From the NCBI GenBank assembly GCA_947503525.1, contig CANNEA010000003.1, forward strand, positions 372,001-436,000: a stretch of DNA of 64,000 nucleotides, in the 5' to 3' direction. Position numbers and translations under genes: made by a program. Position 1 is the first letter of the stretch; each line of letters begins with the position of its first letter. The DNA comes from an uncultured Carboxylicivirga sp. (GTDB lineage Bacteria > Bacteroidota > Bacteroidia > Bacteroidales > Marinilabiliaceae). Under the pieces are notes generated by a model. The model saw only the letters and a program-made list of their open reading frames with translations. It had not been told where the DNA came from and searched no databases. Below are positions 1 through 64,000 of the stretch, one piece after another.

Positions 1-221
1 CGCAGAAAGCCAGTCTCAAAAATTGGATTGAATTGGAAAATCTCCATCCGATTACCAGTCTTTCTTCCATTACGCGCAAAGAAAAGAAGAAACTAATGGA
101 GCAAGGCATTGTAATGTGCAGCGACTTGTATCAAAAAGCCATGGATAATGTTGAGTTGCCCATTAAGCCACGCAATCTTCGCGCCTGTAAACGTGAATTA
201 AGAGCTTTTATTAATGCTTAA
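1..221 (+). CDS. C-terminal end of a gene cut by the window edge, function unknown
   Basis: The reading frame is open from the first complete codon at base 3 to a TAA at 219-221, so this is the last ~72 codons of a gene that begins upstream. The only possible start inside is a TTG at 33, which is unlikely to be real. The visible part is basic and helical. The stretch ITSLSSITRKEKKKLMEQGI looks like a helix-hairpin-helix motif (hydrophobic-x-x-I followed by K-x-L-x-x-x-GI), which would suggest DNA or RNA contact; that is inference from a weak pattern. The stop lies 3 bases from the stop of the convergent PAP2 gene, with no terminator between them. I do not recognise the family. Confidence 0.6.
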   Translation, partial: QKASLKNWIELENLHPITSLSSITRKEKKKLMEQGIVMCSDLYQKAMDNVELPIKPRNLRACKRELRAFINA

Positions 222-223
222 GC

Positions 224-934
224 TTATCCAACTAATTTCAACATTACCTTAGCTGCCATTAACAAGGTTAAACTCATAATGATTATGGTAAAGAATATGA
301 GTCTTGAATCTTTTCCAAAAGACTCTCCAAGACCCGCTTTCAAAAGGCGTTTGTTATGATACGAGATAACAATAAAGCGGGGAATAACCCTTAAGTATAG
401 TTCGTAAACCAAGCGACCGAGTACAAGTCCAAGTAGTAGACCACCGATAATATCTCCCGGGTAATGAACACCCATATATATGCGAGAGTATGCATTGATG
501 GCGGCCCAAATAAATATCCCCAAGGTATATGTTTTGTTTCGAAACAGTAAGGCGGTAAACATGGCCAAGCCAAAAGAGTTGGTTGAATGTGAAGAAACAA
601 ATCCGAATGATCCGCCTCGCTTGCCATTGATTAGGTGTACAAGATTTTTTAATTCAGGATCGTGCGAGGGGCGAAGACGCTCAAATCCTTCTTTGAATAT
701 ATTTGTTGAAATTTGATCGCAAAGTGTAATTAATAAGCCAATAAAAAGCAGACTCACCAATCCCTTTAATCCATGGTTTTTGAACAATACATAGGCAATT
801 GTAAGGTATAGGGGTATCCATATTTCTTTACTGGTGAACATCCAGAAGAAGTTATCCCAAAAGCTATTAAAGAAGCTATTTAAAAATAATAGTAACTCCT
901 TGTCTACTTCAATTAATGATTCAATTAAGCCCAT
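224..934 (-). CDS. PAP2-family membrane phosphatase
   Basis: Integral membrane phosphatase of the PAP2 superfamily (236 aa), likely acting on a lipid phosphate or diphosphate at the outer face of the inner membrane. All three signature motifs are present: K-x6-RP in KEGFERLRPSHD, the central motif as SSHS in place of PSGH, and SR-x5-H-x3-D in SRIYMGVHYPGD, whose His and Asp are catalytic. Several hydrophobic segments flank these motifs, as in five- to six-pass members. The substrate (undecaprenyl diphosphate, phosphatidylglycerol phosphate or lipid A) cannot be read from sequence. The ATG at 934 is preceded by an A-rich run and TTGGATC. The gene stands alone and is convergent with the preceding partial gene. 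Confidence 0.85.
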   Translation of the reverse strand: MGLIESLIEVDKELLLFLNSFFNSFWDNFFWMFTSKEIWIPLYLTIAYVLFKNHGLKGLVSLLFIGLLITLCDQISTNIFKEGFERLRPSHDPELKNLVHLINGKRGGSFGFVSSHSTNSFGLAMFTALLFRNKTYTLGIFIWAAINAYSRIYMGVHYPGDIIGGLLLGLVLGRLVYELYLRVIPRFIVISYHNKRLLKAGLGESFGKDSRLIFFTIIIMSLTLLMAAKVMLKLVG

Positions 935-1228
935 GATCCAATTTTTTTTCGAAAATACTTTTTTTTACCGTATTGTTCTTAGTTTTCAATAAAATCATTC
1001 GATGCTTTGGATCGTTTAAAGCTTCATTCGATCCTGTTAAGGCTTGAAAACACCAGAAATTACTTCAAAATGCTTTATTGATATGCACCCTTAGATGTTG
1101 TACTTCAGTGTTTATGTATAAGATAAATATTTTCTTAAATAACTGGACTTTTTAATCTTCATGTTTTAATTTTAATAGTGAAATAAATCCGTAATGGATA
1201 AACTAAGTATTAACTAAAACCTTTTATT

Positions 1229-1885
1229 ATGGCAAATCCTGGTAAAACTGAGTTATCTATTCTCGAAAGTTCACGCAACGTATTCTACAACGTTGAAACG
1301 CAGCCTAAAATTGCAAGCTATTTAAGTGAATTAGGTTATGATACTACCAAAATGGCTGAAGGAAAACCCTTCCTCGATGCTGCTATAGCACTTTATGATG
1401 CTAATCGTATGGAAACAAATGAAGCACGGGCTGCCTATGCAAGTTTCAATGAGCAATTAAGTGTTTTAAAGAAAAAGTATGCCCTCATACGTAAAAAAGC
1501 CAAAGTTGTATTTCATAAGGAACCACTTTTGATGGGCAGGTTAATGCTTAATGGTAAATTACCAGCTGTGTATGTTAATTACATGAGCACTGTTAACGTC
1601 TTTATTAAGGAAGTAAAAGGAGATGCCCAAGTTCAGGACATGTTAGCACGGCTCAAGGTTAGTTTAAATGATGTTGAAGAATTAGAGAATGAGTTGAAAG
1701 CTGTGGAATTGGCTCGCTTCAACTATCTACGGGAGGATGGTGAGTCTCAAAATGCTACTGAGCAAAAGGATAAGGCCTTTGCTAATTTAGAAAACTGGAT
1801 GAGTGATTTTTATCGGGTAGCTAAAATAGCTCTGGAGGATGAGCCCCAGCTACTGGAGGCCTTAGGCCTTACGGTTAAACGATAA
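1229..1885 (+). CDS. Helical protein of unknown function, paralogue of 2479-3138
   Basis: A 218-residue, Lys/Glu/Leu-rich protein with no signal peptide or membrane segment, so probably cytoplasmic and all-helical. It appears to consist of two copies of one ~90-residue unit. Each copy ends in a similar helix: KKYALIRKKAKVVFHKEPLL near residues 85-105 and WMSDFYRVAKIALEDEPQLL near 185-205, followed by a short G/L tail (LMLNGK and LGLTVK). The gene at 2479-3138 has nearly the same length and the same C-terminal pattern (YVSDFLKIARIALEHSPKIL), so the two are paralogues from an old tandem duplication. No catalytic motif is visible and I do not recognise the family. A terminator-like hairpin follows. 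Confidence 0.75.
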   Translation: MANPGKTELSILESSRNVFYNVETQPKIASYLSELGYDTTKMAEGKPFLDAAIALYDANRMETNEARAAYASFNEQLSVLKKKYALIRKKAKVVFHKEPLLMGRLMLNGKLPAVYVNYMSTVNVFIKEVKGDAQVQDMLARLKVSLNDVEELENELKAVELARFNYLREDGESQNATEQKDKAFANLENWMSDFYRVAKIALEDEPQLLEALGLTVKR

Positions 1886-1904
1886 GCATTTTAATAATGC
1901 TGAT

Positions 1905-1939
1905 AAAGCCTGTTTCATTGATTTGGAGCAGGCTTTTTT
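1905..1939 (+). terminator. Rho-independent terminator after the 1229-1885 gene
   Basis: The inverted repeat AAAGCCTG ... CAGGCTTT is followed by a T run, 19 bases after the stop codon. It closes the upstream gene, so the paralogue at 2479 is probably transcribed separately. Confidence 0.7.
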
Positions 1940-2478
1940 AATGCAATAAACATGGTGTTGGCCTATTAATTATGAGGCTTGTTAATGCGTTTTGCCAAGC
2001 TTTTGCTGTTATAGTTATATCGGTTCATCACAGGCTCAGCTTTCCTTTTTCATCTAAATATCAACGGATAACACTATTCTCATATTCAATCATCTTCACT
2101 GCTTATTCGGCTGTTTCAAAGGCTGGGGCATATCAATTTCATGTTCATAATCAATCTGTTTATAGAATGAAGAATACTATTCAAAATATGTTTGTTCTAT
2201 TTTGATTAATATCAATCTGCTTATAAAATTATGAATTCTATTTTTATAATCATTATTTCGTATTTAACATTAACTTGATCTAAATGTATAAATATGAATT
2301 CTAAATTTAAATCGTGCAATCTTAATCAATAAAACTCTAATACATTCGTAAATCAGATGAAATATTTTAAATTTATTTAAGTTTTAATTTGCATATTTAA
2401 ATAATAATTGTAAATATTTGTAATGATTACAGCTAATACTAATGTTTTTATAGATTAGATAGAAAAAATATAAAATAT
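1940..2478. other. AT-rich intergenic region with degenerate direct repeats
   Basis: Very AT-rich, with no convincing gene. A 77-codon open frame at 1972-2205 lacks any recognisable feature. A loosely repeated ~35-base block begins TCAATCTGtTTATA at 2151 and TCAATCTGcTTATA at 2212, each followed by a similar GAAT-CTATT segment. A third, weaker copy of the later part (ATGAATTCTA) lies near 2294. These may be decayed duplicated sequence or binding sites for the gene at 2479. Confidence 0.35.
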
Positions 2479-3138
2479 ATGCATTATACTAAGCAAACGA
2501 TTACCTCATTCATTCATCAGGCGGGTGTTCTTGTGCAGAATAGCAAGAATATTGATGATGTGAAGAATGCTGTAATGCAGTATGGCTATGATGAAAGACG
2601 ATTGGAGAGTGGAGAGCAAGTTTTTAATGAGCTTAAGGATCTATCGTATAAGCTGCATGTAGCAAAGGGGAATAAAGTAGAAGCCTACAAAAGGAAACAA
2701 GACCTGCAGATGCACATACATAAAGTGTACATGAAGTATGTCAAGATATCGCGAATTGCTTTTGCCGATGATTTAAAAGCCAGAGAGGTATTGTTGTTGG
2801 ATGGAGGTAGAGAGCGCACCTATAAAGAGTGGTATTACCAGGTGAGCGTGTTTTGTTCCATCATGTTAAAAAACGATGATTCGTACCTGTCTGTAATGTC
2901 CGGCTTTGGTATTAATGCTGGAGAGATCTCTGATTTGCAGAAGCAATTGAGGGATTTGAGTAAGTTGAACGATGAGTGTTTGAAGAGTTCGGGTGAGTTA
3001 CGTAAGATAACTGCTCAGCGAAAGAAGATGGTGGTTGAAATGCAGAATTACGTGAGTGATTTTTTGAAGATTGCCCGAATTGCACTCGAGCATTCGCCAA
3101 AGATATTGCAGAGTTTAGGTGTTAATGTAAAAAGTTAA
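2479..3138 (+). CDS. Helical protein of unknown function, paralogue of 1229-1885
   Basis: A 219-residue, Lys/Glu/Leu-rich, soluble-looking protein. It matches the upstream paralogue in length, in the two-unit layout (unit ends near YMKYVKISRIAFADDLKARE and YVSDFLKIARIALEHSPKIL) and in the final LGVNVKS against LGLTVKR. Sequence identity between the two is modest, so the duplication is not recent. No signal peptide, cysteine cluster or catalytic motif is visible. The ATG at 2479 sits in an AT-rich leader, and a hairpin with a U-rich tail follows at 3240. Function unknown; the position just upstream of the adhesin operon may be coincidental. Confidence 0.75.
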   Translation: MHYTKQTITSFIHQAGVLVQNSKNIDDVKNAVMQYGYDERRLESGEQVFNELKDLSYKLHVAKGNKVEAYKRKQDLQMHIHKVYMKYVKISRIAFADDLKAREVLLLDGGRERTYKEWYYQVSVFCSIMLKNDDSYLSVMSGFGINAGEISDLQKQLRDLSKLNDECLKSSGELRKITAQRKKMVVEMQNYVSDFLKIARIALEHSPKILQSLGVNVKS

Positions 3139-3239
3139 TGTAAAAAGTATAGTGAGAAGTCGATTTAATGAAACAACTTAATCAGTGCTTCGTACAAATG
3201 TTAAATATTGTTGAACAAAACATTATTTGTGAACTGTAG

Positions 3240-3274
3240 AAGTGTTTTTGAAGATAAGTACAAAAACACTTTTA
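3240..3274 (+). terminator. Terminator-like hairpin before the adhesin operon
   Basis: The 11-bp arms AAGTGTTTTTG and CAAAAACACTT enclose a 10-base loop and are followed by a short T-rich tail. The hairpin separates the helical-protein gene from the T9SS substrate operon. Confidence 0.55.
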
Positions 3275-3404
3275 ATTAATGAGAGCCGGTTCATATGGGG
3301 GATGTGAGACATTGTTTGAGAAGAGAACATAAAACAAGAGTTGGATTATTAATTACGATTTCTGTGACAGGGTTGATTGGTGCAGTTGGGGATCAGATAA
3401 ACAC

Positions 3405-6400
3405 ATGTTTATGAAGAATTTATTACGCTTTAGGTTATTAATGATTGTTGTGGGTCTTGCTTTTGCAGGAATTACTTCTATTGCACAGGTTAAAACCTTT
3501 GAGCAGTTAAGTGCGGAAGAGCAGACTGAACGTTTGGAATTATATAAGCAAGTTAAGCTTAATGAATTTAAAGGTTCTCCAATATTAAAAGGAGCAACGG
3601 GTACTTTGCCTGATTTGGCAGATTCATATTGTTCTGACGATGCTCCATTTGATGTTTACATTGATCCGGGTAACCTAGATGTTCGTACAACAAATATTAG
3701 ATGGATAATATATACCGGTAGTGCAGCTGGTGGTGATTATGAGGAGCATCCGGGTTGGGTTTCCAGTGTTGGTACTGCACCAAATAATGGTGTCCGCTTT
3801 GATCCAGCCAATATATCTGATCCAAAATATTATGGAATACCTGTTGTTTTTAAGTATTTTCAGAATGATGGATTTGATGATGTTGATACTGATTATGACT
3901 ATACTTATATAAGACAGGTGCCAACAGTATTTGATTTTGGTAGTGATGCTTCAATCTGTGCTGGGCAGCCAACAACATTAACACTCCAGGGATCTGAAGC
4001 GATCATGGAGTATTTTTTGTATAGAGATGGTGTTAATACAACTCCTGTGCCCTTGCCTGGTACTGGTAATGCCATGACTTTTAATGTTACTACAGCTGGA
4101 ACCTATGAGGTTAGGGCCAGAAATAGTACAGGTGTAACTTGTGAAAGTACAATGAATGGAACTCCTGTGGTGACCTTAAATCCATTGCCTCAATTAACTA
4201 CTGATCCTGATCAGGATATTTGTGTTGGGCAATCAATTACTTTAAATGCTTCTTCCACAACTCCGGGAGTCACATTCGCTTGGGATAATGGTGATGCAGG
4301 ACCGACTACAACGGTTACTCCTGCAACAACAACTACATATGCCGTTACAGTAACCAATACTGCAACTGGATGTACAGAAACAGGTACAATTACTGTTAAT
4401 GTACATGATCTTCCAACTGTAACTGTTGCTTATAATGCGCCTGTCTGTGTAGGTGGGACCTTAACTTTAACAGCTACACCAGGAGGAGGAAGTGGAACTT
4501 ATTTAAATTATGCATGGACAAAAGATGCGGTTGTTATTCCTGGTGAAACAGCTTCAAGCTTAAGTATTACTCCTGCTGCATTATCTGATGCAGGCCAATA
4601 TGGAGTAATTGTAACTGATGATAATAATTGTGGTAGTGCTGAGGATTTTGTTGATGTAACAATTCAGGTCTTACCAGTGCCGACTATAAATGGATTAACT
4701 ACCCCAAGTGTTACTGAAATGTGTTCAGGTAATACATTAACCTTAACTGGTGGAGGGGGAGCAGTTGGTGCGATTTATGAATGGACTTTGCCTGATGCAA
4801 GCGCTGTTGTTAGTCAGGTTCTAACTATTAATAATATACCAGCAACGCCTATTCTTGGAGAACTATATACCTTAAAAGTGATCGAAGGGACGTGTGAAGA
4901 GACTCTTGATCATGTGGTAGTGGTTAACCCAACACCAGTTGTTACTTTAACAAGTGATCAGGTAGGTGATGAATTTTGCGATGGAGTAAATGTAACTTTC
5001 ACTGCAGGTGGAGCTAATGAATATGCTTTTTATAAAAATGCAATAAGCCCTGCAAATGAAGTTCAGGCACGAAGTGCTCTTAATACTTATCAGGATGCCG
5101 GCTTAGTTAATGGTGATGTTATAATTGTAGAAGGATTTGATACCAGCTTTGCACCAGCAACAGATTGTAGTGCAACAGCTAATGTTACCGTTGTGGTAAA
5201 TGATGTAACGGCTACTTTAAGTATATCTTCTCCTGGTGCAGTTATTTGTGCGGGTACACCTATCACCTTTAGTGCCAGTGCTGTAAAGACGCCTACTGAT
5301 CCTGGTGAAACTTTTAATTATGAATTCAGACGTATTAGGGCTGCTGTTGATACGCAAGTGCAGGATGGAGCCTCAAATACATACGTAGATAATGCTTTAC
5401 AAGATGGGGATCAGATTTATGTAGTTATCACCGAAGGTAATTCTGGTTGTGATGATACTTCTGCTTCAATTACTATTACTGTAAATCCAAACCCGGTTGT
5501 GACACTTACACCAAGCACAAATCCAATTTGTGATGGTGTTAATGTAACTTTCACAGCTACTGGTGGATTTGCTAATTATGAATTCTTCTTAAATACGATC
5601 TCACAAGTTAGTGGAGCATCTAATACTTATAGTAATGCAACTTTGGCTGACGGTGATCAGCTTTATGTAACGGCGACATCAGCTGCAGGCTGTTCTGCAA
5701 GTTCGGCTCCGCCGGTTGTAATGACGGTCAATCCTCTGGCTAATCCTACACTTACCGGTGACTTTACACCTTGTGTTAATACAACAGAAACTTACTCGAC
5801 AGATCCTGGATATAGTAATTATGTTTGGACTGTAACAGGAGGATCTGTTTCAGGTGGGGGCAATGGATCTGATTTTGTTGATGTAGATTGGAATACTACC
5901 GGAATTCAAACTTTAACAGTTAGTTATGAAACAGCTGACGGCTGTCCTCCGGCAACACCAACTTCACAATCTATTACTGTAAATTCATTGCCAACTGTAA
6001 CATTAGGTGGAGAAACTGATGTTTGTTTAAATAGTGTAGAAACCTACACTACTGAAACTGGAATGACTAACTACGTTTGGATTATTTCTGGTGGTACTGA
6101 ACAAACAAATGATAACAATGGAACCATCACTGTTTTATGGAATACGCTAGGATCGGGTTCTGTAAGCGTTAATTATGATAACTCGAATGGTTGTGGAGCA
6201 TCATCTCCAACTGTTTCGGCTGTAACGGTGCACGATTTGCCGGTGCCAACAATTTCTGGTAACACACCGGTTTGTTTAAATACAACGGAACAATATACAA
6301 CTGAAGGTGGATATTCAAACTATCAGTGGAATGTTGTTGGAGGAACAATTACCCCAACCGCAAATCCACATATAGTAGATGTGTTATGGACATCTACAGG

Positions 6401-9400
6401 AAATCAAAGTATTAGTGTAAATTATGAAGCAAGTGCAGGTGCTTGTTCAGCGGCAGTGCCAACTGTGTTTCCTGTGTTTGTTAATGATTTGCCTGTACCT
6501 ACAATTACTGGTCCCGCTGCTGTTTGTGAAAATTCAAGTGCTAATGTTTATACAACTGAGGCAGCAATGACGGCTTATGTTTGGACTATTGTAGGAGGTA
6601 CAATTGATTCGGGTAATGGAACTAATTCAGTTTCTGTTACATGGAATACGTCTGGTCCGCAAACTATTAGCGTTAGCTATACTAATGGTAATGGATGTGG
6701 AGCTGCAATACCTTCACCTTATGCTGTTACTGTAAATGCTTTGCCAGTACCTTCAATTACCGGTGCTGCAACAGTTTGTAATGGTACTTCAGGAATTTAT
6801 TCAACAGAAGGCAGTATGTCCAATTATGTTTGGACCATTTCTGCAGGAGGTACAATTACCAATGGACAAGGAACGGAAAGTATAGATGTGGACTGGACTG
6901 TAAATGGTCCGCAAATTATTACTGTAACTTATACTGATGGAAATGGCTGTGATGCTGCCACACCAACACCAACTACAGTAACTGTAGTGGACTTGCCAAC
7001 GCCAACTATTACTGGTGACGCTGTTGTGTGTGAAGGGCATACTATTACATATACCACTGAAGGTGGTGGAAATAATTATGACTGGCAAATTGTTGGTGGT
7101 ACAATTACACCAACAGCTCAGCCACATATTGTTGATGTGGTATGGACATTGGGTGTAGGAAGAGAAATTAGTGTGAATTATGAGTTGGCTGCCTGTCCGG
7201 CTGCTACGCCAGCTGTACTTCCGGTAACTGTTAATGCTATACCTACTGTTACTTTAACTGGTCCAACAGAGGCTTGTTTGAATACAACTGGGCATGTATA
7301 TAGCACTGAGTCAGGACAAAATAATTACCAATGGACAGTCGTTGGTGGTAGTATAACGAATGGTCTTGGAACTGATCAAATCACAGTGACATGGGATGTG
7401 CTTGGAGCGGGTTCTGTGAGTGTTAATTATGATAACTCCAGTTCATGTTCCGCAGTTAATCCTACTTTAATCAATGTTACTGTTCATCCATTGCCAGTGC
7501 CAACAATATCAGGTAATGCCAATGTGTGTAACACTTACCGTGAGGTTTATACAACTGAAACCGGAATGAGTGCATACAATTGGGTAGTAGTAGGTGGTGT
7601 GGTTGATATTGATGATAATAATGGTAGAGTAGAGGTATTATGGTATACAACAGGAGCTCAGAGTATTAGTGTTAGCTATGCGAATGGAAACTCTTGTGAT
7701 CCTGCTTCACCAACTTTACTTAATGTTACCGTACTGGATACACCAGCGCCTACAATAAGTGGTGATGCTGTTGTGTGTAACGATAATGTGACGACTTATA
7801 ATACTGAGGCAGGTCATACTAATTATGTATGGACAATTTCAGGTGGTTCCATAATTGCCGGTGATGCAACAGAGGCCATTACAGTGCTTTGGGATACACC
7901 AGGTGCGCAACAAATATCAGTCAATTATGAATTGGCCAGTGGATGTACAGCCGAAGCGGCTACAGTATTAGATGTTACTGTTAATCCATTGTCAGGTATT
8001 AGCTTAACAGCTGCGCCAGCAACCAGCGTTATTGCCGGAACCGAAATCACCTTTACAGGTGCCGGAACTGATGTGGCTACCTACGACTTTAAAGTCAATG
8101 GTGTATTGGATGCCGGCCACGATGGTAGCGATACTTATCGTTGGACGCCTGCAACTATTGCTGATGACCAATCAGTTATTAGGGTAATTGCTACAACCAG
8201 CAACGGATGTAAAGATAGCACAGAATTAACTATAAGTGTGTTTGAAGGTTTAATTCCTTCTGATGTTGAACCTCTTACGCAGATCTATTGTGAGGGCGAC
8301 CCAAGTGCAGTTAGTATTTATGTATTACCACCTGTATTAGTAGGTGTTACCTATGAATTAACACGTATTGAAGATTCGCAATCAATCGGTACTGTTGTGG
8401 TGATTGATGCTTCTACCGAAGTACGTTGGACTCACGGTGTAAATGGAGTGGATTTAACTTATGCCGGAACGGCTACTTATATGGTAGAGTCCTATTGGGC
8501 TATAGTTCCTGGAGATAGAATAGAAATGAATAACCGCGTGACAGTTACTGAAACGGCCTTACCAGATGATTCTTATAGTATTGATCCGGTGGGAACTGTA
8601 ACGGGCTGTAATGCTGGTAATGGATATGATATTACCCTGAATGGCTCTGAAGCCGGTATGGTTTATACACTTTATGTAGATGGTGTAACCACGGGAACAC
8701 CACAAGTAGGTACAGGAGGAGCATTGAATTTTGGAACTCAGTATCTAATTGGTACTTATCAAATAGTGGCTGACAATAATGGTTGTACCATACCAATGAC
8801 TGGAACCTTTACTGTACAAACCGACTTTACAGGTATACCTCAAAATGTAACTGGTAACCCTGCTGATGGTCGCTACTGTGCAGGAGGTGCCGGAGTAGAG
8901 ATTATGTTGGAGAGTTCGGAAGAGAGCTTAACTTATATTGTGTTCTGGAATGGAACAGAATTAATGGATCCAGGTTCAGCCTGGACTAGTCCGGCTGATG
9001 GTGATAGCCATACTTTTGGACCATATCCTGCAGCAGGTGATTATACCATTAATGTGCAAACAATGAGTGGATGTTACGAATCAATGAATGGGGTAGTAAC
9101 AGTTATTCCTGAAACACCACCAATGGCATTTAACCTTTTGGCAGAGAATAATATTCCTAGCTATTGTCCGGGTTCTGCCGGTGTTAAGTTATTACTTGAA
9201 AATAAACAAGCTGGTGTTCGATATAGGCTATATCAGGATGGCACTGAGGTAGAGAATATACTGGTTAACACCGACGGTGGTCAATTATTATTTGTTGGTG
9301 ATTATTTGGCAGCTACTTATAGCGTAACAGCTGAAATAGATGGAATTAGTTCTTGTAGTGTTAACATGAACAATGATGTTGTTGTTGTCGAAGACCCTGA

Positions 9401-12368
9401 GGCTACTGTGCGTGATCTAATGGGTGAAACCAGCTATTGCGAAGGTGGTGGTTCAGCAAGCTTGTATATTAATAACCCGGAAACAGATGTGGTTTATGAG
9501 TTAATGCTTGACAGTAATCCGACGGGAGATTTCGGAACTATTTCAGGTGGTCAAATTACTTGGACTGTATCGGCAGAAGGTCAATATACTGTTCGTGCAA
9601 CTAAGAATAATACTAATACAAGCTGTGGTCCTGTATTTATGAATGGCGCCATCGATGTTGTAATGACTGCCTTGCCACAAGACCGAGTATTAACTGTTGT
9701 GGATGGAACAGATTGTGCCAATGGTACGGTTATTACCATCCCTAATACTGAGAACGGTATCAGGTATGTTGTTGTGAGCATGGCAACTGACATGGCTTTA
9801 CCAGGTTATGAAATTATTGGTGATGGTTCAAGTACACTTTCTTTTGCAGAGTTATTTGATGCCGATGGGTATTATAGAGTAGAAGCTTACAATGGAACTT
9901 GTAGCCAGATTATTGATGATACATTTAATAATCCTATTCATGTACAAATTGCAGGAGTTGTTGCTAAACTTACCATTGATTATACACCTTCGGGTCCAAT
10001 ATGTGTTGGTGATGGTGGCTTAACAGTACAAGTTCATAACCCTGAAACCAATGTAGACTACGTATTATATCGTATAGATGGATCAGGTACAGATGTTGAA
10101 GTTGAAAGACTATTGCAACCTCAATCAGGTGATCCAATAGCATTTGCAGCAACCTTTACTGAAGGTGAATACAAAGTAATTGGGTACGAAGATGTAGTTA
10201 ATGATCCTACAGGATGTAGTAATGAAATGTTAAATCGTTTAACGATTGTCTACAATGCCCTACCTAAGTCATATAGATTGACTGGTGCTGATAAATACTG
10301 TTCAAGTGATCCAGCTATTTTATCATTGGATGGTTCAGAACTTGGATATGAGTACACTTTATTACGCAATGATGGAACCGGAAATATTCCTATCGAGACG
10401 CTGTTTGGTACAGGTGAAGTACTTGAATTTGGAGCGATAGCTGTTGATGGTATCTACACAGTGTTTAGTATGTCCCCTGTAGGTTGTACTTCAAGTATGC
10501 GTGATACTGTGACTGTAAGTGCAGCACCTGCTGACATTACTATGCAAGTTGCAACAGCTAATGTATATGAGTATTGTGAGTCGGATGGAAGTACAACAAT
10601 TGTATTGACAGATCAACAAACTGATGTGTTATATCAAGCTATTGATAAGGATGGAGTTGTTGCAGCTGAAATACTTGGAACGACAACTGGTTCAACTTTG
10701 GACTTAGGACCAGTTTCAATGGAAGGTAAGTATGCTATATGGGCCAGTTATAATGGTTTAGGTTGTTTGACATGGATGAACAATACCGATTCTGTTGAAG
10801 TAATTGTTACTCCTGAGCCTGAAAAGAAAACTGTTACAGCTGATGCTTATAGTGTTTGTGGAGCCGATGGTGCTACAATTACTTTAACCGCCAGTCAGGT
10901 GGGCATCGAATATTACATTTATGATGGTGTTCTTGAACGTGACACTTTAATGGGTGATGGATCCGACCTAAATTGGATGGTTTCAGAAGCTGTAAGTGGA
11001 CCTTATTCATATCAGATTATAGCAATTGCTAATACAACATGTAATTCGGTAATGGGTACCATTGATATTACTTTTAAAGATGGACCTACTCCATATACAA
11101 TGTTTGCCCAGAATGGTATGACTCAATTTACCGACACTATTAGGTATTGTGCCGATGGTGATGGAATTGAAATAGGTGTTAATAGCACACAATCAGGTAT
11201 TGGATATATTCTGCATAAAGACTTTACCGAAGAAGTAGGATTCTTTAGTGGAGATGGCAGCAACAGAATATTCTCAGGTTACTTTAAAGGTGCAGTAAAT
11301 GATACCGTGGCTTATTCAGTAAGAGCAGTTAATTTCAACACGGGATGTGCGGTTGAGTGGTCTGATACAATACAGGTTATTGAAGATGCTTTACCTGAAG
11401 AGTTTAATGTTGAATTATTAAAGTTAAGCGGTAGCATTGATGATTGTAGTGTTCTTTGTCGAGGTTTAACCGGTGTAGACCAGATTCAGTTAGAGAGTTC
11501 GGTTATAGGATATACTTATTCATTGTTGCACAATGATGTGGCGATTGATCCTGCTGTTGATAGTCTTGGAACAGGTAACTTAATTAATTTTGGTGTTCGT
11601 GCTGATGGTGGTTACTATACTGTTGAAGCTACCACAGGTCAAGGCTGTAAAGCATTGATGAATGGTAAGGTGCAATTGTATCAGGATCCTCTGGTTGCCA
11701 TTGATGACGTATTAAGTATTAGATACGGAACAAGTGAAGGAGATACTTCTGTTTGGGTGAATGATATTCATGACATGAGTTTGGATAGTATTGCTGAGCC
11801 TAATAAGAATATATATTTTGAATTAGTGGATCCAACTAAACCAAATGAAAGAGAGATTGTACAGTTAAGTACGACGGTTGGAAATCAGGTGGAGATCTAT
11901 CCTGATGGTAAATTAATTTTTACCAAGAAACCAAGTTTCTATGGACGTGACTCTGTTGATTACGTGGTGTATAATACTACTTATCCAGAACGTCGTGATA
12001 CAGCTACAGTTTACTTCTTTGTTGGTAATATTCCTGTTGATCCTGAAAATGACTTATTGATTCCTAATGCATTCTCTCCGAATGGGGATGGAATAAATGA
12101 TTACTATGTAATTGATGGTCAATTCAAGAATGAAGTGGCAGAATCCAAGTTGGAAGTATTTAACCGATGGGGAACTGTAATCTTCAGATCAAAAGGCAAA
12201 TATTACGAGGATGATTGGGATGGTAAGTCTAACTCAGGTGATATGGTCTCTTTAGGAGATGATTTGCCAAATGGAACATACTTTTACGTGTTTGGCATTA
12301 AAGTTAATAAAGGAAACGATACGATAGAGACCAAGGAATACAGTGGTTTTATTGAACTGAGACGTTAA
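3405..12368 (+). CDS. Giant repeat adhesin with PKD/Ig-like modules and a type B T9SS sorting domain
   Basis: A 2,987-residue secreted surface protein. An N-terminal signal peptide (hydrophobic core LLMIVVGLAFAGITSIAQ) sends it to the periplasm. The C-terminus from about residue 2885 (IPNAFSPNGDGINDYY ... FNRWGTVIF ... W-DG-K ... LPNGTYFYVF) is a CHU_C/gliding-motility type sorting domain, i.e. a type B type IX secretion signal. Between them are Ig/PKD-like modules, then nine ~85-residue repeats (C-x5-YTTE-x4-NY-W-x3-GG pattern), then about twelve ~100-residue repeats (YC-G ... Y-L ... GxYTV ... GC-x3-MN). Repeat-rich proteins of this kind act in adhesion, gliding or matrix formation (family knowledge). 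It heads an operon with a PorP/SprF-like gene and an OmpA gene. ATGs at 3405 and 3411 are both possible starts. Confidence 0.9.
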   Translation: MFMKNLLRFRLLMIVVGLAFAGITSIAQVKTFEQLSAEEQTERLELYKQVKLNEFKGSPILKGATGTLPDLADSYCSDDAPFDVYIDPGNLDVRTTNIRWIIYTGSAAGGDYEEHPGWVSSVGTAPNNGVRFDPANISDPKYYGIPVVFKYFQNDGFDDVDTDYDYTYIRQVPTVFDFGSDASICAGQPTTLTLQGSEAIMEYFLYRDGVNTTPVPLPGTGNAMTFNVTTAGTYEVRARNSTGVTCESTMNGTPVVTLNPLPQLTTDPDQDICVGQSITLNASSTTPGVTFAWDNGDAGPTTTVTPATTTTYAVTVTNTATGCTETGTITVNVHDLPTVTVAYNAPVCVGGTLTLTATPGGGSGTYLNYAWTKDAVVIPGETASSLSITPAALSDAGQYGVIVTDDNNCGSAEDFVDVTIQVLPVPTINGLTTPSVTEMCSGNTLTLTGGGGAVGAIYEWTLPDASAVVSQVLTINNIPATPILGELYTLKVIEGTCEETLDHVVVVNPTPVVTLTSDQVGDEFCDGVNVTFTAGGANEYAFYKNAISPANEVQARSALNTYQDAGLVNGDVIIVEGFDTSFAPATDCSATANVTVVVNDVTATLSISSPGAVICAGTPITFSASAVKTPTDPGETFNYEFRRIRAAVDTQVQDGASNTYVDNALQDGDQIYVVITEGNSGCDDTSASITITVNPNPVVTLTPSTNPICDGVNVTFTATGGFANYEFFLNTISQVSGASNTYSNATLADGDQLYVTATSAAGCSASSAPPVVMTVNPLANPTLTGDFTPCVNTTETYSTDPGYSNYVWTVTGGSVSGGGNGSDFVDVDWNTTGIQTLTVSYETADGCPPATPTSQSITVNSLPTVTLGGETDVCLNSVETYTTETGMTNYVWIISGGTEQTNDNNGTITVLWNTLGSGSVSVNYDNSNGCGASSPTVSAVTVHDLPVPTISGNTPVCLNTTEQYTTEGGYSNYQWNVVGGTITPTANPHIVDVLWTSTGNQSISVNYEASAGACSAAVPTVFPVFVNDLPVPTITGPAAVCENSSANVYTTEAAMTAYVWTIVGGTIDSGNGTNSVSVTWNTSGPQTISVSYTNGNGCGAAIPSPYAVTVNALPVPSITGAATVCNGTSGIYSTEGSMSNYVWTISAGGTITNGQGTESIDVDWTVNGPQIITVTYTDGNGCDAATPTPTTVTVVDLPTPTITGDAVVCEGHTITYTTEGGGNNYDWQIVGGTITPTAQPHIVDVVWTLGVGREISVNYELAACPAATPAVLPVTVNAIPTVTLTGPTEACLNTTGHVYSTESGQNNYQWTVVGGSITNGLGTDQITVTWDVLGAGSVSVNYDNSSSCSAVNPTLINVTVHPLPVPTISGNANVCNTYREVYTTETGMSAYNWVVVGGVVDIDDNNGRVEVLWYTTGAQSISVSYANGNSCDPASPTLLNVTVLDTPAPTISGDAVVCNDNVTTYNTEAGHTNYVWTISGGSIIAGDATEAITVLWDTPGAQQISVNYELASGCTAEAATVLDVTVNPLSGISLTAAPATSVIAGTEITFTGAGTDVATYDFKVNGVLDAGHDGSDTYRWTPATIADDQSVIRVIATTSNGCKDSTELTISVFEGLIPSDVEPLTQIYCEGDPSAVSIYVLPPVLVGVTYELTRIEDSQSIGTVVVIDASTEVRWTHGVNGVDLTYAGTATYMVESYWAIVPGDRIEMNNRVTVTETALPDDSYSIDPVGTVTGCNAGNGYDITLNGSEAGMVYTLYVDGVTTGTPQVGTGGALNFGTQYLIGTYQIVADNNGCTIPMTGTFTVQTDFTGIPQNVTGNPADGRYCAGGAGVEIMLESSEESLTYIVFWNGTELMDPGSAWTSPADGDSHTFGPYPAAGDYTINVQTMSGCYESMNGVVTVIPETPPMAFNLLAENNIPSYCPGSAGVKLLLENKQAGVRYRLYQDGTEVENILVNTDGGQLLFVGDYLAATYSVTAEIDGISSCSVNMNNDVVVVEDPEATVRDLMGETSYCEGGGSASLYINNPETDVVYELMLDSNPTGDFGTISGGQITWTVSAEGQYTVRATKNNTNTSCGPVFMNGAIDVVMTALPQDRVLTVVDGTDCANGTVITIPNTENGIRYVVVSMATDMALPGYEIIGDGSSTLSFAELFDADGYYRVEAYNGTCSQIIDDTFNNPIHVQIAGVVAKLTIDYTPSGPICVGDGGLTVQVHNPETNVDYVLYRIDGSGTDVEVERLLQPQSGDPIAFAATFTEGEYKVIGYEDVVNDPTGCSNEMLNRLTIVYNALPKSYRLTGADKYCSSDPAILSLDGSELGYEYTLLRNDGTGNIPIETLFGTGEVLEFGAIAVDGIYTVFSMSPVGCTSSMRDTVTVSAAPADITMQVATANVYEYCESDGSTTIVLTDQQTDVLYQAIDKDGVVAAEILGTTTGSTLDLGPVSMEGKYAIWASYNGLGCLTWMNNTDSVEVIVTPEPEKKTVTADAYSVCGADGATITLTASQVGIEYYIYDGVLERDTLMGDGSDLNWMVSEAVSGPYSYQIIAIANTTCNSVMGTIDITFKDGPTPYTMFAQNGMTQFTDTIRYCADGDGIEIGVNSTQSGIGYILHKDFTEEVGFFSGDGSNRIFSGYFKGAVNDTVAYSVRAVNFNTGCAVEWSDTIQVIEDALPEEFNVELLKLSGSIDDCSVLCRGLTGVDQIQLESSVIGYTYSLLHNDVAIDPAVDSLGTGNLINFGVRADGGYYTVEATTGQGCKALMNGKVQLYQDPLVAIDDVLSIRYGTSEGDTSVWVNDIHDMSLDSIAEPNKNIYFELVDPTKPNEREIVQLSTTVGNQVEIYPDGKLIFTKKPSFYGRDSVDYVVYNTTYPERRDTATVYFFVGNIPVDPENDLLIPNAFSPNGDGINDYYVIDGQFKNEVAESKLEVFNRWGTVIFRSKGKYYEDDWDGKSNSGDMVSLGDDLPNGTYFYVFGIKVNKGNDTIETKEYSGFIELRR
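5740..7985 (+). repeat. Nine tandem PKD-like repeat units inside the adhesin gene
   Basis: In translation nine consecutive units of ~80-90 residues share the pattern P-x-T-x-x-G-x4-VC-x6-Y-T-T-E-x4-NY-x-W-x3-GG-x-I ... V-x-W-x3-G ... ISVNY ... GC. The variation between units is high enough that they are old duplications, not recent slippage copies. Borders are approximate. Confidence 0.8.
8270..11690 (+). repeat. About twelve tandem ~100-residue repeats of a second type inside the adhesin gene
   Basis: The units share YC-x-G-x3-G-V-x-I-x-L-x3-E-x-G-x-x-Y-x-L-x3-G, a central GxGxxLxFG strand and a closing GxYTV-x-A-x5-GC-x3-MNGxVTV. The motif differs from the preceding PKD-like array, so the stalk is built from two distinct module types. 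Each unit carries a conserved cysteine pair (YC and GC) that could form disulfides. Borders are approximate. Confidence 0.75.
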
Positions 12369-12513
12369 AAATTCATTCGACGTCATAACAATAAAAGGAA
12401 ATAAAAATAGACTGATGAAACGAACAAGTAAGAATAGTATAATTAAGCAAACACCGGAAGGTGAATGTAAGTACTTGCGAGTTTCATATGACCTTTTAAT
12501 GAAATTTGAACAT

Positions 12514-13440
12514 ATGAAATATATAATCCCCATAGTACTGTTTTTGTTATTGGCTAATTCAGCCAATGGCCAAAGCCAGGCGCAATTCAACCATTATATT
12601 GCAAATCAGGGTATGTTAAATCCGGCATATAATGGAACAAGAGATATCATTAGTGGTCTTTTGGTGCATCGTAGTCAGTGGTTGGGTATTCAAAATGGAC
12701 CAATGACACAAGCTTTAAACGTGCATGGTCCCATTGAGGATACTAACCTCGGTGTTGGATTGGTACTTATGAATGATAATTTAGGATTTAGTAATGCGTT
12801 CGAATTTATGGGGTCTGCTTCCTATAAGTTAATGCTTGATAGACGTGGAAAATTTGTGTCTTTTGGATTACAAATGGGCGTAACAAATAATGTTTACGAT
12901 GGTACTAAAGCCATCACGGCTGATTATGGTGATCCATTATTCTCAGGTAAAGAAACCAACCTGGCTTTTAATTTTGGTCTAGGTGCTTATTTCTATGCTG
13001 AAAAATATTTTGCTGGTTTTTCTATTCCCCGTATGTTCGATCCAATATACAATTTCGATTCCGAGGGATATAAGAATGAAGTGAATTTAAAGAATGTACA
13101 TGCTTATTGGTATGGAGGTTATGTCTTTGATTGGGGAGATATTAAAGTGAAACCTACCGCAATGATACGAACTGTAGTAGGGGCGCCACTGACTTTTGAT
13201 CTTTCTGCAAATGTATTGCTGATGGAGCGTTTGTGGTTAGGAGCATCGTACAGAAGTATTTCTGAGGTAGTTTTTCTATCTGAATATATAATTAACCGTC
13301 AATTTACTGTAAGGTATTCATTCGATTACTCACTGTCGCCGATTGGTACCTTTGGAAAATACGGATCACATGAAATTGGCATCCAGTTCGACTTCTCTTT
13401 TAATAAGCGTCCTGGAATGCGATCAATCAGGTATTTCTAA
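12514..13440 (+). CDS. PorP/SprF family outer-membrane protein
   Basis: Beta-barrel-like protein of the PorP/SprF family, which helps export or anchor type IX substrates carrying type B sorting domains. The family N-terminus is clear: a signal peptide followed by QAQFNHYIANQGMLNPAYNGTRD, and further on HRSQWLGIQNGP and LGVGLVLMNDN. The mature protein alternates aromatic strands as expected for a ~300-residue barrel. The frame is open from an ATG at 12415, but ATG 12514 places the signal peptide (MKYIIPIVLFLLLANSANGQ) at the N-terminus, so I chose it; ATG 12499 is also possible. The gene follows the giant adhesin in the same operon, which suggests it serves that protein. Confidence 0.88.
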   Translation: MKYIIPIVLFLLLANSANGQSQAQFNHYIANQGMLNPAYNGTRDIISGLLVHRSQWLGIQNGPMTQALNVHGPIEDTNLGVGLVLMNDNLGFSNAFEFMGSASYKLMLDRRGKFVSFGLQMGVTNNVYDGTKAITADYGDPLFSGKETNLAFNFGLGAYFYAEKYFAGFSIPRMFDPIYNFDSEGYKNEVNLKNVHAYWYGGYVFDWGDIKVKPTAMIRTVVGAPLTFDLSANVLLMERLWLGASYRSISEVVFLSEYIINRQFTVRYSFDYSLSPIGTFGKYGSHEIGIQFDFSFNKRPGMRSIRYF

Positions 13441-13513
13441 TCTAATCTAATGAGTTATGAAAAATTCACCTGAAGACAGATCTACATTGTTATTGCTTAA
13501 ATCATTTTTAGCT

Positions 13514-15541
13514 ATGATACCTAACTATAAAACATCTTTTTTATTTCTTCTGCTTATTGCCTTCAGTCAATTGGCTATGGCGCAGCGTACAGAATTAAAA
13601 AGGGCTCAGAACTTATACGAGAACCAGGATTATTTTCAATCCTTGGAGTATTTGAATGCTGCAGTAGAAAAAGGAGCTGATGATAAGTCTACAAGATTGT
13701 TGATTGCACGTTGTAATTTCAACCTTAAAGATATACAGACCGCTTTTGATATATACGGTGGGATGGAAAACGATTTAAAGGATGCTGTTGACATTAGAAA
13801 TTATGCCTCTTGTCTACAACAGCAAGGTGGTTTTGATTTGGCCATTGAATGGTATGAAAAAGCCAAGAGAGAAGGTGCCAATCCTTTAGATATGAATGAA
13901 ATGATTAAGGCATGTGAATGGGCTCGTGAAAATATGGCCTATGATCAGTCTGTATTAGTTAACCCGGCCGATTTATTAATTGGTGGACAATCTTTTGGTA
14001 TTCAATTTTATAAAGATGAAGTTGTATATTCAGGTGAAAAAGAAGCTGGATCGAAAAAAATTGATAATACAGGGAAGGGTTTTCTAAATCTTTTCTCATC
14101 AAAGTATATTGATGGACAAATTCAGGAAGGAAGTCAGTCGTTTTCAAAGAATTTAGAATATGATTTCCACGTTGGAGCAACAGCGTTTACCGGAGATTTT
14201 AAGCGCATTTATTATACAAAGGCAGTTAAAGTTAAAGGGGGTAGTCGTATCAAAATATTTACTTCCGAATATAATGGTTCAGAATGGGTCAATGAACGTG
14301 AATTAAGTGTTAATTCGGACGATCATGATATTGGTTACCCTGCTGTATCCCCAGATGATAAATATCTTTATTTTACTTCAAATCAAAGAGGAGGTTTTGG
14401 TGGTCAAGACTTATATAAAGCTCAAATAAAGGGTAATGGAGATTTGGGTAAAGCAGAAAGCCTTGGTCGAGATGTAAATACTTTTGGTAATGAAAAATGG
14501 CCATTTGTAAGTAAAGAAGGTAAATTATATTTTGCTTCTGACGGTCACCTTGGTTTCGGTGGTTTGGATATTTTTGAAGCCGAATTAGTTAATGGAACTT
14601 ATTCCAATGTAACCAATCTTCGTCAGCCTATAAATAGTGGTAAAGATGATTTCGGATATGTGCTCGATCCAAATGATGGTTCAAGAGGATTCCTTTCATC
14701 CAATCGTATTGGTTCGGGTAGTAGTGATGGTATCTTTTTCGTAAGGCCTTCATCTGATGCTGAAGAATCGCAGAATGATGCGCCACCAGTGGTTGATGCT
14801 ATTCCTATATTTGATGAAACTGTTGTTGAAGAAACAGTGGTGCCAGAAGTGGTTACTACACCTCAAATAGATTTGTCAATGTTCCCTGCTGCATTTGCAA
14901 CAAAACTAACATCTACTTTTAAAGGTTCAGCCATTGCTGATGCCGATATTGTAATTAAAGATGCCAATACCGGTGATGTGGTTGCTAGTGGTAAATCAGG
15001 AACTGATGGTAAAGTTAATATTACCATTCCTGATGAATTCAGAAATGAAAATCAGGAATTTGAAATTGTGTTATCAAAAGGTACGGACTATAATTTTAAG
15101 CGAATGATAGTTCATATAATGGAAATTGAGGACATTAAGAATAATGGATTATCTTTAACGCCGATATTTGATGATGCTTCGTACAACGAAATCAGTAAAA
15201 TGGTTATTCCTTACAGAGGAAATCAAGTTACTGAGGAAGGCAAACAAATATTAGATAGATTAGCTGCTTTTCTTCAACAGAATCCAAACGTGGTGGTTAA
15301 ACTGAATGGTCATACCGAAGCGAAAGGTAACAAGTATAAAAATCTTGACATCTCGCAATCAGTTGCTGAAACTGCTGAAAAATACCTTATGATGAAAGGT
15401 GCCAGCGATGAAAATATTATTCCTCGTGGATATGGCGAACGTTATTTGCTTAACAAATGTAAGCGTGGCGTGTATTGTGAAGAGGGTGAGCATATGAACA
15501 ATCGTCGTATTGAAGTGGTTGTTTGGAAGAAACTTAATTAA
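13514..15541 (+). CDS. OmpA-family protein with TPR, PD40 propeller and Cna/CarboxypepD-like domains (PorE-like architecture)
   Basis: Periplasmic or outer-membrane protein of about 675 residues. Domain order: signal peptide ending AMAQ; TPR-like helices (ELKRAQNLYENQDYFQSLEYLNAA ...) to about residue 140; PD40/WD40-like propeller strands with YPAVSPDDKYLYFTSNQRGG and LYFASDGHLGFGGLDIF; a carboxypeptidase-regulatory-like domain (TSTFKGSAIADADIVIKDANTG); and a C-terminal OmpA domain (VVKLNGHTEAKGN ... NNRRIEVVVW) that should bind peptidoglycan. This order matches PorE of the type IX system, but the signal peptide has no lipobox. An upstream in-frame ATG at 13457 would add 19 residues. The third gene of the adhesin operon, it probably links the export or anchoring complex to the cell wall (inference). 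Confidence 0.85.
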   Translation: MIPNYKTSFLFLLLIAFSQLAMAQRTELKRAQNLYENQDYFQSLEYLNAAVEKGADDKSTRLLIARCNFNLKDIQTAFDIYGGMENDLKDAVDIRNYASCLQQQGGFDLAIEWYEKAKREGANPLDMNEMIKACEWARENMAYDQSVLVNPADLLIGGQSFGIQFYKDEVVYSGEKEAGSKKIDNTGKGFLNLFSSKYIDGQIQEGSQSFSKNLEYDFHVGATAFTGDFKRIYYTKAVKVKGGSRIKIFTSEYNGSEWVNERELSVNSDDHDIGYPAVSPDDKYLYFTSNQRGGFGGQDLYKAQIKGNGDLGKAESLGRDVNTFGNEKWPFVSKEGKLYFASDGHLGFGGLDIFEAELVNGTYSNVTNLRQPINSGKDDFGYVLDPNDGSRGFLSSNRIGSGSSDGIFFVRPSSDAEESQNDAPPVVDAIPIFDETVVEETVVPEVVTTPQIDLSMFPAAFATKLTSTFKGSAIADADIVIKDANTGDVVASGKSGTDGKVNITIPDEFRNENQEFEIVLSKGTDYNFKRMIVHIMEIEDIKNNGLSLTPIFDDASYNEISKMVIPYRGNQVTEEGKQILDRLAAFLQQNPNVVVKLNGHTEAKGNKYKNLDISQSVAETAEKYLMMKGASDENIIPRGYGERYLLNKCKRGVYCEEGEHMNNRRIEVVVWKKLN

Positions 15542-15586
15542 GAACTATGATTAATAATAGTCGGATAACGGCTTAAAATCTATAAC

Positions 15587-16222
15587 ATGAAACTCAAATA
15601 TATATTATTAATATCTGCAATTTTAGCCTTCGCTTTTACCGGTGTGGCTGAGGATATTGCCCATTTGAGGACTAGTAAGAAAATAATTAGAATGGATAAG
15701 GCGGTTGCTCCGTATTATGCTATTCAAATCATTGCTTTGAAGAATCCGCCTGGATTAGCCTCGTTTTTTAAAGCTATAGATGTGGCACGCGAATATCCAT
15801 GTAACGATGGGTTTGTTCGATATGCTGTAGGCCAATTTTCGTCCTATGAAGAAGCCAAACAAAATCTTGCCAGTGTTAAAGGACTTGGATATGATCAAGC
15901 CTTTGTTGTGAATACCGCTGATTATGATATGGGTTCGGTAACAAAACAGGCTAAAGTAGTTCAGAGAAGTAGTAAAAAAATCGATCCTTCAAAAACTTAT
16001 ACCGTACAATTAAGTGCATTTCGTTTTCCGGTCTACTTAAGTCATTTCGAAAACCTCGAAGACGTAATGGAATTCAGAATGAAGGATAAGGTTTTTAGAT
16101 ATTGCGTTGGTGAATTTCCCGGAAGCAATGCTAAGGATGAACTTGCTAGAATCAAGGAATTAGGTTATAAAGACGCTTATTTAGTGGAGTTAGATAACTA
16201 TCTTCCATATAAAATTGAATAA
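15587..16222 (+). CDS. Secreted protein with two SPOR-like repeats
   Basis: A 211-residue protein with an N-terminal signal peptide (MKLKYILLISAILAFAFTGVAE). The mature part holds two similar ~75-residue units: YYAIQIIALKNPPGLASFFKAI ... FVRYAVGQFSSYEEAKQNLA-x7-GYDQAFVV and YTVQLSAFRFPVYLSHF ... FRYCVGEFPGSNAKDELA-x5-GYKDAYLVE. This is the fold pattern of SPOR domains (Y-x-V/I-Q-I, then F/Y-R-Y-x-V-G-F, then A-A-L-G-Y-A-V), which bind denuded peptidoglycan glycan strands; here the match is by pattern only. It is the last gene of the adhesin/PorP/OmpA operon, 45 bases after the OmpA stop, and may provide another cell-wall contact for that complex. Confidence 0.7.
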   Translation: MKLKYILLISAILAFAFTGVAEDIAHLRTSKKIIRMDKAVAPYYAIQIIALKNPPGLASFFKAIDVAREYPCNDGFVRYAVGQFSSYEEAKQNLASVKGLGYDQAFVVNTADYDMGSVTKQAKVVQRSSKKIDPSKTYTVQLSAFRFPVYLSHFENLEDVMEFRMKDKVFRYCVGEFPGSNAKDELARIKELGYKDAYLVELDNYLPYKIE

Positions 16223-16228
16223 TTATAG

Positions 16229-16236
16229 TAATTTTG
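16229..16236 (+). promoter_or_regulatory. -7 box of the rnpB promoter
   Basis: TAATTTTG matches the Bacteroidota -7 consensus TAnnTTTG and ends 7 bases before the predicted first nucleotide of RNase P RNA at 16243. No good TTTG box is seen at the expected -33 position. Confidence 0.6.
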
Positions 16237-16242
16237 CATTTG

Positions 16243-16622
16243 TAGCAAGCCGGTCTATCGCTACTGTCGTACGGATGGTAGAGGAAAGTCTGGGCAATAT
16301 AGAGCACCGTGCTTCTGAATAGGAAGAAGGCTGTGAAGCTTTAGTAATGTAACAGAGAATAACCGTCACGATTTATCGGGATAAGGGTGAAAAGGTGAGG
16401 TAAGAGCTCACCAGTACTTGTGGCGACACAGGTAGCTGTATGTCTTACGGATTGCAAGACCATGTACATCATAACTCCTAACGGAACAGAGCTGCTCGTT
16501 TTGTTTTTCTTCGGAAATGTTATGAGGGGTAGGTCGCTCGAGTCAATTGGTGACAATTGGCCAAGATAAATGATGGACATCTGTCTTTGGGCAGATACAG
16601 GACCCGGCTTATAGGCTTGCTA
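16243..16622 (+). ncRNA. rnpB: RNase P RNA (class A)
   Basis: Catalytic RNA of RNase P, which cuts 5' leaders from pre-tRNA. Conserved features visible are GAGGAAAGTCTGGGC (P3-P4 side, CR-I) near 16280, ACAGAGAATAACCG near 16352, a downstream GGTAAGAGCTCACCAG hairpin near 16397, and the closing segment ending in GACCCGGCTTATAGGCTTGC. The two ends pair perfectly: TAGCAAGCC at 16243-16251 with GGCTTGCTA at 16614-16622, giving helix P1. The length of about 380 nt fits the family. A T run right after P1 may terminate transcription. Open frames across this interval are artefacts of the RNA gene. Confidence 0.95.
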
Positions 16623-16654
16623 TTTTTTTCTTTCCAAATAATTTCCTTTCGTTT

Positions 16655-17962
16655 ATGAAAAATAAGCTATCGTATATCATTCATTATTTAAACGAAGAAA
16701 TATGGCGTGTCAGAGCTGATGATACGACTCGAAGGCAGTTTTTTCTAATCCGAACAATACGTATTTTATTTCTAGCCATTAAGGGCTTTATTCATGATAA
16801 GTGCCAGGAAAAAGCATCAGCCTTAACGTTTTATTCTTTGCTGTCGGTTGTGCCTATCGCAGCATTAGCTTTCGGTATAGCTAAAGGATTTGGTTTTGAA
16901 ACCAAATTACAGGAGTTATTGGAAAGTCGCTTAGATGGTCAACAAGAGGTTTTGGACTTTGTTAGTGATTTTGCCTTAAATTACCTTGAACGTACACCCG
17001 GTGGTGAAATTGCCGGTATTGGATTGGTGGTTTTATTGTGGTCGGTAATGAAGGTTTTTGGTAATATTGAAAACTCATTTAATGACATCTGGGAAGTAAA
17101 GCATTCGCGTAGCTTTATTCGTAAGTTTAGCGATTATATTTCATTAATGTTGGTTGGAATCCTATTAATGGTTTCGAGTAGTGGTATGATCGTTTTTGTG
17201 AGCAGGCAATTGAAGACTTATGGTTATGAGAATATGATAGGTCCGAAAATTGTGTTTCTATCATCTTATGTGTTAATCTGGATTGTTTTCACACTGCTTC
17301 TTTATATAATGCCTAATGCCAGGGTGAAGTTTCGATCTGCGTTTTTTGGAGGAGTAATTTCAGGTACCTTATTTCAGTTGCTGCAATACGGTTATATTTA
17401 TTTCCAAAGTTCTGTAACAAGTTATAATGCCATATATGGTAGTTTTGCTGCCTTGCCATTCTTCTTGATTTGGCTTCAGGCCAGTTGGTTAATTGTTTTA
17501 CTGGGAGCAGAGATGTCATTTGCCTATCAAAATGCAAATAGTTTTGAATTTGATGCGGATACTAAGCGAGTGAGTTATAGTTATCGAAGATTGGTAATGC
17601 TTATGCTTGCGTCTTATGTTGTAAAACGATTTGAAAAAGGAGAGAAGCCACCGAATAATATGGAATTGTCTGTAGAACTTAAACTGCCAATTCGATTGAT
17701 TAATGAAATTTTATACGAGTTAGTTGTGGCTAAGGTGTTTTCGGAAATATCGGATGATGACACCAATGAAACACTTTATCAGCCAGCCATTGATATAAAT
17801 AAATTAACAATTATGCAGGTTGTTGATATGGTTGAAGACAAAGGAAGCAGAGATTTGCACTTTGAAGAGACCGAAGGGTTGGGCCGTTTGCAAAATATTC
17901 TGGACAGCTTTTTTCAACGCTTACGACAAAGCGATGACAATGTAATGCTCAAAGACTTATAG
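16655..17962 (+). CDS. YihY/BrkB-family inner-membrane protein
   Basis: A 435-residue membrane protein of the YihY/virulence factor BrkB family (once misnamed RNase BN). The first ~300 residues carry about six hydrophobic segments. Family-type motifs are present: KASALTFYSLLSVVPIAALAFG, IAGIGLVVLLWSVMKVFGNIENSFNDIWEV, and in the last membrane segment SVTSYNAIYGSFAALPFFLIWLQASWLIVLLGAEM. The C-terminal ~130 residues are soluble and look winged-helix-like (LPIRLINEILYELVVAKVF), a tail common in these proteins. Transport or cell-envelope roles have been proposed for the family, but its substrate is unsettled. It starts 33 bases after rnpB and ends at a strong bidirectional terminator. Confidence 0.88.
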   Translation: MKNKLSYIIHYLNEEIWRVRADDTTRRQFFLIRTIRILFLAIKGFIHDKCQEKASALTFYSLLSVVPIAALAFGIAKGFGFETKLQELLESRLDGQQEVLDFVSDFALNYLERTPGGEIAGIGLVVLLWSVMKVFGNIENSFNDIWEVKHSRSFIRKFSDYISLMLVGILLMVSSSGMIVFVSRQLKTYGYENMIGPKIVFLSSYVLIWIVFTLLLYIMPNARVKFRSAFFGGVISGTLFQLLQYGYIYFQSSVTSYNAIYGSFAALPFFLIWLQASWLIVLLGAEMSFAYQNANSFEFDADTKRVSYSYRRLVMLMLASYVVKRFEKGEKPPNNMELSVELKLPIRLINEILYELVVAKVFSEISDDDTNETLYQPAIDINKLTIMQVVDMVEDKGSRDLHFEETEGLGRLQNILDSFFQRLRQSDDNVMLKDL

Positions 17963-17972
17963 GATATAAAGT

Positions 17973-18008
17973 AAAAAAGCGATGTTGAATTTCAACATCG
18001 CTTTTTTT
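17973..18008. terminator. Bidirectional terminator
   Basis: GCGATGTTGAA and TTCAACATCGC form an almost loopless 11-bp stem, flanked by an A run on one side and a T run on the other. It can end transcription of the BrkB gene on the plus strand and of the proposed RNA on the minus strand. Confidence 0.85.
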
Positions 18009-18009
18009 A

Positions 18010-18212
18010 TAAGGTACCACATCAACCGGGATTAATTTAAACTCCTGTAAACAGGATTTGAGTGCATACAGTCATCGGTAATCCTCCGTGCCACAAGTGA
18101 CAACCCGAAGGTGAGGCCCGCCCTTAGATAGCATAGCGTCACTCGGTATTCTGATAGTGTTGAGTTTAACAACCAAAACGACTGATGCGGTAGTTTCTTT
18201 GTCAATGAACGT
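18010..18212 (-). ncRNA. Candidate structured non-coding RNA, possibly 6S-like
   Basis: The 391-base gap between two plus-strand genes contains a complete minus-strand transcription unit without a credible protein. A promoter (TTGG, 19-base spacer, TATATTTG) lies at 18247-18217 and a terminator at 18008-17973, giving an RNA of roughly 200-240 nt. Its ends pair: ACCGCATCA (18191-18183) with TGATGTGGT (18024-18016, one G-U). Further in, TTAAACTC (18169-18162) pairs with GAGTTTAA (18044-18037), AGTGAC pairs with GTCACT, and a small hairpin is capped by TTCG. The long rod with an open centre and the length of about 200 nt resemble 6S RNA. I could not recall a consensus to confirm this, so the 6S assignment is a guess and the existence of a structured RNA is the firmer claim. 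Confidence 0.55.
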
Positions 18213-18216
18213 ATAA

Positions 18217-18247
18217 CAAATATAGCTTTTAAATGCGCTATAACCAA
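18217..18247 (-). promoter_or_regulatory. Promoter of the candidate ncRNA
   Basis: On the minus strand TTGG (18247-18244) is followed by 19 bases and then TATATTTG (18224-18217), a full match to TAnnTTTG. It predicts a start near 18211 reading away from the nuclease gene. Confidence 0.6.
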
Positions 18248-18353
18248 GAAAAATCAAGGGTTTTACACTTGTTGATATCAAACCATCTGAACATGAATTT
18301 ATTAAATTTGATTTTTATATTTTCGCAGTAAATAATTACAATAATTAGCTAGA

Positions 18354-19721
18354 ATGTATGTAATCGTTGATATTGAGACTACTGGCGGAAATATGAATAA
18401 TGGTAAGATAACTGAGGTTGCCATTTACCGTCATGATGGTACAAAAGTGGTGGATGAATACGTTAGTTTAGTTAATCCTGGTTGTGGCATTCCTCCATTT
18501 ATAACTTCATTAACAGGAATTACTAATGAAATGGTGGAATCAGCACCTCCATTTTATGCTATTGCTAAAGATATTGTAAGTATTTGTAAGGACGCTGTTT
18601 TTGTTGCTCACAATGCAGGCTTTGACTATAATTTTATTAAACATGAATTTAAGAGTCTTGGATATGATTTTGAAATGCCTTCGGTTTGCACGGTTAAGCT
18701 ATCCCGAAAATTAATACCCGGACATGATTCGTATAGTCTGGGTAAATTATGTGATAAATTAGGAATTGACAATGGTGCTCGTCATCGTGCAGCAGGAGAT
18801 GCTTTGGCGACTGTTCAGTTATTTGAAATTCTACTATCTAAAAATAATGGAATAATTAATCCTGAGGATCCGTACAATGCTTTTTCTGCTAATGGGCTGC
18901 ATCCTGATATCTCCATTGATTTCATAAAGTCGCTTCCAAATGAAACAGGTGTATATTATATGCACAATGAGGAAGGTGATGTGGTTTATATCGGCAAAAG
19001 CACTAAGATAAGGAATCGTATCATTACGCATATGGGCAACCCGAAAACAAAAAAGGGTATTGAGATGAAATTGAAAACAGCCGATATTAGTTTTCAGTTA
19101 ACCGGCAGTGAATTAATTGCCTTATTAAAAGAATCACAGGAAATAAAGGAAGAAAAGCCACGATATAACAGGGCACAAAGACGATCAAGAAATCAGGTTG
19201 GACTTTATCATTATAAGGACCGCAAAGGCTACTATCGTTTAATCTTAAAACCGAATGATGGAGTAGATGTACCTTCAAGCACCTTTGAAAGCATGAAAGA
19301 AGGGCGTGAGCAGCTTTTTAAATGGATAGATGAATATGAGCTCTGTCAGCAATTATGTGGCTTGTATGAGGGTAAAAATGGCTGTTTTCAATATCAGCTC
19401 AAAACATGCCGGGGAGCTTGTGTAGGAGAGGAGACTGATGAAGGCTACAATAAGCGTGTCAATCAATTGCTTACCAAGCTATCTTATGGACATACCAATG
19501 TGGTTATAATGGATAAAGGCAGAACACCGGATGAGTTGGGTATTGTTGTTATTGAAAATGGTCGCTACCTGGGTTATGGCTATATTTATGAGGATACAGT
19601 AGTTGAAGAGGCACAACAATTTAAGGATCATATCACATTGTATAATGATAATAGGGATACACGGGTTATTATCAGTAATTATTTAAGGCAGAAGAAATAT
19701 AAAAAGCTAATAACATACTGA
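18354..19721 (+). CDS. DEDDh 3'-5' exonuclease fused to a GIY-YIG (UvrC/Cho-like) nuclease
   Basis: A 455-residue DNA repair-type nuclease. Residues 1-165 are a DnaQ-like exonuclease with ExoI VIDIETTGG (Asp and Glu), ExoII HNAGFDYNF and ExoIII HRAAGDA, so all DEDDh residues are present. Residues ~195-270 are a GIY-YIG domain (GVYYMHNEEGDVVYIGKSTKIRNRI), followed by a UvrC-N-like extension with cysteines (LCQQLCGLYEGKNGCFQYQLKTCRGAC). The same order occurs in DnaQ-UvrC/Cho fusion proteins of some bacteria. The likely role is incision plus trimming at damaged DNA (inference). The ATG at 18354 leads directly into the exonuclease strand, so the start is secure. It is convergent with the thioesterase gene. 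Confidence 0.88.
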   Translation: MYVIVDIETTGGNMNNGKITEVAIYRHDGTKVVDEYVSLVNPGCGIPPFITSLTGITNEMVESAPPFYAIAKDIVSICKDAVFVAHNAGFDYNFIKHEFKSLGYDFEMPSVCTVKLSRKLIPGHDSYSLGKLCDKLGIDNGARHRAAGDALATVQLFEILLSKNNGIINPEDPYNAFSANGLHPDISIDFIKSLPNETGVYYMHNEEGDVVYIGKSTKIRNRIITHMGNPKTKKGIEMKLKTADISFQLTGSELIALLKESQEIKEEKPRYNRAQRRSRNQVGLYHYKDRKGYYRLILKPNDGVDVPSSTFESMKEGREQLFKWIDEYELCQQLCGLYEGKNGCFQYQLKTCRGACVGEETDEGYNKRVNQLLTKLSYGHTNVVIMDKGRTPDELGIVVIENGRYLGYGYIYEDTVVEEAQQFKDHITLYNDNRDTRVIISNYLRQKKYKKLITY

Positions 19722-19742
19722 TTATAGTGGATAAATCAATAT

Positions 19743-20162
19743 TTACTCCTCTCCAATAAAGCTTTTATAGTCTACTATATATCTTTCGTGCGCTCCTATA
19801 CCTATTGATATTCCCTTGTCATTGATAACTGCAATGTCAAAAAATAATTTATTGTTATCAATGAATTTAAGAATGGCCTTACAATGGATAAACTCTCCTT
19901 CCTTAACTGGAAAAAGGTGCTTAACATTGATTTCAGCACTAACTGTATCAAGTCCATCCAGCAGATACTCTTCAATTAATTCTACACAACATATTTCAAG
20001 ATAAGCAATCATTGAAGCTGTTGAAAGGAGCTTAAATTTTCCGGTGCCTAGATGACTGGCTAAATGATCACCTTTAACTTGGAATTTTTTCTCTAGAGCA
20101 ATTCCTTCTTTTACTTTTTTTGTAAAAAGATTATCTGTTGTTTTATATACTTTTGAATTCAT
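19743..20162 (-). CDS. Hotdog-fold thioesterase (FlK-like)
   Basis: A 139-residue single hotdog domain, resembling the FlK/fluoroacetyl-CoA thioesterase-like group: GIALEKKFQVKGDHLASHLG near the N-terminus, LLSTASMIAYLEICCVELIEEYL on the long helix, and VSAEINVKHLFPVKEGEFIHCKAILKFID in the strands. Probably hydrolyses a small acyl-CoA; the substrate is unknown. The frame runs upstream to a TTG at 20189, but the ATG at 20162 is preferred because a good promoter lies between it and the prfC stop. It therefore has its own promoter, although it follows prfC in the same direction. Confidence 0.75.
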   Translation of the reverse strand: MNSKVYKTTDNLFTKKVKEGIALEKKFQVKGDHLASHLGTGKFKLLSTASMIAYLEICCVELIEEYLLDGLDTVSAEINVKHLFPVKEGEFIHCKAILKFIDNNKLFFDIAVINDKGISIGIGAHERYIVDYKSFIGEE

Positions 20163-20176
20163 GGCGTTAGGTTTTG

Positions 20177-20217
20177 TGGCGTAAACCAAATATACGCCAT
20201 AATCCTTAAGAAATAAA
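20177..20217 (-). promoter_or_regulatory. Promoter with overlapping palindrome upstream of the thioesterase
   Basis: On the minus strand TTTA (20217-20214), a 19-base spacer and TATATTTG (20194-20187) form a promoter. The perfect inverted repeat TGGCGTA ... TACGCCA at 20177-20199 surrounds the -7 box, so a dimeric regulator bound there could block polymerase. The two readings (promoter and operator) are inferred from sequence only. Confidence 0.45.
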
Positions 20218-20225
20218 GGCCTAAT

Positions 20226-21803
20226 TTAAAATTCAGATGTAAAGTGAAATTCGATGTCTTTGAAATTGCTTTGCGCCATTTGTAACATATACGCAGAATC
20301 CGCCATGAAAACATCTCTGTCCGATTTATCCTTAGCCATATATTGTAGCTTCCTTTTTTTGAAGTCGTCCAATTGAGCCTGATTATCACTTTTTATCCAA
20401 CAAGCCTTATGCAAGTTAATAGGCTCATAACGACACGAAGCACCATACTCATGTAATAAACGATATTGAATAACTTCAAATTGTAAAGCCCCAACAGTTC
20501 CAATGACCTTACGACCATTGAATTGGCTTGTGAATAATTGAGCAACACCTTCATCCATTAACTGGTCAATACCTTTGGCCAACTGTTTCGATTTCATTGG
20601 ATCGTCATTCTCAATGTAACGGAATAACTCAGGAGAAAAACTGGGTAAACCTTTGTAATGAATTTTTTCACCTTGAGTTACGGTATCACCAATTTTAAAA
20701 TTACCGGTATCAGGTATACCAACAATATCGCCTGGATATGCTTCATCAATAATGGATTTTTTATCGGCCATAAATGCAGTAGGACTAGAGAACTTCATGT
20801 TTTTGCCTAGTCTCACATGTAAATAATTGGTGTTACGCTCAAATTTGCCAGAGCAGATTTTTAGGAATGCTAAACGGTTACGGTGGTTGGGATCCATGTT
20901 GGCATGAATCTTAAACACAAAACCAGTAAATTTTTCCTCATCAGCATTAACCATTCGTTCTACCGATTGTGATGGTTGTGGAGTAGGAGCAATGTCAAGG
21001 AAACAATGTAAAAGTTCACGTACCCCAAAGTTGTTTAACGCACTGCCAAAAAATACAGGTGCAACACTTGCATCCCTATATGGATCCATGTCGAATTCAG
21101 GATAAACACCTTGAACCAGTTCTAATTCTTCACGTGCAACAGCCGCGGAATCTTCTCCAATAATCTCATCGAGTACGGGATCTTCAAAGTTCTTAATAGA
21201 TAAACCTTCTTCCAATACTTGTTTGCCCGGATCGAAAAGGTATAAGTTTTTTTCAAATAAGTTATATACCCCTTTAAATTGAGTACCATTACCAATAGGC
21301 CAGCTTAAAGGCTGTACTTTTATTTTTAGCTCTTCCTCTACTTCATCTAATAATTCGAATGGATCCTTACTTGGGCGATCCAATTTATTAATGAAAACAA
21401 TAACGGGAGTATTGCGCATACGGCATACCTCCATAAGTTTTCTGGTTTGTGCCTCAACGCCTTTTGCTGCATCAACCACAATAATTACGCTATCAACGGC
21501 TGTTAAAGTTCTAAATGTATCTTCCGCGAAATCTTGGTGACCAGGAGTGTCAAGAATATTTACCTTACATCCTTTATATTCAAATCCCATTACAGAAGTG
21601 GCCACAGAGATTCCTCTTTGCTTTTCAATCTCCATGAAATCCGATGTAGCAGTCTTTTTTATTTTGTTTGATTTTACTGCTCCGGCTACATGAATAGCAC
21701 CTCCAAACAGAAGTAACTTCTCTGTTAAGGTTGTTTTTCCGGCATCAGGGTGACTGATAATCGCAAAAGTTCGTCTTCTCTGTATCTCTTCTTTAAATCC
21801 CAT
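20226..21803 (-). CDS. prfC: Peptide chain release factor 3
   Basis: Cytoplasmic GTPase that removes RF1/RF2 from the ribosome after peptide release. All G motifs are visible: [13 protein letters not shown] (P-loop), [10 protein letters not shown] (switch I Thr region), [12 protein letters not shown] at about residue 130, and a later SAL-type motif ([11 protein letters not shown]). The RF3-specific C-terminal domain includes [18 protein letters not shown]. At 525 aa from ATG 21803 it matches the usual ~530. An upstream ATG at 21836 would add 11 residues that RF3 proteins normally lack. It is monocistronic, or followed by the thioesterase, which has its own promoter. Confidence 0.95.
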
Positions 21804-21979
21804 GGTCCAATTTTTTCGAGCTGCAAATTTAAACATTACATTCTATTCTATGTTCAGTTTTTGGAATAGATTATTGAAAAAATAATAGTGTTTTAAATAT
21901 TAAATTGAAGATTTTTTTTAATTTTTGCTTTTAATTTAAAAGGATATATTCCGCAACAACAAAATAGGAGTTTGGGAAA

Positions 21980-22846
21980 ATGAAGAGATGGACTAATTAT
22001 CACGGTCATAGCAAATATTGCGATGGGCATGGAGAAATTGAGGATTATGTGCTAAAGGCAATAGAATTGAATATGGCTGCCATTGGAATTTCATCTCATG
22101 CACCAGTGCCATTTCCCACAGTCTGGACAATGCCAGAAGATAAATTGGAATCTTATTTAGGTGAAATTGATAAGCTCAAAGTAAAATATGAATCTCAAAT
22201 CTCGGTTCTTAAATCTCTTGAAGTTGATTATATACCTAATTTATGCTCTCCACATCACCCTTTAATTACCTCTTCTAATCTTGATTACATTATTGGTTCG
22301 GTGCATTTTGTGGGTTTTTTTGAAGATGGTAAACATTGGGAGATTGATGGTCCGGCTCCAGATTTTAAGAAAGGCTTAGATGAAATATATGGTGGCGATA
22401 TAAAAAAAGTTGCTAAGCTGTACTTTCAGTATCAGAATGAAATGCTTGAAAATTTCACGCCTGATATTTTAGGTCATATGGATAAGATTAAAATGCATAA
22501 TAAGGAATTTTTATTATTTGATGAATCATCCAAGTGGTATACTGATCTGGTTAAGGAAACTTTGAGTTTAGCTAAAGAAAAAGAAGTGGTGGTTGAAATT
22601 AATACCAAGGCTTTTGAACGCGCAAATCATCTTTTCCCTGGGCCTGAGTATTTCTCTTTTATTAGAGAAAATAACATTCCCATAACCATCAACAGCGATG
22701 CTCATATGACTAAGTTTTTAACTTTAGGCTTTGTTGAAGTAGCAGAATTGCTTTTGAATAATGGTATTACTCAGCTTCATGAGTTTATTGATGGAGAATG
22801 GCAAGGCTTTGATTTCACCAGACAAGGCATTTTAATACCGGCTTAA
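21980..22846 (+). CDS. PHP-family histidinol-phosphatase-like phosphoesterase
   Basis: A 288-residue PHP-domain metal-dependent phosphoesterase of the HisK/HolPase type. Metal ligands are evident: YHGHSKYCDGHGEIEDYV at the N-terminus (H-x-H and D-H), ISSHAP near residue 40, SLEVDYIP near 85, IIGSVHF near 112, LGHMDK near 170 and NSDAHM near 240. The likely reaction is hydrolysis of L-histidinol phosphate in histidine synthesis, but no his genes are nearby, so another phosphate ester is possible. It is divergent from prfC across 140 bases and ends at a bidirectional hairpin. Confidence 0.85.
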   Translation: MKRWTNYHGHSKYCDGHGEIEDYVLKAIELNMAAIGISSHAPVPFPTVWTMPEDKLESYLGEIDKLKVKYESQISVLKSLEVDYIPNLCSPHHPLITSSNLDYIIGSVHFVGFFEDGKHWEIDGPAPDFKKGLDEIYGGDIKKVAKLYFQYQNEMLENFTPDILGHMDKIKMHNKEFLLFDESSKWYTDLVKETLSLAKEKEVVVEINTKAFERANHLFPGPEYFSFIRENNIPITINSDAHMTKFLTLGFVEVAELLLNNGITQLHEFIDGEWQGFDFTRQGILIPA

Positions 22847-22853
22847 TATTAAA

Positions 22854-22885
22854 AACGCAAAGCCTAATACAAGACTTTGCGTTAT
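22854..22885. terminator. Bidirectional terminator between convergent genes
   Basis: AACGCAAAG and CTTTGCGTT form a 9-bp stem with a 12-base loop between the PHP phosphatase and the carboxyltransferase, with A/T-rich flanks on both sides. Confidence 0.6.
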
Positions 22886-22904
22886 ATTATATAATATTCT
22901 ATTC

Positions 22905-24443
22905 CTATAGTGGAATGTTTCCATGTTTTTTAGGCGGATTAGACTCATTCTTATTCTGAGTCATTTCCAGGGCCTGAATCAGTTTAAATCGTGTCTCTTT
23001 TGGATAGATAATTTCATCAACATATCCTAATTCAGCTGCACGGTAAGGATTCGCAAAGTTTTCGCGATAATCATCAACACGTGCTGCTTTTGATTCATCA
23101 TCTTTATCTCCGCGGAATATTATATTTACAGCACCTTCGGGACCCATTACCGCAATTTCTGCTGTAGGATAAGCAAAGTTCATATCAGCCGCCAAATGCT
23201 TCGATGACATTACATCATATGCACCACCATACGCTTTTCGAGTAATCACAGTTATCTTTGGTACAGTTGCTTCAGCATAAGCATAAAGCAGTTTAGCTCC
23301 ATGTTTAATAATACCGCCATACTCTTGTACTGTTCCAGGTAAGAATCCCGGTACATCTACAAAACTTACAACCGGAATATTAAAGGCATCGCAAAAACGA
23401 ATGAAGCGAGCACCTTTCGTAGAAGAATCGATATCTAAAACGCCAGCCAGATAGTTAGGTTGGTTGGCTACAATACCAACAGAACGTCCATCCATTCGTC
23501 CAAAACCTGTTATAATGTTCTGCGCATAATGTGGGGCAACTTCAAAGAAGTGTTCGTTATCAACAACCTTGCCGATCAAATCATGCATATCGTATGGTTT
23601 GTTAGGATCGGAAGGAATTAATGTTTGTAAATCTTCACTTTCGCGATGGACATCATCAGTAGTTGGAACTACCGGAGGATCTTCCATATTGTTAGATGGC
23701 AAGAAACTCAATAATTCACGAATCATCATTAATGTATGTTCATCATCATCACCAACAAAATGAGCAACGCCACTTTTAGAATTGTGAGTCATTGCACCAC
23801 CTAATTCTTCTTTGGTAACTTCTTCGTGTGTTACGGTCTTGATGACTTCAGGCCCTGTTACAAACATGTAACTGCTGTCTTTTACCATAAAGATAAAGTC
23901 GGTCAGGGCGGGAGAGTACACAGCACCACCGGCACATGGCCCCATAATGGCAGATATTTGTGGTATTACACCTGATGATTTTACATTTAAGAAAAAGATA
24001 TCTCCATAACCTGCTAAACTTTGAACACCTTCCTGAATACGTGCACCACCTGAATCGTTTAATCCAATTAATGGCGCACCCATTTTAAGAGCTAGCTTAG
24101 AAATTTTAATGATTTTATCAGCATTTGTTCGGCTTAATGAACCACCAAATACAGTAAAGTCCTGAGCGAAGACATAAGTTAAACGACCTTCAACTTTTCC
24201 ATATCCTGTAATAGCACCATCACCCGGGAAACGTGTTTTTTCCATGCCAAAATTAGTGCACTTATGCGTCACTAACTTATCAAGTTCAACAAATGTTCCA
24301 GGGTCCAGAAAAAGGTTGATTCTTTCGCGTGCTGTTAGTTTACCGCCTTTGTGTTGTTTTTCAACTCTGGCTTCTCCACCACCAGCTTCCGCCTGGCGAT
24401 TGCGATCTTCAAATTTTTTATATTTATCTTCTAAATTTTGCAT
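22905..24443 (-). CDS. Acyl-CoA carboxylase, carboxyltransferase subunit (propionyl-CoA carboxylase beta type)
   Basis: A 512-residue carboxyltransferase that moves CO2 between carboxybiotin and an acyl-CoA; the fused beta/alpha CT length fits propionyl-CoA carboxylase or methylmalonyl-CoA decarboxylase. Family motifs: [22 protein letters not shown] at the N-terminus, the N-lobe oxyanion region [36 protein letters not shown], and in the C-lobe [24 protein letters not shown] and [10 protein letters not shown]. It is the third gene of the biotin carboxylase-BCCP-CT operon, 21 bases after the carrier gene. In Bacteroidota such sets usually serve propionate/succinate metabolism (family knowledge); the direction cannot be told from sequence. 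Confidence 0.92.
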
Positions 24444-24464
24444 TGTTCCAATTTTAGTGGGTGT

Positions 24465-24977
24465 TTACTGGGCTTCAATTTCAATTAGTGGCTGATGACC
24501 TTCTACGGCATCACCAACTTTAACAGATATTTTTTTAACAATTCCATCTGAAGCACTTTTGTATTCGCTTTCCATTTTCATGGCCGAAACAATTATAACA
24601 GTCTGTCCTTTTTCAACTGTATCACCTTCCTTCACAGGAATCTTGACAATCTTTCCAGGCATTGGCGTTGAAATGACATTACCACCGCCATCCAATTGGC
24701 TTTTTGACTTCGCACGATATCGCGCGGCAGCATCTATTACTTCAATTTCGTAATAATTATTAATGGTATTAACCTTGTATTCATTAGGGTTATCACCTTC
24801 AATCATTTCCATATTAATGGATTTACCTTCCAAAAGTATGGAGTAGGTATCCGATTCTACTTTTTCAATATCAAGGTCATATATACGCCCATCAATCTCA
24901 ACTTTGTATTTCGAACCTTCTTGTTCCAAAATATTTATTTTGGCAACTCGAGTATCAATTTTTAATTCTAAAGACAT
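24465..24977 (-). CDS. Biotin carboxyl carrier protein of an acyl-CoA carboxylase
   Basis: A 170-residue carrier. The C-terminal ~75 residues are a biotinyl domain with the canonical biotin-attachment motif AMKM (VIIVSAMKMESEYKS), preceded by STPMPGKIVKIPVKEGD. The first ~80 residues form a beta-rich segment (KVEIDGRIYDLDIEKVESDTYS) like the BT-type linker domain found in long carboxylase alpha chains, here as a separate protein. It lies between the biotin carboxylase (10 bases before) and the carboxyltransferase (21 bases after), so the three form one complex. Confidence 0.92.
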   Translation of the reverse strand: MSLELKIDTRVAKINILEQEGSKYKVEIDGRIYDLDIEKVESDTYSILLEGKSINMEMIEGDNPNEYKVNTINNYYEIEVIDAAARYRAKSKSQLDGGGNVISTPMPGKIVKIPVKEGDTVEKGQTVIIVSAMKMESEYKSASDGIVKKISVKVGDAVEGHQPLIEIEAQ

Positions 24978-24987
24978 AATGGGTGTT

Positions 24988-26499
24988 TTAAAGTCTTATA
25001 ACATTTTTTCGTCTTGCAAATTCTTTCCAAGGAGATGACTTGCTTTCAAGCTTTTGTCCATTTCCACCTAATTTCTGCAATTTCTCGCTATAGTCGAGAT
25101 AAGCAACAAGAAGGGCGATGTCTTCGCAATAATCAGAGCAATCATCATCTGACATTAAGAAGTCCATATTCTCTTCAATAAAGTGGGTGTCGTATTTGCC
25201 TTGAACAAAATCATCGGCTTCCATTATCCTGGAAACAAAAGGAATTGATGTTTTAACTCCTGTTATTTTGTATTCGTAAAGTGCGCGTTTCATGCGTTCA
25301 ATTGCCTCCTGACGAGTTGGCGCCCACGATATAAGTTTTGAGATCATAGGATCGTAATGGAAAGGGATTTCATAACCCTCATATACATATCCATCGGTTC
25401 TAATTCCCAGCCCAAGCGGTTCAGAAATGTTTTTAACAACTCCCGGGCACGGCATGAAATTATTCTTGTGATCCTCAGCGTATATGCGACATTCAATTGA
25501 ATGGCCGTTCTGTCTTAAATCTTCTTGTTTGAAAGGTAGTGCTAATCCATTGGCCACATTTATTTGAGCTTTTACCAAGTCAATTCCTGTTACACGTTCG
25601 GTAATTGGATGCTCTACCTGCAAACGTGTATTCATTTCAAGAAAATAAAAATTCAGGTTATTGTCAACGAGAAATTCAACTGTTCCGGCGCCAACATAGT
25701 CAACTGATTTGGCAGCGTCGATTGCCCTTTGGCCCATCTCTTCTCTCAGTTCAGGAGTCATTAATGGGGAAGGGGTTTCTTCAACAACCTTTTGATGGCG
25801 ACGTTGTACAGAACATTCACGTTCGAATAAATGAACATAGTTACCATGCTCATCGGCCATAATCTGAAACTCTATGTGATGCGGACCTTCAATGTATTTT
25901 TCGATATAAACTGCATCATTGGCAAAGGACGATTTGGCTTCTGATTTTGCCATTTCGTAAGATGAGATCACGTCTTTTTCATCACGAACAAGGCGCATAC
26001 CTTTTCCACCGCCACCTGCACTAGCTTTAATCATTACAGGATAACCTATTTCTTTGGCAACTTCTTTAAGTCGTTCATTGCTATTAATGTTTTCTTCAGT
26101 TCCTGGTACTACTGGAACTCCAGACTTCATCATCAATTCACGAGCTGTTAGTTTATCGCCCATGGTATTGATGGCATGAATTGATGGTCCGATAAAAATA
26201 ATACCGGCATCAGCTACTTTTTGAGCAAAAACCGCATTTTCGGATAGGAAACCATAACCTGGATGTATGGCGTCAGCCTTGGTCGTTTTAGCGACTTTCA
26301 ATATGTTATCAATATTAAGATAACTTTCAGCAGAACTTGCAGGACCAACGCAATATGCTTCATCGGCATATCTAACGTGCATAGCATTACGATCTGCTTC
26401 AGAAAAAACAGCAACGGAGGCTATACCCATTTCGCGGCACGAGCGCATAACTCTTACGGCGATTTCCCCACGGTTGGCGACTAATACTTTTTCAATCAT
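24988..26499 (-). CDS. Biotin carboxylase subunit
   Basis: A 503-residue ATP-grasp biotin carboxylase that charges the biotin on the carrier with bicarbonate. Motifs: VLVANRGEIAVRVMRSC at the N-terminus, GGGGKGMRLV (ATP-grasp glycine loop), FERECSVQRRHQKVVEE, FYFLEMNTRLQVEHPITE (catalytic Glu and Arg region) and the BC C-domain SIECRIYAED. The tail of ~50 residues beyond the usual AccC end is unusual but not a recognisable domain. First gene of the three-gene operon; the ATG at 26499 starts directly at the first strand, so it is secure. The same gene could serve acetyl-CoA carboxylase, but its neighbours argue for propionyl-CoA. Confidence 0.92.
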   Translation of the reverse strand: MIEKVLVANRGEIAVRVMRSCREMGIASVAVFSEADRNAMHVRYADEAYCVGPASSAESYLNIDNILKVAKTTKADAIHPGYGFLSENAVFAQKVADAGIIFIGPSIHAINTMGDKLTARELMMKSGVPVVPGTEENINSNERLKEVAKEIGYPVMIKASAGGGGKGMRLVRDEKDVISSYEMAKSEAKSSFANDAVYIEKYIEGPHHIEFQIMADEHGNYVHLFERECSVQRRHQKVVEETPSPLMTPELREEMGQRAIDAAKSVDYVGAGTVEFLVDNNLNFYFLEMNTRLQVEHPITERVTGIDLVKAQINVANGLALPFKQEDLRQNGHSIECRIYAEDHKNNFMPCPGVVKNISEPLGLGIRTDGYVYEGYEIPFHYDPMISKLISWAPTRQEAIERMKRALYEYKITGVKTSIPFVSRIMEADDFVQGKYDTHFIEENMDFLMSDDDCSDYCEDIALLVAYLDYSEKLQKLGGNGQKLESKSSPWKEFARRKNVIRL

Positions 26500-26668
26500 A
26501 ATGGTAATAAGGATTTCTTCTTGAGCATAATTGCTCTGGTATATAAAAAATTAAAGTGTCTTTTGTTCTAATTAAGAATAAAAGACCCGTGTGTCTGGAA
26601 TGCAAAAATGCCATTAATATTCAATTTTACAAATATTTTCAGGGTATTGTGTGGAATCATTATAAATA

Positions 26669-26720
26669 ACGAGTAGGTAAAACTACTCGTAAGGTCGATG
26701 GTTATTATTCTATATCTTTG
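26669..26720 (+). promoter_or_regulatory. Ferritin promoter with palindromic operator
   Basis: TATCTTTG at 26713-26720 matches TAnnTTTG. The perfect 8-bp inverted repeat ACGAGTAG-gtaaaa-CTACTCGT at 26669-26690 ends where the -33 box should be and no good TTTG is present there. This arrangement suits regulator-dependent control. The regulator is unknown; the sequence does not look like a Fur box. Confidence 0.55.
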
Positions 26721-26749
26721 GAATTCTAATCTGATTAATCTTTACTATT

Positions 26750-27256
26750 ATGCTGAATAAAAAAGTTGAAGAAGCACTAGTCAATCAAATCGAGAAAGAA
26801 GCTTATTCTTCCAATCTATATCTTGCAATGGCTGTTTGGGCCGATACAAATGGATTTGAAGGAACGGCGAAATGGTTTTACGCTCAGGCGGACGAAGAAA
26901 GAATGCATATGCTTAAATTCATAAAATATGTGAATGAAAGAGGTGGGCATTCGGTTATTCCTTCAATTGAGCAACCTCCTGCAGATTTTAAGGGTATGAC
27001 TGAAGTATTTGCTCAAACCTTAGAACATGAGCAATATGTTTCAAGTTTGATTAATGACATTGTAGGTGTTTGTGTTGAGGAGAGGGATTTTACCACTCAA
27101 ACCTGGATGCAATGGTTCGTTAATGAGCAAATAGAAGAAGAAGCATCTGTTGCGGCAATTAATGACAAGTTAAGATTACTTGGCGATCATAACCTTTACA
27201 TGTTTGATCGTGATATAATGGGCATGCGTGGAGCGATGCCGGCAAGTGCAGAGTAA
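26750..27256 (+). CDS. Non-haem ferritin
   Basis: A 168-residue cytoplasmic iron-storage ferritin that oxidises Fe(II) and stores it in a 24-mer shell. Ferroxidase ligands are visible: E in NQIEKEAYSSNLYLAMAVW, E and H in ADEERMHMLKF, E in QTLEHEQYVSSLI, and the E-x-x-E of QWFVNEQIEEEASV. Its length and helical content are those of bacterial FtnA, and there is no haem-binding bacterioferritin methionine pattern. It stands alone, with its own promoter and an upstream palindrome, and shares a bidirectional terminator with the GH15 gene. Confidence 0.95.
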   Translation: MLNKKVEEALVNQIEKEAYSSNLYLAMAVWADTNGFEGTAKWFYAQADEERMHMLKFIKYVNERGGHSVIPSIEQPPADFKGMTEVFAQTLEHEQYVSSLINDIVGVCVEERDFTTQTWMQWFVNEQIEEEASVAAINDKLRLLGDHNLYMFDRDIMGMRGAMPASAE

Positions 27257-27272
27257 GACAATAACTCATTAT

Positions 27273-27300
27273 AAAAAAGCCCCTAAACGGGGCTTTTTTT
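27273..27300. terminator. Bidirectional terminator between ferritin and GH15
   Basis: AAAAAAGCCCC and GGGGCTTTTTT flank a 5-base loop, giving a strong stem with A/T runs on both sides, placed between the two convergent stops. Confidence 0.9.
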
Positions 27301-27301
27301 A

Positions 27302-29116
27302 TTAGTGCTTTATCGTATGCAATATTTGCTCTTCTTTTGTGGTTTCATCACCCGATAGGGTAATTGCCGTTTCAATAATGGCTAAATGAGAATAGGCTTG
27401 AGGGAAATTACCCAACATTCTTCGGGTATTAAAATCCAGATCTTCACTGAATAGTCCCAAATGATTAGAGGATTCCAATAGATCATTAAACTTTCTGGTC
27501 GCCTCATCTTTTAAGCCTATTTTATACAGACTGTTAATCAACCAGAATGAACAAATGGTAAAGGCAGATTGCGGTTCACCAAAATCATCTTCATTTTTAT
27601 ACCTAAACATCAGTCCTTTATACTCCAATTCTTTTTGAATAGCCAGCACCGTCTTTTTATAGCGCTGATCATCAGCTTTAATAAAGCCATATCCTTCCAT
27701 CAATAACACCGAAGCGTCTAAATCATCGCTGCCATAGGCTTGAGTGAACGCATGTTTAGTATCCGACCAGGCATTACGATGAATATCTACTTCAATATCA
27801 TCTTTTAAAATACTCCATTCTTTTGAATAGCTGTCTCGTCTTAATAAATTGGCAATCTTTTGAGCTCTGTCAATGGCTACCCAGCATAAAACCTTGCTAA
27901 ATGTAAAGTGCTTGCCTTCACTTCGTATTTCCCAAATACCTTTGTCAGGCTCTTGCCAGTTTTCATCAACAATCTTAACAATGTTTCGAACGATGGTCCA
28001 TAAATCTTCGCTTCGTTCCAATGTTGTAGGATATAATTGAAAATACTGCCAAATAACATCCATTAAAATACCATAGATGTCGTTTTGCTTTTGAACATAG
28101 GCCGCATTACCCACTCTTACCGGCTTACTCCCTTCGTATCCTTCAAGATGCTCTAATTCAAATTCATGTAGATTTTTTTCTCCATGGATACCATACATTA
28201 TCTGCATCTTTTCTCCTTTATCAGGCATCAGATTGATGATGAAATCCAAATAACGTTCTACAATACGAGTGTGTCCCAATTGAGTCATGATATTCACAAC
28301 CATTGATGCGTCTCTAATCCAACAAAAGCGATAATCCCAGTTTCGCACTTCTCCAATGGTTTCAGGGAGAGAAGTGGTTAGTGCAGCTAAAATTGCTCCT
28401 GACTTTTGATAATTCAGTAACTTAAGAGTTAGAGCACTGCGTATTATTTCATTCTCGTACTTTTTATAGGTTGTGGTACGTTCCGACCAGTTTAACCAAT
28501 ATATTTTGGTGCGCTGATGTTTTAAATACGTTCTTGAAGTCGTTTGCTTAAGTAATTTTTGGTTATAACTTAATAACAAAAACTCACTGTCTTTTATTGT
28601 TATGCTTTTCGAATCAACAATGCTTTGTTTATTCAATGATGAATAAAGATAGATTGAATCATATTCACCATCAGTGGTATACGCCTTTATGTATTCATCA
28701 TGAATATTTATGGCTGTTGGATGTTCGGCGTATTCCAATCGAGGATTAAAATCTACGACAATTTCAACGGAACCAGAAATATGTTTTATGTATCGGATAA
28801 TATCCGGTGGAGTATAATATTTTCCGTTTTCGTTCTGAAATCGTGGCATAAAGTCATGGATTTCAATTTCACCCGTGGCACATTTAAATTTCGTAACCAA
28901 TATATTGGTTTTGGAAATATAAAATTGCTCCGTGGTGTGTTCATCCACTGGCTTAATGCTGAAATAACCACCTTTTTTTTCGTCCAATAACTTGGCAAAG
29001 GTTGAAGGTGCTGCGAAATGAGGCAAACAAAGCCATTCAACTGCTCCTGTTTCTGATACCAAGGCTGCGCTTCGGCAATTGCCAATTATACCATAATTAA
29101 GGTTCTTCATAGACAT
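27302..29116 (-). CDS. Glycoside hydrolase family 15 (glucoamylase- or trehalase-like)
   Basis: A 604-residue (alpha/alpha)6-barrel enzyme. N-terminal GIIGNCRSAALVSETGAVEWLCLPHF is the usual opening of GH15 proteins of this type. The catalytic acid region is WDYRFCWIRDASMVV, and the catalytic base Glu lies in GLFSEDLDFNTRRMLGNFPQAYSHL. There is no signal peptide, so it acts in the cytoplasm. GH15 includes glucoamylases, glucodextranases and trehalases. Divergence from the trehalose-phosphate synthase/phosphatase gene makes a trehalase or a trehalose-related hydrolase the most attractive reading (inference). ATGs at 29116 and 29110 are both possible. Confidence 0.88.
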   Translation of the reverse strand: MSMKNLNYGIIGNCRSAALVSETGAVEWLCLPHFAAPSTFAKLLDEKKGGYFSIKPVDEHTTEQFYISKTNILVTKFKCATGEIEIHDFMPRFQNENGKYYTPPDIIRYIKHISGSVEIVVDFNPRLEYAEHPTAINIHDEYIKAYTTDGEYDSIYLYSSLNKQSIVDSKSITIKDSEFLLLSYNQKLLKQTTSRTYLKHQRTKIYWLNWSERTTTYKKYENEIIRSALTLKLLNYQKSGAILAALTTSLPETIGEVRNWDYRFCWIRDASMVVNIMTQLGHTRIVERYLDFIINLMPDKGEKMQIMYGIHGEKNLHEFELEHLEGYEGSKPVRVGNAAYVQKQNDIYGILMDVIWQYFQLYPTTLERSEDLWTIVRNIVKIVDENWQEPDKGIWEIRSEGKHFTFSKVLCWVAIDRAQKIANLLRRDSYSKEWSILKDDIEVDIHRNAWSDTKHAFTQAYGSDDLDASVLLMEGYGFIKADDQRYKKTVLAIQKELEYKGLMFRYKNEDDFGEPQSAFTICSFWLINSLYKIGLKDEATRKFNDLLESSNHLGLFSEDLDFNTRRMLGNFPQAYSHLAIIETAITLSGDETTKEEQILHTIKH

Positions 29117-29281
29117 GGGCTATTGATATTTTATTCTTAATCGTCTTTACAGAGATATAACCGATAAAGGTGTATCTTTGCTTAAGAACTGCGAAAAAAA
29201 ACTATTTTTATTTAATTTGCTATTTTTTCTTACAATTCTTGATGAATTTGTATGTATTAGTTTTAAACCTAAATTTAATGT

Positions 29282-31492
29282 ATGCCAAAACTTCACATTG
29301 TTGCCAATAGACTTCCTTATAGTATTTCGAAACAAGATAATGAATATCAGTTAATTGAGAGTGTAGGTGGCTTAGCTACTGGTATGAAATCTGTTTATAC
29401 CGAATATGGTGGCAAGTGGATTGGGTGGTCAGGGTTAAATTCTGATGATCTGAATCCAAAAGAAGCTGCAGAGATAGATGCACTGCTTGAAGAAAAAGGA
29501 TGTGCCACTGTGCCCTTGAGCGAAAATGATATTTTAGAATATTACGAAGGTTTTAGTAATAAAACCATATGGCCTTTGTTTCATTACTTTACGCAGTATG
29601 TTGATTATTCGCCTGAAAACTGGGAAACGTATAAGCGCGTCAACCAAAGATTTGCTGATCGTGTATTGGATGTTTGTGAAGAAGGTGATACGGTGTGGGT
29701 TCATGATTATCAATTGCTTCTTGTTCCTGAGATGATAAAATCAAAGAAGCCTGGAGTTACCGTTGGTTTCTTCCTACATATTCCGTTTCCTTCGTATGAG
29801 GTGTTTAGAATTTTGCCTTGGAGAATGGAGCTTCTTTCAGGTATGTTAGGTGCCGATTTATTAGGATTTCACATTTATGATTACGAACGCCATTTTATAA
29901 GTTCTGTTCGTCGACTTCATGGCTATGAAATTAACTTCAATCAAATTCATGCTGAAGAACGAATTATAAAAGTAGATGCCTACCCAATGGGTATCGACTA
30001 TGATAAATTTAGTAAAGCTTCAACTGCAGTGATGCAGAAAACTATTCATGAACGATCGGATCTTCATAAAGAACTGGAGAAGTATTTTATGGTTTCGCCT
30101 GATCGTCGTTTGATATTATCCATCGACCGATTGGATTATTCAAAAGGAATTCCACAACGCCTAAAGGCCTTTGGTAAGTTTTTAGAGAAGTATCCCGATT
30201 TTAGAGGTAAAGTTACCATGATAATGTTGGCTGTACCAAGTCGCGGACATGTTGAAGAATATCAATTGTTGAAAAAAGAAGTTGATGAGTTGGTTGGTAA
30301 GATCAACGGAGAATTTGGAAGTGTTAACTATGCGCCAGTATGGTATTTCTATAGGGCTTTACCTTTTGAAAACCTTGTAGAATTATACAATACATGTGAT
30401 GTGGCTTTAATTACGCCATTGCGAGATGGAATGAATCTGGTTGCTAAGGAATATGTTGCATCAAGAAATACACAGACTGGTGTAATTGTACTAAGTGAAA
30501 TGGCCGGAGTAAGTAAAGAAATGGGAGAGGCCATTACCATTAATCCAATTAATGAAGATGAAATTGCGGAGGCGCTGAACACAGCTTTAACTATGCCTGT
30601 TGAAGAGCAGAAGGAGCGCATGAAATATCTTCAGAATCGTATTCAGCGTTATTCCATATTTAAATGGGCTGGCGATTTTGTTCAGGATTTGGATAAAGTT
30701 AAGTTGTTACAAAAGGAATATTTGGCGAAGAAAATTACAAGTTCTGTTTATAATGAGATTGAAGCCAAATATAAAAAGGCAAAGAACAGAGCCATTTTCC
30801 TTGATTATGATGGAACATTAACACCATTTCATAAAAACCCACTGGAAGCGTCACCAAATGAAGAATTATTTGATATTCTCAAGAAATTGATTGCTGATGA
30901 GAAAAATACAGTAACTATAATCAGTGGTCGTGATCGCTATACTCTGGAGAAATGGTTTGCTGATGTGCCTATTAATTTAATTTGTGAGCATGGTGTTTGG
31001 TTACGAAAATTGGGAGAAGATTGGCAGACGCTGACAAGTGTGAATAATGACTGGATGCCTATGATTCGTCCTATATTGGAACGTTTTGTGGATAGAACAC
31101 CAGGATCTTTTATCGAAGAAAAGAATTATTCTCTTGTATGGCACTATCGTAAGGCTGAACCGGATCAAAGCTTAATCAGGGCCAATGAATTGAAAGACGA
31201 ACTTCTGGGAATGGTAGGTAATCTTAATCTGGAGATAATGGAAGGAAGTAAGGTTATTGAGGTTAAGAATGGTGGAATAAACAAGGGTATTGCTGCTCTT
31301 CAGTTTATTAAAAATAAGAAGTACGATTTTCTTACAGCCCTTGGTGATGATTGGACAGATGAATTTATGTTTAAAGAATTGCCAAAGGAAGCCATATCAA
31401 TTAAGGTTGGATTAAAAAGAACAGCAGCTGCTTATAAGTTAGAATCTGTTGATGCGGTTCGAGATTTTCTTAAGAAATTAGGTGATAATTAA
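29282..31492 (+). CDS. Bifunctional trehalose-6-phosphate synthase/phosphatase
   Basis: A 736-residue fusion. Residues 1-470 are a GT20 trehalose-6-phosphate synthase (VANRLPYSI, GGLATGMKSV, VWVHDYQLLLVPEMI, IDRLDYSKGIPQRL, RDGMNLVAKEYVA), which joins UDP-glucose and glucose-6-phosphate. Residues ~490-736 are a HAD-type trehalose-6-phosphatase (IFLDYDGTLTPF with the nucleophile Asp, TIISGRD, GDDWTDEFMF). One chain therefore makes trehalose, a stress protectant and osmolyte. It is divergent from the GH15 gene across 165 bases and ends at a strong terminator. TATCTTTG at 29173-29180 is a candidate -7 box. Confidence 0.93.
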   Translation: MPKLHIVANRLPYSISKQDNEYQLIESVGGLATGMKSVYTEYGGKWIGWSGLNSDDLNPKEAAEIDALLEEKGCATVPLSENDILEYYEGFSNKTIWPLFHYFTQYVDYSPENWETYKRVNQRFADRVLDVCEEGDTVWVHDYQLLLVPEMIKSKKPGVTVGFFLHIPFPSYEVFRILPWRMELLSGMLGADLLGFHIYDYERHFISSVRRLHGYEINFNQIHAEERIIKVDAYPMGIDYDKFSKASTAVMQKTIHERSDLHKELEKYFMVSPDRRLILSIDRLDYSKGIPQRLKAFGKFLEKYPDFRGKVTMIMLAVPSRGHVEEYQLLKKEVDELVGKINGEFGSVNYAPVWYFYRALPFENLVELYNTCDVALITPLRDGMNLVAKEYVASRNTQTGVIVLSEMAGVSKEMGEAITINPINEDEIAEALNTALTMPVEEQKERMKYLQNRIQRYSIFKWAGDFVQDLDKVKLLQKEYLAKKITSSVYNEIEAKYKKAKNRAIFLDYDGTLTPFHKNPLEASPNEELFDILKKLIADEKNTVTIISGRDRYTLEKWFADVPINLICEHGVWLRKLGEDWQTLTSVNNDWMPMIRPILERFVDRTPGSFIEEKNYSLVWHYRKAEPDQSLIRANELKDELLGMVGNLNLEIMEGSKVIEVKNGGINKGIAALQFIKNKKYDFLTALGDDWTDEFMFKELPKEAISIKVGLKRTAAAYKLESVDAVRDFLKKLGDN

Positions 31493-31512
31493 GAGAGATT
31501 AATAATATTAAA

Positions 31513-31548
31513 AATAAGCCCCGATTGAGTTCCAATCGGGGCTTTATT
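31513..31548. terminator. Bidirectional terminator
   Basis: AATAAGCCCCGATTG and CAATCGGGGCTTTATT form a stem of about 13 bp with a 5-base loop between the convergent trehalose and TolC-like genes. Confidence 0.88.
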
Positions 31549-31562
31549 GTTTGTGTTAGTAT

Positions 31563-32942
31563 TTATTCCCAACCACCTCCGAGTGCCTGGTATAATTTTA
31601 TATGCGCTGACAGCAATTTCTGTCTGTTTTCAGCTAAACCAATCTGAGCATCAAAGGCCTGTCGTTGGCTTTCAAGATATTCAATGTAACTGGCAATTCC
31701 TTTGTCATAGCGTTCCGAAGAAAGAAAAGTCGCACTTAAAGATGCTTTAACATGTTGCTGAATGGCATGTTCTTCTTCTTTAAGAGTTGATATTTCTATC
31801 AATAAATCGGCCACTTCCTTAAATGCATTTAAGGCAACGTTTTGATAATTGTAAACAGCTGCTTCCTTTTTACTTCGTTCTGCTTTAACACGGTTTGCAT
31901 TTTGGTTCCAATGAAAGAGTGGTCCCAGTAAGCTACCACCCACATTCCAGGCGGCACCAGCGCTGGTTAAAGTAGATAAATCATCACTAGCTCCACCAAG
32001 CATGCCGGTTAAACTAAAAGACGGAAAGCGATTAGCCTGAGCTACACCAATCATGGCATTTTGAGCTACCAACTCTTGTTCTGCAAGCAGTACATCAGGT
32101 CTGCGTTCAAGAATATCTGCTGGTATCCCAACAGGAATTTCAGGTATAGTGGTTATATCCTCCAACTTGGTACTTGATATAAGCTCCTTTGGATTTTCAC
32201 CAAGAAGAACGCTCAAAGTACTTTCCGCATGAGCCGCTAAGCGCTTATAAAGCGGTATGGAAGTTGCGGCTATTGCCCGTTGTATTTGAGCATGGTTTAA
32301 ATCAATCTCAGGTATGATCCCTGCATCAAACCTTTGTTGAATCAGGTTTAACGAACTGTCTCTAATGGCGTAAGTAGATTCTGAAATGTACTGCTTTTCC
32401 TTATATTCCAATATTTGAAAATATGTAGTTGCAACAGCGGTAACAAGCGAAAGTTTAAGTGATGATAAACCATATTCAGAACCAAGATACTGAGCCTTTG
32501 CGGCCTCATTTAATCGGCGATATTTACCCCAGAAATCCAATTCCCAACTGGCTTGTGCTCCAATAACAAAGTTGTTAGTTGGAGAATCCGTTTTCATAAA
32601 ATTGAAATTACCGCGTTGTGCCTGACCCGTAACGCCAAATTTTGGTAACAATTCAGCTTTCTGAATGGATAACTGAAACATAGCAGCCTGCACTTTTTCT
32701 GCAGTGGCTAGAACGTCATAGTTATTTTCCAAAGCCGTTTTAATTAATGTATCCAATATTGGGTCATCAAAAACAGCCCACCATTTAAGTGAGTTATTAA
32801 ATGTTGTATCGCCCTCGGAGAATCGAAATTCCTGAGGCGAATTCATTTCAGGACGAGAATAATTTTTGCCCATTTTACAGCTGCCCATCACCAATAAAAT
32901 AATGGTTAGTGTAAAGGAAATTTTATAGATATGTTTCATCAT
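31563..32942 (-). CDS. TolC/NodT-family outer-membrane efflux lipoprotein
   Basis: A 459-residue outer-membrane factor. The signal peptide ends in a lipobox (ILLVMGSCKMGKNYSRP), so it is acylated at Cys as in the NodT group. The mature protein has the family's duplicated helical layout: TALENNYDVLATAEKVQAAMFQLSIQKAELLP and IPADILERRPDVLLAEQELVAQNAMIGVAQANRFPSFSLTG. It forms the exit duct of the RND pump encoded upstream; its ATG overlaps the pump gene's stop by 4 bases, so translation is coupled. Last gene of the operon. Confidence 0.93.
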   Translation of the reverse strand: MMKHIYKISFTLTIILLVMGSCKMGKNYSRPEMNSPQEFRFSEGDTTFNNSLKWWAVFDDPILDTLIKTALENNYDVLATAEKVQAAMFQLSIQKAELLPKFGVTGQAQRGNFNFMKTDSPTNNFVIGAQASWELDFWGKYRRLNEAAKAQYLGSEYGLSSLKLSLVTAVATTYFQILEYKEKQYISESTYAIRDSSLNLIQQRFDAGIIPEIDLNHAQIQRAIAATSIPLYKRLAAHAESTLSVLLGENPKELISSTKLEDITTIPEIPVGIPADILERRPDVLLAEQELVAQNAMIGVAQANRFPSFSLTGMLGGASDDLSTLTSAGAAWNVGGSLLGPLFHWNQNANRVKAERSKKEAAVYNYQNVALNAFKEVADLLIEISTLKEEEHAIQQHVKASLSATFLSSERYDKGIASYIEYLESQRQAFDAQIGLAENRQKLLSAHIKLYQALGGGWE

Positions 32943-35900
32943 GATTCTTTCTTTTCTTCGGTCAATGCTCTTTTCTCTTCGTACTTTCCGAGTTTACCAA
33001 TTAACACGAAAAACATCGGATATAAGAATATACCTAATATGGTTGCTAAGGTCATTCCACCCAATAATGCCATTCCCATAACTTTTCTGGATTCGGCTCC
33101 AGATCCGGTTGCTATCACCAAAGGAAATACACCCAGAATAAATGAGAATGCGGTCATTAATATTGGTCTAAAACGCGATTTGGCTGCTTCTATGGCTGCA
33201 TCAAACAGGCTTAAACCTCTATCAAATTCTTCCTTTGCAAATTCAACAATCAGAATGGCGTTCTTAGCAGCCATACCAATTAGCATTACAAAGGAGACCT
33301 GCGCGAAAATATTATTCTCAAATGTCGGACTAAAGAATCGTGACACCCACAAAGCAAACAAAGCTCCAAATATTGCAAATGGTGTTCCAAGTAGTATACT
33401 AAACGGTAATGACCAACTTTCATATTGCGCAGCAAGAATGAGGAAAACAAAGAGTAAAGAGAATGTAAGGATCGTGCTGAGTGATCCCGAGGCCTTTTTC
33501 TCTTGAAATGACATCGCATTCCAGGCATACCCCATATCCAAAGGAAGCACTTCCTCTGCAACTTCTTCCAGAGCCGTCATGGCCTGAGCAGAAGTGAAAC
33601 CTGGTGCCGGTGCTCCGGTTATTTCAACTGAGCGATACAGATTAAAACGATTGGTGTATTCTGCACCTGAAATAGGCTCAATTGTAGCTAAAGTAGCTAA
33701 TGGAACCATTTCTCCTTCACTATTTCGTATGAAGAAATTATTTATGTCATCTTCTGACATTCTATATTGGTTCTCAGCCTGAATATAAGTTTTGTACAAT
33801 CGCCCAAAACGAGTAAAGTCATTAACATATGCACCTCCCATAAATGCTCCGACTGTGGTGTATAAATCATTTAGATTAATGCCCATTTTAAGCGCTTTTT
33901 CCCTGTCAATGTTCATGAAGCGCTGTGGTACATTGGCCTGAAAAGTTGTAAAGGCATTTCCTATCTCAGGACGATCATTAGCGGCTTTCATAAATTTTCC
34001 AGCATTTACAGCAAGGTAGTTAGGATCATTTCCACCTTTATCCTGAAGCATTATACTAAAGCCTGAACCATTTCCAAGACCGGGAATAGCAGGAGGTCCG
34101 AAAGCAAAAGCCTGAGCTCCTTTGATTTTTTGAGCCAATTGAATGTTAACTGCCTGAACTACTTCTTTGGCTGTTTTATCCCGGTCGTCCCAATTTTTCA
34201 AACTGGCAAACATGAAACCAGAGTTGGAGGACATGGCACCCGATAATAAACTAAAACCCGTAGCATTGGTAACATATTCAATCTCCGGCATAGACATTAA
34301 TATGTCTTCAATATCCCTTGCAATTGCATCTGATCTTTGTAGAGAAGACGCATCAGGTAATTGCATGTTAACAAAAAAGTAGCCCATGTCTTCTTCCGGA
34401 ATAAAACCTCCAGGAACAAGTTTTCCAAATAATCCGGCACCTGCCGTTAACACGATTAAAAAGATAACGCCACGTTTTATTTTTCTGGTGAATATAGTCG
34501 TGTAATTCATGTATGAATCCGTCGACTTACCCATCCACTTATTAAACGCACCAAAGAACTTCCCTAACAAACCTTTATATGGTTTAGGGGCTTTCAGTAG
34601 GAGAGCCGATAGGGCAGGACTTAAAGTTAAAGCATTAACAGATGATACAATTACCGATACTACAATGGTGATGGCAAACTGTTGGTATAGTTGTCCCGTG
34701 ATTCCGGCCATACCTGCAACAGGAATAAATACCGCAATTAATACCAGAGTTGTAGCAATTACTGGAGCAGTTACCTTTCGCATTGCATCTAATGTGGCTT
34801 CTTTTGAAGTCATGCCTTTGGCTATATTCACCTGCACGGCTTCTACCACTACAATGGCATCATCAACAACAATTCCGATTGCAAGAACCAAACCAAGTAA
34901 GGATAATACATTAATGGTGAATCCTAATAATGGGAAGAAGATGAATGCACCAATTAATGATACCGGAATGGCAATTGTAGGAATTAATGTTGCACGCCAG
35001 TCCTGGATAAAGATAAATACTACCAATATCACAAGAATTAAGGCAATGATTAAAGTTTCAATAATATCATTAATACCAGCGGTGATAGGTTCGGTTGAAT
35101 CAATTGAAATATCGTATTTAACACTTTCAGGAAATGCTTTGGATAGATTTTCAATTTCACTTTTTACCTGATTTGCCAGTTCTACAGCATTAGATCCCGG
35201 AGCCTGATATAAGGCAATAATTGAACAGGTTTCTTTATTTAATCGGGTAAAAGCACTATAGGTTTCAACACCAAGTTTTATTTCCGCAACATTTTTTAGT
35301 TTCACCTGCGAACCATCAGCTAAAGTACGAACAACAATCTCACCAAAAGCCTCAGGAGAATTAAAACGTTCCGGCATACGAACAGTGTACGTAAATTCTG
35401 TTCCTGCCGGTGCCGGTTCAGCACCAAATTTACCACCAGGCACGATAACGTTCTGCTGATTAATGGCATTTAATATTTCAGGAACAGTTAAGCCCATTGT
35501 GGATAGTTTATCCGGTTTAATCCATATACGCATGGAGTAATCAGATGCACCCATCACATTAACACGTCCCACTCCTTTAATACGAGCTAGTTGATCCTTG
35601 ATGTTAATAAGAGCATAGTTACCCAGAAAATCCTGATCATATCTGCCATCAGAGGTCAGAGTTACCAGCATTAAAATATTAGGTAATGATTTTTCAGTTG
35701 TAACACCATATTTCTTCACCGACTCAGGTAGTTTGGCAGTTGCTGCAGATACTCTGTTTTGTGCCAAAACCGTATTCATATCCGGATCCGTTCCTACATC
35801 AAATGAGATATCAATAACCATTGTACCATCATTTGCATTGGTTGATTTCATGTAAATCATGTTATCAACTCCGTTAATCTGCTGCTCTAATGGAGTGGCC

Positions 35901-36094
35901 ATTGACTCCTCAACATTTACAGCATTGGCTCCCGTATAGGTTCCTCGTACCTGAACAATGGGAGGAGTTAAGTTAGGGTATTGCTCAATAGGCAAGCCAA
36001 TAACTGATACCATACCAACAATAATAATTACAATGGCAATTACCATCGCTACAATTGGCCGGTGTACAAAAAAGTTTCCTTTGTTTTCTGACAT
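32939..36094 (-). CDS. RND multidrug efflux transporter (AcrB/MexB, HAE1 type)
   Basis: A 1,051-residue inner-membrane proton-driven exporter, the usual HAE1 length. The first membrane helix (PIVAMVIAIVIIIVGMVSVIGLPIEQYP), the periplasmic docking regions, and TM4 with the paired Asp of the proton relay (LAIGIVVDDAIVVVEAVQ) are present, as is the late family motif LIVEFAKEEFDRGLSLFDAAIEAAKSRFRPILMTA. The middle gene of an adaptor-pump-duct operon, it starts 5 bases after the adaptor stop. Substrates (drugs, bile salts, dyes) cannot be inferred. Confidence 0.95.
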   Translation of the reverse strand: MSENKGNFFVHRPIVAMVIAIVIIIVGMVSVIGLPIEQYPNLTPPIVQVRGTYTGANAVNVEESMATPLEQQINGVDNMIYMKSTNANDGTMVIDISFDVGTDPDMNTVLAQNRVSAATAKLPESVKKYGVTTEKSLPNILMLVTLTSDGRYDQDFLGNYALINIKDQLARIKGVGRVNVMGASDYSMRIWIKPDKLSTMGLTVPEILNAINQQNVIVPGGKFGAEPAPAGTEFTYTVRMPERFNSPEAFGEIVVRTLADGSQVKLKNVAEIKLGVETYSAFTRLNKETCSIIALYQAPGSNAVELANQVKSEIENLSKAFPESVKYDISIDSTEPITAGINDIIETLIIALILVILVVFIFIQDWRATLIPTIAIPVSLIGAFIFFPLLGFTINVLSLLGLVLAIGIVVDDAIVVVEAVQVNIAKGMTSKEATLDAMRKVTAPVIATTLVLIAVFIPVAGMAGITGQLYQQFAITIVVSVIVSSVNALTLSPALSALLLKAPKPYKGLLGKFFGAFNKWMGKSTDSYMNYTTIFTRKIKRGVIFLIVLTAGAGLFGKLVPGGFIPEEDMGYFFVNMQLPDASSLQRSDAIARDIEDILMSMPEIEYVTNATGFSLLSGAMSSNSGFMFASLKNWDDRDKTAKEVVQAVNIQLAQKIKGAQAFAFGPPAIPGLGNGSGFSIMLQDKGGNDPNYLAVNAGKFMKAANDRPEIGNAFTTFQANVPQRFMNIDREKALKMGINLNDLYTTVGAFMGGAYVNDFTRFGRLYKTYIQAENQYRMSEDDINNFFIRNSEGEMVPLATLATIEPISGAEYTNRFNLYRSVEITGAPAPGFTSAQAMTALEEVAEEVLPLDMGYAWNAMSFQEKKASGSLSTILTFSLLFVFLILAAQYESWSLPFSILLGTPFAIFGALFALWVSRFFSPTFENNIFAQVSFVMLIGMAAKNAILIVEFAKEEFDRGLSLFDAAIEAAKSRFRPILMTAFSFILGVFPLVIATGSGAESRKVMGMALLGGMTLATILGIFLYPMFFVLIGKLGKYEEKRALTEEKKES

Positions 36095-36099
36095 CTGGC

Positions 36100-37281
36100 T
36101 TATTGTTTATCGTTTGAAAATTGGCTTTTAAAATCAATGATTTCTGGCTCGATGGTTATGCCGTTAGCTACTTTTTGTAAAGCATCAATCACTATTTTTT
36201 CACCAGCTTGTAATCCTTCTTTAACCACCCAGAAATCCTTTACACGTTCTCCAAGTACTAATTGTCTTGATTCAATCTGATTGTCTTTGTTAACAACAAA
36301 TACCGAATGTTGTCCTTGCAGCTCTTTTATGCATCGTTGAGGAACGACCAGGTAACCACCTTCCTCACTAAATTCTATTCTAACCTTTGCATATTGTCCA
36401 GGCCTTACAATCTGATCAGGATTTGGAAATGATGCTTGTACTAAAATTGCTCCTGTACTTGCATTAACTCCTCTATCGATAAAATTGATCACACCGGGGT
36501 AAGCATGCAATGAACCATCCGAAAGTATCAATTCAATTACATCTGCTCTTTCTTTAGTTTTCACCGCATTCTCATCCGTATTCTTTTTCCTTTCAACATT
36601 CAGGCGAGCAATGATTAAATATTGATTCTCAGGAATGAAAAATTCAACATTAATATTGTCTAACCTGGAAACGGTATTCAATATAACCGGATTAGGTGAT
36701 TTACCCACATATTCTCCTTCTTTAGCCAGTGTTTTACCAATTATGCCGCTTATGGGAGATTTGATTTTAGTGTAACCCAATTGAATTTCAGCCATACGCA
36801 ACTCGGATTTGGCAGCACTAACGGCTGCCTTGGATGCATCAAAAAGAGCAACTGCAGCATCATAATCCGATTGACTAACGGCATTTGTTTTAGCCAGAGG
36901 TTCATATCTATTCAAATCACTTCTAGCTTTAACAAAGCCCGTTTGCGCTTCTGCCAAGACACTGTTTCTTGCAGCTACTTCTGCTTCGAATGGTTGAGAA
37001 TCTATAGAGTATAAAAGTTGACCCTTTGTTACCTCTAGGCCTTCACTAAAATGTATGCCTTCAAGATAACCATCTACTCGTGCTCGAATTGGAATGTCTT
37101 TAAAGCCATAGACATTACCAACGAATTCAACATGCATTGGAATATCCTGCTTTTCAACGGTAATAACCGTAATTTTTTGAGCAACTTGGTTTTGTTTCTC
37201 TTTATTTGATGAACAATTAACAATAAAAAAAGAGAATAAGATCAAACTAGCCAATCTCACGTGAAGTAATTTTTTCTTCAT
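36100..37281 (-). CDS. RND efflux periplasmic adaptor (AcrA/MexA family) lipoprotein
   Basis: A 393-residue membrane fusion protein. A lipobox at the end of the signal peptide (LASLILFSFFIVNCSSN) tethers it to the inner membrane. It has the two half-lipoyl motifs RARVDGYLEGIHFSEGLEVTKGQLLYSID and GYTKIKSPISGIIGKTLAKEGEYV flanking a hairpin of coiled helices, then beta-barrel and membrane-proximal domains (VRPGQYAKVRIEF). It bridges the RND pump and the TolC-like duct. It is first in the operon; no TetR- or MarR-type regulator is next to it, so control is presumably from elsewhere. Confidence 0.94.
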   Translation of the reverse strand: MKKKLLHVRLASLILFSFFIVNCSSNKEKQNQVAQKITVITVEKQDIPMHVEFVGNVYGFKDIPIRARVDGYLEGIHFSEGLEVTKGQLLYSIDSQPFEAEVAARNSVLAEAQTGFVKARSDLNRYEPLAKTNAVSQSDYDAAVALFDASKAAVSAAKSELRMAEIQLGYTKIKSPISGIIGKTLAKEGEYVGKSPNPVILNTVSRLDNINVEFFIPENQYLIIARLNVERKKNTDENAVKTKERADVIELILSDGSLHAYPGVINFIDRGVNASTGAILVQASFPNPDQIVRPGQYAKVRIEFSEEGGYLVVPQRCIKELQGQHSVFVVNKDNQIESRQLVLGERVKDFWVVKEGLQAGEKIVIDALQKVANGITIEPEIIDFKSQFSNDKQ

Positions 37282-37540
37282 GGTTTAAGTATTAACGGGA
37301 ATTAGATTATTATGTATTAGAATCCTGATATTTATCCATAGCATGACAAAAGTTGAAATGGATAGAATGTCTGAAAATATTGTCGTTTTACTTTTTGTGT
37401 TAAGCAATATAGAAAAAAAAAATATTTAATCAACGCGATTGTGTAACAGTAAAGGATTAAGACGTGATATTGTTTTATATTTATACTAATTATTTAACAC
37501 TTGCCTTTAAATAATCTTTTGAAGGGTAAAAAGTAATTGT

Positions 37541-38029
37541 ATGGAAAATTTAGCAAAAATTAAAAATCCTTTCATTAATCATAAAGGAGATAGTTACAAT
37601 TGTTTTGGTTGCTCGCCACAAAATATAAATGGTTTATTAATGGAGTTTTATTCTGATGGGGATAAACTATATTCTGAATGGAAGCCTGATAAACAATTCG
37701 AAGGATACCAAAATGTTATTCATGGCGGTATTCAGGCAACTATAATGGATGAAATTGCCAGTTGGACAGTTTATGCTTTACTCGATACTGCAGGTGTTAC
37801 CGAAAAGATGGAGGTTAATTATCACAAACCGCTTTATTTATCTCAGGGAAATATATCAATCGTGTCAGTTGTAAAACAAAAGGATGAAAAAAAGGCTGTT
37901 CTTTTTGTGGAGATAAAAAATACCAAAAATATTGTTTGCAGTTCTGCAGAGATTACATATTATTTGTTTCCATCAAGAATTGCGAAGGCTAAATATAATT
38001 ACCCTGGTAAAGATGCGTTCTGGAAATAA
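37541..38029 (+). CDS. PaaI-type hotdog thioesterase
   Basis: A 162-residue acyl-CoA thioesterase-like protein. Typical features are NCFGCSPQNINGLLMEFY near the N-terminus, the central helix motif VIHGGIQATIMDEIASWTVY (HGG followed by the helix that carries the catalytic acidic residue), and MEVNYHKPLYLSQG in the strand. The substrate is unknown; the C-x-x-C near the start is shared by many members and is not clearly functional. It is divergent from the efflux operon and transcribed toward the PUL, but 535 bases separate it from susC, so it is not part of that locus. Confidence 0.82.
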   Translation: MENLAKIKNPFINHKGDSYNCFGCSPQNINGLLMEFYSDGDKLYSEWKPDKQFEGYQNVIHGGIQATIMDEIASWTVYALLDTAGVTEKMEVNYHKPLYLSQGNISIVSVVKQKDEKKAVLFVEIKNTKNIVCSSAEITYYLFPSRIAKAKYNYPGKDAFWK

Positions 38030-38034
38030 AAAAA

Positions 38035-38070
38035 TGCCCCGCTCTTAAAGGAAAGAATTTGAACGGGGCA
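38035..38070 (-). terminator. Terminator oriented for minus-strand transcription
   Basis: TGCCCCG and CGGGGCA form a GC-rich stem. The run of seven or more T is on the minus strand only, where it follows the stem; the plus strand has AGGGG instead. It therefore looks like the end of a leftward transcript coming from the region upstream of susC. Confidence 0.55.
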
Positions 38071-38474
38071 AGGGGAAAACAACCTGTCTGGAAAGATGAA
38101 GCTAAGATATATAAAAAGAGTACATGGTCGTGATAGCCTAATGGTCCTTTGTGATGAACGGAGCTTTTTGGTAGGTTAAATTGGTTAATAAATCCATTAA
38201 TGTAAAAGGAGTACTTAATTCTCCGCGTCTTCCCATATTGATCTTTAAAAGTTAGTCATGTTTATAATGTCTGGATATTAAAGGACATACCACCTAAGCT
38301 CATTCTCTATTGTTCTTCATTTTGTAAATTTCTTACACCACCTAACATTGTTACATCTATTTGATTTTAGATAGGCTTTGTATTGCTGCAGAAGTAATTT
38401 TAGCTAGCCTTTCATATTTAGATTTAGGTCAATGTCATTTTTCATTTTAGCATATGTAGATATTGCATTAAATA
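38071..38474. other. Long region upstream of susC
   Basis: No plus-strand gene is visible. It contains a 32-codon minus-strand frame (listed separately) ahead of a minus-strand terminator, and two similar segments ACCACCTAA at 38289 and 38338 in the same orientation. The susC control elements begin at 38475. Confidence 0.4.
38138..38236 (-). CDS. Possible small protein of 32 residues
   Basis: Minus-strand ATG at 38236 to TAG at 38138 encodes a short protein beginning MGRRGELSTPFTLMDLLTNL. It sits about 70 bases ahead of a terminator that faces the same way, so it could be the coding part of a short leftward transcript. The upstream sequence TAACTTTT is close to a -7 box but no -33 box is seen. 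Codon content is not informative at this length. It may equally be chance; the frame could also be part of an antisense RNA. Confidence 0.25.
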   Translation of the reverse strand: MGRRGELSTPFTLMDLLTNLTYQKAPFITKDH

Positions 38475-38524
38475 ATTTATATAATGCAAACGCTTGCATT
38501 ATATAAATATTTCATCAATATTTG
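38475..38524 (+). promoter_or_regulatory. LacI-type operator overlapping the susC promoter
   Basis: The 15-base arms ATTTATATAATGCAA (38475-38489) and TTGCATTATATAAAT (38494-38508) are perfect inverted repeats around ACGC, giving the LacI/GalR-type core TGCAAACGCTTGCA. A promoter can be fitted with TTGC at 38494-38497 as the -33 box, a 19-base spacer and AATATTTG at 38517-38524 as the -7 box, so a bound repressor would cover the -33 element. The LacI gene at 44664 is the obvious candidate binder (inference). Confidence 0.8.
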
Positions 38525-38564
38525 TTGCATGAAATTATTGTCGGTTTAACCTAAATTAATTGAA

Positions 38565-41500
38565 ATGAAAAATCAACGAAGTCTATTGAGGCTTACAAAA
38601 ACATGGATGCCTTTGGTGTGTGCAAGGTCTTTGATGGTCCTCATGTTTTTATTTGTTGCATCATTGGGGCAATTGCAAGCTCAAGATGTGAAAACTGTAA
38701 GTGGTAAAGTAATTGATGCAAAAGACGCTTTGCCTATTCCTGGTGTGAGTGTGGTTGTAAAAGGCACTACCAACGGAACCATAACAGATATTGATGGGAT
38801 ATATAACCTATCAGTTCAGCAAGGAGATGTTCTTGTATTTTCCTTTATAGGGATGACTGCTGAAGAGGTAGTTGTGGTGAATGAAACACATGACGTTGCC
38901 ATGCATGCGGACATAACGGATCTGAATGAGGTTGTTGTAGTCGGTTATGGAGTTCAAAAGAAATCAGACTTAACAGGTGCAATTTCAACTGTTAAGCCGG
39001 AAGAATTGGTAAAGCGAGATGTTGCAACGGTTGATCAGGCATTACAAGGTCAAATGGCCGGAGTGACTGTTACGCAAGGATCAGGCACGCCGGGTGAATC
39101 TCCAAATATATCCATCAGGGGGCTTGGTTCCTTAAATAATACATCGCCGTTATATGTGGTAGACGGCATGATGCTTGATGATATTTCACATATCAATGCA
39201 AAAGACATTGAATCACTTCAGGTATTAAAGGATGCATCTTCTTCTGCGATATATGGTTCAAGGGGTGCAAATGGTGTAATTATTATCACTACGAAAAAAG
39301 GTAAAGAAGGACAAGGTAAAGTAATGCTTACCGCGTACTATGGGATACAAAACTTTGCACATACGCCTAAGTTGACTAAAGCAAGTGATTGGGCCATGCT
39401 TAACAATGAGGCTCAATTGGCGGCAGGTTTAGATCCGAATTTTGCAAACCCGGCCGAATTGGGTGATGGTACGGATTGGTTAGGTGCAATTACCAACGAA
39501 AATGCACCAATTCAAAGTTATGATTTATCCTTTTCCGGTGGAACTGAAAAAAGTACATACTTTATAAGTGGATCTTATTTTAATCAGGAAGGAATTGTCA
39601 ATAAAACAAACTATGACAGATTATCGGTTCGTATAAATTCGGAGCACAAGGTAAAGGAATGGTTAAAAGTGGGAGAAAACGTTACGGTTACTTCTTCCAA
39701 TCAAAGTACTGTTCTGGAAGGGGATGAGTGGAATAATTTGTTAATTACACCATTAAATATCGAGCCAACAACGCCCGTTTATAACGAGGATGGATCCTAT
39801 GGAGCATCTGGAAATCAGGTAAACAATCCGGTAGCTGCTATCGATAACACTTTCAATGACGATAGTTCATTTCGTGTGTTGGGTAATATATATGCCGACC
39901 TTAACTTGATGAAAGGATTAGTTTTCAAAACTAATTTTGGAGCCAATTTTGCCTTTAATAAAAGTAACAATTACAACCCTATTTATTTTGTTTCGCTAAC
40001 AGATAGAAATGAGATGAATAGTTTATTTAATGGGCATGATAATGAAACCTCTTTATCATGGACTAATACCTTAAATTATACCAAGACATTTGGTTCAGAT
40101 CATGATATAGCAGCAACAATTGGGACTGATTATTACGACCAGACCTTTGAATGGGATGGTCTGACTGTTACTGATTTTCCAACGGATGAAGAAGAGTATA
40201 GGATAATAAGTAATTCTCGAAATGCGCATCAGGGAACAACATATGGTTCATTGTTTGAAAATCGACAAATCTCATATTTAGCGCGAGTAAATTATTCATA
40301 TGCTGGCAGATATTTAGTGACGGCTAACTTTAGAGCGGATGGGTCTTCCAAATTTGGGTCTTCTGAAAAATGGGGGTATTTCCCATCGTTTTCGGCAGGT
40401 TGGAGAATTGTTGAAGAAGGTTTTATGGAAGGCGTTGAATGGGTTAGTAATTTGAAGTTGCGTGCAGGCTGGGGACAAATTGGTAATCAAGGTGCAATAC
40501 CGGCATATACGCAAACTACTCTGGCTACTGCCGGGCAGAATTACGTCTTTGGAATTCCTCGCACCATCATTAGTGGAACGGCTTTTAGGGGTGTAGGTAA
40601 CGACGAAATTAAGTGGGAGACGGTAGAGTCTACCAACTTAGGTTTGGACTTTGGATTCTTTCGGGGAAAATTATCAGGTAGTTTCGAGTATTATGTGAAA
40701 AATACCAGAGATATGTTATTGATGCCTCCAACGCCTTCTCAAACAGGTATTGAAGAATATCCTTGGCAGAATTCAGGAGAAATGAAAAACAATGGAATTG
40801 AATTGGCTTTAAACTGGCAAGATAATGTTGGTGGTTTTAAGTACGCCATTGGTGGAAATATCACAACCATCAATAATGAAGTGGTTAGTCTGGGCTCATC
40901 TTCTCATATTGATGACAATGATTTCCGTAGTTCTGGATTTATAAATCGTACTGTAGTAGGTCGTCCAATTTCCAATTTTTATGGATTAGTAGCGGATGGA
41001 TTATTTCAAAATCAGGATGAGATTAATGCTTATTATGCCAATGCATCCGGGGGTATTCCTTCAAATATAAAGCCAGGTGATATTCGATATCGCGATACAG
41101 ATGGTGATGGAGAATACGATTACGACTTTATTGGAAGTCCAATTCCGGAATTAAATTATGCTATAAATGGCAGTTTATCCTACAAAGGGATTGATTTTAA
41201 CTTTTTACTTAATGGGGTTTATGGCTTGGATGTGTATAATGGCCCAGGTTATTATCAGTTGAGTTCAATGGCCTATTGGAATACGGCAGAAGAGATGTTG
41301 AATCGCTGGACAGGTGAGGGGTCTACAAATAATCCAAGGCATGCACGAATGAACGCCAAAGATTCTCATAATACACGAATTTCAAGTAGATATGTTGAAG
41401 ATGGTTCTTACTTAAGAATTCAAAATGTTCAATTGGGGTATACCTTGCCTCAAAGTGTAGTTCAAAAAATTAAACTTGAGAGTTTAAGGTTTTATGTGAG

Positions 41501-41639
41501 TGGTCAGAATCTATACACTTTTACGGAGTATACAGGATATGATCCGGAAGTTGGTGGGTATGGAACGGCAATTGGCTTAGATAGGGCAACTTATCCGGTG
41601 CCACGCACAATTACATTTGGTATGAATTTGAGCTTCTAA
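38565..41639 (+). CDS. SusC/RagA-family TonB-dependent outer-membrane transporter
   Basis: A 1,024-residue glycan importer. After the signal peptide (ending LQAQ) comes a carboxypeptidase-regulatory-like domain (VSGKVIDAKDALPIPGVSVVVKGT), then the TonB box region and plug (VVVVGYGVQKKSDLTGAIS, VDQALQGQMAGVTV, IRGLGSLNNTSPLYVVDGM, LKDASSSAIYGSRGANGVIIITTKKG), and a long beta-barrel ending in PRTITFGMNLSF with a C-terminal Phe. It moves oligosaccharides across the outer membrane together with SusD, 37 bases downstream. There is no N-terminal STN domain, so it is not an obvious transenvelope signalling SusC. First gene of the PUL, under the LacI-type operator at 38475. Confidence 0.96.
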   Translation: MKNQRSLLRLTKTWMPLVCARSLMVLMFLFVASLGQLQAQDVKTVSGKVIDAKDALPIPGVSVVVKGTTNGTITDIDGIYNLSVQQGDVLVFSFIGMTAEEVVVVNETHDVAMHADITDLNEVVVVGYGVQKKSDLTGAISTVKPEELVKRDVATVDQALQGQMAGVTVTQGSGTPGESPNISIRGLGSLNNTSPLYVVDGMMLDDISHINAKDIESLQVLKDASSSAIYGSRGANGVIIITTKKGKEGQGKVMLTAYYGIQNFAHTPKLTKASDWAMLNNEAQLAAGLDPNFANPAELGDGTDWLGAITNENAPIQSYDLSFSGGTEKSTYFISGSYFNQEGIVNKTNYDRLSVRINSEHKVKEWLKVGENVTVTSSNQSTVLEGDEWNNLLITPLNIEPTTPVYNEDGSYGASGNQVNNPVAAIDNTFNDDSSFRVLGNIYADLNLMKGLVFKTNFGANFAFNKSNNYNPIYFVSLTDRNEMNSLFNGHDNETSLSWTNTLNYTKTFGSDHDIAATIGTDYYDQTFEWDGLTVTDFPTDEEEYRIISNSRNAHQGTTYGSLFENRQISYLARVNYSYAGRYLVTANFRADGSSKFGSSEKWGYFPSFSAGWRIVEEGFMEGVEWVSNLKLRAGWGQIGNQGAIPAYTQTTLATAGQNYVFGIPRTIISGTAFRGVGNDEIKWETVESTNLGLDFGFFRGKLSGSFEYYVKNTRDMLLMPPTPSQTGIEEYPWQNSGEMKNNGIELALNWQDNVGGFKYAIGGNITTINNEVVSLGSSSHIDDNDFRSSGFINRTVVGRPISNFYGLVADGLFQNQDEINAYYANASGGIPSNIKPGDIRYRDTDGDGEYDYDFIGSPIPELNYAINGSLSYKGIDFNFLLNGVYGLDVYNGPGYYQLSSMAYWNTAEEMLNRWTGEGSTNNPRHARMNAKDSHNTRISSRYVEDGSYLRIQNVQLGYTLPQSVVQKIKLESLRFYVSGQNLYTFTEYTGYDPEVGGYGTAIGLDRATYPVPRTITFGMNLSF

Positions 41640-41676
41640 GCTGAACGTAAATGGCAACATATTTAAAAATACAACA

Positions 41677-43164
41677 ATGAAAAAAATAAATATAATAAGC
41701 TTAAGCCTGTCAATCTTGTTATTGCTGGGATCGTGTTCGCAGGATTTATTAGATACGCCTGCGCCAAATATATCTGATCAATCATTTTTCAGTTCTGATG
41801 AGGCTGCATTTGACGCCTTAGTTGGAGCTTATGATCCATTAGCCAGATATAACTACACTCAAATTCATGAGTGGATGATTGGAGACGTTGTTTCCGACGA
41901 CGCTGAAAAAGGTGGAGAAGGTCCAAGTGACTGGGCCGAATGTCAGGATTTAAAGGATTTTAAAGCTAATGCCGAAAACTCAATTTTAGCTGGGCGTTGG
42001 AGTGAACCATATGTTGGAATCAATCGTGCTAATAAGTTAATTGCTGGTATCGAAGGCAATGAAAACATATCTAAGGCAATTCAGGATCGTTATATTGCTG
42101 AGGCAAAATTTTTAAGGGCATGGTATCACTTTCATCTTCTAAAAGTTTTTGGCGGCGTGCCAATTGTGACTTCTGTTTTACAGCCTTCCGAATTTATGTT
42201 GCCTCGTGAGACAGAGGATAAGGTTTATGCCCAAATAGAACAGGATTTAAAAGATGCCTCGGAGTTTTTGCCTACAAAAAATGATTTATTAAGCAGCGAA
42301 ATTGGTCGTGCCACCAAAGGAGCAGCAGAGGCCTTTTTGGTAAAAATGTATGTGTTTCAAGCTAAGTGGTCTGAAGCTGCAGCATTGTCGGATAAGTTTA
42401 TCAAAGATTATACCTGGTATGAGTTAGAAGAAAACTATTCGGATATTTTCACACCACTTGGTGAAAATGGATCGGAATCGATTTTTGAAATTCAATATTC
42501 TTTCATTGATGGAGATGGTAATTGGGGAGATGATAACGAAGGAAATGTAACGGCAATATATCAAGGTAGCCGTCAGTTATACAATGCTAAAGGTGAAATA
42601 GAAAGTGGCTGGGGCTGGGGATTTAACCTGCCTACCCATAATCTATATACAGCTTTTGAAGATGGTGATCCGCGTAGGGATGCAACCATTATAGATGATG
42701 GTGATGTGCTTTGGGCCGGAACTGATGATGAAGAAGTAATCTGTACTCAACATGTAAATAGCATTGGCTATTCCGATAGAGTTTATCATTCCAAGAAATA
42801 CTATATCCCAAGGAGTGAGCGAAATGGCATGTCTGATTCGCCAAATAATTGGAGAGCTATTCGTTTTGCGGACTTATTGTTGTGGAATGCGGAAGCTCAT
42901 GCTCATACGGGTGGAAATTGGCAGTATGGCGTTCAAGAAGTAAGAGCGCGTGTTGGATTGGGAGATTCTCCATATACTGATGGACTAGAAGCTGTTTATC
43001 ATGAGCGAAGAGTTGAATTTGCAATGGAAGGCCATCGCTACTGGGACTTAGTGCGTACGGGCAGAGGTAATTTAATGCAAGGTTATTCAGATAATAAGCG
43101 CTACATGCCTATTCCTCAGGGAGAAATTAGCCTTAATCCTAATTTGGAGCAAAATCCATACTAA
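41677..43164 (+). CDS. SusD/RagB-family nutrient-binding lipoprotein
   Basis: A 495-residue outer-membrane lipoprotein with a lipobox at LLLLGSCSQDLLD. It captures glycan at the cell surface and acts as the lid of SusC. Family features: N-terminal helix pair (ISDQSFFSSDEAAFDALVGAYDPLA), the TPR-like segment FLRAWYHFHLLKVFGGVPIVT, the C-terminal RFADLLLWNAEAHAHTGG ... VYHERRVEFAMEGHRYWDLVRTGRG and the final LNPNLEQNPY. It is paired with susC, as is universal in PULs. Confidence 0.95.
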   Translation: MKKINIISLSLSILLLLGSCSQDLLDTPAPNISDQSFFSSDEAAFDALVGAYDPLARYNYTQIHEWMIGDVVSDDAEKGGEGPSDWAECQDLKDFKANAENSILAGRWSEPYVGINRANKLIAGIEGNENISKAIQDRYIAEAKFLRAWYHFHLLKVFGGVPIVTSVLQPSEFMLPRETEDKVYAQIEQDLKDASEFLPTKNDLLSSEIGRATKGAAEAFLVKMYVFQAKWSEAAALSDKFIKDYTWYELEENYSDIFTPLGENGSESIFEIQYSFIDGDGNWGDDNEGNVTAIYQGSRQLYNAKGEIESGWGWGFNLPTHNLYTAFEDGDPRRDATIIDDGDVLWAGTDDEEVICTQHVNSIGYSDRVYHSKKYYIPRSERNGMSDSPNNWRAIRFADLLLWNAEAHAHTGGNWQYGVQEVRARVGLGDSPYTDGLEAVYHERRVEFAMEGHRYWDLVRTGRGNLMQGYSDNKRYMPIPQGEISLNPNLEQNPY

Positions 43165-43186
43165 TCAAACTGTAAATTTTTGAAAA

Positions 43187-44485
43187 ATGAATAAAATAAG
43201 ATATATCGCTTTAGTTATTCTTGCAGGATTCATATTTGCATGTACGCCTGATGTGGACATGCGAGATATGCCTGCACAATTGCCTGATGTGGCATTTAGT
43301 GTTGATAATACTGATCCTAATCAGCCTGTCTTAACAATTACAGATGAAACTGTTTTTAATGCCAACTGGTACTTTGAAGATGGAACGATGCTTCAGGGTT
43401 CAAGTGTGCAATGTTTTTATCCTTTAAAGGGGGATTATGCATTTACTCTGGTCGCCATGAATGGCAAAGGGCAGTCCGAAGGTGTCGGATCCGTAAATGT
43501 GCCTGAAAGTAATCCGGACATGGTATTTGGTATTCCTGAGTATGTGTCTCTTTGTGGAGAAAAGGAAGATAATGGTAAATACTGGGTATGGGATCAGGAG
43601 GAGCCTGGTGGTAACGTGTCGTACATGACAGCAAGTTATGATTGGCAAGAATTTTGGTGGAATCCATACACAGTGGGAGATGGTACTGCTGAAAATTTAC
43701 CTGACTTATTGAATGAGATTAAGTTTGATTTGGTTGGAGGTTTTAATTTTACACGATTTGAATCTAAGGATAATGAGGCGGAAAAGGGAAGTTTTACTTT
43801 GAATCTGGATGCCATGACATTAAAGATTAATGGGGCCACTATTCCAAATTATGACGATCCAAATATTGATTCTGAGATTGCAGCAACGGGTCAATATAAT
43901 ATTCAGATATTAAGTGATTATGAATTGTTATTGTGGCAAGATCACCCTACAATGGGTTATGCCTGGGCCTGGAAATTTAAAGCTCGTGATTTACTTCCCC
44001 TTGATGATCCAATTTTTAAATTAGCAGGAGAAGAAGGTGAGGGTGGTAAAAGCTGGACCTTTGATCATAGTGGAGCTATGGGCTCATGTTATATGACTGC
44101 TGATTACGATTGGCAAGAGTCGTGGTGGTCGCCATATAGTACTTTAGAATCGATTCCCGAATATGATCACACGATTAAGTTTGATCTGGATTATAATTAT
44201 ACACATTTTGATGGAACAGGCACTGCTCTTGAAAATGGCACTTATGAATATGACCGAAAATCAGGTGAGATAACTTTGTCTGATGGACATATTCCAAATT
44301 ATGAAGCACGTAATTCAGGTGAAGATGGTGATTCGAATTTGGATGCAGATGTTAGTGCAGCAGGTAAGTATATAATTCAAATTGTTGAAGATGATAAGCT
44401 GTTTATGTGGCAAGATCATGGTCCAAATAATGGAGGAGCTAATGATTATGGCTGGGCTTGGATTTTTATGCCGGCAGATAACTAG
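43187..44485 (+). CDS. PUL surface lipoprotein with duplicated C-terminal module (putative glycan-binding protein)
   Basis: A 432-residue lipoprotein (lipobox FIFACTPD) 22 bases after susD, where SusE/SusF-type surface glycan-binding proteins are usually encoded. Residues ~30-110 look PKD/Ig-like (NANWYFEDGTMLQGSSVQCFYPLKGDYAFTLVAMN). After it come two similar ~145-residue modules, each with YMTA-x-YDWQE-x-WW-x-PY, ... IKFDL ... FN/YTHF and ending WQDH-x-GYAWAWKF or WQDHGP ... GWAWIF. The many Trp and Tyr residues suit sugar stacking. I do not recognise the module as a named CBM family; glycan binding is inferred from position and composition. A strong terminator follows. Confidence 0.75.
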   Translation: MNKIRYIALVILAGFIFACTPDVDMRDMPAQLPDVAFSVDNTDPNQPVLTITDETVFNANWYFEDGTMLQGSSVQCFYPLKGDYAFTLVAMNGKGQSEGVGSVNVPESNPDMVFGIPEYVSLCGEKEDNGKYWVWDQEEPGGNVSYMTASYDWQEFWWNPYTVGDGTAENLPDLLNEIKFDLVGGFNFTRFESKDNEAEKGSFTLNLDAMTLKINGATIPNYDDPNIDSEIAATGQYNIQILSDYELLLWQDHPTMGYAWAWKFKARDLLPLDDPIFKLAGEEGEGGKSWTFDHSGAMGSCYMTADYDWQESWWSPYSTLESIPEYDHTIKFDLDYNYTHFDGTGTALENGTYEYDRKSGEITLSDGHIPNYEARNSGEDGDSNLDADVSAAGKYIIQIVEDDKLFMWQDHGPNNGGANDYGWAWIFMPADN

Positions 44486-44514
44486 TCTAAAATTTCGATT
44501 TCTTAAATAAAGTG

Positions 44515-44556
44515 AGAGAGTGCTTGTCAATAGTCCGTTGATAAGCACTCTTTGTT
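44515..44556 (+). terminator. Terminator after the susCD operon
   Basis: AGAGTGCTTGTCAA and TTGATAAGCACTCT pair over 14 bp (one G-U) with a 7-base loop and a T-rich tail. It separates the susC-susD-lipoprotein operon from the LacI gene. Confidence 0.8.
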
Positions 44557-44663
44557 TATGATTGTTTGTTGAAGAAAATGCTATGAGTGAGGTGATTGTT
44601 TATGCAGTAGCTGATAAGAAAAGATTTTTGTTTCTTTGTAAGAGATCAAGCAAATAATAAAGG

Positions 44664-45698
44664 ATGGCCAAAAAAGAAGGTGCTAAAGGCGAAATTACAA
44701 TAAATGATATAGCAAAGGAACTTAATATTGCTACATCAACTGTTTCCAGAGCATTAAATGATAGCAATAAGATAAGTGATGCAACTAAAAAAAAGGTGCA
44801 GGCTGTCGCTCAGGAAATGGGGTATGAGTTAAATTTGGTGGCTTCCAGTCTTTCGAAAAACAAGACTAATATTATCGGTGTAATTGTTCCTTCGATTAAT
44901 AGTCAGTTCTTTTCCAAAGCCCTAAGTGCCATTCAGAAAGAGGCCAAGTTAGCTGGGTATAATGTAATTATTAGCCAAACCAATGAGAGCTTTGAGCAAG
45001 AAGTTGAAGTGCTGAAGGTTATGAATTCGGCTAGGGTAGATGGACTAATAGTTAGTTTAAGTATTGAAACCAAGTCGATAAGTCATTTTAACGCCCTTGT
45101 TAAAAAGAAGGTGCCGATCGCTATGTTTGATCGCGTAAATTATGATGTGCCAGGAGCCAAAGTGGTGGTTGATAATTATGAGGCTTCGTATAAAGCAACG
45201 GAGCATTTGGCTAAAATTGGTTGTAAAAGAATTGCACACCTGGCAGGTCCATTGGGCTGTAAAGTATTTGATGAGCGAGCTGATGGATTTAAGGATGCTT
45301 TGAAAAATAGTAATCTCGACCTGTATCCTCAGTTTTTATTATCCTGTGATTTAAGTGATAAAGATGCCAGAGAAGCTCTGCAAATATGGATGACGCAAAG
45401 TGAAAGGCCTGATGGTATTGTTGTATCAAATGCTTCCGCAGGTTTGGTTCTAACTGGTGCTGTTAAAAGTTACGGGATTTCAATTCCTGATAATTTATCT
45501 ATTATCTCGCTTGGTAATGAACGTTGTAATGAATTAATGGTGCCTTCTCTGTCAGCTATTGATATGCCTGGAGAAGAGATGGGTAAAACGGTCACTAAAA
45601 AACTCCTTAAGCAAATTGATTCCAAAACAATAGATGATTCGATAGTTGTAAAGCCTTTTCGTTTATTAATTAGAAATTCAACATTTAAAAAGGCCTGA
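44664..45698 (+). CDS. LacI/GalR-family transcriptional regulator of the PUL
   Basis: A 344-residue repressor-type regulator. The N-terminal HTH is canonical (ITINDIAKELNIATSTVSRALNDSNKISDATKKKVQAVAQEMGYELN), followed by a periplasmic-binding-protein-like effector domain (IGVIVPSINSQFFSKALSAIQKEA; SNASAGLVLTGAVKSYGISIPDNLSII). About 18 acidic and basic residues precede the HTH, longer than usual. The only LacI-type regulator in the window, it lies between two matching palindromes of the LacI type (38475-38508 and 45837-45856), so autonomous local control of susC and GH2 is likely. The inducer would be a sugar or sugar phosphate from the pathway, perhaps glucosamine-derived (inference). Confidence 0.92.
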   Translation: MAKKEGAKGEITINDIAKELNIATSTVSRALNDSNKISDATKKKVQAVAQEMGYELNLVASSLSKNKTNIIGVIVPSINSQFFSKALSAIQKEAKLAGYNVIISQTNESFEQEVEVLKVMNSARVDGLIVSLSIETKSISHFNALVKKKVPIAMFDRVNYDVPGAKVVVDNYEASYKATEHLAKIGCKRIAHLAGPLGCKVFDERADGFKDALKNSNLDLYPQFLLSCDLSDKDAREALQIWMTQSERPDGIVVSNASAGLVLTGAVKSYGISIPDNLSIISLGNERCNELMVPSLSAIDMPGEEMGKTVTKKLLKQIDSKTIDDSIVVKPFRLLIRNSTFKKA

Positions 45699-45836
45699 TC
45701 AGCTTTCTTCCTTTACTTTTCTTATAGAATATACATTGTGATGTAATAGTAGTGGCTTGGATTAGTAGTCCATCAGCTGTCAGCGTCAATTATTATTCTG
45801 CTATAATTGTTAATGAAAATTAATTATGCAAATATA

Positions 45837-45879
45837 TAATGCAACCGCTTGCATTAATCAAATATTAACTGCATTTTTA
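45837..45879 (+). promoter_or_regulatory. LacI-type operator upstream of the GH2 gene
   Basis: TAATGCAA and TTGCATTA are perfect 8-base arms around CCGC, giving TGCAACCGCTTGCA, one base different from the susC operator core. As at susC, TTGC in the right arm (45849-45852) can act as a -33 box, followed by exactly 19 bases and CATTTTTA (45872-45879), a weak -7 box. This suggests coordinated control of both halves of the PUL. Confidence 0.75.
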
Positions 45880-45919
45880 CATCGTCAATATTAGGATTCA
45901 TATATTAAATATTTATTCG

Positions 45920-48553
45920 ATGCAGCTATTTAATCTAAAACACAATCTCTTTATTCTATTATTATTAACCATCATTTCGTGTAAGCCCATGGAAGATAAA
46001 TTTAAAACGATAAGTTTAAATGAAGGATGGCAAATTCAATCATCTGAAATAGTAACTGAATCAGGGGACATAATAAGTGAAGCGGAATTTGAATCAGGTT
46101 CCTGGATAAGCGGTGATATACCTGCTACGGTTATTTCTATATTAAGACAAAATGGTGAATATGCCGATATGTTTGTTGGTGATAATATTGAAGCCATTGA
46201 TAAGGAGCGGTTTAAAAAAGTATGGTGGTATCGTAAAGATTTTGAGGTTCAAAAGCAGGAAGGATCATTCTATCAATTACGTTTCGAAGGTCTTAATTAC
46301 AAAGCCAATATTTGGGTGAATGGGAAGTTAGTGGCTGGAAGTGATATCATTGAGGGTGCTTTTGGAAGATGGACTTTAGATGTTAGTAACTATGTGCTTA
46401 AAGGTAAAAATGTTGTTGCAGTTGAAGTTTTTCCACCAAAAAGAGGTGATTTGACTATCGGATTTGTGGATTGGAACCCGGCTGCTCCAGACGAAAATAT
46501 GGGATTGTGGAGAGGCGTAAAGTTGATCGAATCTGCAGCGGTTACAATCGAATCTCCAATGGTCTCTTCTAAAATTAGTAAAGACCATAGCAAAGCCACT
46601 ATTGCAATTAATGCATTAGTTACCAATCTGAGTTCTGATAAGCAAGTAGTTAATGTAATTGCTGAAGTTGAGGGGGTTGGTGTGTTGCAAAAGAAGGTGG
46701 AAGTGGAGCCTAAGCAAGAGCTTGACGTCATTTTCTCAGCCGATGAATTTAGTGAGCTCAATGTGAGTAATCCAAAACTGTGGTGGCCAAATAACTTGGG
46801 TGATCCTAACTTATACAATCTTAAATTAAGTGCTCAACTTAATGGTATTGTTTCAGATATTGATAAGTCCAGGTTTGGTATTCGACAAGTGGATGAATAC
46901 TTAACAAAAGATGGACACAAAGGCTATAAAATTAATGGAGAACCGATAATTATTAAAGGTGCTGGTTGGGTTGATGACATGATGTTGGCAGATTCTGATG
47001 AAAAAGTTATTGCTCAGGTCGAATACGTCAAGCACATGAATATGAATTGTATTCGTTTGGAAGGTTTTTGGGGAAAAAACAAAACCTTATACGATGCTGC
47101 TGATGAAAATGGACTTCTTTTAATGATTGGATGGAGTTGTCATTGGGAGTGGGAAGCTTACTGTGGCCGTCCTGAAACACATTTTATGGCCATTACCGGA
47201 AAGGAAGAGATTGAACGACATGCTCAGTCCTATCGCGATCAGGTACTGTATTTAAGAAATCACCCTAGTGTTTTTCTATGGGTTTTTGGTAGCGATAAGT
47301 TGCCGGTAGCTGAATTAGAAGCAAAACTGAATAACTATATAAGTGATGTAGATGGCTCCCGTCCATTGTTGGCCAGTTGTAAGTATCAGGATTTTGGAAC
47401 AGATTTTTATAATACCAGTGAAGTTACGGGTCCAACCGGAGTTAAAATGTTAGGACCTTATTCTTATGTTCCACCAAGATATTGGTATGTTGACAGTATA
47501 GCCGGTGGAGCTTATGGTTTTAATACAGAAACTGGCCCTGGAGCACAAGTGCCGCCATTGGAAAGTATTAAAAAAATGATTCCTGAAGAGAATCTTTGGC
47601 CAATCAATGAAATGTGGAATTATCATTGTGGTCGTCATGAATTTGGATCTTTGGATCGCTATCTAACGGCGTTTAATGCAAGGTATGGTGAAAGTACCTC
47701 TTTGGAGGATTTTACATTCAGAGCACAGGTGGCAAATTATGAAGCATTACGTCCGATGTTTGAGGCTTTTCAGGTAAATAGAAATGAGCAGGCTACAGGA
47801 GTCATTCAATGGATGTTAAATTCGGCATGGCCGGAAATGTTTTGGCAACTATATGATTATTACTTAGTACCTAATGGGGCGTTTTATGCTACAAAAAAAG
47901 CATGTCAGCCGTTAAGTGCTATTTACGATTATGGGGATCACAGTATTTATTTAAGTAATGATCTATTAACACAACAAGAGGGCTTGAGTGTACTTGTTAA
48001 GTTGTTTGACACTAATTCCAAAGAGTTATATACTGAATCGATAGAAGTACTTGCTGAGGCAAATAATACTCTGCAAATATTAGCCTTGCCGGAGCTAAAA
48101 AATTTAAGCGAAACTTACTTTTTATCTCTGCAGATAGAGCAGAATAATAAAATTGTATCAGATAATTTCTATTGGTTATCAAAATCCCTTGATGAAATGG
48201 ATTTTCCGAAAACATCATGGGTGGGCACTCCTCAAAGTGAGTTTGCGAATTTGAAAGGTTTGCAGAATTTGCCGGAAGCCAAGGTAACTTATAAGTGGAT
48301 TGAAGAAAGTAGGGGAGACGATCAGGTATTTCAATGCAAGTTGACTAATAATAGCGAGGTGATTGCCTTTTTTGTAGAAACAGCTGTGTTAAATGCGGCT
48401 ACGCAGGAAACAATAGTTCCGGTGTTTTGGAATGATAATTATATATCACTGTTACCAGGTGAATCAAAAGTTCTTGAGGCTAAAATCAATAAAGAACAGC
48501 TTCAGGCCGCAGGTAAAACCGAATTAAGAGTTAGAGGGATAAATATAAAATAA
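45920..48553 (+). CDS. Glycoside hydrolase family 2, exo-beta-D-glucosaminidase-like lipoprotein
   Basis: An 877-residue exported GH2. The N-terminus carries a lipobox-type signal (LFILLLLTIISCKPME). Domain order: jelly-roll sugar-binding domain (WWYRKDFEV, LRFEGLNYKANIWVNGK), Ig-like domain, TIM barrel (GFWGKNKTLYDAADENGLLLMIGWSCHWEW) and C-terminal Ig-like domains. The usual GH2 acid/base Asn-Glu is replaced by GSD (Asp 459), and the nucleophile Glu 537 lies in FNTETGPG. As I recall, that Asp/Glu pair defines the exo-beta-D-glucosaminidase subfamily (CsxA), rather than beta-mannosidases or beta-galactosidases. It should release glucosamine from the non-reducing ends of chitosan oligomers. 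It has its own LacI operator and starts the second PUL transcript. Confidence 0.85.
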   Translation: MQLFNLKHNLFILLLLTIISCKPMEDKFKTISLNEGWQIQSSEIVTESGDIISEAEFESGSWISGDIPATVISILRQNGEYADMFVGDNIEAIDKERFKKVWWYRKDFEVQKQEGSFYQLRFEGLNYKANIWVNGKLVAGSDIIEGAFGRWTLDVSNYVLKGKNVVAVEVFPPKRGDLTIGFVDWNPAAPDENMGLWRGVKLIESAAVTIESPMVSSKISKDHSKATIAINALVTNLSSDKQVVNVIAEVEGVGVLQKKVEVEPKQELDVIFSADEFSELNVSNPKLWWPNNLGDPNLYNLKLSAQLNGIVSDIDKSRFGIRQVDEYLTKDGHKGYKINGEPIIIKGAGWVDDMMLADSDEKVIAQVEYVKHMNMNCIRLEGFWGKNKTLYDAADENGLLLMIGWSCHWEWEAYCGRPETHFMAITGKEEIERHAQSYRDQVLYLRNHPSVFLWVFGSDKLPVAELEAKLNNYISDVDGSRPLLASCKYQDFGTDFYNTSEVTGPTGVKMLGPYSYVPPRYWYVDSIAGGAYGFNTETGPGAQVPPLESIKKMIPEENLWPINEMWNYHCGRHEFGSLDRYLTAFNARYGESTSLEDFTFRAQVANYEALRPMFEAFQVNRNEQATGVIQWMLNSAWPEMFWQLYDYYLVPNGAFYATKKACQPLSAIYDYGDHSIYLSNDLLTQQEGLSVLVKLFDTNSKELYTESIEVLAEANNTLQILALPELKNLSETYFLSLQIEQNNKIVSDNFYWLSKSLDEMDFPKTSWVGTPQSEFANLKGLQNLPEAKVTYKWIEESRGDDQVFQCKLTNNSEVIAFFVETAVLNAATQETIVPVFWNDNYISLLPGESKVLEAKINKEQLQAAGKTELRVRGINIK

Positions 48554-48597
48554 GAGAAATTAAAGTTTATTATTGAGAGATAAACCTTAAGTGTTGT

Positions 48598-48650
48598 TCA
48601 GAAGACAGAAGCTGTAATGTTATAGCAATATATGGTTTCTGTTCTTCTGA
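48598..48650 (+). other. Stem-loop between GH2 and the first ROK gene
   Basis: TCAGAAGACAGAA and TTCTGTTCTTCTGA form a stem of about 13 bp with one bulge. It is not followed by a T run, so an intercistronic processing or mRNA-stabilising element is more likely than a terminator. Confidence 0.4.
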
Positions 48651-48711
48651 TAAATTCTTTGCATTAGCATCATAATGGCTAAGAGCGTTGTAAAATGGGG
48701 AAATTGTAAGT

Positions 48712-49575
48712 ATGGATAATTTTAAGAATATTATAGGAGTTGATTTAGGAGGTACTAATATGCGGGCTGGACTGGTACAGAACGATAAGATTATAAAAAA
48801 GTCAGCTTGTCGAGTGCCAGTTACTGATAAGTCAGAGGAGGTTACAAATGCCTTAATTGCAACTATTGAGGATGTAATAACGCCGGATGTTGAAGGAATT
48901 GGAGTTGGTGTGCCTAGTCTGGTTAAATCAGGAGAAGGAATTGTTTATGATGTGCAGAATATTCCATCATGGAAAGAGATTCACCTAAAAGAAATATTAG
49001 AGGCTCATTTTAAGTTGCCTGTATATATTAACAACGATGCTAACTGTTTTGCAGTAGGAGAGCGCTTTTTTGGTGAAGGAAAGAAGTTTAGCGATTTTGT
49101 TGGTTTAATCACCGGCACGGGATTAGGTGCAGGTATCATTAAGAAAGGACATCTTTTAAGCGATCAGAATTGCGGGGCAGGAGAATTTGGTATGATACCA
49201 TATTTGGATAATGATTATGAATATTATTGTAGTGGTCAGTTTTTCCAAAACTTTTATAATGCCGATGGTGGAAAAATGGCCAGAAAGGCCATGGATGATG
49301 ATGATTCAGCCTTAGCTGCTTTTAATGCATATGGTAAGCATTTGGGCAAAGCTATAAAAGTTATTTTACTTACAGTTGACCCGGAGGCAATTGTAATAGG
49401 AGGCTCTGTATCAAAGTCATTTGAATTATATAAAGAGGCCATGTGGAACGAGATCTCTACGCATCCTTTTAGTTTTGCCATTGAAAACCTAAAAATTGTA
49501 CCATCCAATGTTGAAGAAATAGCTATTTTAGGTGCGGCAGCATTATATATTGATGCGCAAAGTGAAATAGATTAA
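48712..49575 (+). CDS. ROK-family sugar kinase
   Basis: A 287-residue cytoplasmic kinase of the ROK family. The phosphate-binding motif is intact (IIGVDLGGTNMRAGLV), the catalytic Asp is in INNDANCFAVGE, and the second phosphate/adenosine region is LITGTGLGAGII. The zinc-binding H-x-n-C-x-C-G-x2-G-C cluster of typical ROK kinases is missing; instead GAGEFGMIPYLDNDYEYYCSGQ is seen. Its position after an exo-glucosaminidase suggests glucosamine or another hexosamine as substrate; glucose is also possible. It is followed after 15 bases by a paralogue. Confidence 0.87.
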   Translation: MDNFKNIIGVDLGGTNMRAGLVQNDKIIKKSACRVPVTDKSEEVTNALIATIEDVITPDVEGIGVGVPSLVKSGEGIVYDVQNIPSWKEIHLKEILEAHFKLPVYINNDANCFAVGERFFGEGKKFSDFVGLITGTGLGAGIIKKGHLLSDQNCGAGEFGMIPYLDNDYEYYCSGQFFQNFYNADGGKMARKAMDDDDSALAAFNAYGKHLGKAIKVILLTVDPEAIVIGGSVSKSFELYKEAMWNEISTHPFSFAIENLKIVPSNVEEIAILGAAALYIDAQSEID

Positions 49576-49590
49576 AAAAAGAACGGAATT

Positions 49591-50463
49591 ATGATTCAAG
49601 ATATGACTCTCCAAAATCAATGTGCCATAGGTGTATACCTTGGTGGTAAACTACTTCGTGTCGGTAGAGTTAAAAACAATACGGTGGAGGCGTCACACGA
49701 ACGAGAAATCAATAATCACGATTCTGAGGAAGCTATTTTGCAAGAGGTGATGGATGCTATTGATCAGGTTTTTAATAGCGAAGTTGGCGGTATTGGTATT
49801 GGTGTGCCAAGTTTGGTTGATGTGTCGAAAGGAATTGTTTATAATGTTGAACATATTCCAGCCTGGCGCGAAGTACATTTAGCCGATTTATTAACGGAAC
49901 GTTATAAGGTTAATGTGTTTGTTAATAATGATGCCAACTGTTTTACCATTGGAGAAAAGTATTTTGGAAAGGGACGAAAATATGCAAATCTGGTTGGTGT
50001 AATTGTAGGCGTAGGTTTGGGTTGTGGTGTAATCACTGATAATCGTTTATACTCGGGAACCAACTGTGGTGCGGGTGAATTCGGTTGTATTCCTTATCGC
50101 GATCATAACTATGAATACTACTGCACAAGTAACTACTTTGATGTGAAGTATGGCTTAAAACCTGATGCATTATATGCCCGAGCCAAGAAGAACGATAAAA
50201 TTGCTTTGGCGATTTTAGAGCAATTTGGTTTTGATTTTGGGCAAGCCATTAAAACGATTCTATATACTTACGATCCCGAATGTATTGTGATTGGAGGATC
50301 GATAAGTCGCTTTTTTAAGTTTTTTGAAGAATCGATGTGGAAGATCATCAAGAAATTTCAATACGAAAAGACGGTTGAAAAACTAAAGATTGAAGTGAGT
50401 GATCAAAGTGATATTGCTGTACTTGGTGCGGCAGCTTTGTATTACGATGCTATAAAAAAATAA
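49591..50463 (+). CDS. ROK-family protein with degenerate phosphate-binding motif
   Basis: A 290-residue paralogue of the preceding ROK kinase. Most of the fold is conserved (EVGGIGIGVPSLVDVSKGIVYNVEHIPAWREVHL; VNNDANCFTIGEKYFGKGRKYANLVGVIVGVGLG; GAGEFGCIPYRDHNYEYYC), including the catalytic Asp in NNDANCF. The first motif, however, is IGVYLGGKLLRVG instead of GVDLGGTN-x-R-x-G: the metal/phosphate Asp is Tyr and the Thr is Lys. The zinc cluster is absent, as in its neighbour. It may be a pseudokinase that binds sugar as a sensor or partner of the first kinase, or an enzyme with altered nucleotide binding. The DNA at 49631 (ggtgtataccttggtggtaa) supports the substitution. Confidence 0.8.
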   Translation: MIQDMTLQNQCAIGVYLGGKLLRVGRVKNNTVEASHEREINNHDSEEAILQEVMDAIDQVFNSEVGGIGIGVPSLVDVSKGIVYNVEHIPAWREVHLADLLTERYKVNVFVNNDANCFTIGEKYFGKGRKYANLVGVIVGVGLGCGVITDNRLYSGTNCGAGEFGCIPYRDHNYEYYCTSNYFDVKYGLKPDALYARAKKNDKIALAILEQFGFDFGQAIKTILYTYDPECIVIGGSISRFFKFFEESMWKIIKKFQYEKTVEKLKIEVSDQSDIAVLGAAALYYDAIKK

Positions 50464-50576
50464 ATTGTTGAATATGTAGAAGGATTAGCCATGCTGATTC
50501 GCCAATAACGGGGGTAATTCAACTCTATCGAATAAAATTGAACTGCCTAAATTCGAGTACTTTAAAACTTAGAAAA

Positions 50577-52352
50577 ATGAATAAACTAATTCTATTTTTT
50601 GCTTTGATACTTATGGTTTCCTGTTCATCACAGAAAGAGGATAATTCAACTGTTTTGATAAATCATTTGGGTTATCATAGCAATGCCATAAAAAAGCTTG
50701 TATTTCAAACGACTAGTCAATCAAAGCCTACAAAATTTGAAGTGCTTGACTTGAATGGAGATGTTGTTTTTGGAGGTCAATTTATGGAAGGAGATGGCCA
50801 GGTAGATAATTGGCATAAGGGAAAAGCTTTCGAGGGGGATTTTACTCAGCTAGACAAAGCCGGCCAATACCTGGTGAGAGTACAATTAAAAAACAAGAAG
50901 TTTGAATCCTCCATCTTCGAGATAAGGTCGACAGCACTTGCTCCGGAGTTGTTACCTCTCTTGTTGGACGGTTTTAAATCACAGCGTTGTAAAGATCCAT
51001 ATAACTCAAAGGATAAGAAAATGAGTTTTTATGGCGATCGAAATGACACAGTTGATGTTAGTGGTGGATGGTATGATGCTTCAGGGGAGAAGGGTAAATA
51101 TCTAAGTCATCTGAATTTTTCAAACTATATGTGTCCTCAGCAGTTGCCAATGATGGTTTGGAATTTATTGGAAACAGCTTCTTATGTGCAAGGGAATTTG
51201 GGAAGTGAAATTGAAGAGGAAGCCGCATTTGGTGCAGACTATTTGGTGAGAGTACAGGATCAAATAGGCTATTTTTACACAACTGTATTTGCCAATTGGA
51301 CAAAGGATCCAGAACAACGTCAAATTGCTGCATATGAAGGTCAGGATGGAAGGAAAAATGCCAATTATCAGGCCGCATTCAGAGAAGGAGGAGGCATGGC
51401 CATAGCAGCATTGGCTCGTATGTCACAATTAAATATTCATGGTGTGTTCGATAGCGGAAAATACCTTGATGCTGCTATTAAGGGCTTTGAACATCTATTG
51501 GAGAATAATCTGAAATATACGAATGACGGTAAAGAGAACATCATTGATGATTATTGCGCATTACTGGCTGCTAAAGAGCTATATAAGGCAACTAATGATA
51601 AAAACTATCTGGATCATGCAAGAATAAGATCAAGAAATTTAGTGAATCGACTAATGGTAGATGATCAAATGGCCAATTGGCTTCGTGCTGACGATGAAGG
51701 TAATCGACCATATTTTCATGGGGCGGAGGCGGGACTCCCAATTATTGCATTATGCCAATACGTTCAAATCGAATCGGACGAAAAAAGATTTCAAGAGGCA
51801 ATCGCTCTTATTAGTCAATTGGTAGATTTTGAGGTTACAATTACCAAGCAAGTTTATAATCCATATGGATATGCTCGCCAGTATGTAAAAGCCATTGATG
51901 AATCTTCACCTCGTTCATCCTTTTTTATTCCTCATCAAAACGAAACCGGGTATTGGTGGCAAGGTGAAAATGCCAGAATAGCGTCTTTGGCAACAGCTTT
52001 GTTAATGGCCAGAGACATTTTAAAGGTTGAAAAGAGCATTCAAATTGATGAATATGCAAATAATCAAATAAACTGGATATTAGGTCTTAACCCTTATGAC
52101 ATGTGCATGTTGGAAGGGGCAGGACATAACAATCCAATTTATAAAGAAGGAGGAGTATCTTATAATTATTTAGGTGGGGTGTGCAATGGAATTACAGGAG
52201 GTTTTACAGATGAAACTGACATTGCTTTTATGCCTGAACCACAAAAAGATGATCCTGCGCAACGTTGGCGTTGGTCGGAACAATGGTTACAGCACGGAGG
52301 ATGGTTAATGCCTGCCTTGGCTCTGCAAGCTGCAACTAATGATATACCATAA
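50577..52352 (+). CDS. Glycoside hydrolase family 9 lipoprotein (endoglucanase/exo-glucosaminidase type)
   Basis: A 591-residue GH9 with a lipobox signal (MNKLILFFALILMVSCSSQ). Residues ~25-115 are the CelD-type Ig-like N-domain (VLINHLGYHSNAIKKLVFQT); the rest is the (alpha/alpha)6 barrel. In place of the endoglucanase motif DAGD it has GGWYDASGEKGKY, where Asp 167 fits the first Asp but the second is not at its usual place; the acid Glu 568 lies in RWRWSEQWLQHGGW. The change fits a GH9 group acting on amino-sugars, such as the exo-beta-D-glucosaminidases; cellulose-type substrates are not excluded. The frame is open from a TTG at 50538, but the ATG at 50577 gives a proper lipoprotein signal. 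Confidence 0.85.
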   Translation: MNKLILFFALILMVSCSSQKEDNSTVLINHLGYHSNAIKKLVFQTTSQSKPTKFEVLDLNGDVVFGGQFMEGDGQVDNWHKGKAFEGDFTQLDKAGQYLVRVQLKNKKFESSIFEIRSTALAPELLPLLLDGFKSQRCKDPYNSKDKKMSFYGDRNDTVDVSGGWYDASGEKGKYLSHLNFSNYMCPQQLPMMVWNLLETASYVQGNLGSEIEEEAAFGADYLVRVQDQIGYFYTTVFANWTKDPEQRQIAAYEGQDGRKNANYQAAFREGGGMAIAALARMSQLNIHGVFDSGKYLDAAIKGFEHLLENNLKYTNDGKENIIDDYCALLAAKELYKATNDKNYLDHARIRSRNLVNRLMVDDQMANWLRADDEGNRPYFHGAEAGLPIIALCQYVQIESDEKRFQEAIALISQLVDFEVTITKQVYNPYGYARQYVKAIDESSPRSSFFIPHQNETGYWWQGENARIASLATALLMARDILKVEKSIQIDEYANNQINWILGLNPYDMCMLEGAGHNNPIYKEGGVSYNYLGGVCNGITGGFTDETDIAFMPEPQKDDPAQRWRWSEQWLQHGGWLMPALALQAATNDIP

Positions 52353-52363
52353 ATCCTGGCTAT

Positions 52364-52410
52364 AAAATGAATTAAGGACTTCATCTCTAGATTGATCCTT
52401 AATTCATTTT
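52364..52410 (+). terminator. Perfect 15-bp hairpin between GH9 and GH8
   Basis: AAAATGAATTAAGGA and TCCTTAATTCATTTT pair without mismatch around a 17-base loop. The tail is only TTTT, partly in the stem, and the stem is AT-rich, so it may act as a weak terminator or attenuator lowering expression of GH8 and the following lipoprotein gene. Confidence 0.5.
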
Positions 52411-52455
52411 GTCATAGTTAGCTTAGTTACAGTAATCGAATCAAAAACCTAAATC

Positions 52456-53718
52456 ATGAAAAAACTTTTAACCATAATATTCACCAGCTCTTTATTTACA
52501 TTGAGTTGTAACGGTGGTGGACCGGATAATCTAAAACCGATCGTAGAAGAACCAGTTATTACTGATCCGATTAGGCCATTTCCTCAAAATAAAAATTTCA
52601 CCTTATGTATTAAACCTAATCATCAATCACAGGATCAATTAAATAATGATGTGATTGATTATTATAAATACTGGAAGTTGAAATATGTGAAAGCTTCAAA
52701 TGGTGTAACACCTGGTGGGGGATATTATTTGGCCATGAAAGGAACAGGAGGTGATGGTAATGAAATTACAACTTCTGAAGCACATGGCTATGGTATGATT
52801 GTTTTTGCTCTAATGGCCGGATATGATAAAGATGCCAAACAATTCTTTGATGGCTTCTTTAATATGTTTGATAAGCATCGCAGCACAACTAATCCTCATT
52901 TAATGTCTTGGGTAATTCATAAGACTGAGAAAGTAAGTTACGATCAGGGAAGTGCTACTGATGGTGATTTGGATATTGCCTATGCCTTACTACTGGCAGA
53001 TAAGCAATGGGGAAGTGATGGTAAAATCAATTATTTGTCGCATGCTAAAGAAATGATTAATAAAGGTATTAAGCTTGATGAGATGTCAAGCCAAACTAAG
53101 CGTGTTTTATTGGGTGACTGGGATACTAACCAATATTCTACCCGTTCGTCGGATTGGATGGCAGGACATTTTAGGGCTTTTAATAAAGCAACGAATGATA
53201 AATTTTGGCTTGATGCTATAGATGTTGTTTATGAATTAATAGAATCTATAACAGCTAATTATAGCTCAACAACCGGTTTAATGCCGGACTTTATTGTTGG
53301 ATCAACTCCTAAGCCTGCTCCGGAATATTATTTAAATGAGTTTAAAGAAACGGATGAATATAATTGGAATGCCTGCCGCTATCCTTGGCGTATCACAAGT
53401 GATTTTGCACATAATAATAATCAGGAAGCTCGAAAAGCCATGCTTAAACTTCTGGATTTTATCGTAGAGAAATCCAATGGGGACCCAAAGAAGATAAAGG
53501 CAGGGTATTATTTAAATGGAGATCCTTTAAATTCTTATTCCGATGCAGCATTTACTGCACCTTTAGTTACAGCAGCTATTGTGGATACGAAATATCAGGA
53601 TTTTCTGAATAAAGGTTGGGATGAAATAGTTCAAATGAGAAGCAGCTATTTCGGAGATACCATCGGAATGCTGAATTTACTTATGATTTCAGGTAATTGG
53701 TGGAATCCTTCAGAATAG
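52456..53718 (+). CDS. Glycoside hydrolase family 8 lipoprotein (chitosanase- or endoglucanase-type)
   Basis: A 420-residue GH8 exported as a lipoprotein (lipobox LFTLSCNGGG). The (alpha/alpha)6-barrel signatures are present: the proton donor Glu 108 in TTSEAHGYGMIVFALMAG, MSWVIHK, SATDGDLDIAYALLLADKQWG with Asp 169/171/173, and RSSDWMAGHFRAFNKAT. GH8 includes chitosanases, cellulases, licheninases and xylanases. The neighbouring exo-glucosaminidase-type GH2, GH9 and ROK genes favour an endo-acting chitosanase, which would cut the polymer outside the cell before import (inference from context). Confidence 0.83.
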   Translation: MKKLLTIIFTSSLFTLSCNGGGPDNLKPIVEEPVITDPIRPFPQNKNFTLCIKPNHQSQDQLNNDVIDYYKYWKLKYVKASNGVTPGGGYYLAMKGTGGDGNEITTSEAHGYGMIVFALMAGYDKDAKQFFDGFFNMFDKHRSTTNPHLMSWVIHKTEKVSYDQGSATDGDLDIAYALLLADKQWGSDGKINYLSHAKEMINKGIKLDEMSSQTKRVLLGDWDTNQYSTRSSDWMAGHFRAFNKATNDKFWLDAIDVVYELIESITANYSSTTGLMPDFIVGSTPKPAPEYYLNEFKETDEYNWNACRYPWRITSDFAHNNNQEARKAMLKLLDFIVEKSNGDPKKIKAGYYLNGDPLNSYSDAAFTAPLVTAAIVDTKYQDFLNKGWDEIVQMRSSYFGDTIGMLNLLMISGNWWNPSE

Positions 53719-53798
53719 AAAAGAGTAGATCAATTGATTATGGCTGGCATTATTATTGAGGTTAACAAACACCTATTCTTAACCTTAATTCTTTGCTC

Positions 53799-54107
53799 AT
53801 GAAAACTGTAATCGAAAAATGCCTTGTATTTGTAATACTTTTATCAGGATATGCCTGTACCGTTCAGAAACCGATAAATTCCATTAATCCTCCAAATAAT
53901 AAAGATTACGAAGTGGATTATTTATTTGAACATGATGGTGTAAAAGTCTATCGCTTTTATGATAGAGGTGATTATATTTACTTTACTTCTTTAAAGAGTG
54001 ATGTAAGCATTATTTCAAATGATTCAACTGTAATACGTAATTATGTTCGTCCTGAAAATGAATTGGGATTGCTAAAACCTGATTCTTTGCATAAAGTTGC
54101 TAAATAG
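53799..54107 (+). CDS. Small lipoprotein, DUF4884-like
   Basis: A 102-residue lipoprotein with a lipobox (FVILLSGYACTVQK). The mature part is short and aromatic, with YEVDYLFEHDGVKVYRFYDRGDYIYFT, a pattern I associate with the Bacteroidota domain DUF4884; that assignment is from memory. Function unknown. It lies 80 bases after GH8 and is probably the last gene of the second PUL transcript. The ATG at 53799 is preferred to a TTG at 53793. The next promoter begins directly after its stop. Confidence 0.7.
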   Translation: MKTVIEKCLVFVILLSGYACTVQKPINSINPPNNKDYEVDYLFEHDGVKVYRFYDRGDYIYFTSLKSDVSIISNDSTVIRNYVRPENELGLLKPDSLHKVAK

Positions 54108-54118
54108 CTTTGGTCTTA

Positions 54119-54149
54119 TTTGCAATCTAAATATATATGTCTACATTCG
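54119..54149 (+). promoter_or_regulatory. Promoter of the tandem-attenuator operon
   Basis: TTTG at 54119-54122, a 19-base spacer and TACATTCG at 54142-54149 (near TAnnTTTG) form a good -33/-7 pair. Transcription would begin near 54155, about 14 bases before the first leader peptide. Confidence 0.6.
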
Positions 54150-54168
54150 TTGTATAATTATAAAAGAA

Positions 54169-54219
54169 ATGAAGACCAGTATTATCATTATTAGTACCAT
54201 TATAATTAACATCTGTTGA
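54169..54219 (+). CDS. Leader peptide 1 (Ile/Thr-rich, attenuation)
   Basis: A 16-residue frame, MKTSIIIISTIIINIC, with eight Ile and two Thr codons, ending in TGA 40 bases before a terminator hairpin. A ribosome stalling on Ile codons when charged tRNA-Ile is low would free the antiterminator (CGGGAA at 54227-54232 against TTCCCG at 54265-54270). The codon run and its placement are hallmarks of amino-acid attenuation. The start codon is preceded by AAAAGAA, a plausible A-rich leader. Confidence 0.75.
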   Translation: MKTSIIIISTIIINIC

Positions 54220-54226
54220 TGTTAAG

Positions 54227-54290
54227 CGGGAACTAATTGGATATTTTTAAATAATCACAAAGCCTTCCCGGATTCAGGGAAGGCTTTTTA
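54227..54290 (+). terminator. Attenuator 1: antiterminator and terminator
   Basis: The terminator is AAGCCTTCCC (54260-54269) pairing with GGGAAGGCTT (54277-54286), followed by T. The competing antiterminator pairs CGGGAA (54227-54232) with TTCCCG (54265-54270), so both cannot form together. Upstream, AACATC (54208-54213) and GATGTT (54218-54223) make a further helix spanning the leader stop codon that can act as the 1:2 pairing of a classical attenuator. Confidence 0.75.
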
Positions 54291-54301
54291 GTTATATACA
54301 T

Positions 54302-54361
54302 ATGAACTTAGTACATACCATTATTATTACCATCACTATTATTATTCCATTATTGGAATGA
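54302..54361 (+). CDS. Leader peptide 2 (Ile/Thr-rich, attenuation)
   Basis: A 19-residue frame, MNLVHTIIITITIIIPLLE, with seven Ile, three Thr and also Leu and Val codons. It begins only 12 bases after the first terminator, so it lies on the same transcript. Its TGA stop (54359-54361) overlaps the antiterminator strand ATGAGA, which directly couples translation to the choice of hairpin. The amino acid content fits control by branched-chain amino acids or threonine. Confidence 0.75.
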   Translation: MNLVHTIIITITIIIPLLE

Positions 54362-54418
54362 GATTGGTAATGTATGCAATAAACTAAAGCCTTTCTCATC
54401 AATGAGAAAGGCTTTTTT
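54358..54418 (+). terminator. Attenuator 2: antiterminator and terminator
   Basis: Terminator AAAGCCTTTCTCAT (54386-54399) pairs with ATGAGAAAGGCTTT (54402-54415), followed by a T run. The antiterminator pairs ATGAGA (54358-54363) with TCTCAT (54394-54399). A further helix, CATTA (54348-54352) with TAATG (54368-54372), can compete with it. It ends 36 bases before the ACT gene. Confidence 0.78.
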
Positions 54419-54454
54419 TATATCTGAACAATAACACCATAAATAATAAACCAA

Positions 54455-54697
54455 ATGGAAAATAATTTTAGTATCGACGTGCTGGCAGAAGATAGCCTGG
54501 GATTGGCTGCCAAATTATTAATGTTTTTCGAGCGTAAACAAATAAATGTAAAACTGATGACTCTTGAGGATCTGCCTGAAAATAAGAGTTGTTCATTCAA
54601 TTTTTTGGTAGAATCAACAGATCTTGAGGTTGAACGGACAAGCCTTTTTATTTCAAAGCAAGTAGGTGTTATGGATGTTGGCTTTTACGCAGTATAA
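54455..54697 (+). CDS. Orphan ACT-domain protein (IlvN/IlvM-like regulatory subunit)
   Basis: An 80-residue protein that is almost exactly one ACT domain: FSIDVLAEDSLGLAAKLLMF, then FERKQINVKLMTLEDLPE and a final beta strand ending VMDVGFYAV. The layout and the G-L-A-x-K-L / R-K-x-I-N-V segments resemble the small subunit of acetohydroxyacid synthase (IlvN, IlvM), but the C-terminal half of the Bacteroidota IlvN is absent and no large subunit is near. Preceded by two leader-peptide attenuators and followed by a convergent gene, it seems to be the only protein under that control. It may regulate AHAS or another amino-acid enzyme in trans. This function is inferred. Confidence 0.7.
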   Translation: MENNFSIDVLAEDSLGLAAKLLMFFERKQINVKLMTLEDLPENKSCSFNFLVESTDLEVERTSLFISKQVGVMDVGFYAV

Positions 54698-54703
54698 TTA
54701 GCA

Positions 54704-56749
54704 CTATTTATCAGGCAATACTTGCGCTTCAACTAATCTGGTTTTTAAACGCTCATGGTTTACCCAAAATTTAGTTTCGATTTTATCCATGAGTTGTTTA
54801 AATGCCGGATCATCCTTAATATTATCCATAATAGGATCATTAGGAATAAAAAGTGGAATCCAGTATTGATAGTTATCTTCCTTTGAAAACAATTCAAGGT
54901 GGTATAGCGCTTTTTCTTTATTACCTATATAAGAATAATAGGAAGATAAATTCAGATGTTGATAGATGGATTCATCATTATCAGCAAATCGTTTGTATTG
55001 ATCCAATAATTGTTTTGATTTTTCGGAATTACCCATCTTATCATAAACCAGAGCGATTTCGGCGTATTTGTGTATATATATATCCAGCTGATATAAATCT
55101 TTGATGTACAGAAATTTTTTGAAGTATTGATATGAAGTTTCCCAATCACGCAGATAGTAGCAGGTATTTCCAAGCTCCTGAATAATATCAAGTCTGGTTG
55201 TATCTCTTGATAAAGCTTCAAGAAGAAGAGTTTTAGTCTGATCAAGATTTCTGTCTCTGGCATACAGAATATAGGCTTTTACATATTCCGAAAACAAGTT
55301 TTCAGGATTATACGCTAAGGATTGATCTATTGCTGTAATAGCCTCGTTTGTAAAGCCAGTTTGGATAAGGGCATTGCTTAAATGTAAATAGATATAGCTG
55401 GCGGTACTCGAATCGTTAGAAGCAATATCCAAGCTAATTCCTTTTAATGCATATTCCAGATATTTCTCCGTGTCGGGGATATGATTGGTATATAATTCGG
55501 ATAGAGTATTTATAACCAAAGCAGAGTTAGGATTGTATTCCAGAGCTTTTTCAAGGTAGATAATTGCTTGTTCATAATCGTATTCATTGATGAACTGCAT
55601 GGCTTTAGCCGTCATTCCCTGAGCCAGTTTTGGCTGATATAATAAGGACATATCAGCATAATAGGTAACGGAATCGGCATACTGCTTGTCTTCCTGGAAG
55701 ATATCTAAGAAATGGTAAGCAAGAGCTAAAGCAGCATGTGCACGTGCAAAATCTTCATCTTCATCAATGGCTTTATGAAGAAAGGCTATCCCTGTGCGCA
55801 GACTTTCAATATTACCATAATTGAATAGGTCTAAACCTTTCAGAAAATAATCATAGGCCAACATGTTATCCGTAGGAATCTCATTCAAACGTTGCTTTTC
55901 TTCCGGAGTAATAATAATATGAATGCGTTCAGCAATTTTTTCAGCAACCTCGCTTTGAATCTGAAAAACATCACTTAATTCTCTATTGTATTGTTGTGCC
56001 CATAAATGATCGTCGTTATTCGCCATGATAAGCTGAACACTTAAGCGGATAGATTCACCCACTTTCTGGCCACTACCTTCAAGTATATAACTCACGCCTA
56101 ATTCATTGGCAATTTCAGGAATGGTTTTATTCGAATTGCGATACTTTTCAACCGAAGTGCGACTAACCACCTTCAGATCTTCTAGTTGTTGTAAGTTGTT
56201 CAGAATAGATTCCATCAGGCCATTGACGAAATATACATTGCTTGAATCAGCACTATCGTTTATAAATGGTAATACAGCAATTGAATGATCAATGTTTTCA
56301 AGTGCTTTGGCCTTTTGATTTAAATAAATTGTGGATGTTATAGTCACAAGAATTAAGACAAGGGCGACTGCGCCTGTTATCCATTTCCATTTATTAGAAC
56401 TACTTTCTATTAGGACATCCTTATTTTCAGACTGTTTATTGGCTTCACCCGGGGGATAACCATATTGTTCACGAAAGCATTTTGTAAAATACGATGTGCT
56501 GCTGAATCCAACTTCATAGGAAATCTCAGAAATGGTTTTATCTCCTTGGATTAACATTCCCAATGCTTCTTCTAATCTTACTTGTCTGATAAATTGACTA
56601 ACGGAAAGTTGACTGTGTTTTTGAACTTTTCGAAGTAAATTAGAGCGACTCATACCGACTTCATTGGCCAATTCCGAAACACCAAATTGATCGTTGGATA
56701 TATTCTGAAGAATTATCTTTTTAAGTTCAAGTAAAAACTCGTTTTCCAT
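54704..56749 (-). CDS. Membrane-anchored AraC-type regulator with TPR repeats
   Basis: A 681-residue protein in which the AraC/XylS HTH is at the N-terminus (residues ~5-105; SNLLRKVQKHSQLSVSQFIRQVRLEEALGML and TISEISYEVGFSSTSYFTKCFREQYGYPPGEAN), opposite to the usual C-terminal place. Then come a membrane segment near 118-138 (WITGAVALVLILVTITSTIYL), a CadC/FlgO-like domain (IAVLPFINDSADSSNVYFVNGLMESILNNL ... DHLWAQQYNREL), and about ten TPR-like helices to the end. This looks like a one-component sensor with a cytoplasmic DNA-binding part and a periplasmic sensing part. Its targets are not known; it lies 6 bases from the ACT gene's stop, tail to tail. Confidence 0.87.
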   Translation of the reverse strand: MENEFLLELKKIILQNISNDQFGVSELANEVGMSRSNLLRKVQKHSQLSVSQFIRQVRLEEALGMLIQGDKTISEISYEVGFSSTSYFTKCFREQYGYPPGEANKQSENKDVLIESSSNKWKWITGAVALVLILVTITSTIYLNQKAKALENIDHSIAVLPFINDSADSSNVYFVNGLMESILNNLQQLEDLKVVSRTSVEKYRNSNKTIPEIANELGVSYILEGSGQKVGESIRLSVQLIMANNDDHLWAQQYNRELSDVFQIQSEVAEKIAERIHIIITPEEKQRLNEIPTDNMLAYDYFLKGLDLFNYGNIESLRTGIAFLHKAIDEDEDFARAHAALALAYHFLDIFQEDKQYADSVTYYADMSLLYQPKLAQGMTAKAMQFINEYDYEQAIIYLEKALEYNPNSALVINTLSELYTNHIPDTEKYLEYALKGISLDIASNDSSTASYIYLHLSNALIQTGFTNEAITAIDQSLAYNPENLFSEYVKAYILYARDRNLDQTKTLLLEALSRDTTRLDIIQELGNTCYYLRDWETSYQYFKKFLYIKDLYQLDIYIHKYAEIALVYDKMGNSEKSKQLLDQYKRFADNDESIYQHLNLSSYYSYIGNKEKALYHLELFSKEDNYQYWIPLFIPNDPIMDNIKDDPAFKQLMDKIETKFWVNHERLKTRLVEAQVLPDK

Positions 56750-57015
56750 TCTTTTAAAGGGAGATTTCGATTCAGTTTTTCAAGCACAAGATACAATAAT
56801 TTCGTCTTCCAAATTCTTACTTTTTAAACTCTAATTATTGAATAAGACAGGTTTTGCGTCATGATTTATAGTCTTGCATCATATTTTTTAATGAGGAGTA
56901 GAATGTTATATTGATTGCTACACAGTTGTTTAGTGTTACTTTCTTTATTTTATCAACTTTGAAGTATCAAAATTAATGTTTAACCAACCTTTTCGGAAGG
57001 TGCAAAAATGATATT

Positions 57016-57603
57016 ATGAAAACGCAAATAATGAAAGTTAGAAACAGTTTTAGAATTGTACTAATGGCATCGTTTATTCTATTAACGGCATGTCAAAGCA
57101 AAACTTCAGGACAAGATTCTTCGGAATCTAAAAAGGAAGTGAAACAAGTAAAACCAAAAATGGATGTTAATGCAGCTGCCTTTATTGGAGATCTAAAAGC
57201 AATTAAGCAACACATTAGTATTGGTAGCGATTTAAATGTAAAAGACCAATTCGGATCTACACCTTTAATTATTGCAACAACATTTAATAAAGTAGAAGTC
57301 GCAAAGGCATTAATTGAAGGCGGTGCTGATTTAAGCCTTACGAGTGCAGATGGCTCAACTCCCTTGCATACGGCAGCATTCTTTTGTCGTAAAGATATTG
57401 TTGAAATGTTGATTGCCAATGGGGCAGATAAGACTATCAAAAATAATTACGGATCAACGCCTTATGAGTCGGTAATTAGTAATTTTAGTGACGTAAAACC
57501 GATCTACATACAATTAAATAAAGATCTGGGACCATTAGGTTTAAAGTTAGACTATGATGAATTGGAAAACTTAAGACCTGTAATTGCAGAGCTTGTTAAA
57601 TAA
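57016..57603 (+). CDS. Ankyrin-repeat lipoprotein
   Basis: A 195-residue periplasmic or outer-membrane lipoprotein (lipobox ILLTACQSK). After a short linker it carries about three ankyrin repeats: DLKAIKQHISIGSDLNVKDQ, GSTPLIIATTFNKVEVAKALIEGGADLSLTSA and GSTPLHTAAFFCRKDIVEMLIANGADKTIKNN, all with the TPL-x-x-A and GAD consensus. The domain mediates protein-protein contacts; the partner is unknown. It is divergent from the AraC-TPR gene, so control by that regulator is possible (inference). ATGs at 57016 and 57031 are both feasible. Confidence 0.8.
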   Translation: MKTQIMKVRNSFRIVLMASFILLTACQSKTSGQDSSESKKEVKQVKPKMDVNAAAFIGDLKAIKQHISIGSDLNVKDQFGSTPLIIATTFNKVEVAKALIEGGADLSLTSADGSTPLHTAAFFCRKDIVEMLIANGADKTIKNNYGSTPYESVISNFSDVKPIYIQLNKDLGPLGLKLDYDELENLRPVIAELVK

Positions 57604-57654
57604 TACTGATAATAAAATCTGATTATTGCCTATTATAGACCTAATACTTTGAAG

Positions 57655-58698
57655 ATGGAAACTAATGAACGCAGATACGATATAGATTGGTTGAGAGTAA
57701 TTGCAATTGCCTTATTATTGATTTATCATGCCGTAATCTCATTTCAACCGTGGGGAGTGTTTTTTGGATTTATTCAAAATGAAAAATCCATTGAAACACT
57801 CTGGATTCCTATGTCGATGCTAAATGTATGGCGAATTCCATTATTGTTTTTTGTTTCAGGAATGGGCGTTTGTTTTGCCATGAAAAAACGTTCATGGAAA
57901 CAGCTAATATCTGAACGAAGCAGACGTATTTTGCTGCCATTACTATTTGGTATGTTTGTGATAGTGCCATTACATGTATTAATATGGCAAAATTATTATA
58001 GTCAGGACTTAGCTTACCAAATCAGTAGAGGGCATCTCTGGTTTTTAGGAAATATCTTCGTTTATGTTCTTCTTTTATTTCCTGTTTTTTATTACCTGAG
58101 TTCAAATAGTAACAATGGATTTATGCTTGTAATGCAGATAGTTTTTCAGAATCCGTTTGGAATATTAGTGGTAATATTACCTTTTGTACTTGAAACTTTT
58201 ATTGTTAATCCAGAATCGTTTGAAATATATGCGATGACCTGGCATGGCTTCTATATAGGACTGCTGGCTTTTAGTTTCGGTTTTTTATTTGTTAAAAGTG
58301 GGAGCGTATTTTGGGCTACGGTATTAAAATGGAGATGGTTATATGTAACTGTCGCGATATTCTTTTATTTTATTCGCTTACTTATTTTTGAGTTGGAAGC
58401 ACCTTCTTATTTAGTGGCTATAGAATCTGTCTTTTGGTTGTATGCTGTTTTTGGATTTGCCTATAAGTATCTCAATAAAGGAAGTGCTGTATTATCATAT
58501 CTTAGCAAAGCCGCTTATCCGATTTATATTGTTCATATGATATTTCAGTATTTGGCCTGTGTATGGATTATGCCTTTGGATTTACCTGTTTCATTTAAGC
58601 TAATGGGAGTGATTGCTATTAGTTTTATCGGCAGCTATCTGTTTTACGAACTTTTCATCCGTCGCATTAAATTGGTTCGCTTATTTTTTGGCGGTTAA
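57655..58698 (+). CDS. Acyltransferase family 3 membrane protein (OpgC/MdoC-like)
   Basis: A 347-residue integral membrane protein with about ten hydrophobic segments. The start YDIDWLRVIAIALLLIYHAVI with its conserved Asp-His region is typical of acyltransferase-3 proteins, and LLFFVSGMGVCFAMKKRSWKQLISERSRRILLPLLFGM and HLWFLGNIFVYVLLLFPVF agree with the glucan-modifying OpgC/MdoC-like group. It likely transfers an acyl group, possibly succinyl, to a periplasmic or surface carbohydrate. The ATG at 57655 is used; the frame opens at a TTG at 57649. The ankyrin gene is 51 bases upstream, perhaps in the same transcript. Confidence 0.85.
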   Translation: METNERRYDIDWLRVIAIALLLIYHAVISFQPWGVFFGFIQNEKSIETLWIPMSMLNVWRIPLLFFVSGMGVCFAMKKRSWKQLISERSRRILLPLLFGMFVIVPLHVLIWQNYYSQDLAYQISRGHLWFLGNIFVYVLLLFPVFYYLSSNSNNGFMLVMQIVFQNPFGILVVILPFVLETFIVNPESFEIYAMTWHGFYIGLLAFSFGFLFVKSGSVFWATVLKWRWLYVTVAIFFYFIRLLIFELEAPSYLVAIESVFWLYAVFGFAYKYLNKGSAVLSYLSKAAYPIYIVHMIFQYLACVWIMPLDLPVSFKLMGVIAISFIGSYLFYELFIRRIKLVRLFFGG

Positions 58699-58733
58699 GT
58701 TGAACAGGAGAATTTTAAACAATTAACTATAAA

Positions 58734-58894
58734 ATAAGGGGGTGTCCAAAAATAAAGTTTCACGCAAAAAGCGCTAAGGATTTCGCAAAGGCCGCAAAGT
58801 ATAAAATATTATTTTTCATAGTTTTGCGTTCTTTGCGATTTTCTTGCTTTGCGCACTTTGTGAGAAATAATAGAGTTTTTGTACACCCTCTTAT
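58734..58894. repeat. Small inverted-repeat element (MITE- or REP-like)
   Basis: A 161-base palindromic element in the gap between convergent genes. Its ends are ATAAGGGGGTGTCCAAAAA (58734-58752) and the complement of TTTTTGTACACCCTCTTAT (58876-58894), matching at 17 of 19 positions. The interior on both arms repeats GCAAAG-type units (TTTCGCAAAGGCCGCAAAG and, reversed, GCGCAAAGCAAGAAAATCGC). It codes for nothing. Palindromes rich in CGCAAAG occur as dispersed intergenic repeats in many bacteria; a non-autonomous transposable or REP-like origin is inferred, as the rest of the genome was not available. Confidence 0.6.
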
Positions 58895-58917
58895 TTATAA
58901 TTGGTATTAGTCGTTAA

Positions 58918-60117
58918 TTAACTACAGCCACCCGATACTCTCTTTGCCTTCTTCTCAACCGGCTTATTTAGTCTGGCAATCGACTTATCAATTTCGTCAA
59001 GTCGTTTGGCAGCCCGCTCTCTGAATAACATTAGATCTGCCTCATGTTTACTAATCTGACTTAGATCTGAAGCTATATTGTAGAAATTATGTTGAAACTC
59101 TTGAGCGCTTGTTTTTAAGGCCAGATTTTCTGAACGACCTGCGTATTCTGCAATTAAATATGCACGCTTAGTCTGCTCATCGGAATTGCCATAAAATACA
59201 TTCACTTTCAAGTTTTGTTTGAACAAGTAACTGTTTTCCGCCAAATGCAGTTCATCCAGGGAAACATGGATAGCCGTTGGAATATGAAAAGCGTCATATT
59301 CATCTTTACTACGAATATCAATTACATTATAAGTATAATGTTTATGCATTAACTCCAGCGCTAATTTATCGCCATCTAATTGTTTAATATGCGTCGTGTT
59401 ATCACTAAGCAGATTATCAACTCTTGAACTCATCAGTTCTAGTCGTGATGGTATGCTAAGCGTTATTAATATTAAAACAACAGGAACGGATACGATAAGT
59501 GAATACTTTATCACTTGTGGTTTTAAGTATTTTGTTGGCAATCCGTTAACCTTATTTTCAATACGTTGAATTAATATAAATACAGCAACTGCAATAAGGA
59601 CCATTAATAGGGCAAATAATTCGCGAGAAATGCCCATCATCTCAAACATAAGCAAATCACCAAGATTGTTGGACAAATACAAGTCTTTAACTAATGGAAA
59701 GGATTCGGAGAATGCAAACACACCTAGTATAGTACCTAAAATGAATAGCCATCCGTCAATTTTACCGGAGGCCGCAGCACATACACTAGTACCGGGACAA
59801 AAGCCCCCAATTATAAAGCCTCCTCCCATAATGGCGCCACCTACTATTGCAGCCCATAAAAAAGTTGGATTAATGTAAATTATATCCACATTAATTAAGC
59901 CCATGTGATTAAGAATTGTAATTCCCACCATAGCTGTTACACCAGCAGTAAAGAATACTTTCAATACAGTAAAGTCATAGCCATAAAACAAGCCGACTAA
60001 TTTGCGGGTTGAACCAAATCCACCTTGTTCAAGTGCTACACCAAAACCAAAGCCAAGTACAATGGCGATGATCAAATTAAATTCATTACTTATAATATCA
60101 GGAACTAAAGGTGCCAT
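58918..60117 (-). CDS. YeeE/YedE-type sulfur transporter half with degenerate rhodanese domain
   Basis: A 399-residue membrane protein. The first ~260 residues carry eight or so hydrophobic segments with the YeeE/YedE (thiosulfate/sulfur import) signature GFCPGTSVCAAASGKIDG. The C-terminal ~140 residues are rhodanese-like (HYTYNVIDIRSKDEYDAFHIPTAIHVSLDEL), but the catalytic loop reads VFYGNSDEQTKRA with no Cys, so sulfur transferase activity is unlikely. A Cys does occur in the very C-terminal VSGGCS. ATG 60117 is chosen because it lies 1 base after the stop of the upstream gene; the longer frame begins at TTG 60180. It works with the short YeeE half encoded just before it. Confidence 0.82.
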   Translation of the reverse strand: MAPLVPDIISNEFNLIIAIVLGFGFGVALEQGGFGSTRKLVGLFYGYDFTVLKVFFTAGVTAMVGITILNHMGLINVDIIYINPTFLWAAIVGGAIMGGGFIIGGFCPGTSVCAAASGKIDGWLFILGTILGVFAFSESFPLVKDLYLSNNLGDLLMFEMMGISRELFALLMVLIAVAVFILIQRIENKVNGLPTKYLKPQVIKYSLIVSVPVVLILITLSIPSRLELMSSRVDNLLSDNTTHIKQLDGDKLALELMHKHYTYNVIDIRSKDEYDAFHIPTAIHVSLDELHLAENSYLFKQNLKVNVFYGNSDEQTKRAYLIAEYAGRSENLALKTSAQEFQHNFYNIASDLSQISKHEADLMLFRERAAKRLDEIDKSIARLNKPVEKKAKRVSGGCS

Positions 60118-60118
60118 G

Positions 60119-60655
60119 TTAATTTGTTTTATTAATCCAAAGTTTTCTAAAAAAGTATGCCAGGCTATACGCCATTCCAAATATGGAAATCATGGTTAGT
60201 ATTCCACCAAATGACATGACTGCCATTCCACTGAGAGCTGAGCCACTGGTACAACCTCTTGCCAATTGGCTTCCAAATCCAAATAATGATCCTCCCAAAA
60301 TAGCCGCTACGATTCGAGTGTTATTTTTAACGTTGGGCCCTTTTTCAAGTTTAACATTTATACGATTTGAAGCTAAAGCAGAAACAAAAGCACCAAGTGC
60401 AACACCAAGAACCTCAAATACCAACCAGGTTTTTAATGGTCCATCGGGATGGCTATCATTATAATTACTATAATAGCTTTGACTCTCGCTATATTCAGGA
60501 GCAAAAGTGTTAACTGATTGTACTACTACACTTTTCATGGCACCACTTGCTCCAAGTCCCCTTCCGGTTATATAAATGGTACTCAATAACACAAAACCCA
60601 GCACGAAACCGGCCAGATATGGATTCATGTATTTTTTAGGCGTTCCTGTCATCAT
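60119..60655 (-). CDS. YeeE/YedE-family membrane protein, short half
   Basis: A 178-residue membrane protein with the second YeeE/YedE signature, GSQLARGCTSGSALSGMAVMSFGG. In single-chain YeeE proteins two such halves are fused; here they are encoded as two adjacent genes, this one first. The likely role is import of thiosulfate or another reduced sulfur species across the inner membrane (family knowledge). Its start overlaps the end of the cytochrome b gene by about 20 bases, and its stop is followed after 1 base by the next gene, so the genes form a tight operon. ATGs at 60655 and 60652 are possible. Confidence 0.8.
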   Translation of the reverse strand: MMTGTPKKYMNPYLAGFVLGFVLLSTIYITGRGLGASGAMKSVVVQSVNTFAPEYSESQSYYSNYNDSHPDGPLKTWLVFEVLGVALGAFVSALASNRINVKLEKGPNVKNNTRIVAAILGGSLFGFGSQLARGCTSGSALSGMAVMSFGGILTMISIFGMAYSLAYFFRKLWINKTN

Positions 60656-61292
60656 TTATGTTTTTATTATTTTCTTTCTCTTTTTCTTCATCTTCTAACA
60701 TTTCCCAGCCAGTAATCATTGCTTTAATGTTAGTAGTAGGTGTGTGGCCTGTTGTTGTCATATATACATGAACAACAATAAAACCTAATAGTAAAAAAGC
60801 GCCTAATGTGTGAATCCATGCAATAATGTCTAAAGGAATGTCCGATACGACAATAATTCCATTTTCATCAAAGGTTTTGTAATAGAGATACATTAAACCA
60901 GAAAGGATTACCACTGGTGCCATAATTAATTTAAAGCCTAAGTATACCATGGCCTGAAGTGGATTCAGCTTTTTTCGTGCTGATTTTATGGTCGGGTGGG
61001 GCGCATTCTTAAACATTCCCACTGTATAGTATTGTATTTGTTCCTTCAGCTTTGAAATGGTTGGAATGTATTGCTTCCATTCACCAGTTGTGAAATGCCA
61101 AAATATTGAAAACGCAATTAGTCCTAACAACAGGTATGATGCTATACGGTGAAAAGTAACCGCTTTCTCAAATCCAAACAAGTGGAATGAATCGTGAACC
61201 TCAAAGCCTGTTAGAGCAAGAAAAAATATAAGGAAGGCCTGACTCCAGTGCCAAAAGCGTTCAAATTTTTTATAAATATATACTGGTTTCAT
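60636..61292 (-). CDS. Cytochrome b561-like membrane subunit
   Basis: A 218-residue, four-helix membrane cytochrome b resembling the gamma subunits of formate dehydrogenase or thiosulfate reductase. Candidate haem ligands are the His residues in FERFWHWSQAFLIFFLALTGFEVHDSFHLFG, VTFHRIASYLLLGLIAFSIFWHFTTG and IAWIHTLGAFLLLGFIVVHVYM. It would pass electrons from the menaquinol pool to the octaheme cytochrome encoded 10 bases upstream. The soluble C-terminal tail is acidic and short. Confidence 0.82.
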   Translation of the reverse strand: MKPVYIYKKFERFWHWSQAFLIFFLALTGFEVHDSFHLFGFEKAVTFHRIASYLLLGLIAFSIFWHFTTGEWKQYIPTISKLKEQIQYYTVGMFKNAPHPTIKSARKKLNPLQAMVYLGFKLIMAPVVILSGLMYLYYKTFDENGIIVVSDIPLDIIAWIHTLGAFLLLGFIVVHVYMTTTGHTPTTNIKAMITGWEMLEDEEKEKENNKNINDDRNA

Positions 61293-61302
61293 ATTGTGAG
61301 TA

Positions 61303-62880
61303 TTATTGAATTGTATTGTTTTTAGATTTCAGTCTTTTATTGATGTAGCGAGCCAATGCATGGATGCCGACACCAATAATAGATCCCATTAGAAAAAGTT
61401 TACCACCAAGATCTATCCATTTATTATAGTCTCTTCCCGGCATATAGAAACCAGCTAATTGATCCAAACGACCATCGTTTCTTGTATGGCAATCGTTACA
61501 TGATAATGCTTGCTCTTTGGGTGATACCATATGGTTAATAGGCCAATACATCTCTGTTTCAACAAACTCATATTGTCCGCTAAATGGTAGACCCACATCT
61601 TTCATGCCGGCTTCTGATGCTAACGCCCAGTCAAAATCCTTCCAGTATGCACTGTCGCCCTTTTCTTGGGCATAAAGTCTTGGCTGTATGAGCATCTTAG
61701 TTTGCGGATCGTAAATTTGATCCCCTCGATGCACTTTAACCGGGTATATCTTAGAATTTTTATCCTTAGCATCTCCTAATAAACTATTGACCTGAATAGG
61801 AAATTGTGATACTGTATCACCCAGTTGGTAATGTTGAGCTTCACCATTAAACCAATAGTACTCCGGTTCTACATCAGTTTGCCAATCAAATTCACCTTTA
61901 ATGGACAGGTAGCTATGGTTTCCAAGACTATCTTCTTCATGCATTGCTTTACCATCTTCATCAAGACGCCCCGCTTTCGACCACTGCCAGGCCATTTTAG
62001 TTGCATTTTCTTTGGCGTAGGTTGGTATATGGCAAGTTTGACAGGATACTTTCGATCCATGTCTGTTTAGTACATCACTTAAATGAGGTTGAGAAGTGTG
62101 ACACCCATCACAGGATAAGCGATTGATATTACTTGAAGAAACAGAATAAAGCTTACCTTTAATCTGGTGCTCGTCTCCTTCATGACAATCCACGCAGGAC
62201 ATATTAATACCGTTGCTTGCCATATGAACATCAGTTTCTCTGCTACATGATAAAAGAGCTTCTTCTAAATCACCATGTTTTACATTGTTGCCACCGCCGC
62301 TATAGAAATGGCATGAACCACAATTTATATTTGATGGTCGTCCTACACTTTGAGCAACTTTATTAAGGTTAACGTTTCGATCAGGATAGCCGGCAAGTGC
62401 TGCGCCTTTAAAATATTCCTCGCTTCGATCATGACACACCATGCAATCTACATTTCTGGCTGCCTCAAAGTCGAATGAGTTATTGGACATTCCGAATCCA
62501 ATGTGACATTTTGCACAGCTTTGTTCGTTTCCACTGGCCCCAATGCAGAAGTTATTTAAGACATTTTTTTTCCCTAAACGTTCGATGCCTTTTCCTTCAA
62601 CATACTCTAAGCGGTCCCAATTCCAATGGCTGGAAGCCATGACTTCGTGATGACGTTGATTGTGACAGCTAATACAAGCCTCGGTAACTTCTTGTGGTGT
62701 CTTAAATTCTTTTTGAAGTATTGTAAACTGACTATGATCTACCGCAGGCGAATAGGGGCTTGTGTATTGCTGCTTAAGCTCATATTGCTTCCAGTTTAAT
62801 GGTTTTTCCCTGTGTAGCAGTTGAGTCAATAATAGCACCACTATAGTGCCAAGTATTGTAAACGTGATGGTTTTATTCAT
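61303..62880 (-). CDS. Octaheme c-type cytochrome, tetrathionate-reductase (Otr) type
   Basis: A 525-residue exported multihaem cytochrome with eight CxxCH motifs (ACISCH, SCAKCH, DCMVCH, NCGSCH, SCVDCH, SCDGCH, SCQTCH, SCNDCH). The spacing and segments such as GNEQSCAKCHIGFGMSNNSFDF and VDCMVCHDRSEEYFKGA match the Otr-like octaheme family, members of which reduce tetrathionate, nitrite or hydroxylamine in vitro. It has an N-terminal signal anchor and a C-terminal membrane helix (FLMGSIIGVGIHALARYI), so it is membrane-bound facing the periplasm. It is first in the operon with cytochrome b and the YeeE pair, which points to sulfur oxyanion metabolism. Confidence 0.9.
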   Translation of the reverse strand: MNKTITFTILGTIVVLLLTQLLHREKPLNWKQYELKQQYTSPYSPAVDHSQFTILQKEFKTPQEVTEACISCHNQRHHEVMASSHWNWDRLEYVEGKGIERLGKKNVLNNFCIGASGNEQSCAKCHIGFGMSNNSFDFEAARNVDCMVCHDRSEEYFKGAALAGYPDRNVNLNKVAQSVGRPSNINCGSCHFYSGGGNNVKHGDLEEALLSCSRETDVHMASNGINMSCVDCHEGDEHQIKGKLYSVSSSNINRLSCDGCHTSQPHLSDVLNRHGSKVSCQTCHIPTYAKENATKMAWQWSKAGRLDEDGKAMHEEDSLGNHSYLSIKGEFDWQTDVEPEYYWFNGEAQHYQLGDTVSQFPIQVNSLLGDAKDKNSKIYPVKVHRGDQIYDPQTKMLIQPRLYAQEKGDSAYWKDFDWALASEAGMKDVGLPFSGQYEFVETEMYWPINHMVSPKEQALSCNDCHTRNDGRLDQLAGFYMPGRDYNKWIDLGGKLFLMGSIIGVGIHALARYINKRLKSKNNTIQ

Positions 62881-63030
62881 GTCTAATTAAATATCTAAAA
62901 ATAGAGATGCAAAGATATATAGATAATTAGATTTGAATAATTATTAAAGATATTCTTCCCTAATTTGGAATTGATCTATTTAAAGTTTGACAATGACTAA
63001 AGAAAAGTACAGAGACTAAATGGGATTTTT

Positions 63031-63645
63031 TTATTTGCTAATTTTTCGAACAGGATATCTGTCCATTATACGGGTAATTGCTTTATTTAAATTGGCCTCT
63101 CTGTTTCTTGGATTTTCTCCGATGGATCCAATACCAATTCCTTCCCAAATAAGTTCTTCCTTGCTGGCGTCATATACGGATATAACTAACGTACCATACG
63201 TAATATCCTTCTTTTCAGTCTTAATTTGAGTGGTATATCCGGTTCCCCAGCCCCAACCAGGTCCGTATCCATAGTATCCACCCATACCATAGCCACCATA
63301 TCCATATGCAGGACCAACACTGGCACTGACATACATATTGGTGTTTTTTGCTTCCTGAATTGAGCGTTCGGTTATAATATACAAGGACACGATAAGATCG
63401 TTATTTTCCTTAACAAATTTATGTCCTCGTTTTCTGAATTCTAAACTAATGGCATTCTCTAAACGCTCTTTATCATAGGTATTAAGAACCTGGCCACTGT
63501 TCTCTGACCAGCCATAGAACTTTATACTTTTATATTGCTTAAAATCTTGCTTTTTATCATATTCACTCATAACCTTAACCGATTCGCAAGAAACTAGTAG
63601 AGTGGTAATTATTACAAGCAATAATATCTGATTTATTTTAATCAT
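63031..63645 (-). CDS. DUF4136-type lipoprotein
   Basis: A 204-residue outer-membrane-type lipoprotein (lipobox VIITTLLVSCESVK). The mature part begins SEYDKKQDFKQYKSIKFYGW, contains YKSIKFYGW and ends in a strand-turn-strand NREANLNKAITRIMDRYPV, the pattern of DUF4136 proteins. Between them is a Gly/Tyr-rich low-complexity stretch (GYGGYGMGGYYGYGPGWGWG). Function unknown. The longest frame begins at a TTG (63654); ATG 63645 gives a proper signal and is preferred. It is monocistronic on the minus strand. Confidence 0.8.
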   Translation of the reverse strand: MIKINQILLLVIITTLLVSCESVKVMSEYDKKQDFKQYKSIKFYGWSENSGQVLNTYDKERLENAISLEFRKRGHKFVKENNDLIVSLYIITERSIQEAKNTNMYVSASVGPAYGYGGYGMGGYYGYGPGWGWGTGYTTQIKTEKKDITYGTLVISVYDASKEELIWEGIGIGSIGENPRNREANLNKAITRIMDRYPVRKISK

Positions 63646-63787
63646 GATAATCAAATGGATTGGTTAAATTTCAAGTTGAAAGCTAATTAAAAATATTGTT
63701 TTTCAGCTACGCTTATTAATAAATTGCAGCAACAGCTTATTTTTTAATCCACTTTCAATTACGATTGAAGGCATGTGGTAGAATAAA

Positions 63788-63832
63788 AATAACCTGCAAC
63801 ATGTCTCAATTACAGACACCTTGCAGGTTATT
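63788..63832 (-). terminator. Terminator of ywbE
   Basis: AATAACCTGCAA and TTGCAGGTTATT pair over 12 bp around a 21-base loop that has its own inner stem (TGTCT/AGACA). On the minus strand it is followed by TTTTTATTC, and it lies 21 bases beyond the ywbE stop. Confidence 0.75.
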
Positions 63833-63852
63833 ATCATTAATTTTTTTGTTTG

Positions 63853-64000
63853 TTAAAGCTTGATTTCTTTAACTCTTCCTTCAAGACCTTCCTTTAATCT
63901 TACTTCAATGCCTTGTGGGTGGAATGGGCCGGTTGTTAGTATGTCCTTGACAACGCCGTGTGAAAGTTGTCCAGAGTGCTTATCTCTGTTTTGAACAATT
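63853..64000 (-). CDS. ywbE: YwbE-family protein, C-terminal part
   Basis: The gene runs off the right edge; its stop is at 63853-63855. The visible residues read IVQNRDKHSGQLSHGVVKD, then ILTTGPFHPQGIEVRL and KEGLEGRVKEIKL. This is the C-terminal two-thirds of the ~65-residue YwbE family (KKDQRTGKLTRGIVKDILT-type sequence in Bacillus). The protein is a small beta-rich domain of unknown function, widely found in bacteria. Recognition is from memory of the family sequence. Confidence 0.8.
   Translation of the reverse strand, partial: IVQNRDKHSGQLSHGVVKDILTTGPFHPQGIEVRLKEGLEGRVKEIKL

Follow-up and report, generated by a model that had tools for sequence, protein, structure and literature searches.

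Two isoleucine-codon leaders with predicted attenuator structures precede a lone ACT-domain gene in Carboxylicivirga

Introduction

Amino acid biosynthesis operons that are regulated through a leader peptide usually carry one such leader, and ribosome-mediated attenuators of this type precede ilvGMEDA and thrABC in Escherichia coli and ilvBNC in Corynebacterium glutamicum. The locus reported here resembles these ilv and thr attenuators in combining a leader rich in the regulated amino acid with an antiterminator and a terminator, but differs in that two such units lie in series, their codons are dominated by isoleucine, and a lone ACT-domain gene stands in place of the enzyme genes.

Precedents for multiple attenuators were found in two systems. 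Streptococcal msrD is preceded by two erythromycin-sensing leader peptides, one before mefA and the other between mefA and msrD, which form a ‘double-lock’ against basal expression (PMC10314930). The present locus would likewise have two attenuators for the same signal acting successively on a gene, but the mefA/msrD system relies on stalling of the drug-bound ribosome and has a gene between its leaders, whereas here stalling would result from a scarce tRNA, and the adjacent leaders both precede a single gene. Of the two systems, mefA/msrD nevertheless comes closest to the lowering of leak proposed below. In Salmonella, the tandem attenuators mgtM and mgtP of mgtCBR answer to ATP and proline, respectively, with additive effect (PMC3641672); this system shares with ours two short ORFs and alternative structures within one leader region upstream of one transcription unit, but responds to two different signals, whereas Ile codons are found in both of the leaders described here.

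A further report refers to two ErmB leader peptides (PMC10336011). Naville and Gautheret stated in 2010 that, to their knowledge and before their own Bacillus case, leader-peptide systems had been shown only in Proteobacteria and Actinobacteria, ermC apart (PMC2965389, in part), and short ORFs reminiscent of attenuating leaders have been described in Bacteroides thetaiotaomicron (PMC7366714, in part). Searches of an open-access library yielded no description of neighbouring leaders that both sense one amino acid, and the arrangement is therefore classed here as a variant of ribosome-mediated attenuation.

Organization of the locus

The locus lies within a 64,000-nt stretch of an uncultured Carboxylicivirga sp. 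genome (G000), hereafter the window, and all of its features are on the forward strand. A scan located a candidate Bacteroidota-type promoter at 54119–54149, consisting of TTTG (54119–54122), a 19-nt spacer and the box TACATTCG (54142–54149). Leader peptide 1, MKTSIIIISTIIINIC (54169–54219), has 16 residues including 8 Ile and 2 Thr, and is followed by terminator 1, AAAGCCTTCCC / GGGAAGGCTTT and a T-run (54259–54291), with an 11-bp stem at 54259–54287. Leader peptide 2, MNLVHTIIITITIIIPLLE (54302–54361), has 19 residues including 7 Ile and 3 Thr, and precedes terminator 2, AAAGCCTTTCTCA / TGAGAAAGGCTTT and a T-run (54386–54419), with a 13-bp stem at 54386–54415. The gene itself (54455–54697) encodes P0001, an 80-aa protein with a single ACT domain related to the N-terminal domain of IlvN. 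The first-pass annotation had described two leaders with these Ile and Thr counts, two terminators and an 80-codon gene, all of which were confirmed from the sequence.

The same order was found in a sister species of the same genus (G008): a promoter-like box, the leader MKNIVSIIISIIIDIS (16 residues, 8 Ile), a terminator with the same stem as terminator 1, the leader MKTTLNIIISIIIIIPNTG (19 residues, 8 Ile), a terminator with a stem like that of terminator 2, and the gene. The layout was thus retained in a relative, inclusive of the Ile-rich frames and the antiterminator and terminator strands.

Relative to TAnnTTTG, the consensus of the Bacteroidota promoter box, TACATTCG has one mismatch, with TTTG 19 nt upstream, and at the equivalent site the sister species matches the consensus perfectly (TACGTTTG), a TTG lying 20 nt before it. 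Strict matches to the consensus box number eight in the window, and two further one-mismatch boxes with TTG at 19–20 nt lie just upstream of the candidate (54092, 54132). In view of these other matches, the promoter, which the first-pass annotation had read outright, is a weak call on its own. A one-mismatch −7-like box is also present 3′ of terminator 2 in each genome (54419; +248 in G008), neither of which has a TTG at 17–23 nt.

The ACT gene is flanked by a DUF4884 gene and by a gene encoding a protein with an N-terminal AraC-type HTH and TPR repeats, the latter (54704–56749) being convergent with it. The earlier statement that no biosynthetic gene adjoins the ACT gene agrees with the 10 window proteins that were scanned. 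Further upstream, the segment at 38565–53718 resembles a polysaccharide-utilization region, with a TonB-dependent receptor, a ROK-family protein, a GH9 protein with a CelD_N domain and a GH8 protein, and the window also contains an open frame of 2987 aa at 3405–12368.

Isoleucine codons of the two leaders

Both strands of the window were scanned for ATG frames of 10–36 codons with at least 7 Ile codons and at least 35% Ile, and then for a terminator by a set criterion. Five ATG starts satisfied the Ile-rich criterion, and a terminator follows just the two leaders described above. In 60 dinucleotide shuffles of the 64 kb, the mean number of Ile-rich starts was 0.12, and the number with a terminator was 0. 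The leaders, whose translation is predicted, thus carry 8 and 7 Ile codons here and 8 and 8 at equal lengths in the sister species, and an intrinsic terminator follows each of them before the gene in both genomes.

When the leaders of the two genomes were aligned, 6 Ile positions in leader 1 and 7 in leader 2 were held in common, while many of the non-Ile residues differed. In leader 2, Thr is encoded at positions 6, 10 and 12, where the sister species has Asn, Ser and Ile, so Ile appears to be the signal that was kept in place. Conservation of Thr at particular leader positions was accordingly rejected, as the three Thr codons of leader 2 in the sister species stand elsewhere (3, 4 and 18) and no Thr codon occurs in leader 1 of that species. 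The ‘AND gate’ of two signals that had been suggested for the pair is hence not supported, both being Ile leaders with Thr positions that were not kept; two such leaders would rather be expected to multiply and steepen the response to a single signal.

An Ile-codon pattern, allowing 2 mismatches, gave 9 matches in the genome (two of them these leaders) versus 9 for a reversed control, and no leader was discernible by eye at the other seven. Membership of an Rfam family was rejected, since all 10 matches fell under the gathering score; the two units scored 29.0 and 28.7 bits against Thr_leader (RF00506), for which the gathering score is 55.

Predicted folding of the two units

Four units (two attenuators in each of two genomes) were folded with a simple ribosome footprint. 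With the leader complete, all four were predicted to form a protector, in which the sequence that follows the stop codon is base-paired to the Ile codons, together with the terminator. In unit 1, the protector includes a hairpin where the leader ends, UUAACAUC/GAUGUUAA (54206–54225), which is re-formed in the sister species through two double-sided pair changes, and the 16-base strand GGGAACTAATTGGATA (54228–54243), which does not differ between the genomes and has two alternative partners, the leader-1 codons or, via GGGAA, the terminator's 5′ arm. Protector 2 (54326–54371) likewise joins leader-2 codons to a downstream strand (AUUACCAUC : GAUUGGUAAU) around an inner hairpin, UUAUUCCA/UGGAAUGA, and the corresponding antiterminator strand, ATGAGA (54358–54363), pairs in the stall models with TCTCAT of terminator 2.

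With a ribosome modelled over the late Ile codons, the truncated transcript folded into the antiterminator in 4/4 units, by way of GGGAA:UUCCC in unit 1 and AUGAGA:UCUCAU in unit 2, whereas with the ribosome over the stop codon the terminator formed in 4/4. An antiterminator that excludes the terminator and is released by stalling was thereby computed for every unit, and the competing antiterminator claimed earlier for each terminator was borne out, in that an upstream strand can pair with the 5′ arm in both. The untranslated state of unit 1 is ambiguous, because in both genomes the transcript truncated before the 3′ arm is predicted to contain the antiterminator helix, next to the inner hairpin, even when no ribosome is present.

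Compared by position between the genomes, the 20 pairs of protector 1 comprise 12 unchanged, 2 one-sided, 2 double-sided and 4 broken, and the 22 pairs of protector 2 comprise 9 unchanged, 3 one-sided, 4 double-sided and 6 broken. The sister species attains the same fold topology through shifted pairs, and as the carriers are only two genomes, the covariation is thin.

The ACT-domain protein

Comparison of P0001 with curated models gave 15.2 bits for ACT (cut-off 27) and 14.5 bits for NF008864 (cut-off 119), and PF22629 was not reported for P0001 or P0002, so that neither of the two curated models of the acetohydroxyacid synthase (AHAS) small subunit recognizes the protein. A match of P0002 to the Pfam family Epsilon_antitox (15 of 25 bits) was taken as chance. 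Among sequence relatives, AHAS small subunits nonetheless come closest, although the IlvN of the same genome was not reached at E 0.01. The claimed likeness to the AHAS regulatory subunit holds to the extent that the ACT domain is IlvN-like, though the curated cut-offs were missed.

A two-row profile (A1) was used to search wider sets of genomes, at thresholds of E <= 0.01 for the family, E <= 1e-4 for the order and E <= 1e-5 for the phylum. Among the 71 family genomes, besides the two carriers, 49 have one match in a frame of 180–233 aa, two extra matches fall in long frames and 20 genomes have no match; within the genus, 9/9 IlvN-sized matches lie directly after ilvB. No second match was obtained at E <= 0.01 in either carrier, hence the IlvN proteins of these two genomes themselves were not reached. 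P0001 is 18% identical to the IlvN domain of its own genome in alignment, with a BLAST match of 39 residues, and 18–30% identical to IlvN-type rows.

Against the PDB, P0001 alone yielded a single match, a glycine-cleavage repressor, at E 1.1. An AlphaFold model built with an IlvN-rich alignment has a beta-alpha-beta-beta-alpha-beta fold (pLDDT 93.5), whilst a model from the two orphan proteins alone was partly formed (pLDDT 60.4, residues 57–80 below 50). The first solved structure matched by Foldseek with the IlvN-rich model was that of E. coli IlvN with valine (5ypp); NikR, RelA-type and MgtC domains also scored closely. Residues were compared at the sites of N11, G14 and N29 of E. coli IlvH. 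At the N11 site the orphans have D and E, compared with N in 36/40 IlvN rows, and at the N29 site they have N (P0001) and C, compared with N in 39/40, whereas the IlvN of the same genome has N, G and N at the three sites. These substitutions do not suffice to show that valine binding is lost, because both orphans keep the G14 glycine and P0001 keeps the N at the N29 site.

The single-ACT subunits of E. coli, IlvN of AHAS I and IlvM of AHAS II, are encoded beside the catalytic subunit. P0001 is like them in its predicted single ACT domain, similar length and top fold match, but unlike them in that its gene stands alone and its identity to IlvN-type rows is low. By sequence, P0001 is best described as a divergent single ACT domain with IlvN kinship by profile, and is not assigned as an AHAS small subunit, nor is its gene adjacent to ilvB.

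Branched-chain and threonine genes elsewhere in the genome

The protein had been thought to be without a partner, which proved wrong at the scale of the genome, as ilvB and ilvN were found elsewhere. The ilv-leu cluster runs in the order ilvD-ilvB-ilvN-ilvC-leuA and continues with other leu-type genes, a 508-aa synthase and genes of the leuB and ilvA types; ilvB was named by family model and the remainder from inspection of the sequences. The search recommended by the first-pass annotation thus recovered genes of all the types sought (ilvB/ilvN, ilvA and thr), with the ilvD cluster carrying a leader of its own. This leader, MKFNLSLVLDIIIILVVIIT, is single, has Ile, Leu and Val codons, and is accompanied by an antiterminator and a terminator. 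Leaders of this type (MKFNLSL[VI]LDIIIILVVIIT) followed by a terminator were present in 14/14 genus genomes (L019:8520-8700; L080-L093), four of which were folded (G000, G008, G007 and G012). One cell is therefore predicted from its sequence to hold both an ordinary Ile/Leu/Val attenuator on the enzyme genes and a doubled Ile attenuator on a spare ACT gene. Exactly one IlvB above the cut-off was identified in each of the 14 genus genomes, and a second catalytic AHAS was rejected, the second matches scoring 37–77 bits versus 538.

In 4/4 genomes inspected (G000, G008, G012 and G019), thrA, which encodes an 806-aa protein containing a homoserine-dehydrogenase domain, is preceded by a short frame that includes codons for Thr and Ile (L111:960-1105, G000:C3; also L112, L116 and L117). 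The frame ends with CCCCTTGGGG and lies between GACC on its upstream side and TATCATCAGGTC on its downstream side; in the window genome it reads MMIYNLTNTISTTITPWGL, as recognized by eye. Nothing in the L111 region reached the Rfam gathering score, and no evident U-run terminator was seen before thrA.

Occurrence and history of the ACT gene

The ACT gene was found in two of the 71 family genomes, the present one and its sister species, and not in the other 69. A search of these genomes with P0001 returned the two copies along with one match each in 11 other genomes, all in frames of 184–233 aa that resemble IlvN N-termini when translated. The leader-1 motif with one mismatch was matched in 8/71 family genomes, and in the six beyond the carriers no such leader was apparent by eye within 400 bases. 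Profile A1 matched, besides the window genome, 57 genomes among 393 of the order and 36 among 395 of the phylum. None of the order matches lies in a frame under 123 aa except that of the window genome, and the three shortest (G215, G248 and G284) sit between ilvB- and ilvC-like frames. In the phylum, 99-aa frames with a match were confined to G667 and G720, from another family of the same class, where both adjoin ilvB-like genes; the 93-aa single-ACT proteins there (L113:2722-3003 and L114:1769-2050) exceed the cut-off of PF22629 and are encoded between ilvB- and ilvC-like genes. A wider search gave no match among plasmids and, among genome contigs, one match of 36 residues at 42% in a Mycoplasmatota record.

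A tree built on 1700 bases of ilvD, covering 14 genomes of the genus, placed the two carriers as sisters (support 0.975), for which one gain followed by retention would be the simplest history. Their orphan proteins are 61–62% identical, and the genes differ at 25, 15 and 46 sites in codon positions 1, 2 and 3 over 77 codons, an excess at third positions such as purifying selection is expected to produce; dS is saturated, and therefore no ratio could be obtained. The immediate flanks in the sister species are different, namely a sigma-factor-like and a thioredoxin-like gene (named from inspection of the sequences). Relatives of the AraC-HTH/TPR regulator and of two further neighbours nonetheless lie on the same contig about 22–26 kb away (that of the regulator itself about 24–26 kb from the ACT gene), and the wider region may consequently be shared but rearranged.

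Proposed mechanism and alternative explanations

The locus very probably comprises two ribosome-mediated transcription attenuators in series, both tuned to isoleucyl-tRNA and controlling one gene. When Ile is sufficient, the ribosome would reach the leader stop codon with the antiterminator strand covered or held within the protector, and RNA polymerase would halt at terminator 1 or, failing that, at terminator 2. When Ile is short, the ribosome would stall on the Ile codons and cover the leader, freeing the GGGAA or AUGAGA strand for pairing with the terminator's 5′ arm, and transcription would continue. Since read-through would be needed twice, leak should be multiplied down and the response steepened; leader translation and stalling, termination and this multiplied response are all inferred. 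That the product is a putative trans-acting protein made at low Ile-tRNA charging, as first proposed, is a fair inference.

Taken as a whole, the reading we prefer, with a probability of about 0.6, is that duplicated Ile attenuation produces an IlvM-like accessory subunit at Ile starvation. One ACT-like subdomain is present in the small subunits of both AHAS I and AHAS II (PMC5727371, in part), and AHAS II (ilvGM) of E. coli is valine-resistant (PMC8406616, in part); by analogy, a spare single-ACT subunit could reduce the valine inhibition of AHAS. The product, an IlvN-like single ACT domain, would in IlvM-like fashion join or compete at the single IlvB and render AHAS less sensitive to valine, such that Ile synthesis would still be possible when valine would otherwise shut the enzyme down. 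The identification of AHAS as the putative partner is tentative, falling somewhat short of even odds. A starvation-induced subunit swap in the full sense, with the spare ACT subunit replacing IlvN on AHAS and lifting valine feedback, is more doubtful.

A real pair of attenuators could also serve an ACT protein that is a free amino-acid sensor or acts on another enzyme, such as IlvA or bifunctional ThrA, a reading we consider credible but less likely than not. The missed AHAS small-subunit cut-offs, the distance of the gene from ilvB, the similar scores of several ACT-like folds and the existence of ilvA- and thrA-type genes in the genome (ilvA from inspection of the sequence) all point that way, against which the profile finds an IlvN-sized frame in 49/49 of the other matched family genomes, the two extra matches in long frames aside. 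It is unlikely that the locus is a decaying fragment, in which the leader and the start of ilvN were duplicated from an ilv operon and are in the course of being lost: the gene is short, divergent and rare (2/71 family genomes), and terminator 2 is like the terminator of the ilvD leader, but the frame is open in two species, third positions account for 46/86 differences, and the double layout was retained despite differing immediate flanks. Least probable is that the locus functions through its short terminated RNAs or its leader peptides, with the ACT gene being of secondary importance. Two terminated leaders would yield two small transcripts, and a trans role is known for the leader peptide peTrpL (PMC7298713, in part); many non-Ile leader residues differ, however, and both genomes keep the same downstream gene.

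Should the preferred reading of an IlvM-like accessory subunit extend to a subunit swap, attenuation would set the allostery of an enzyme and not its amount, and serial attenuators for the same signal would hold leak near zero. An adjacent pair of leaders for the same amino acid would itself constitute a natural test of what attenuation in series gains, namely lower leak and a steeper response, and its position before a lone IlvN-like ACT gene would suggest that allostery may be tunable by attenuation.
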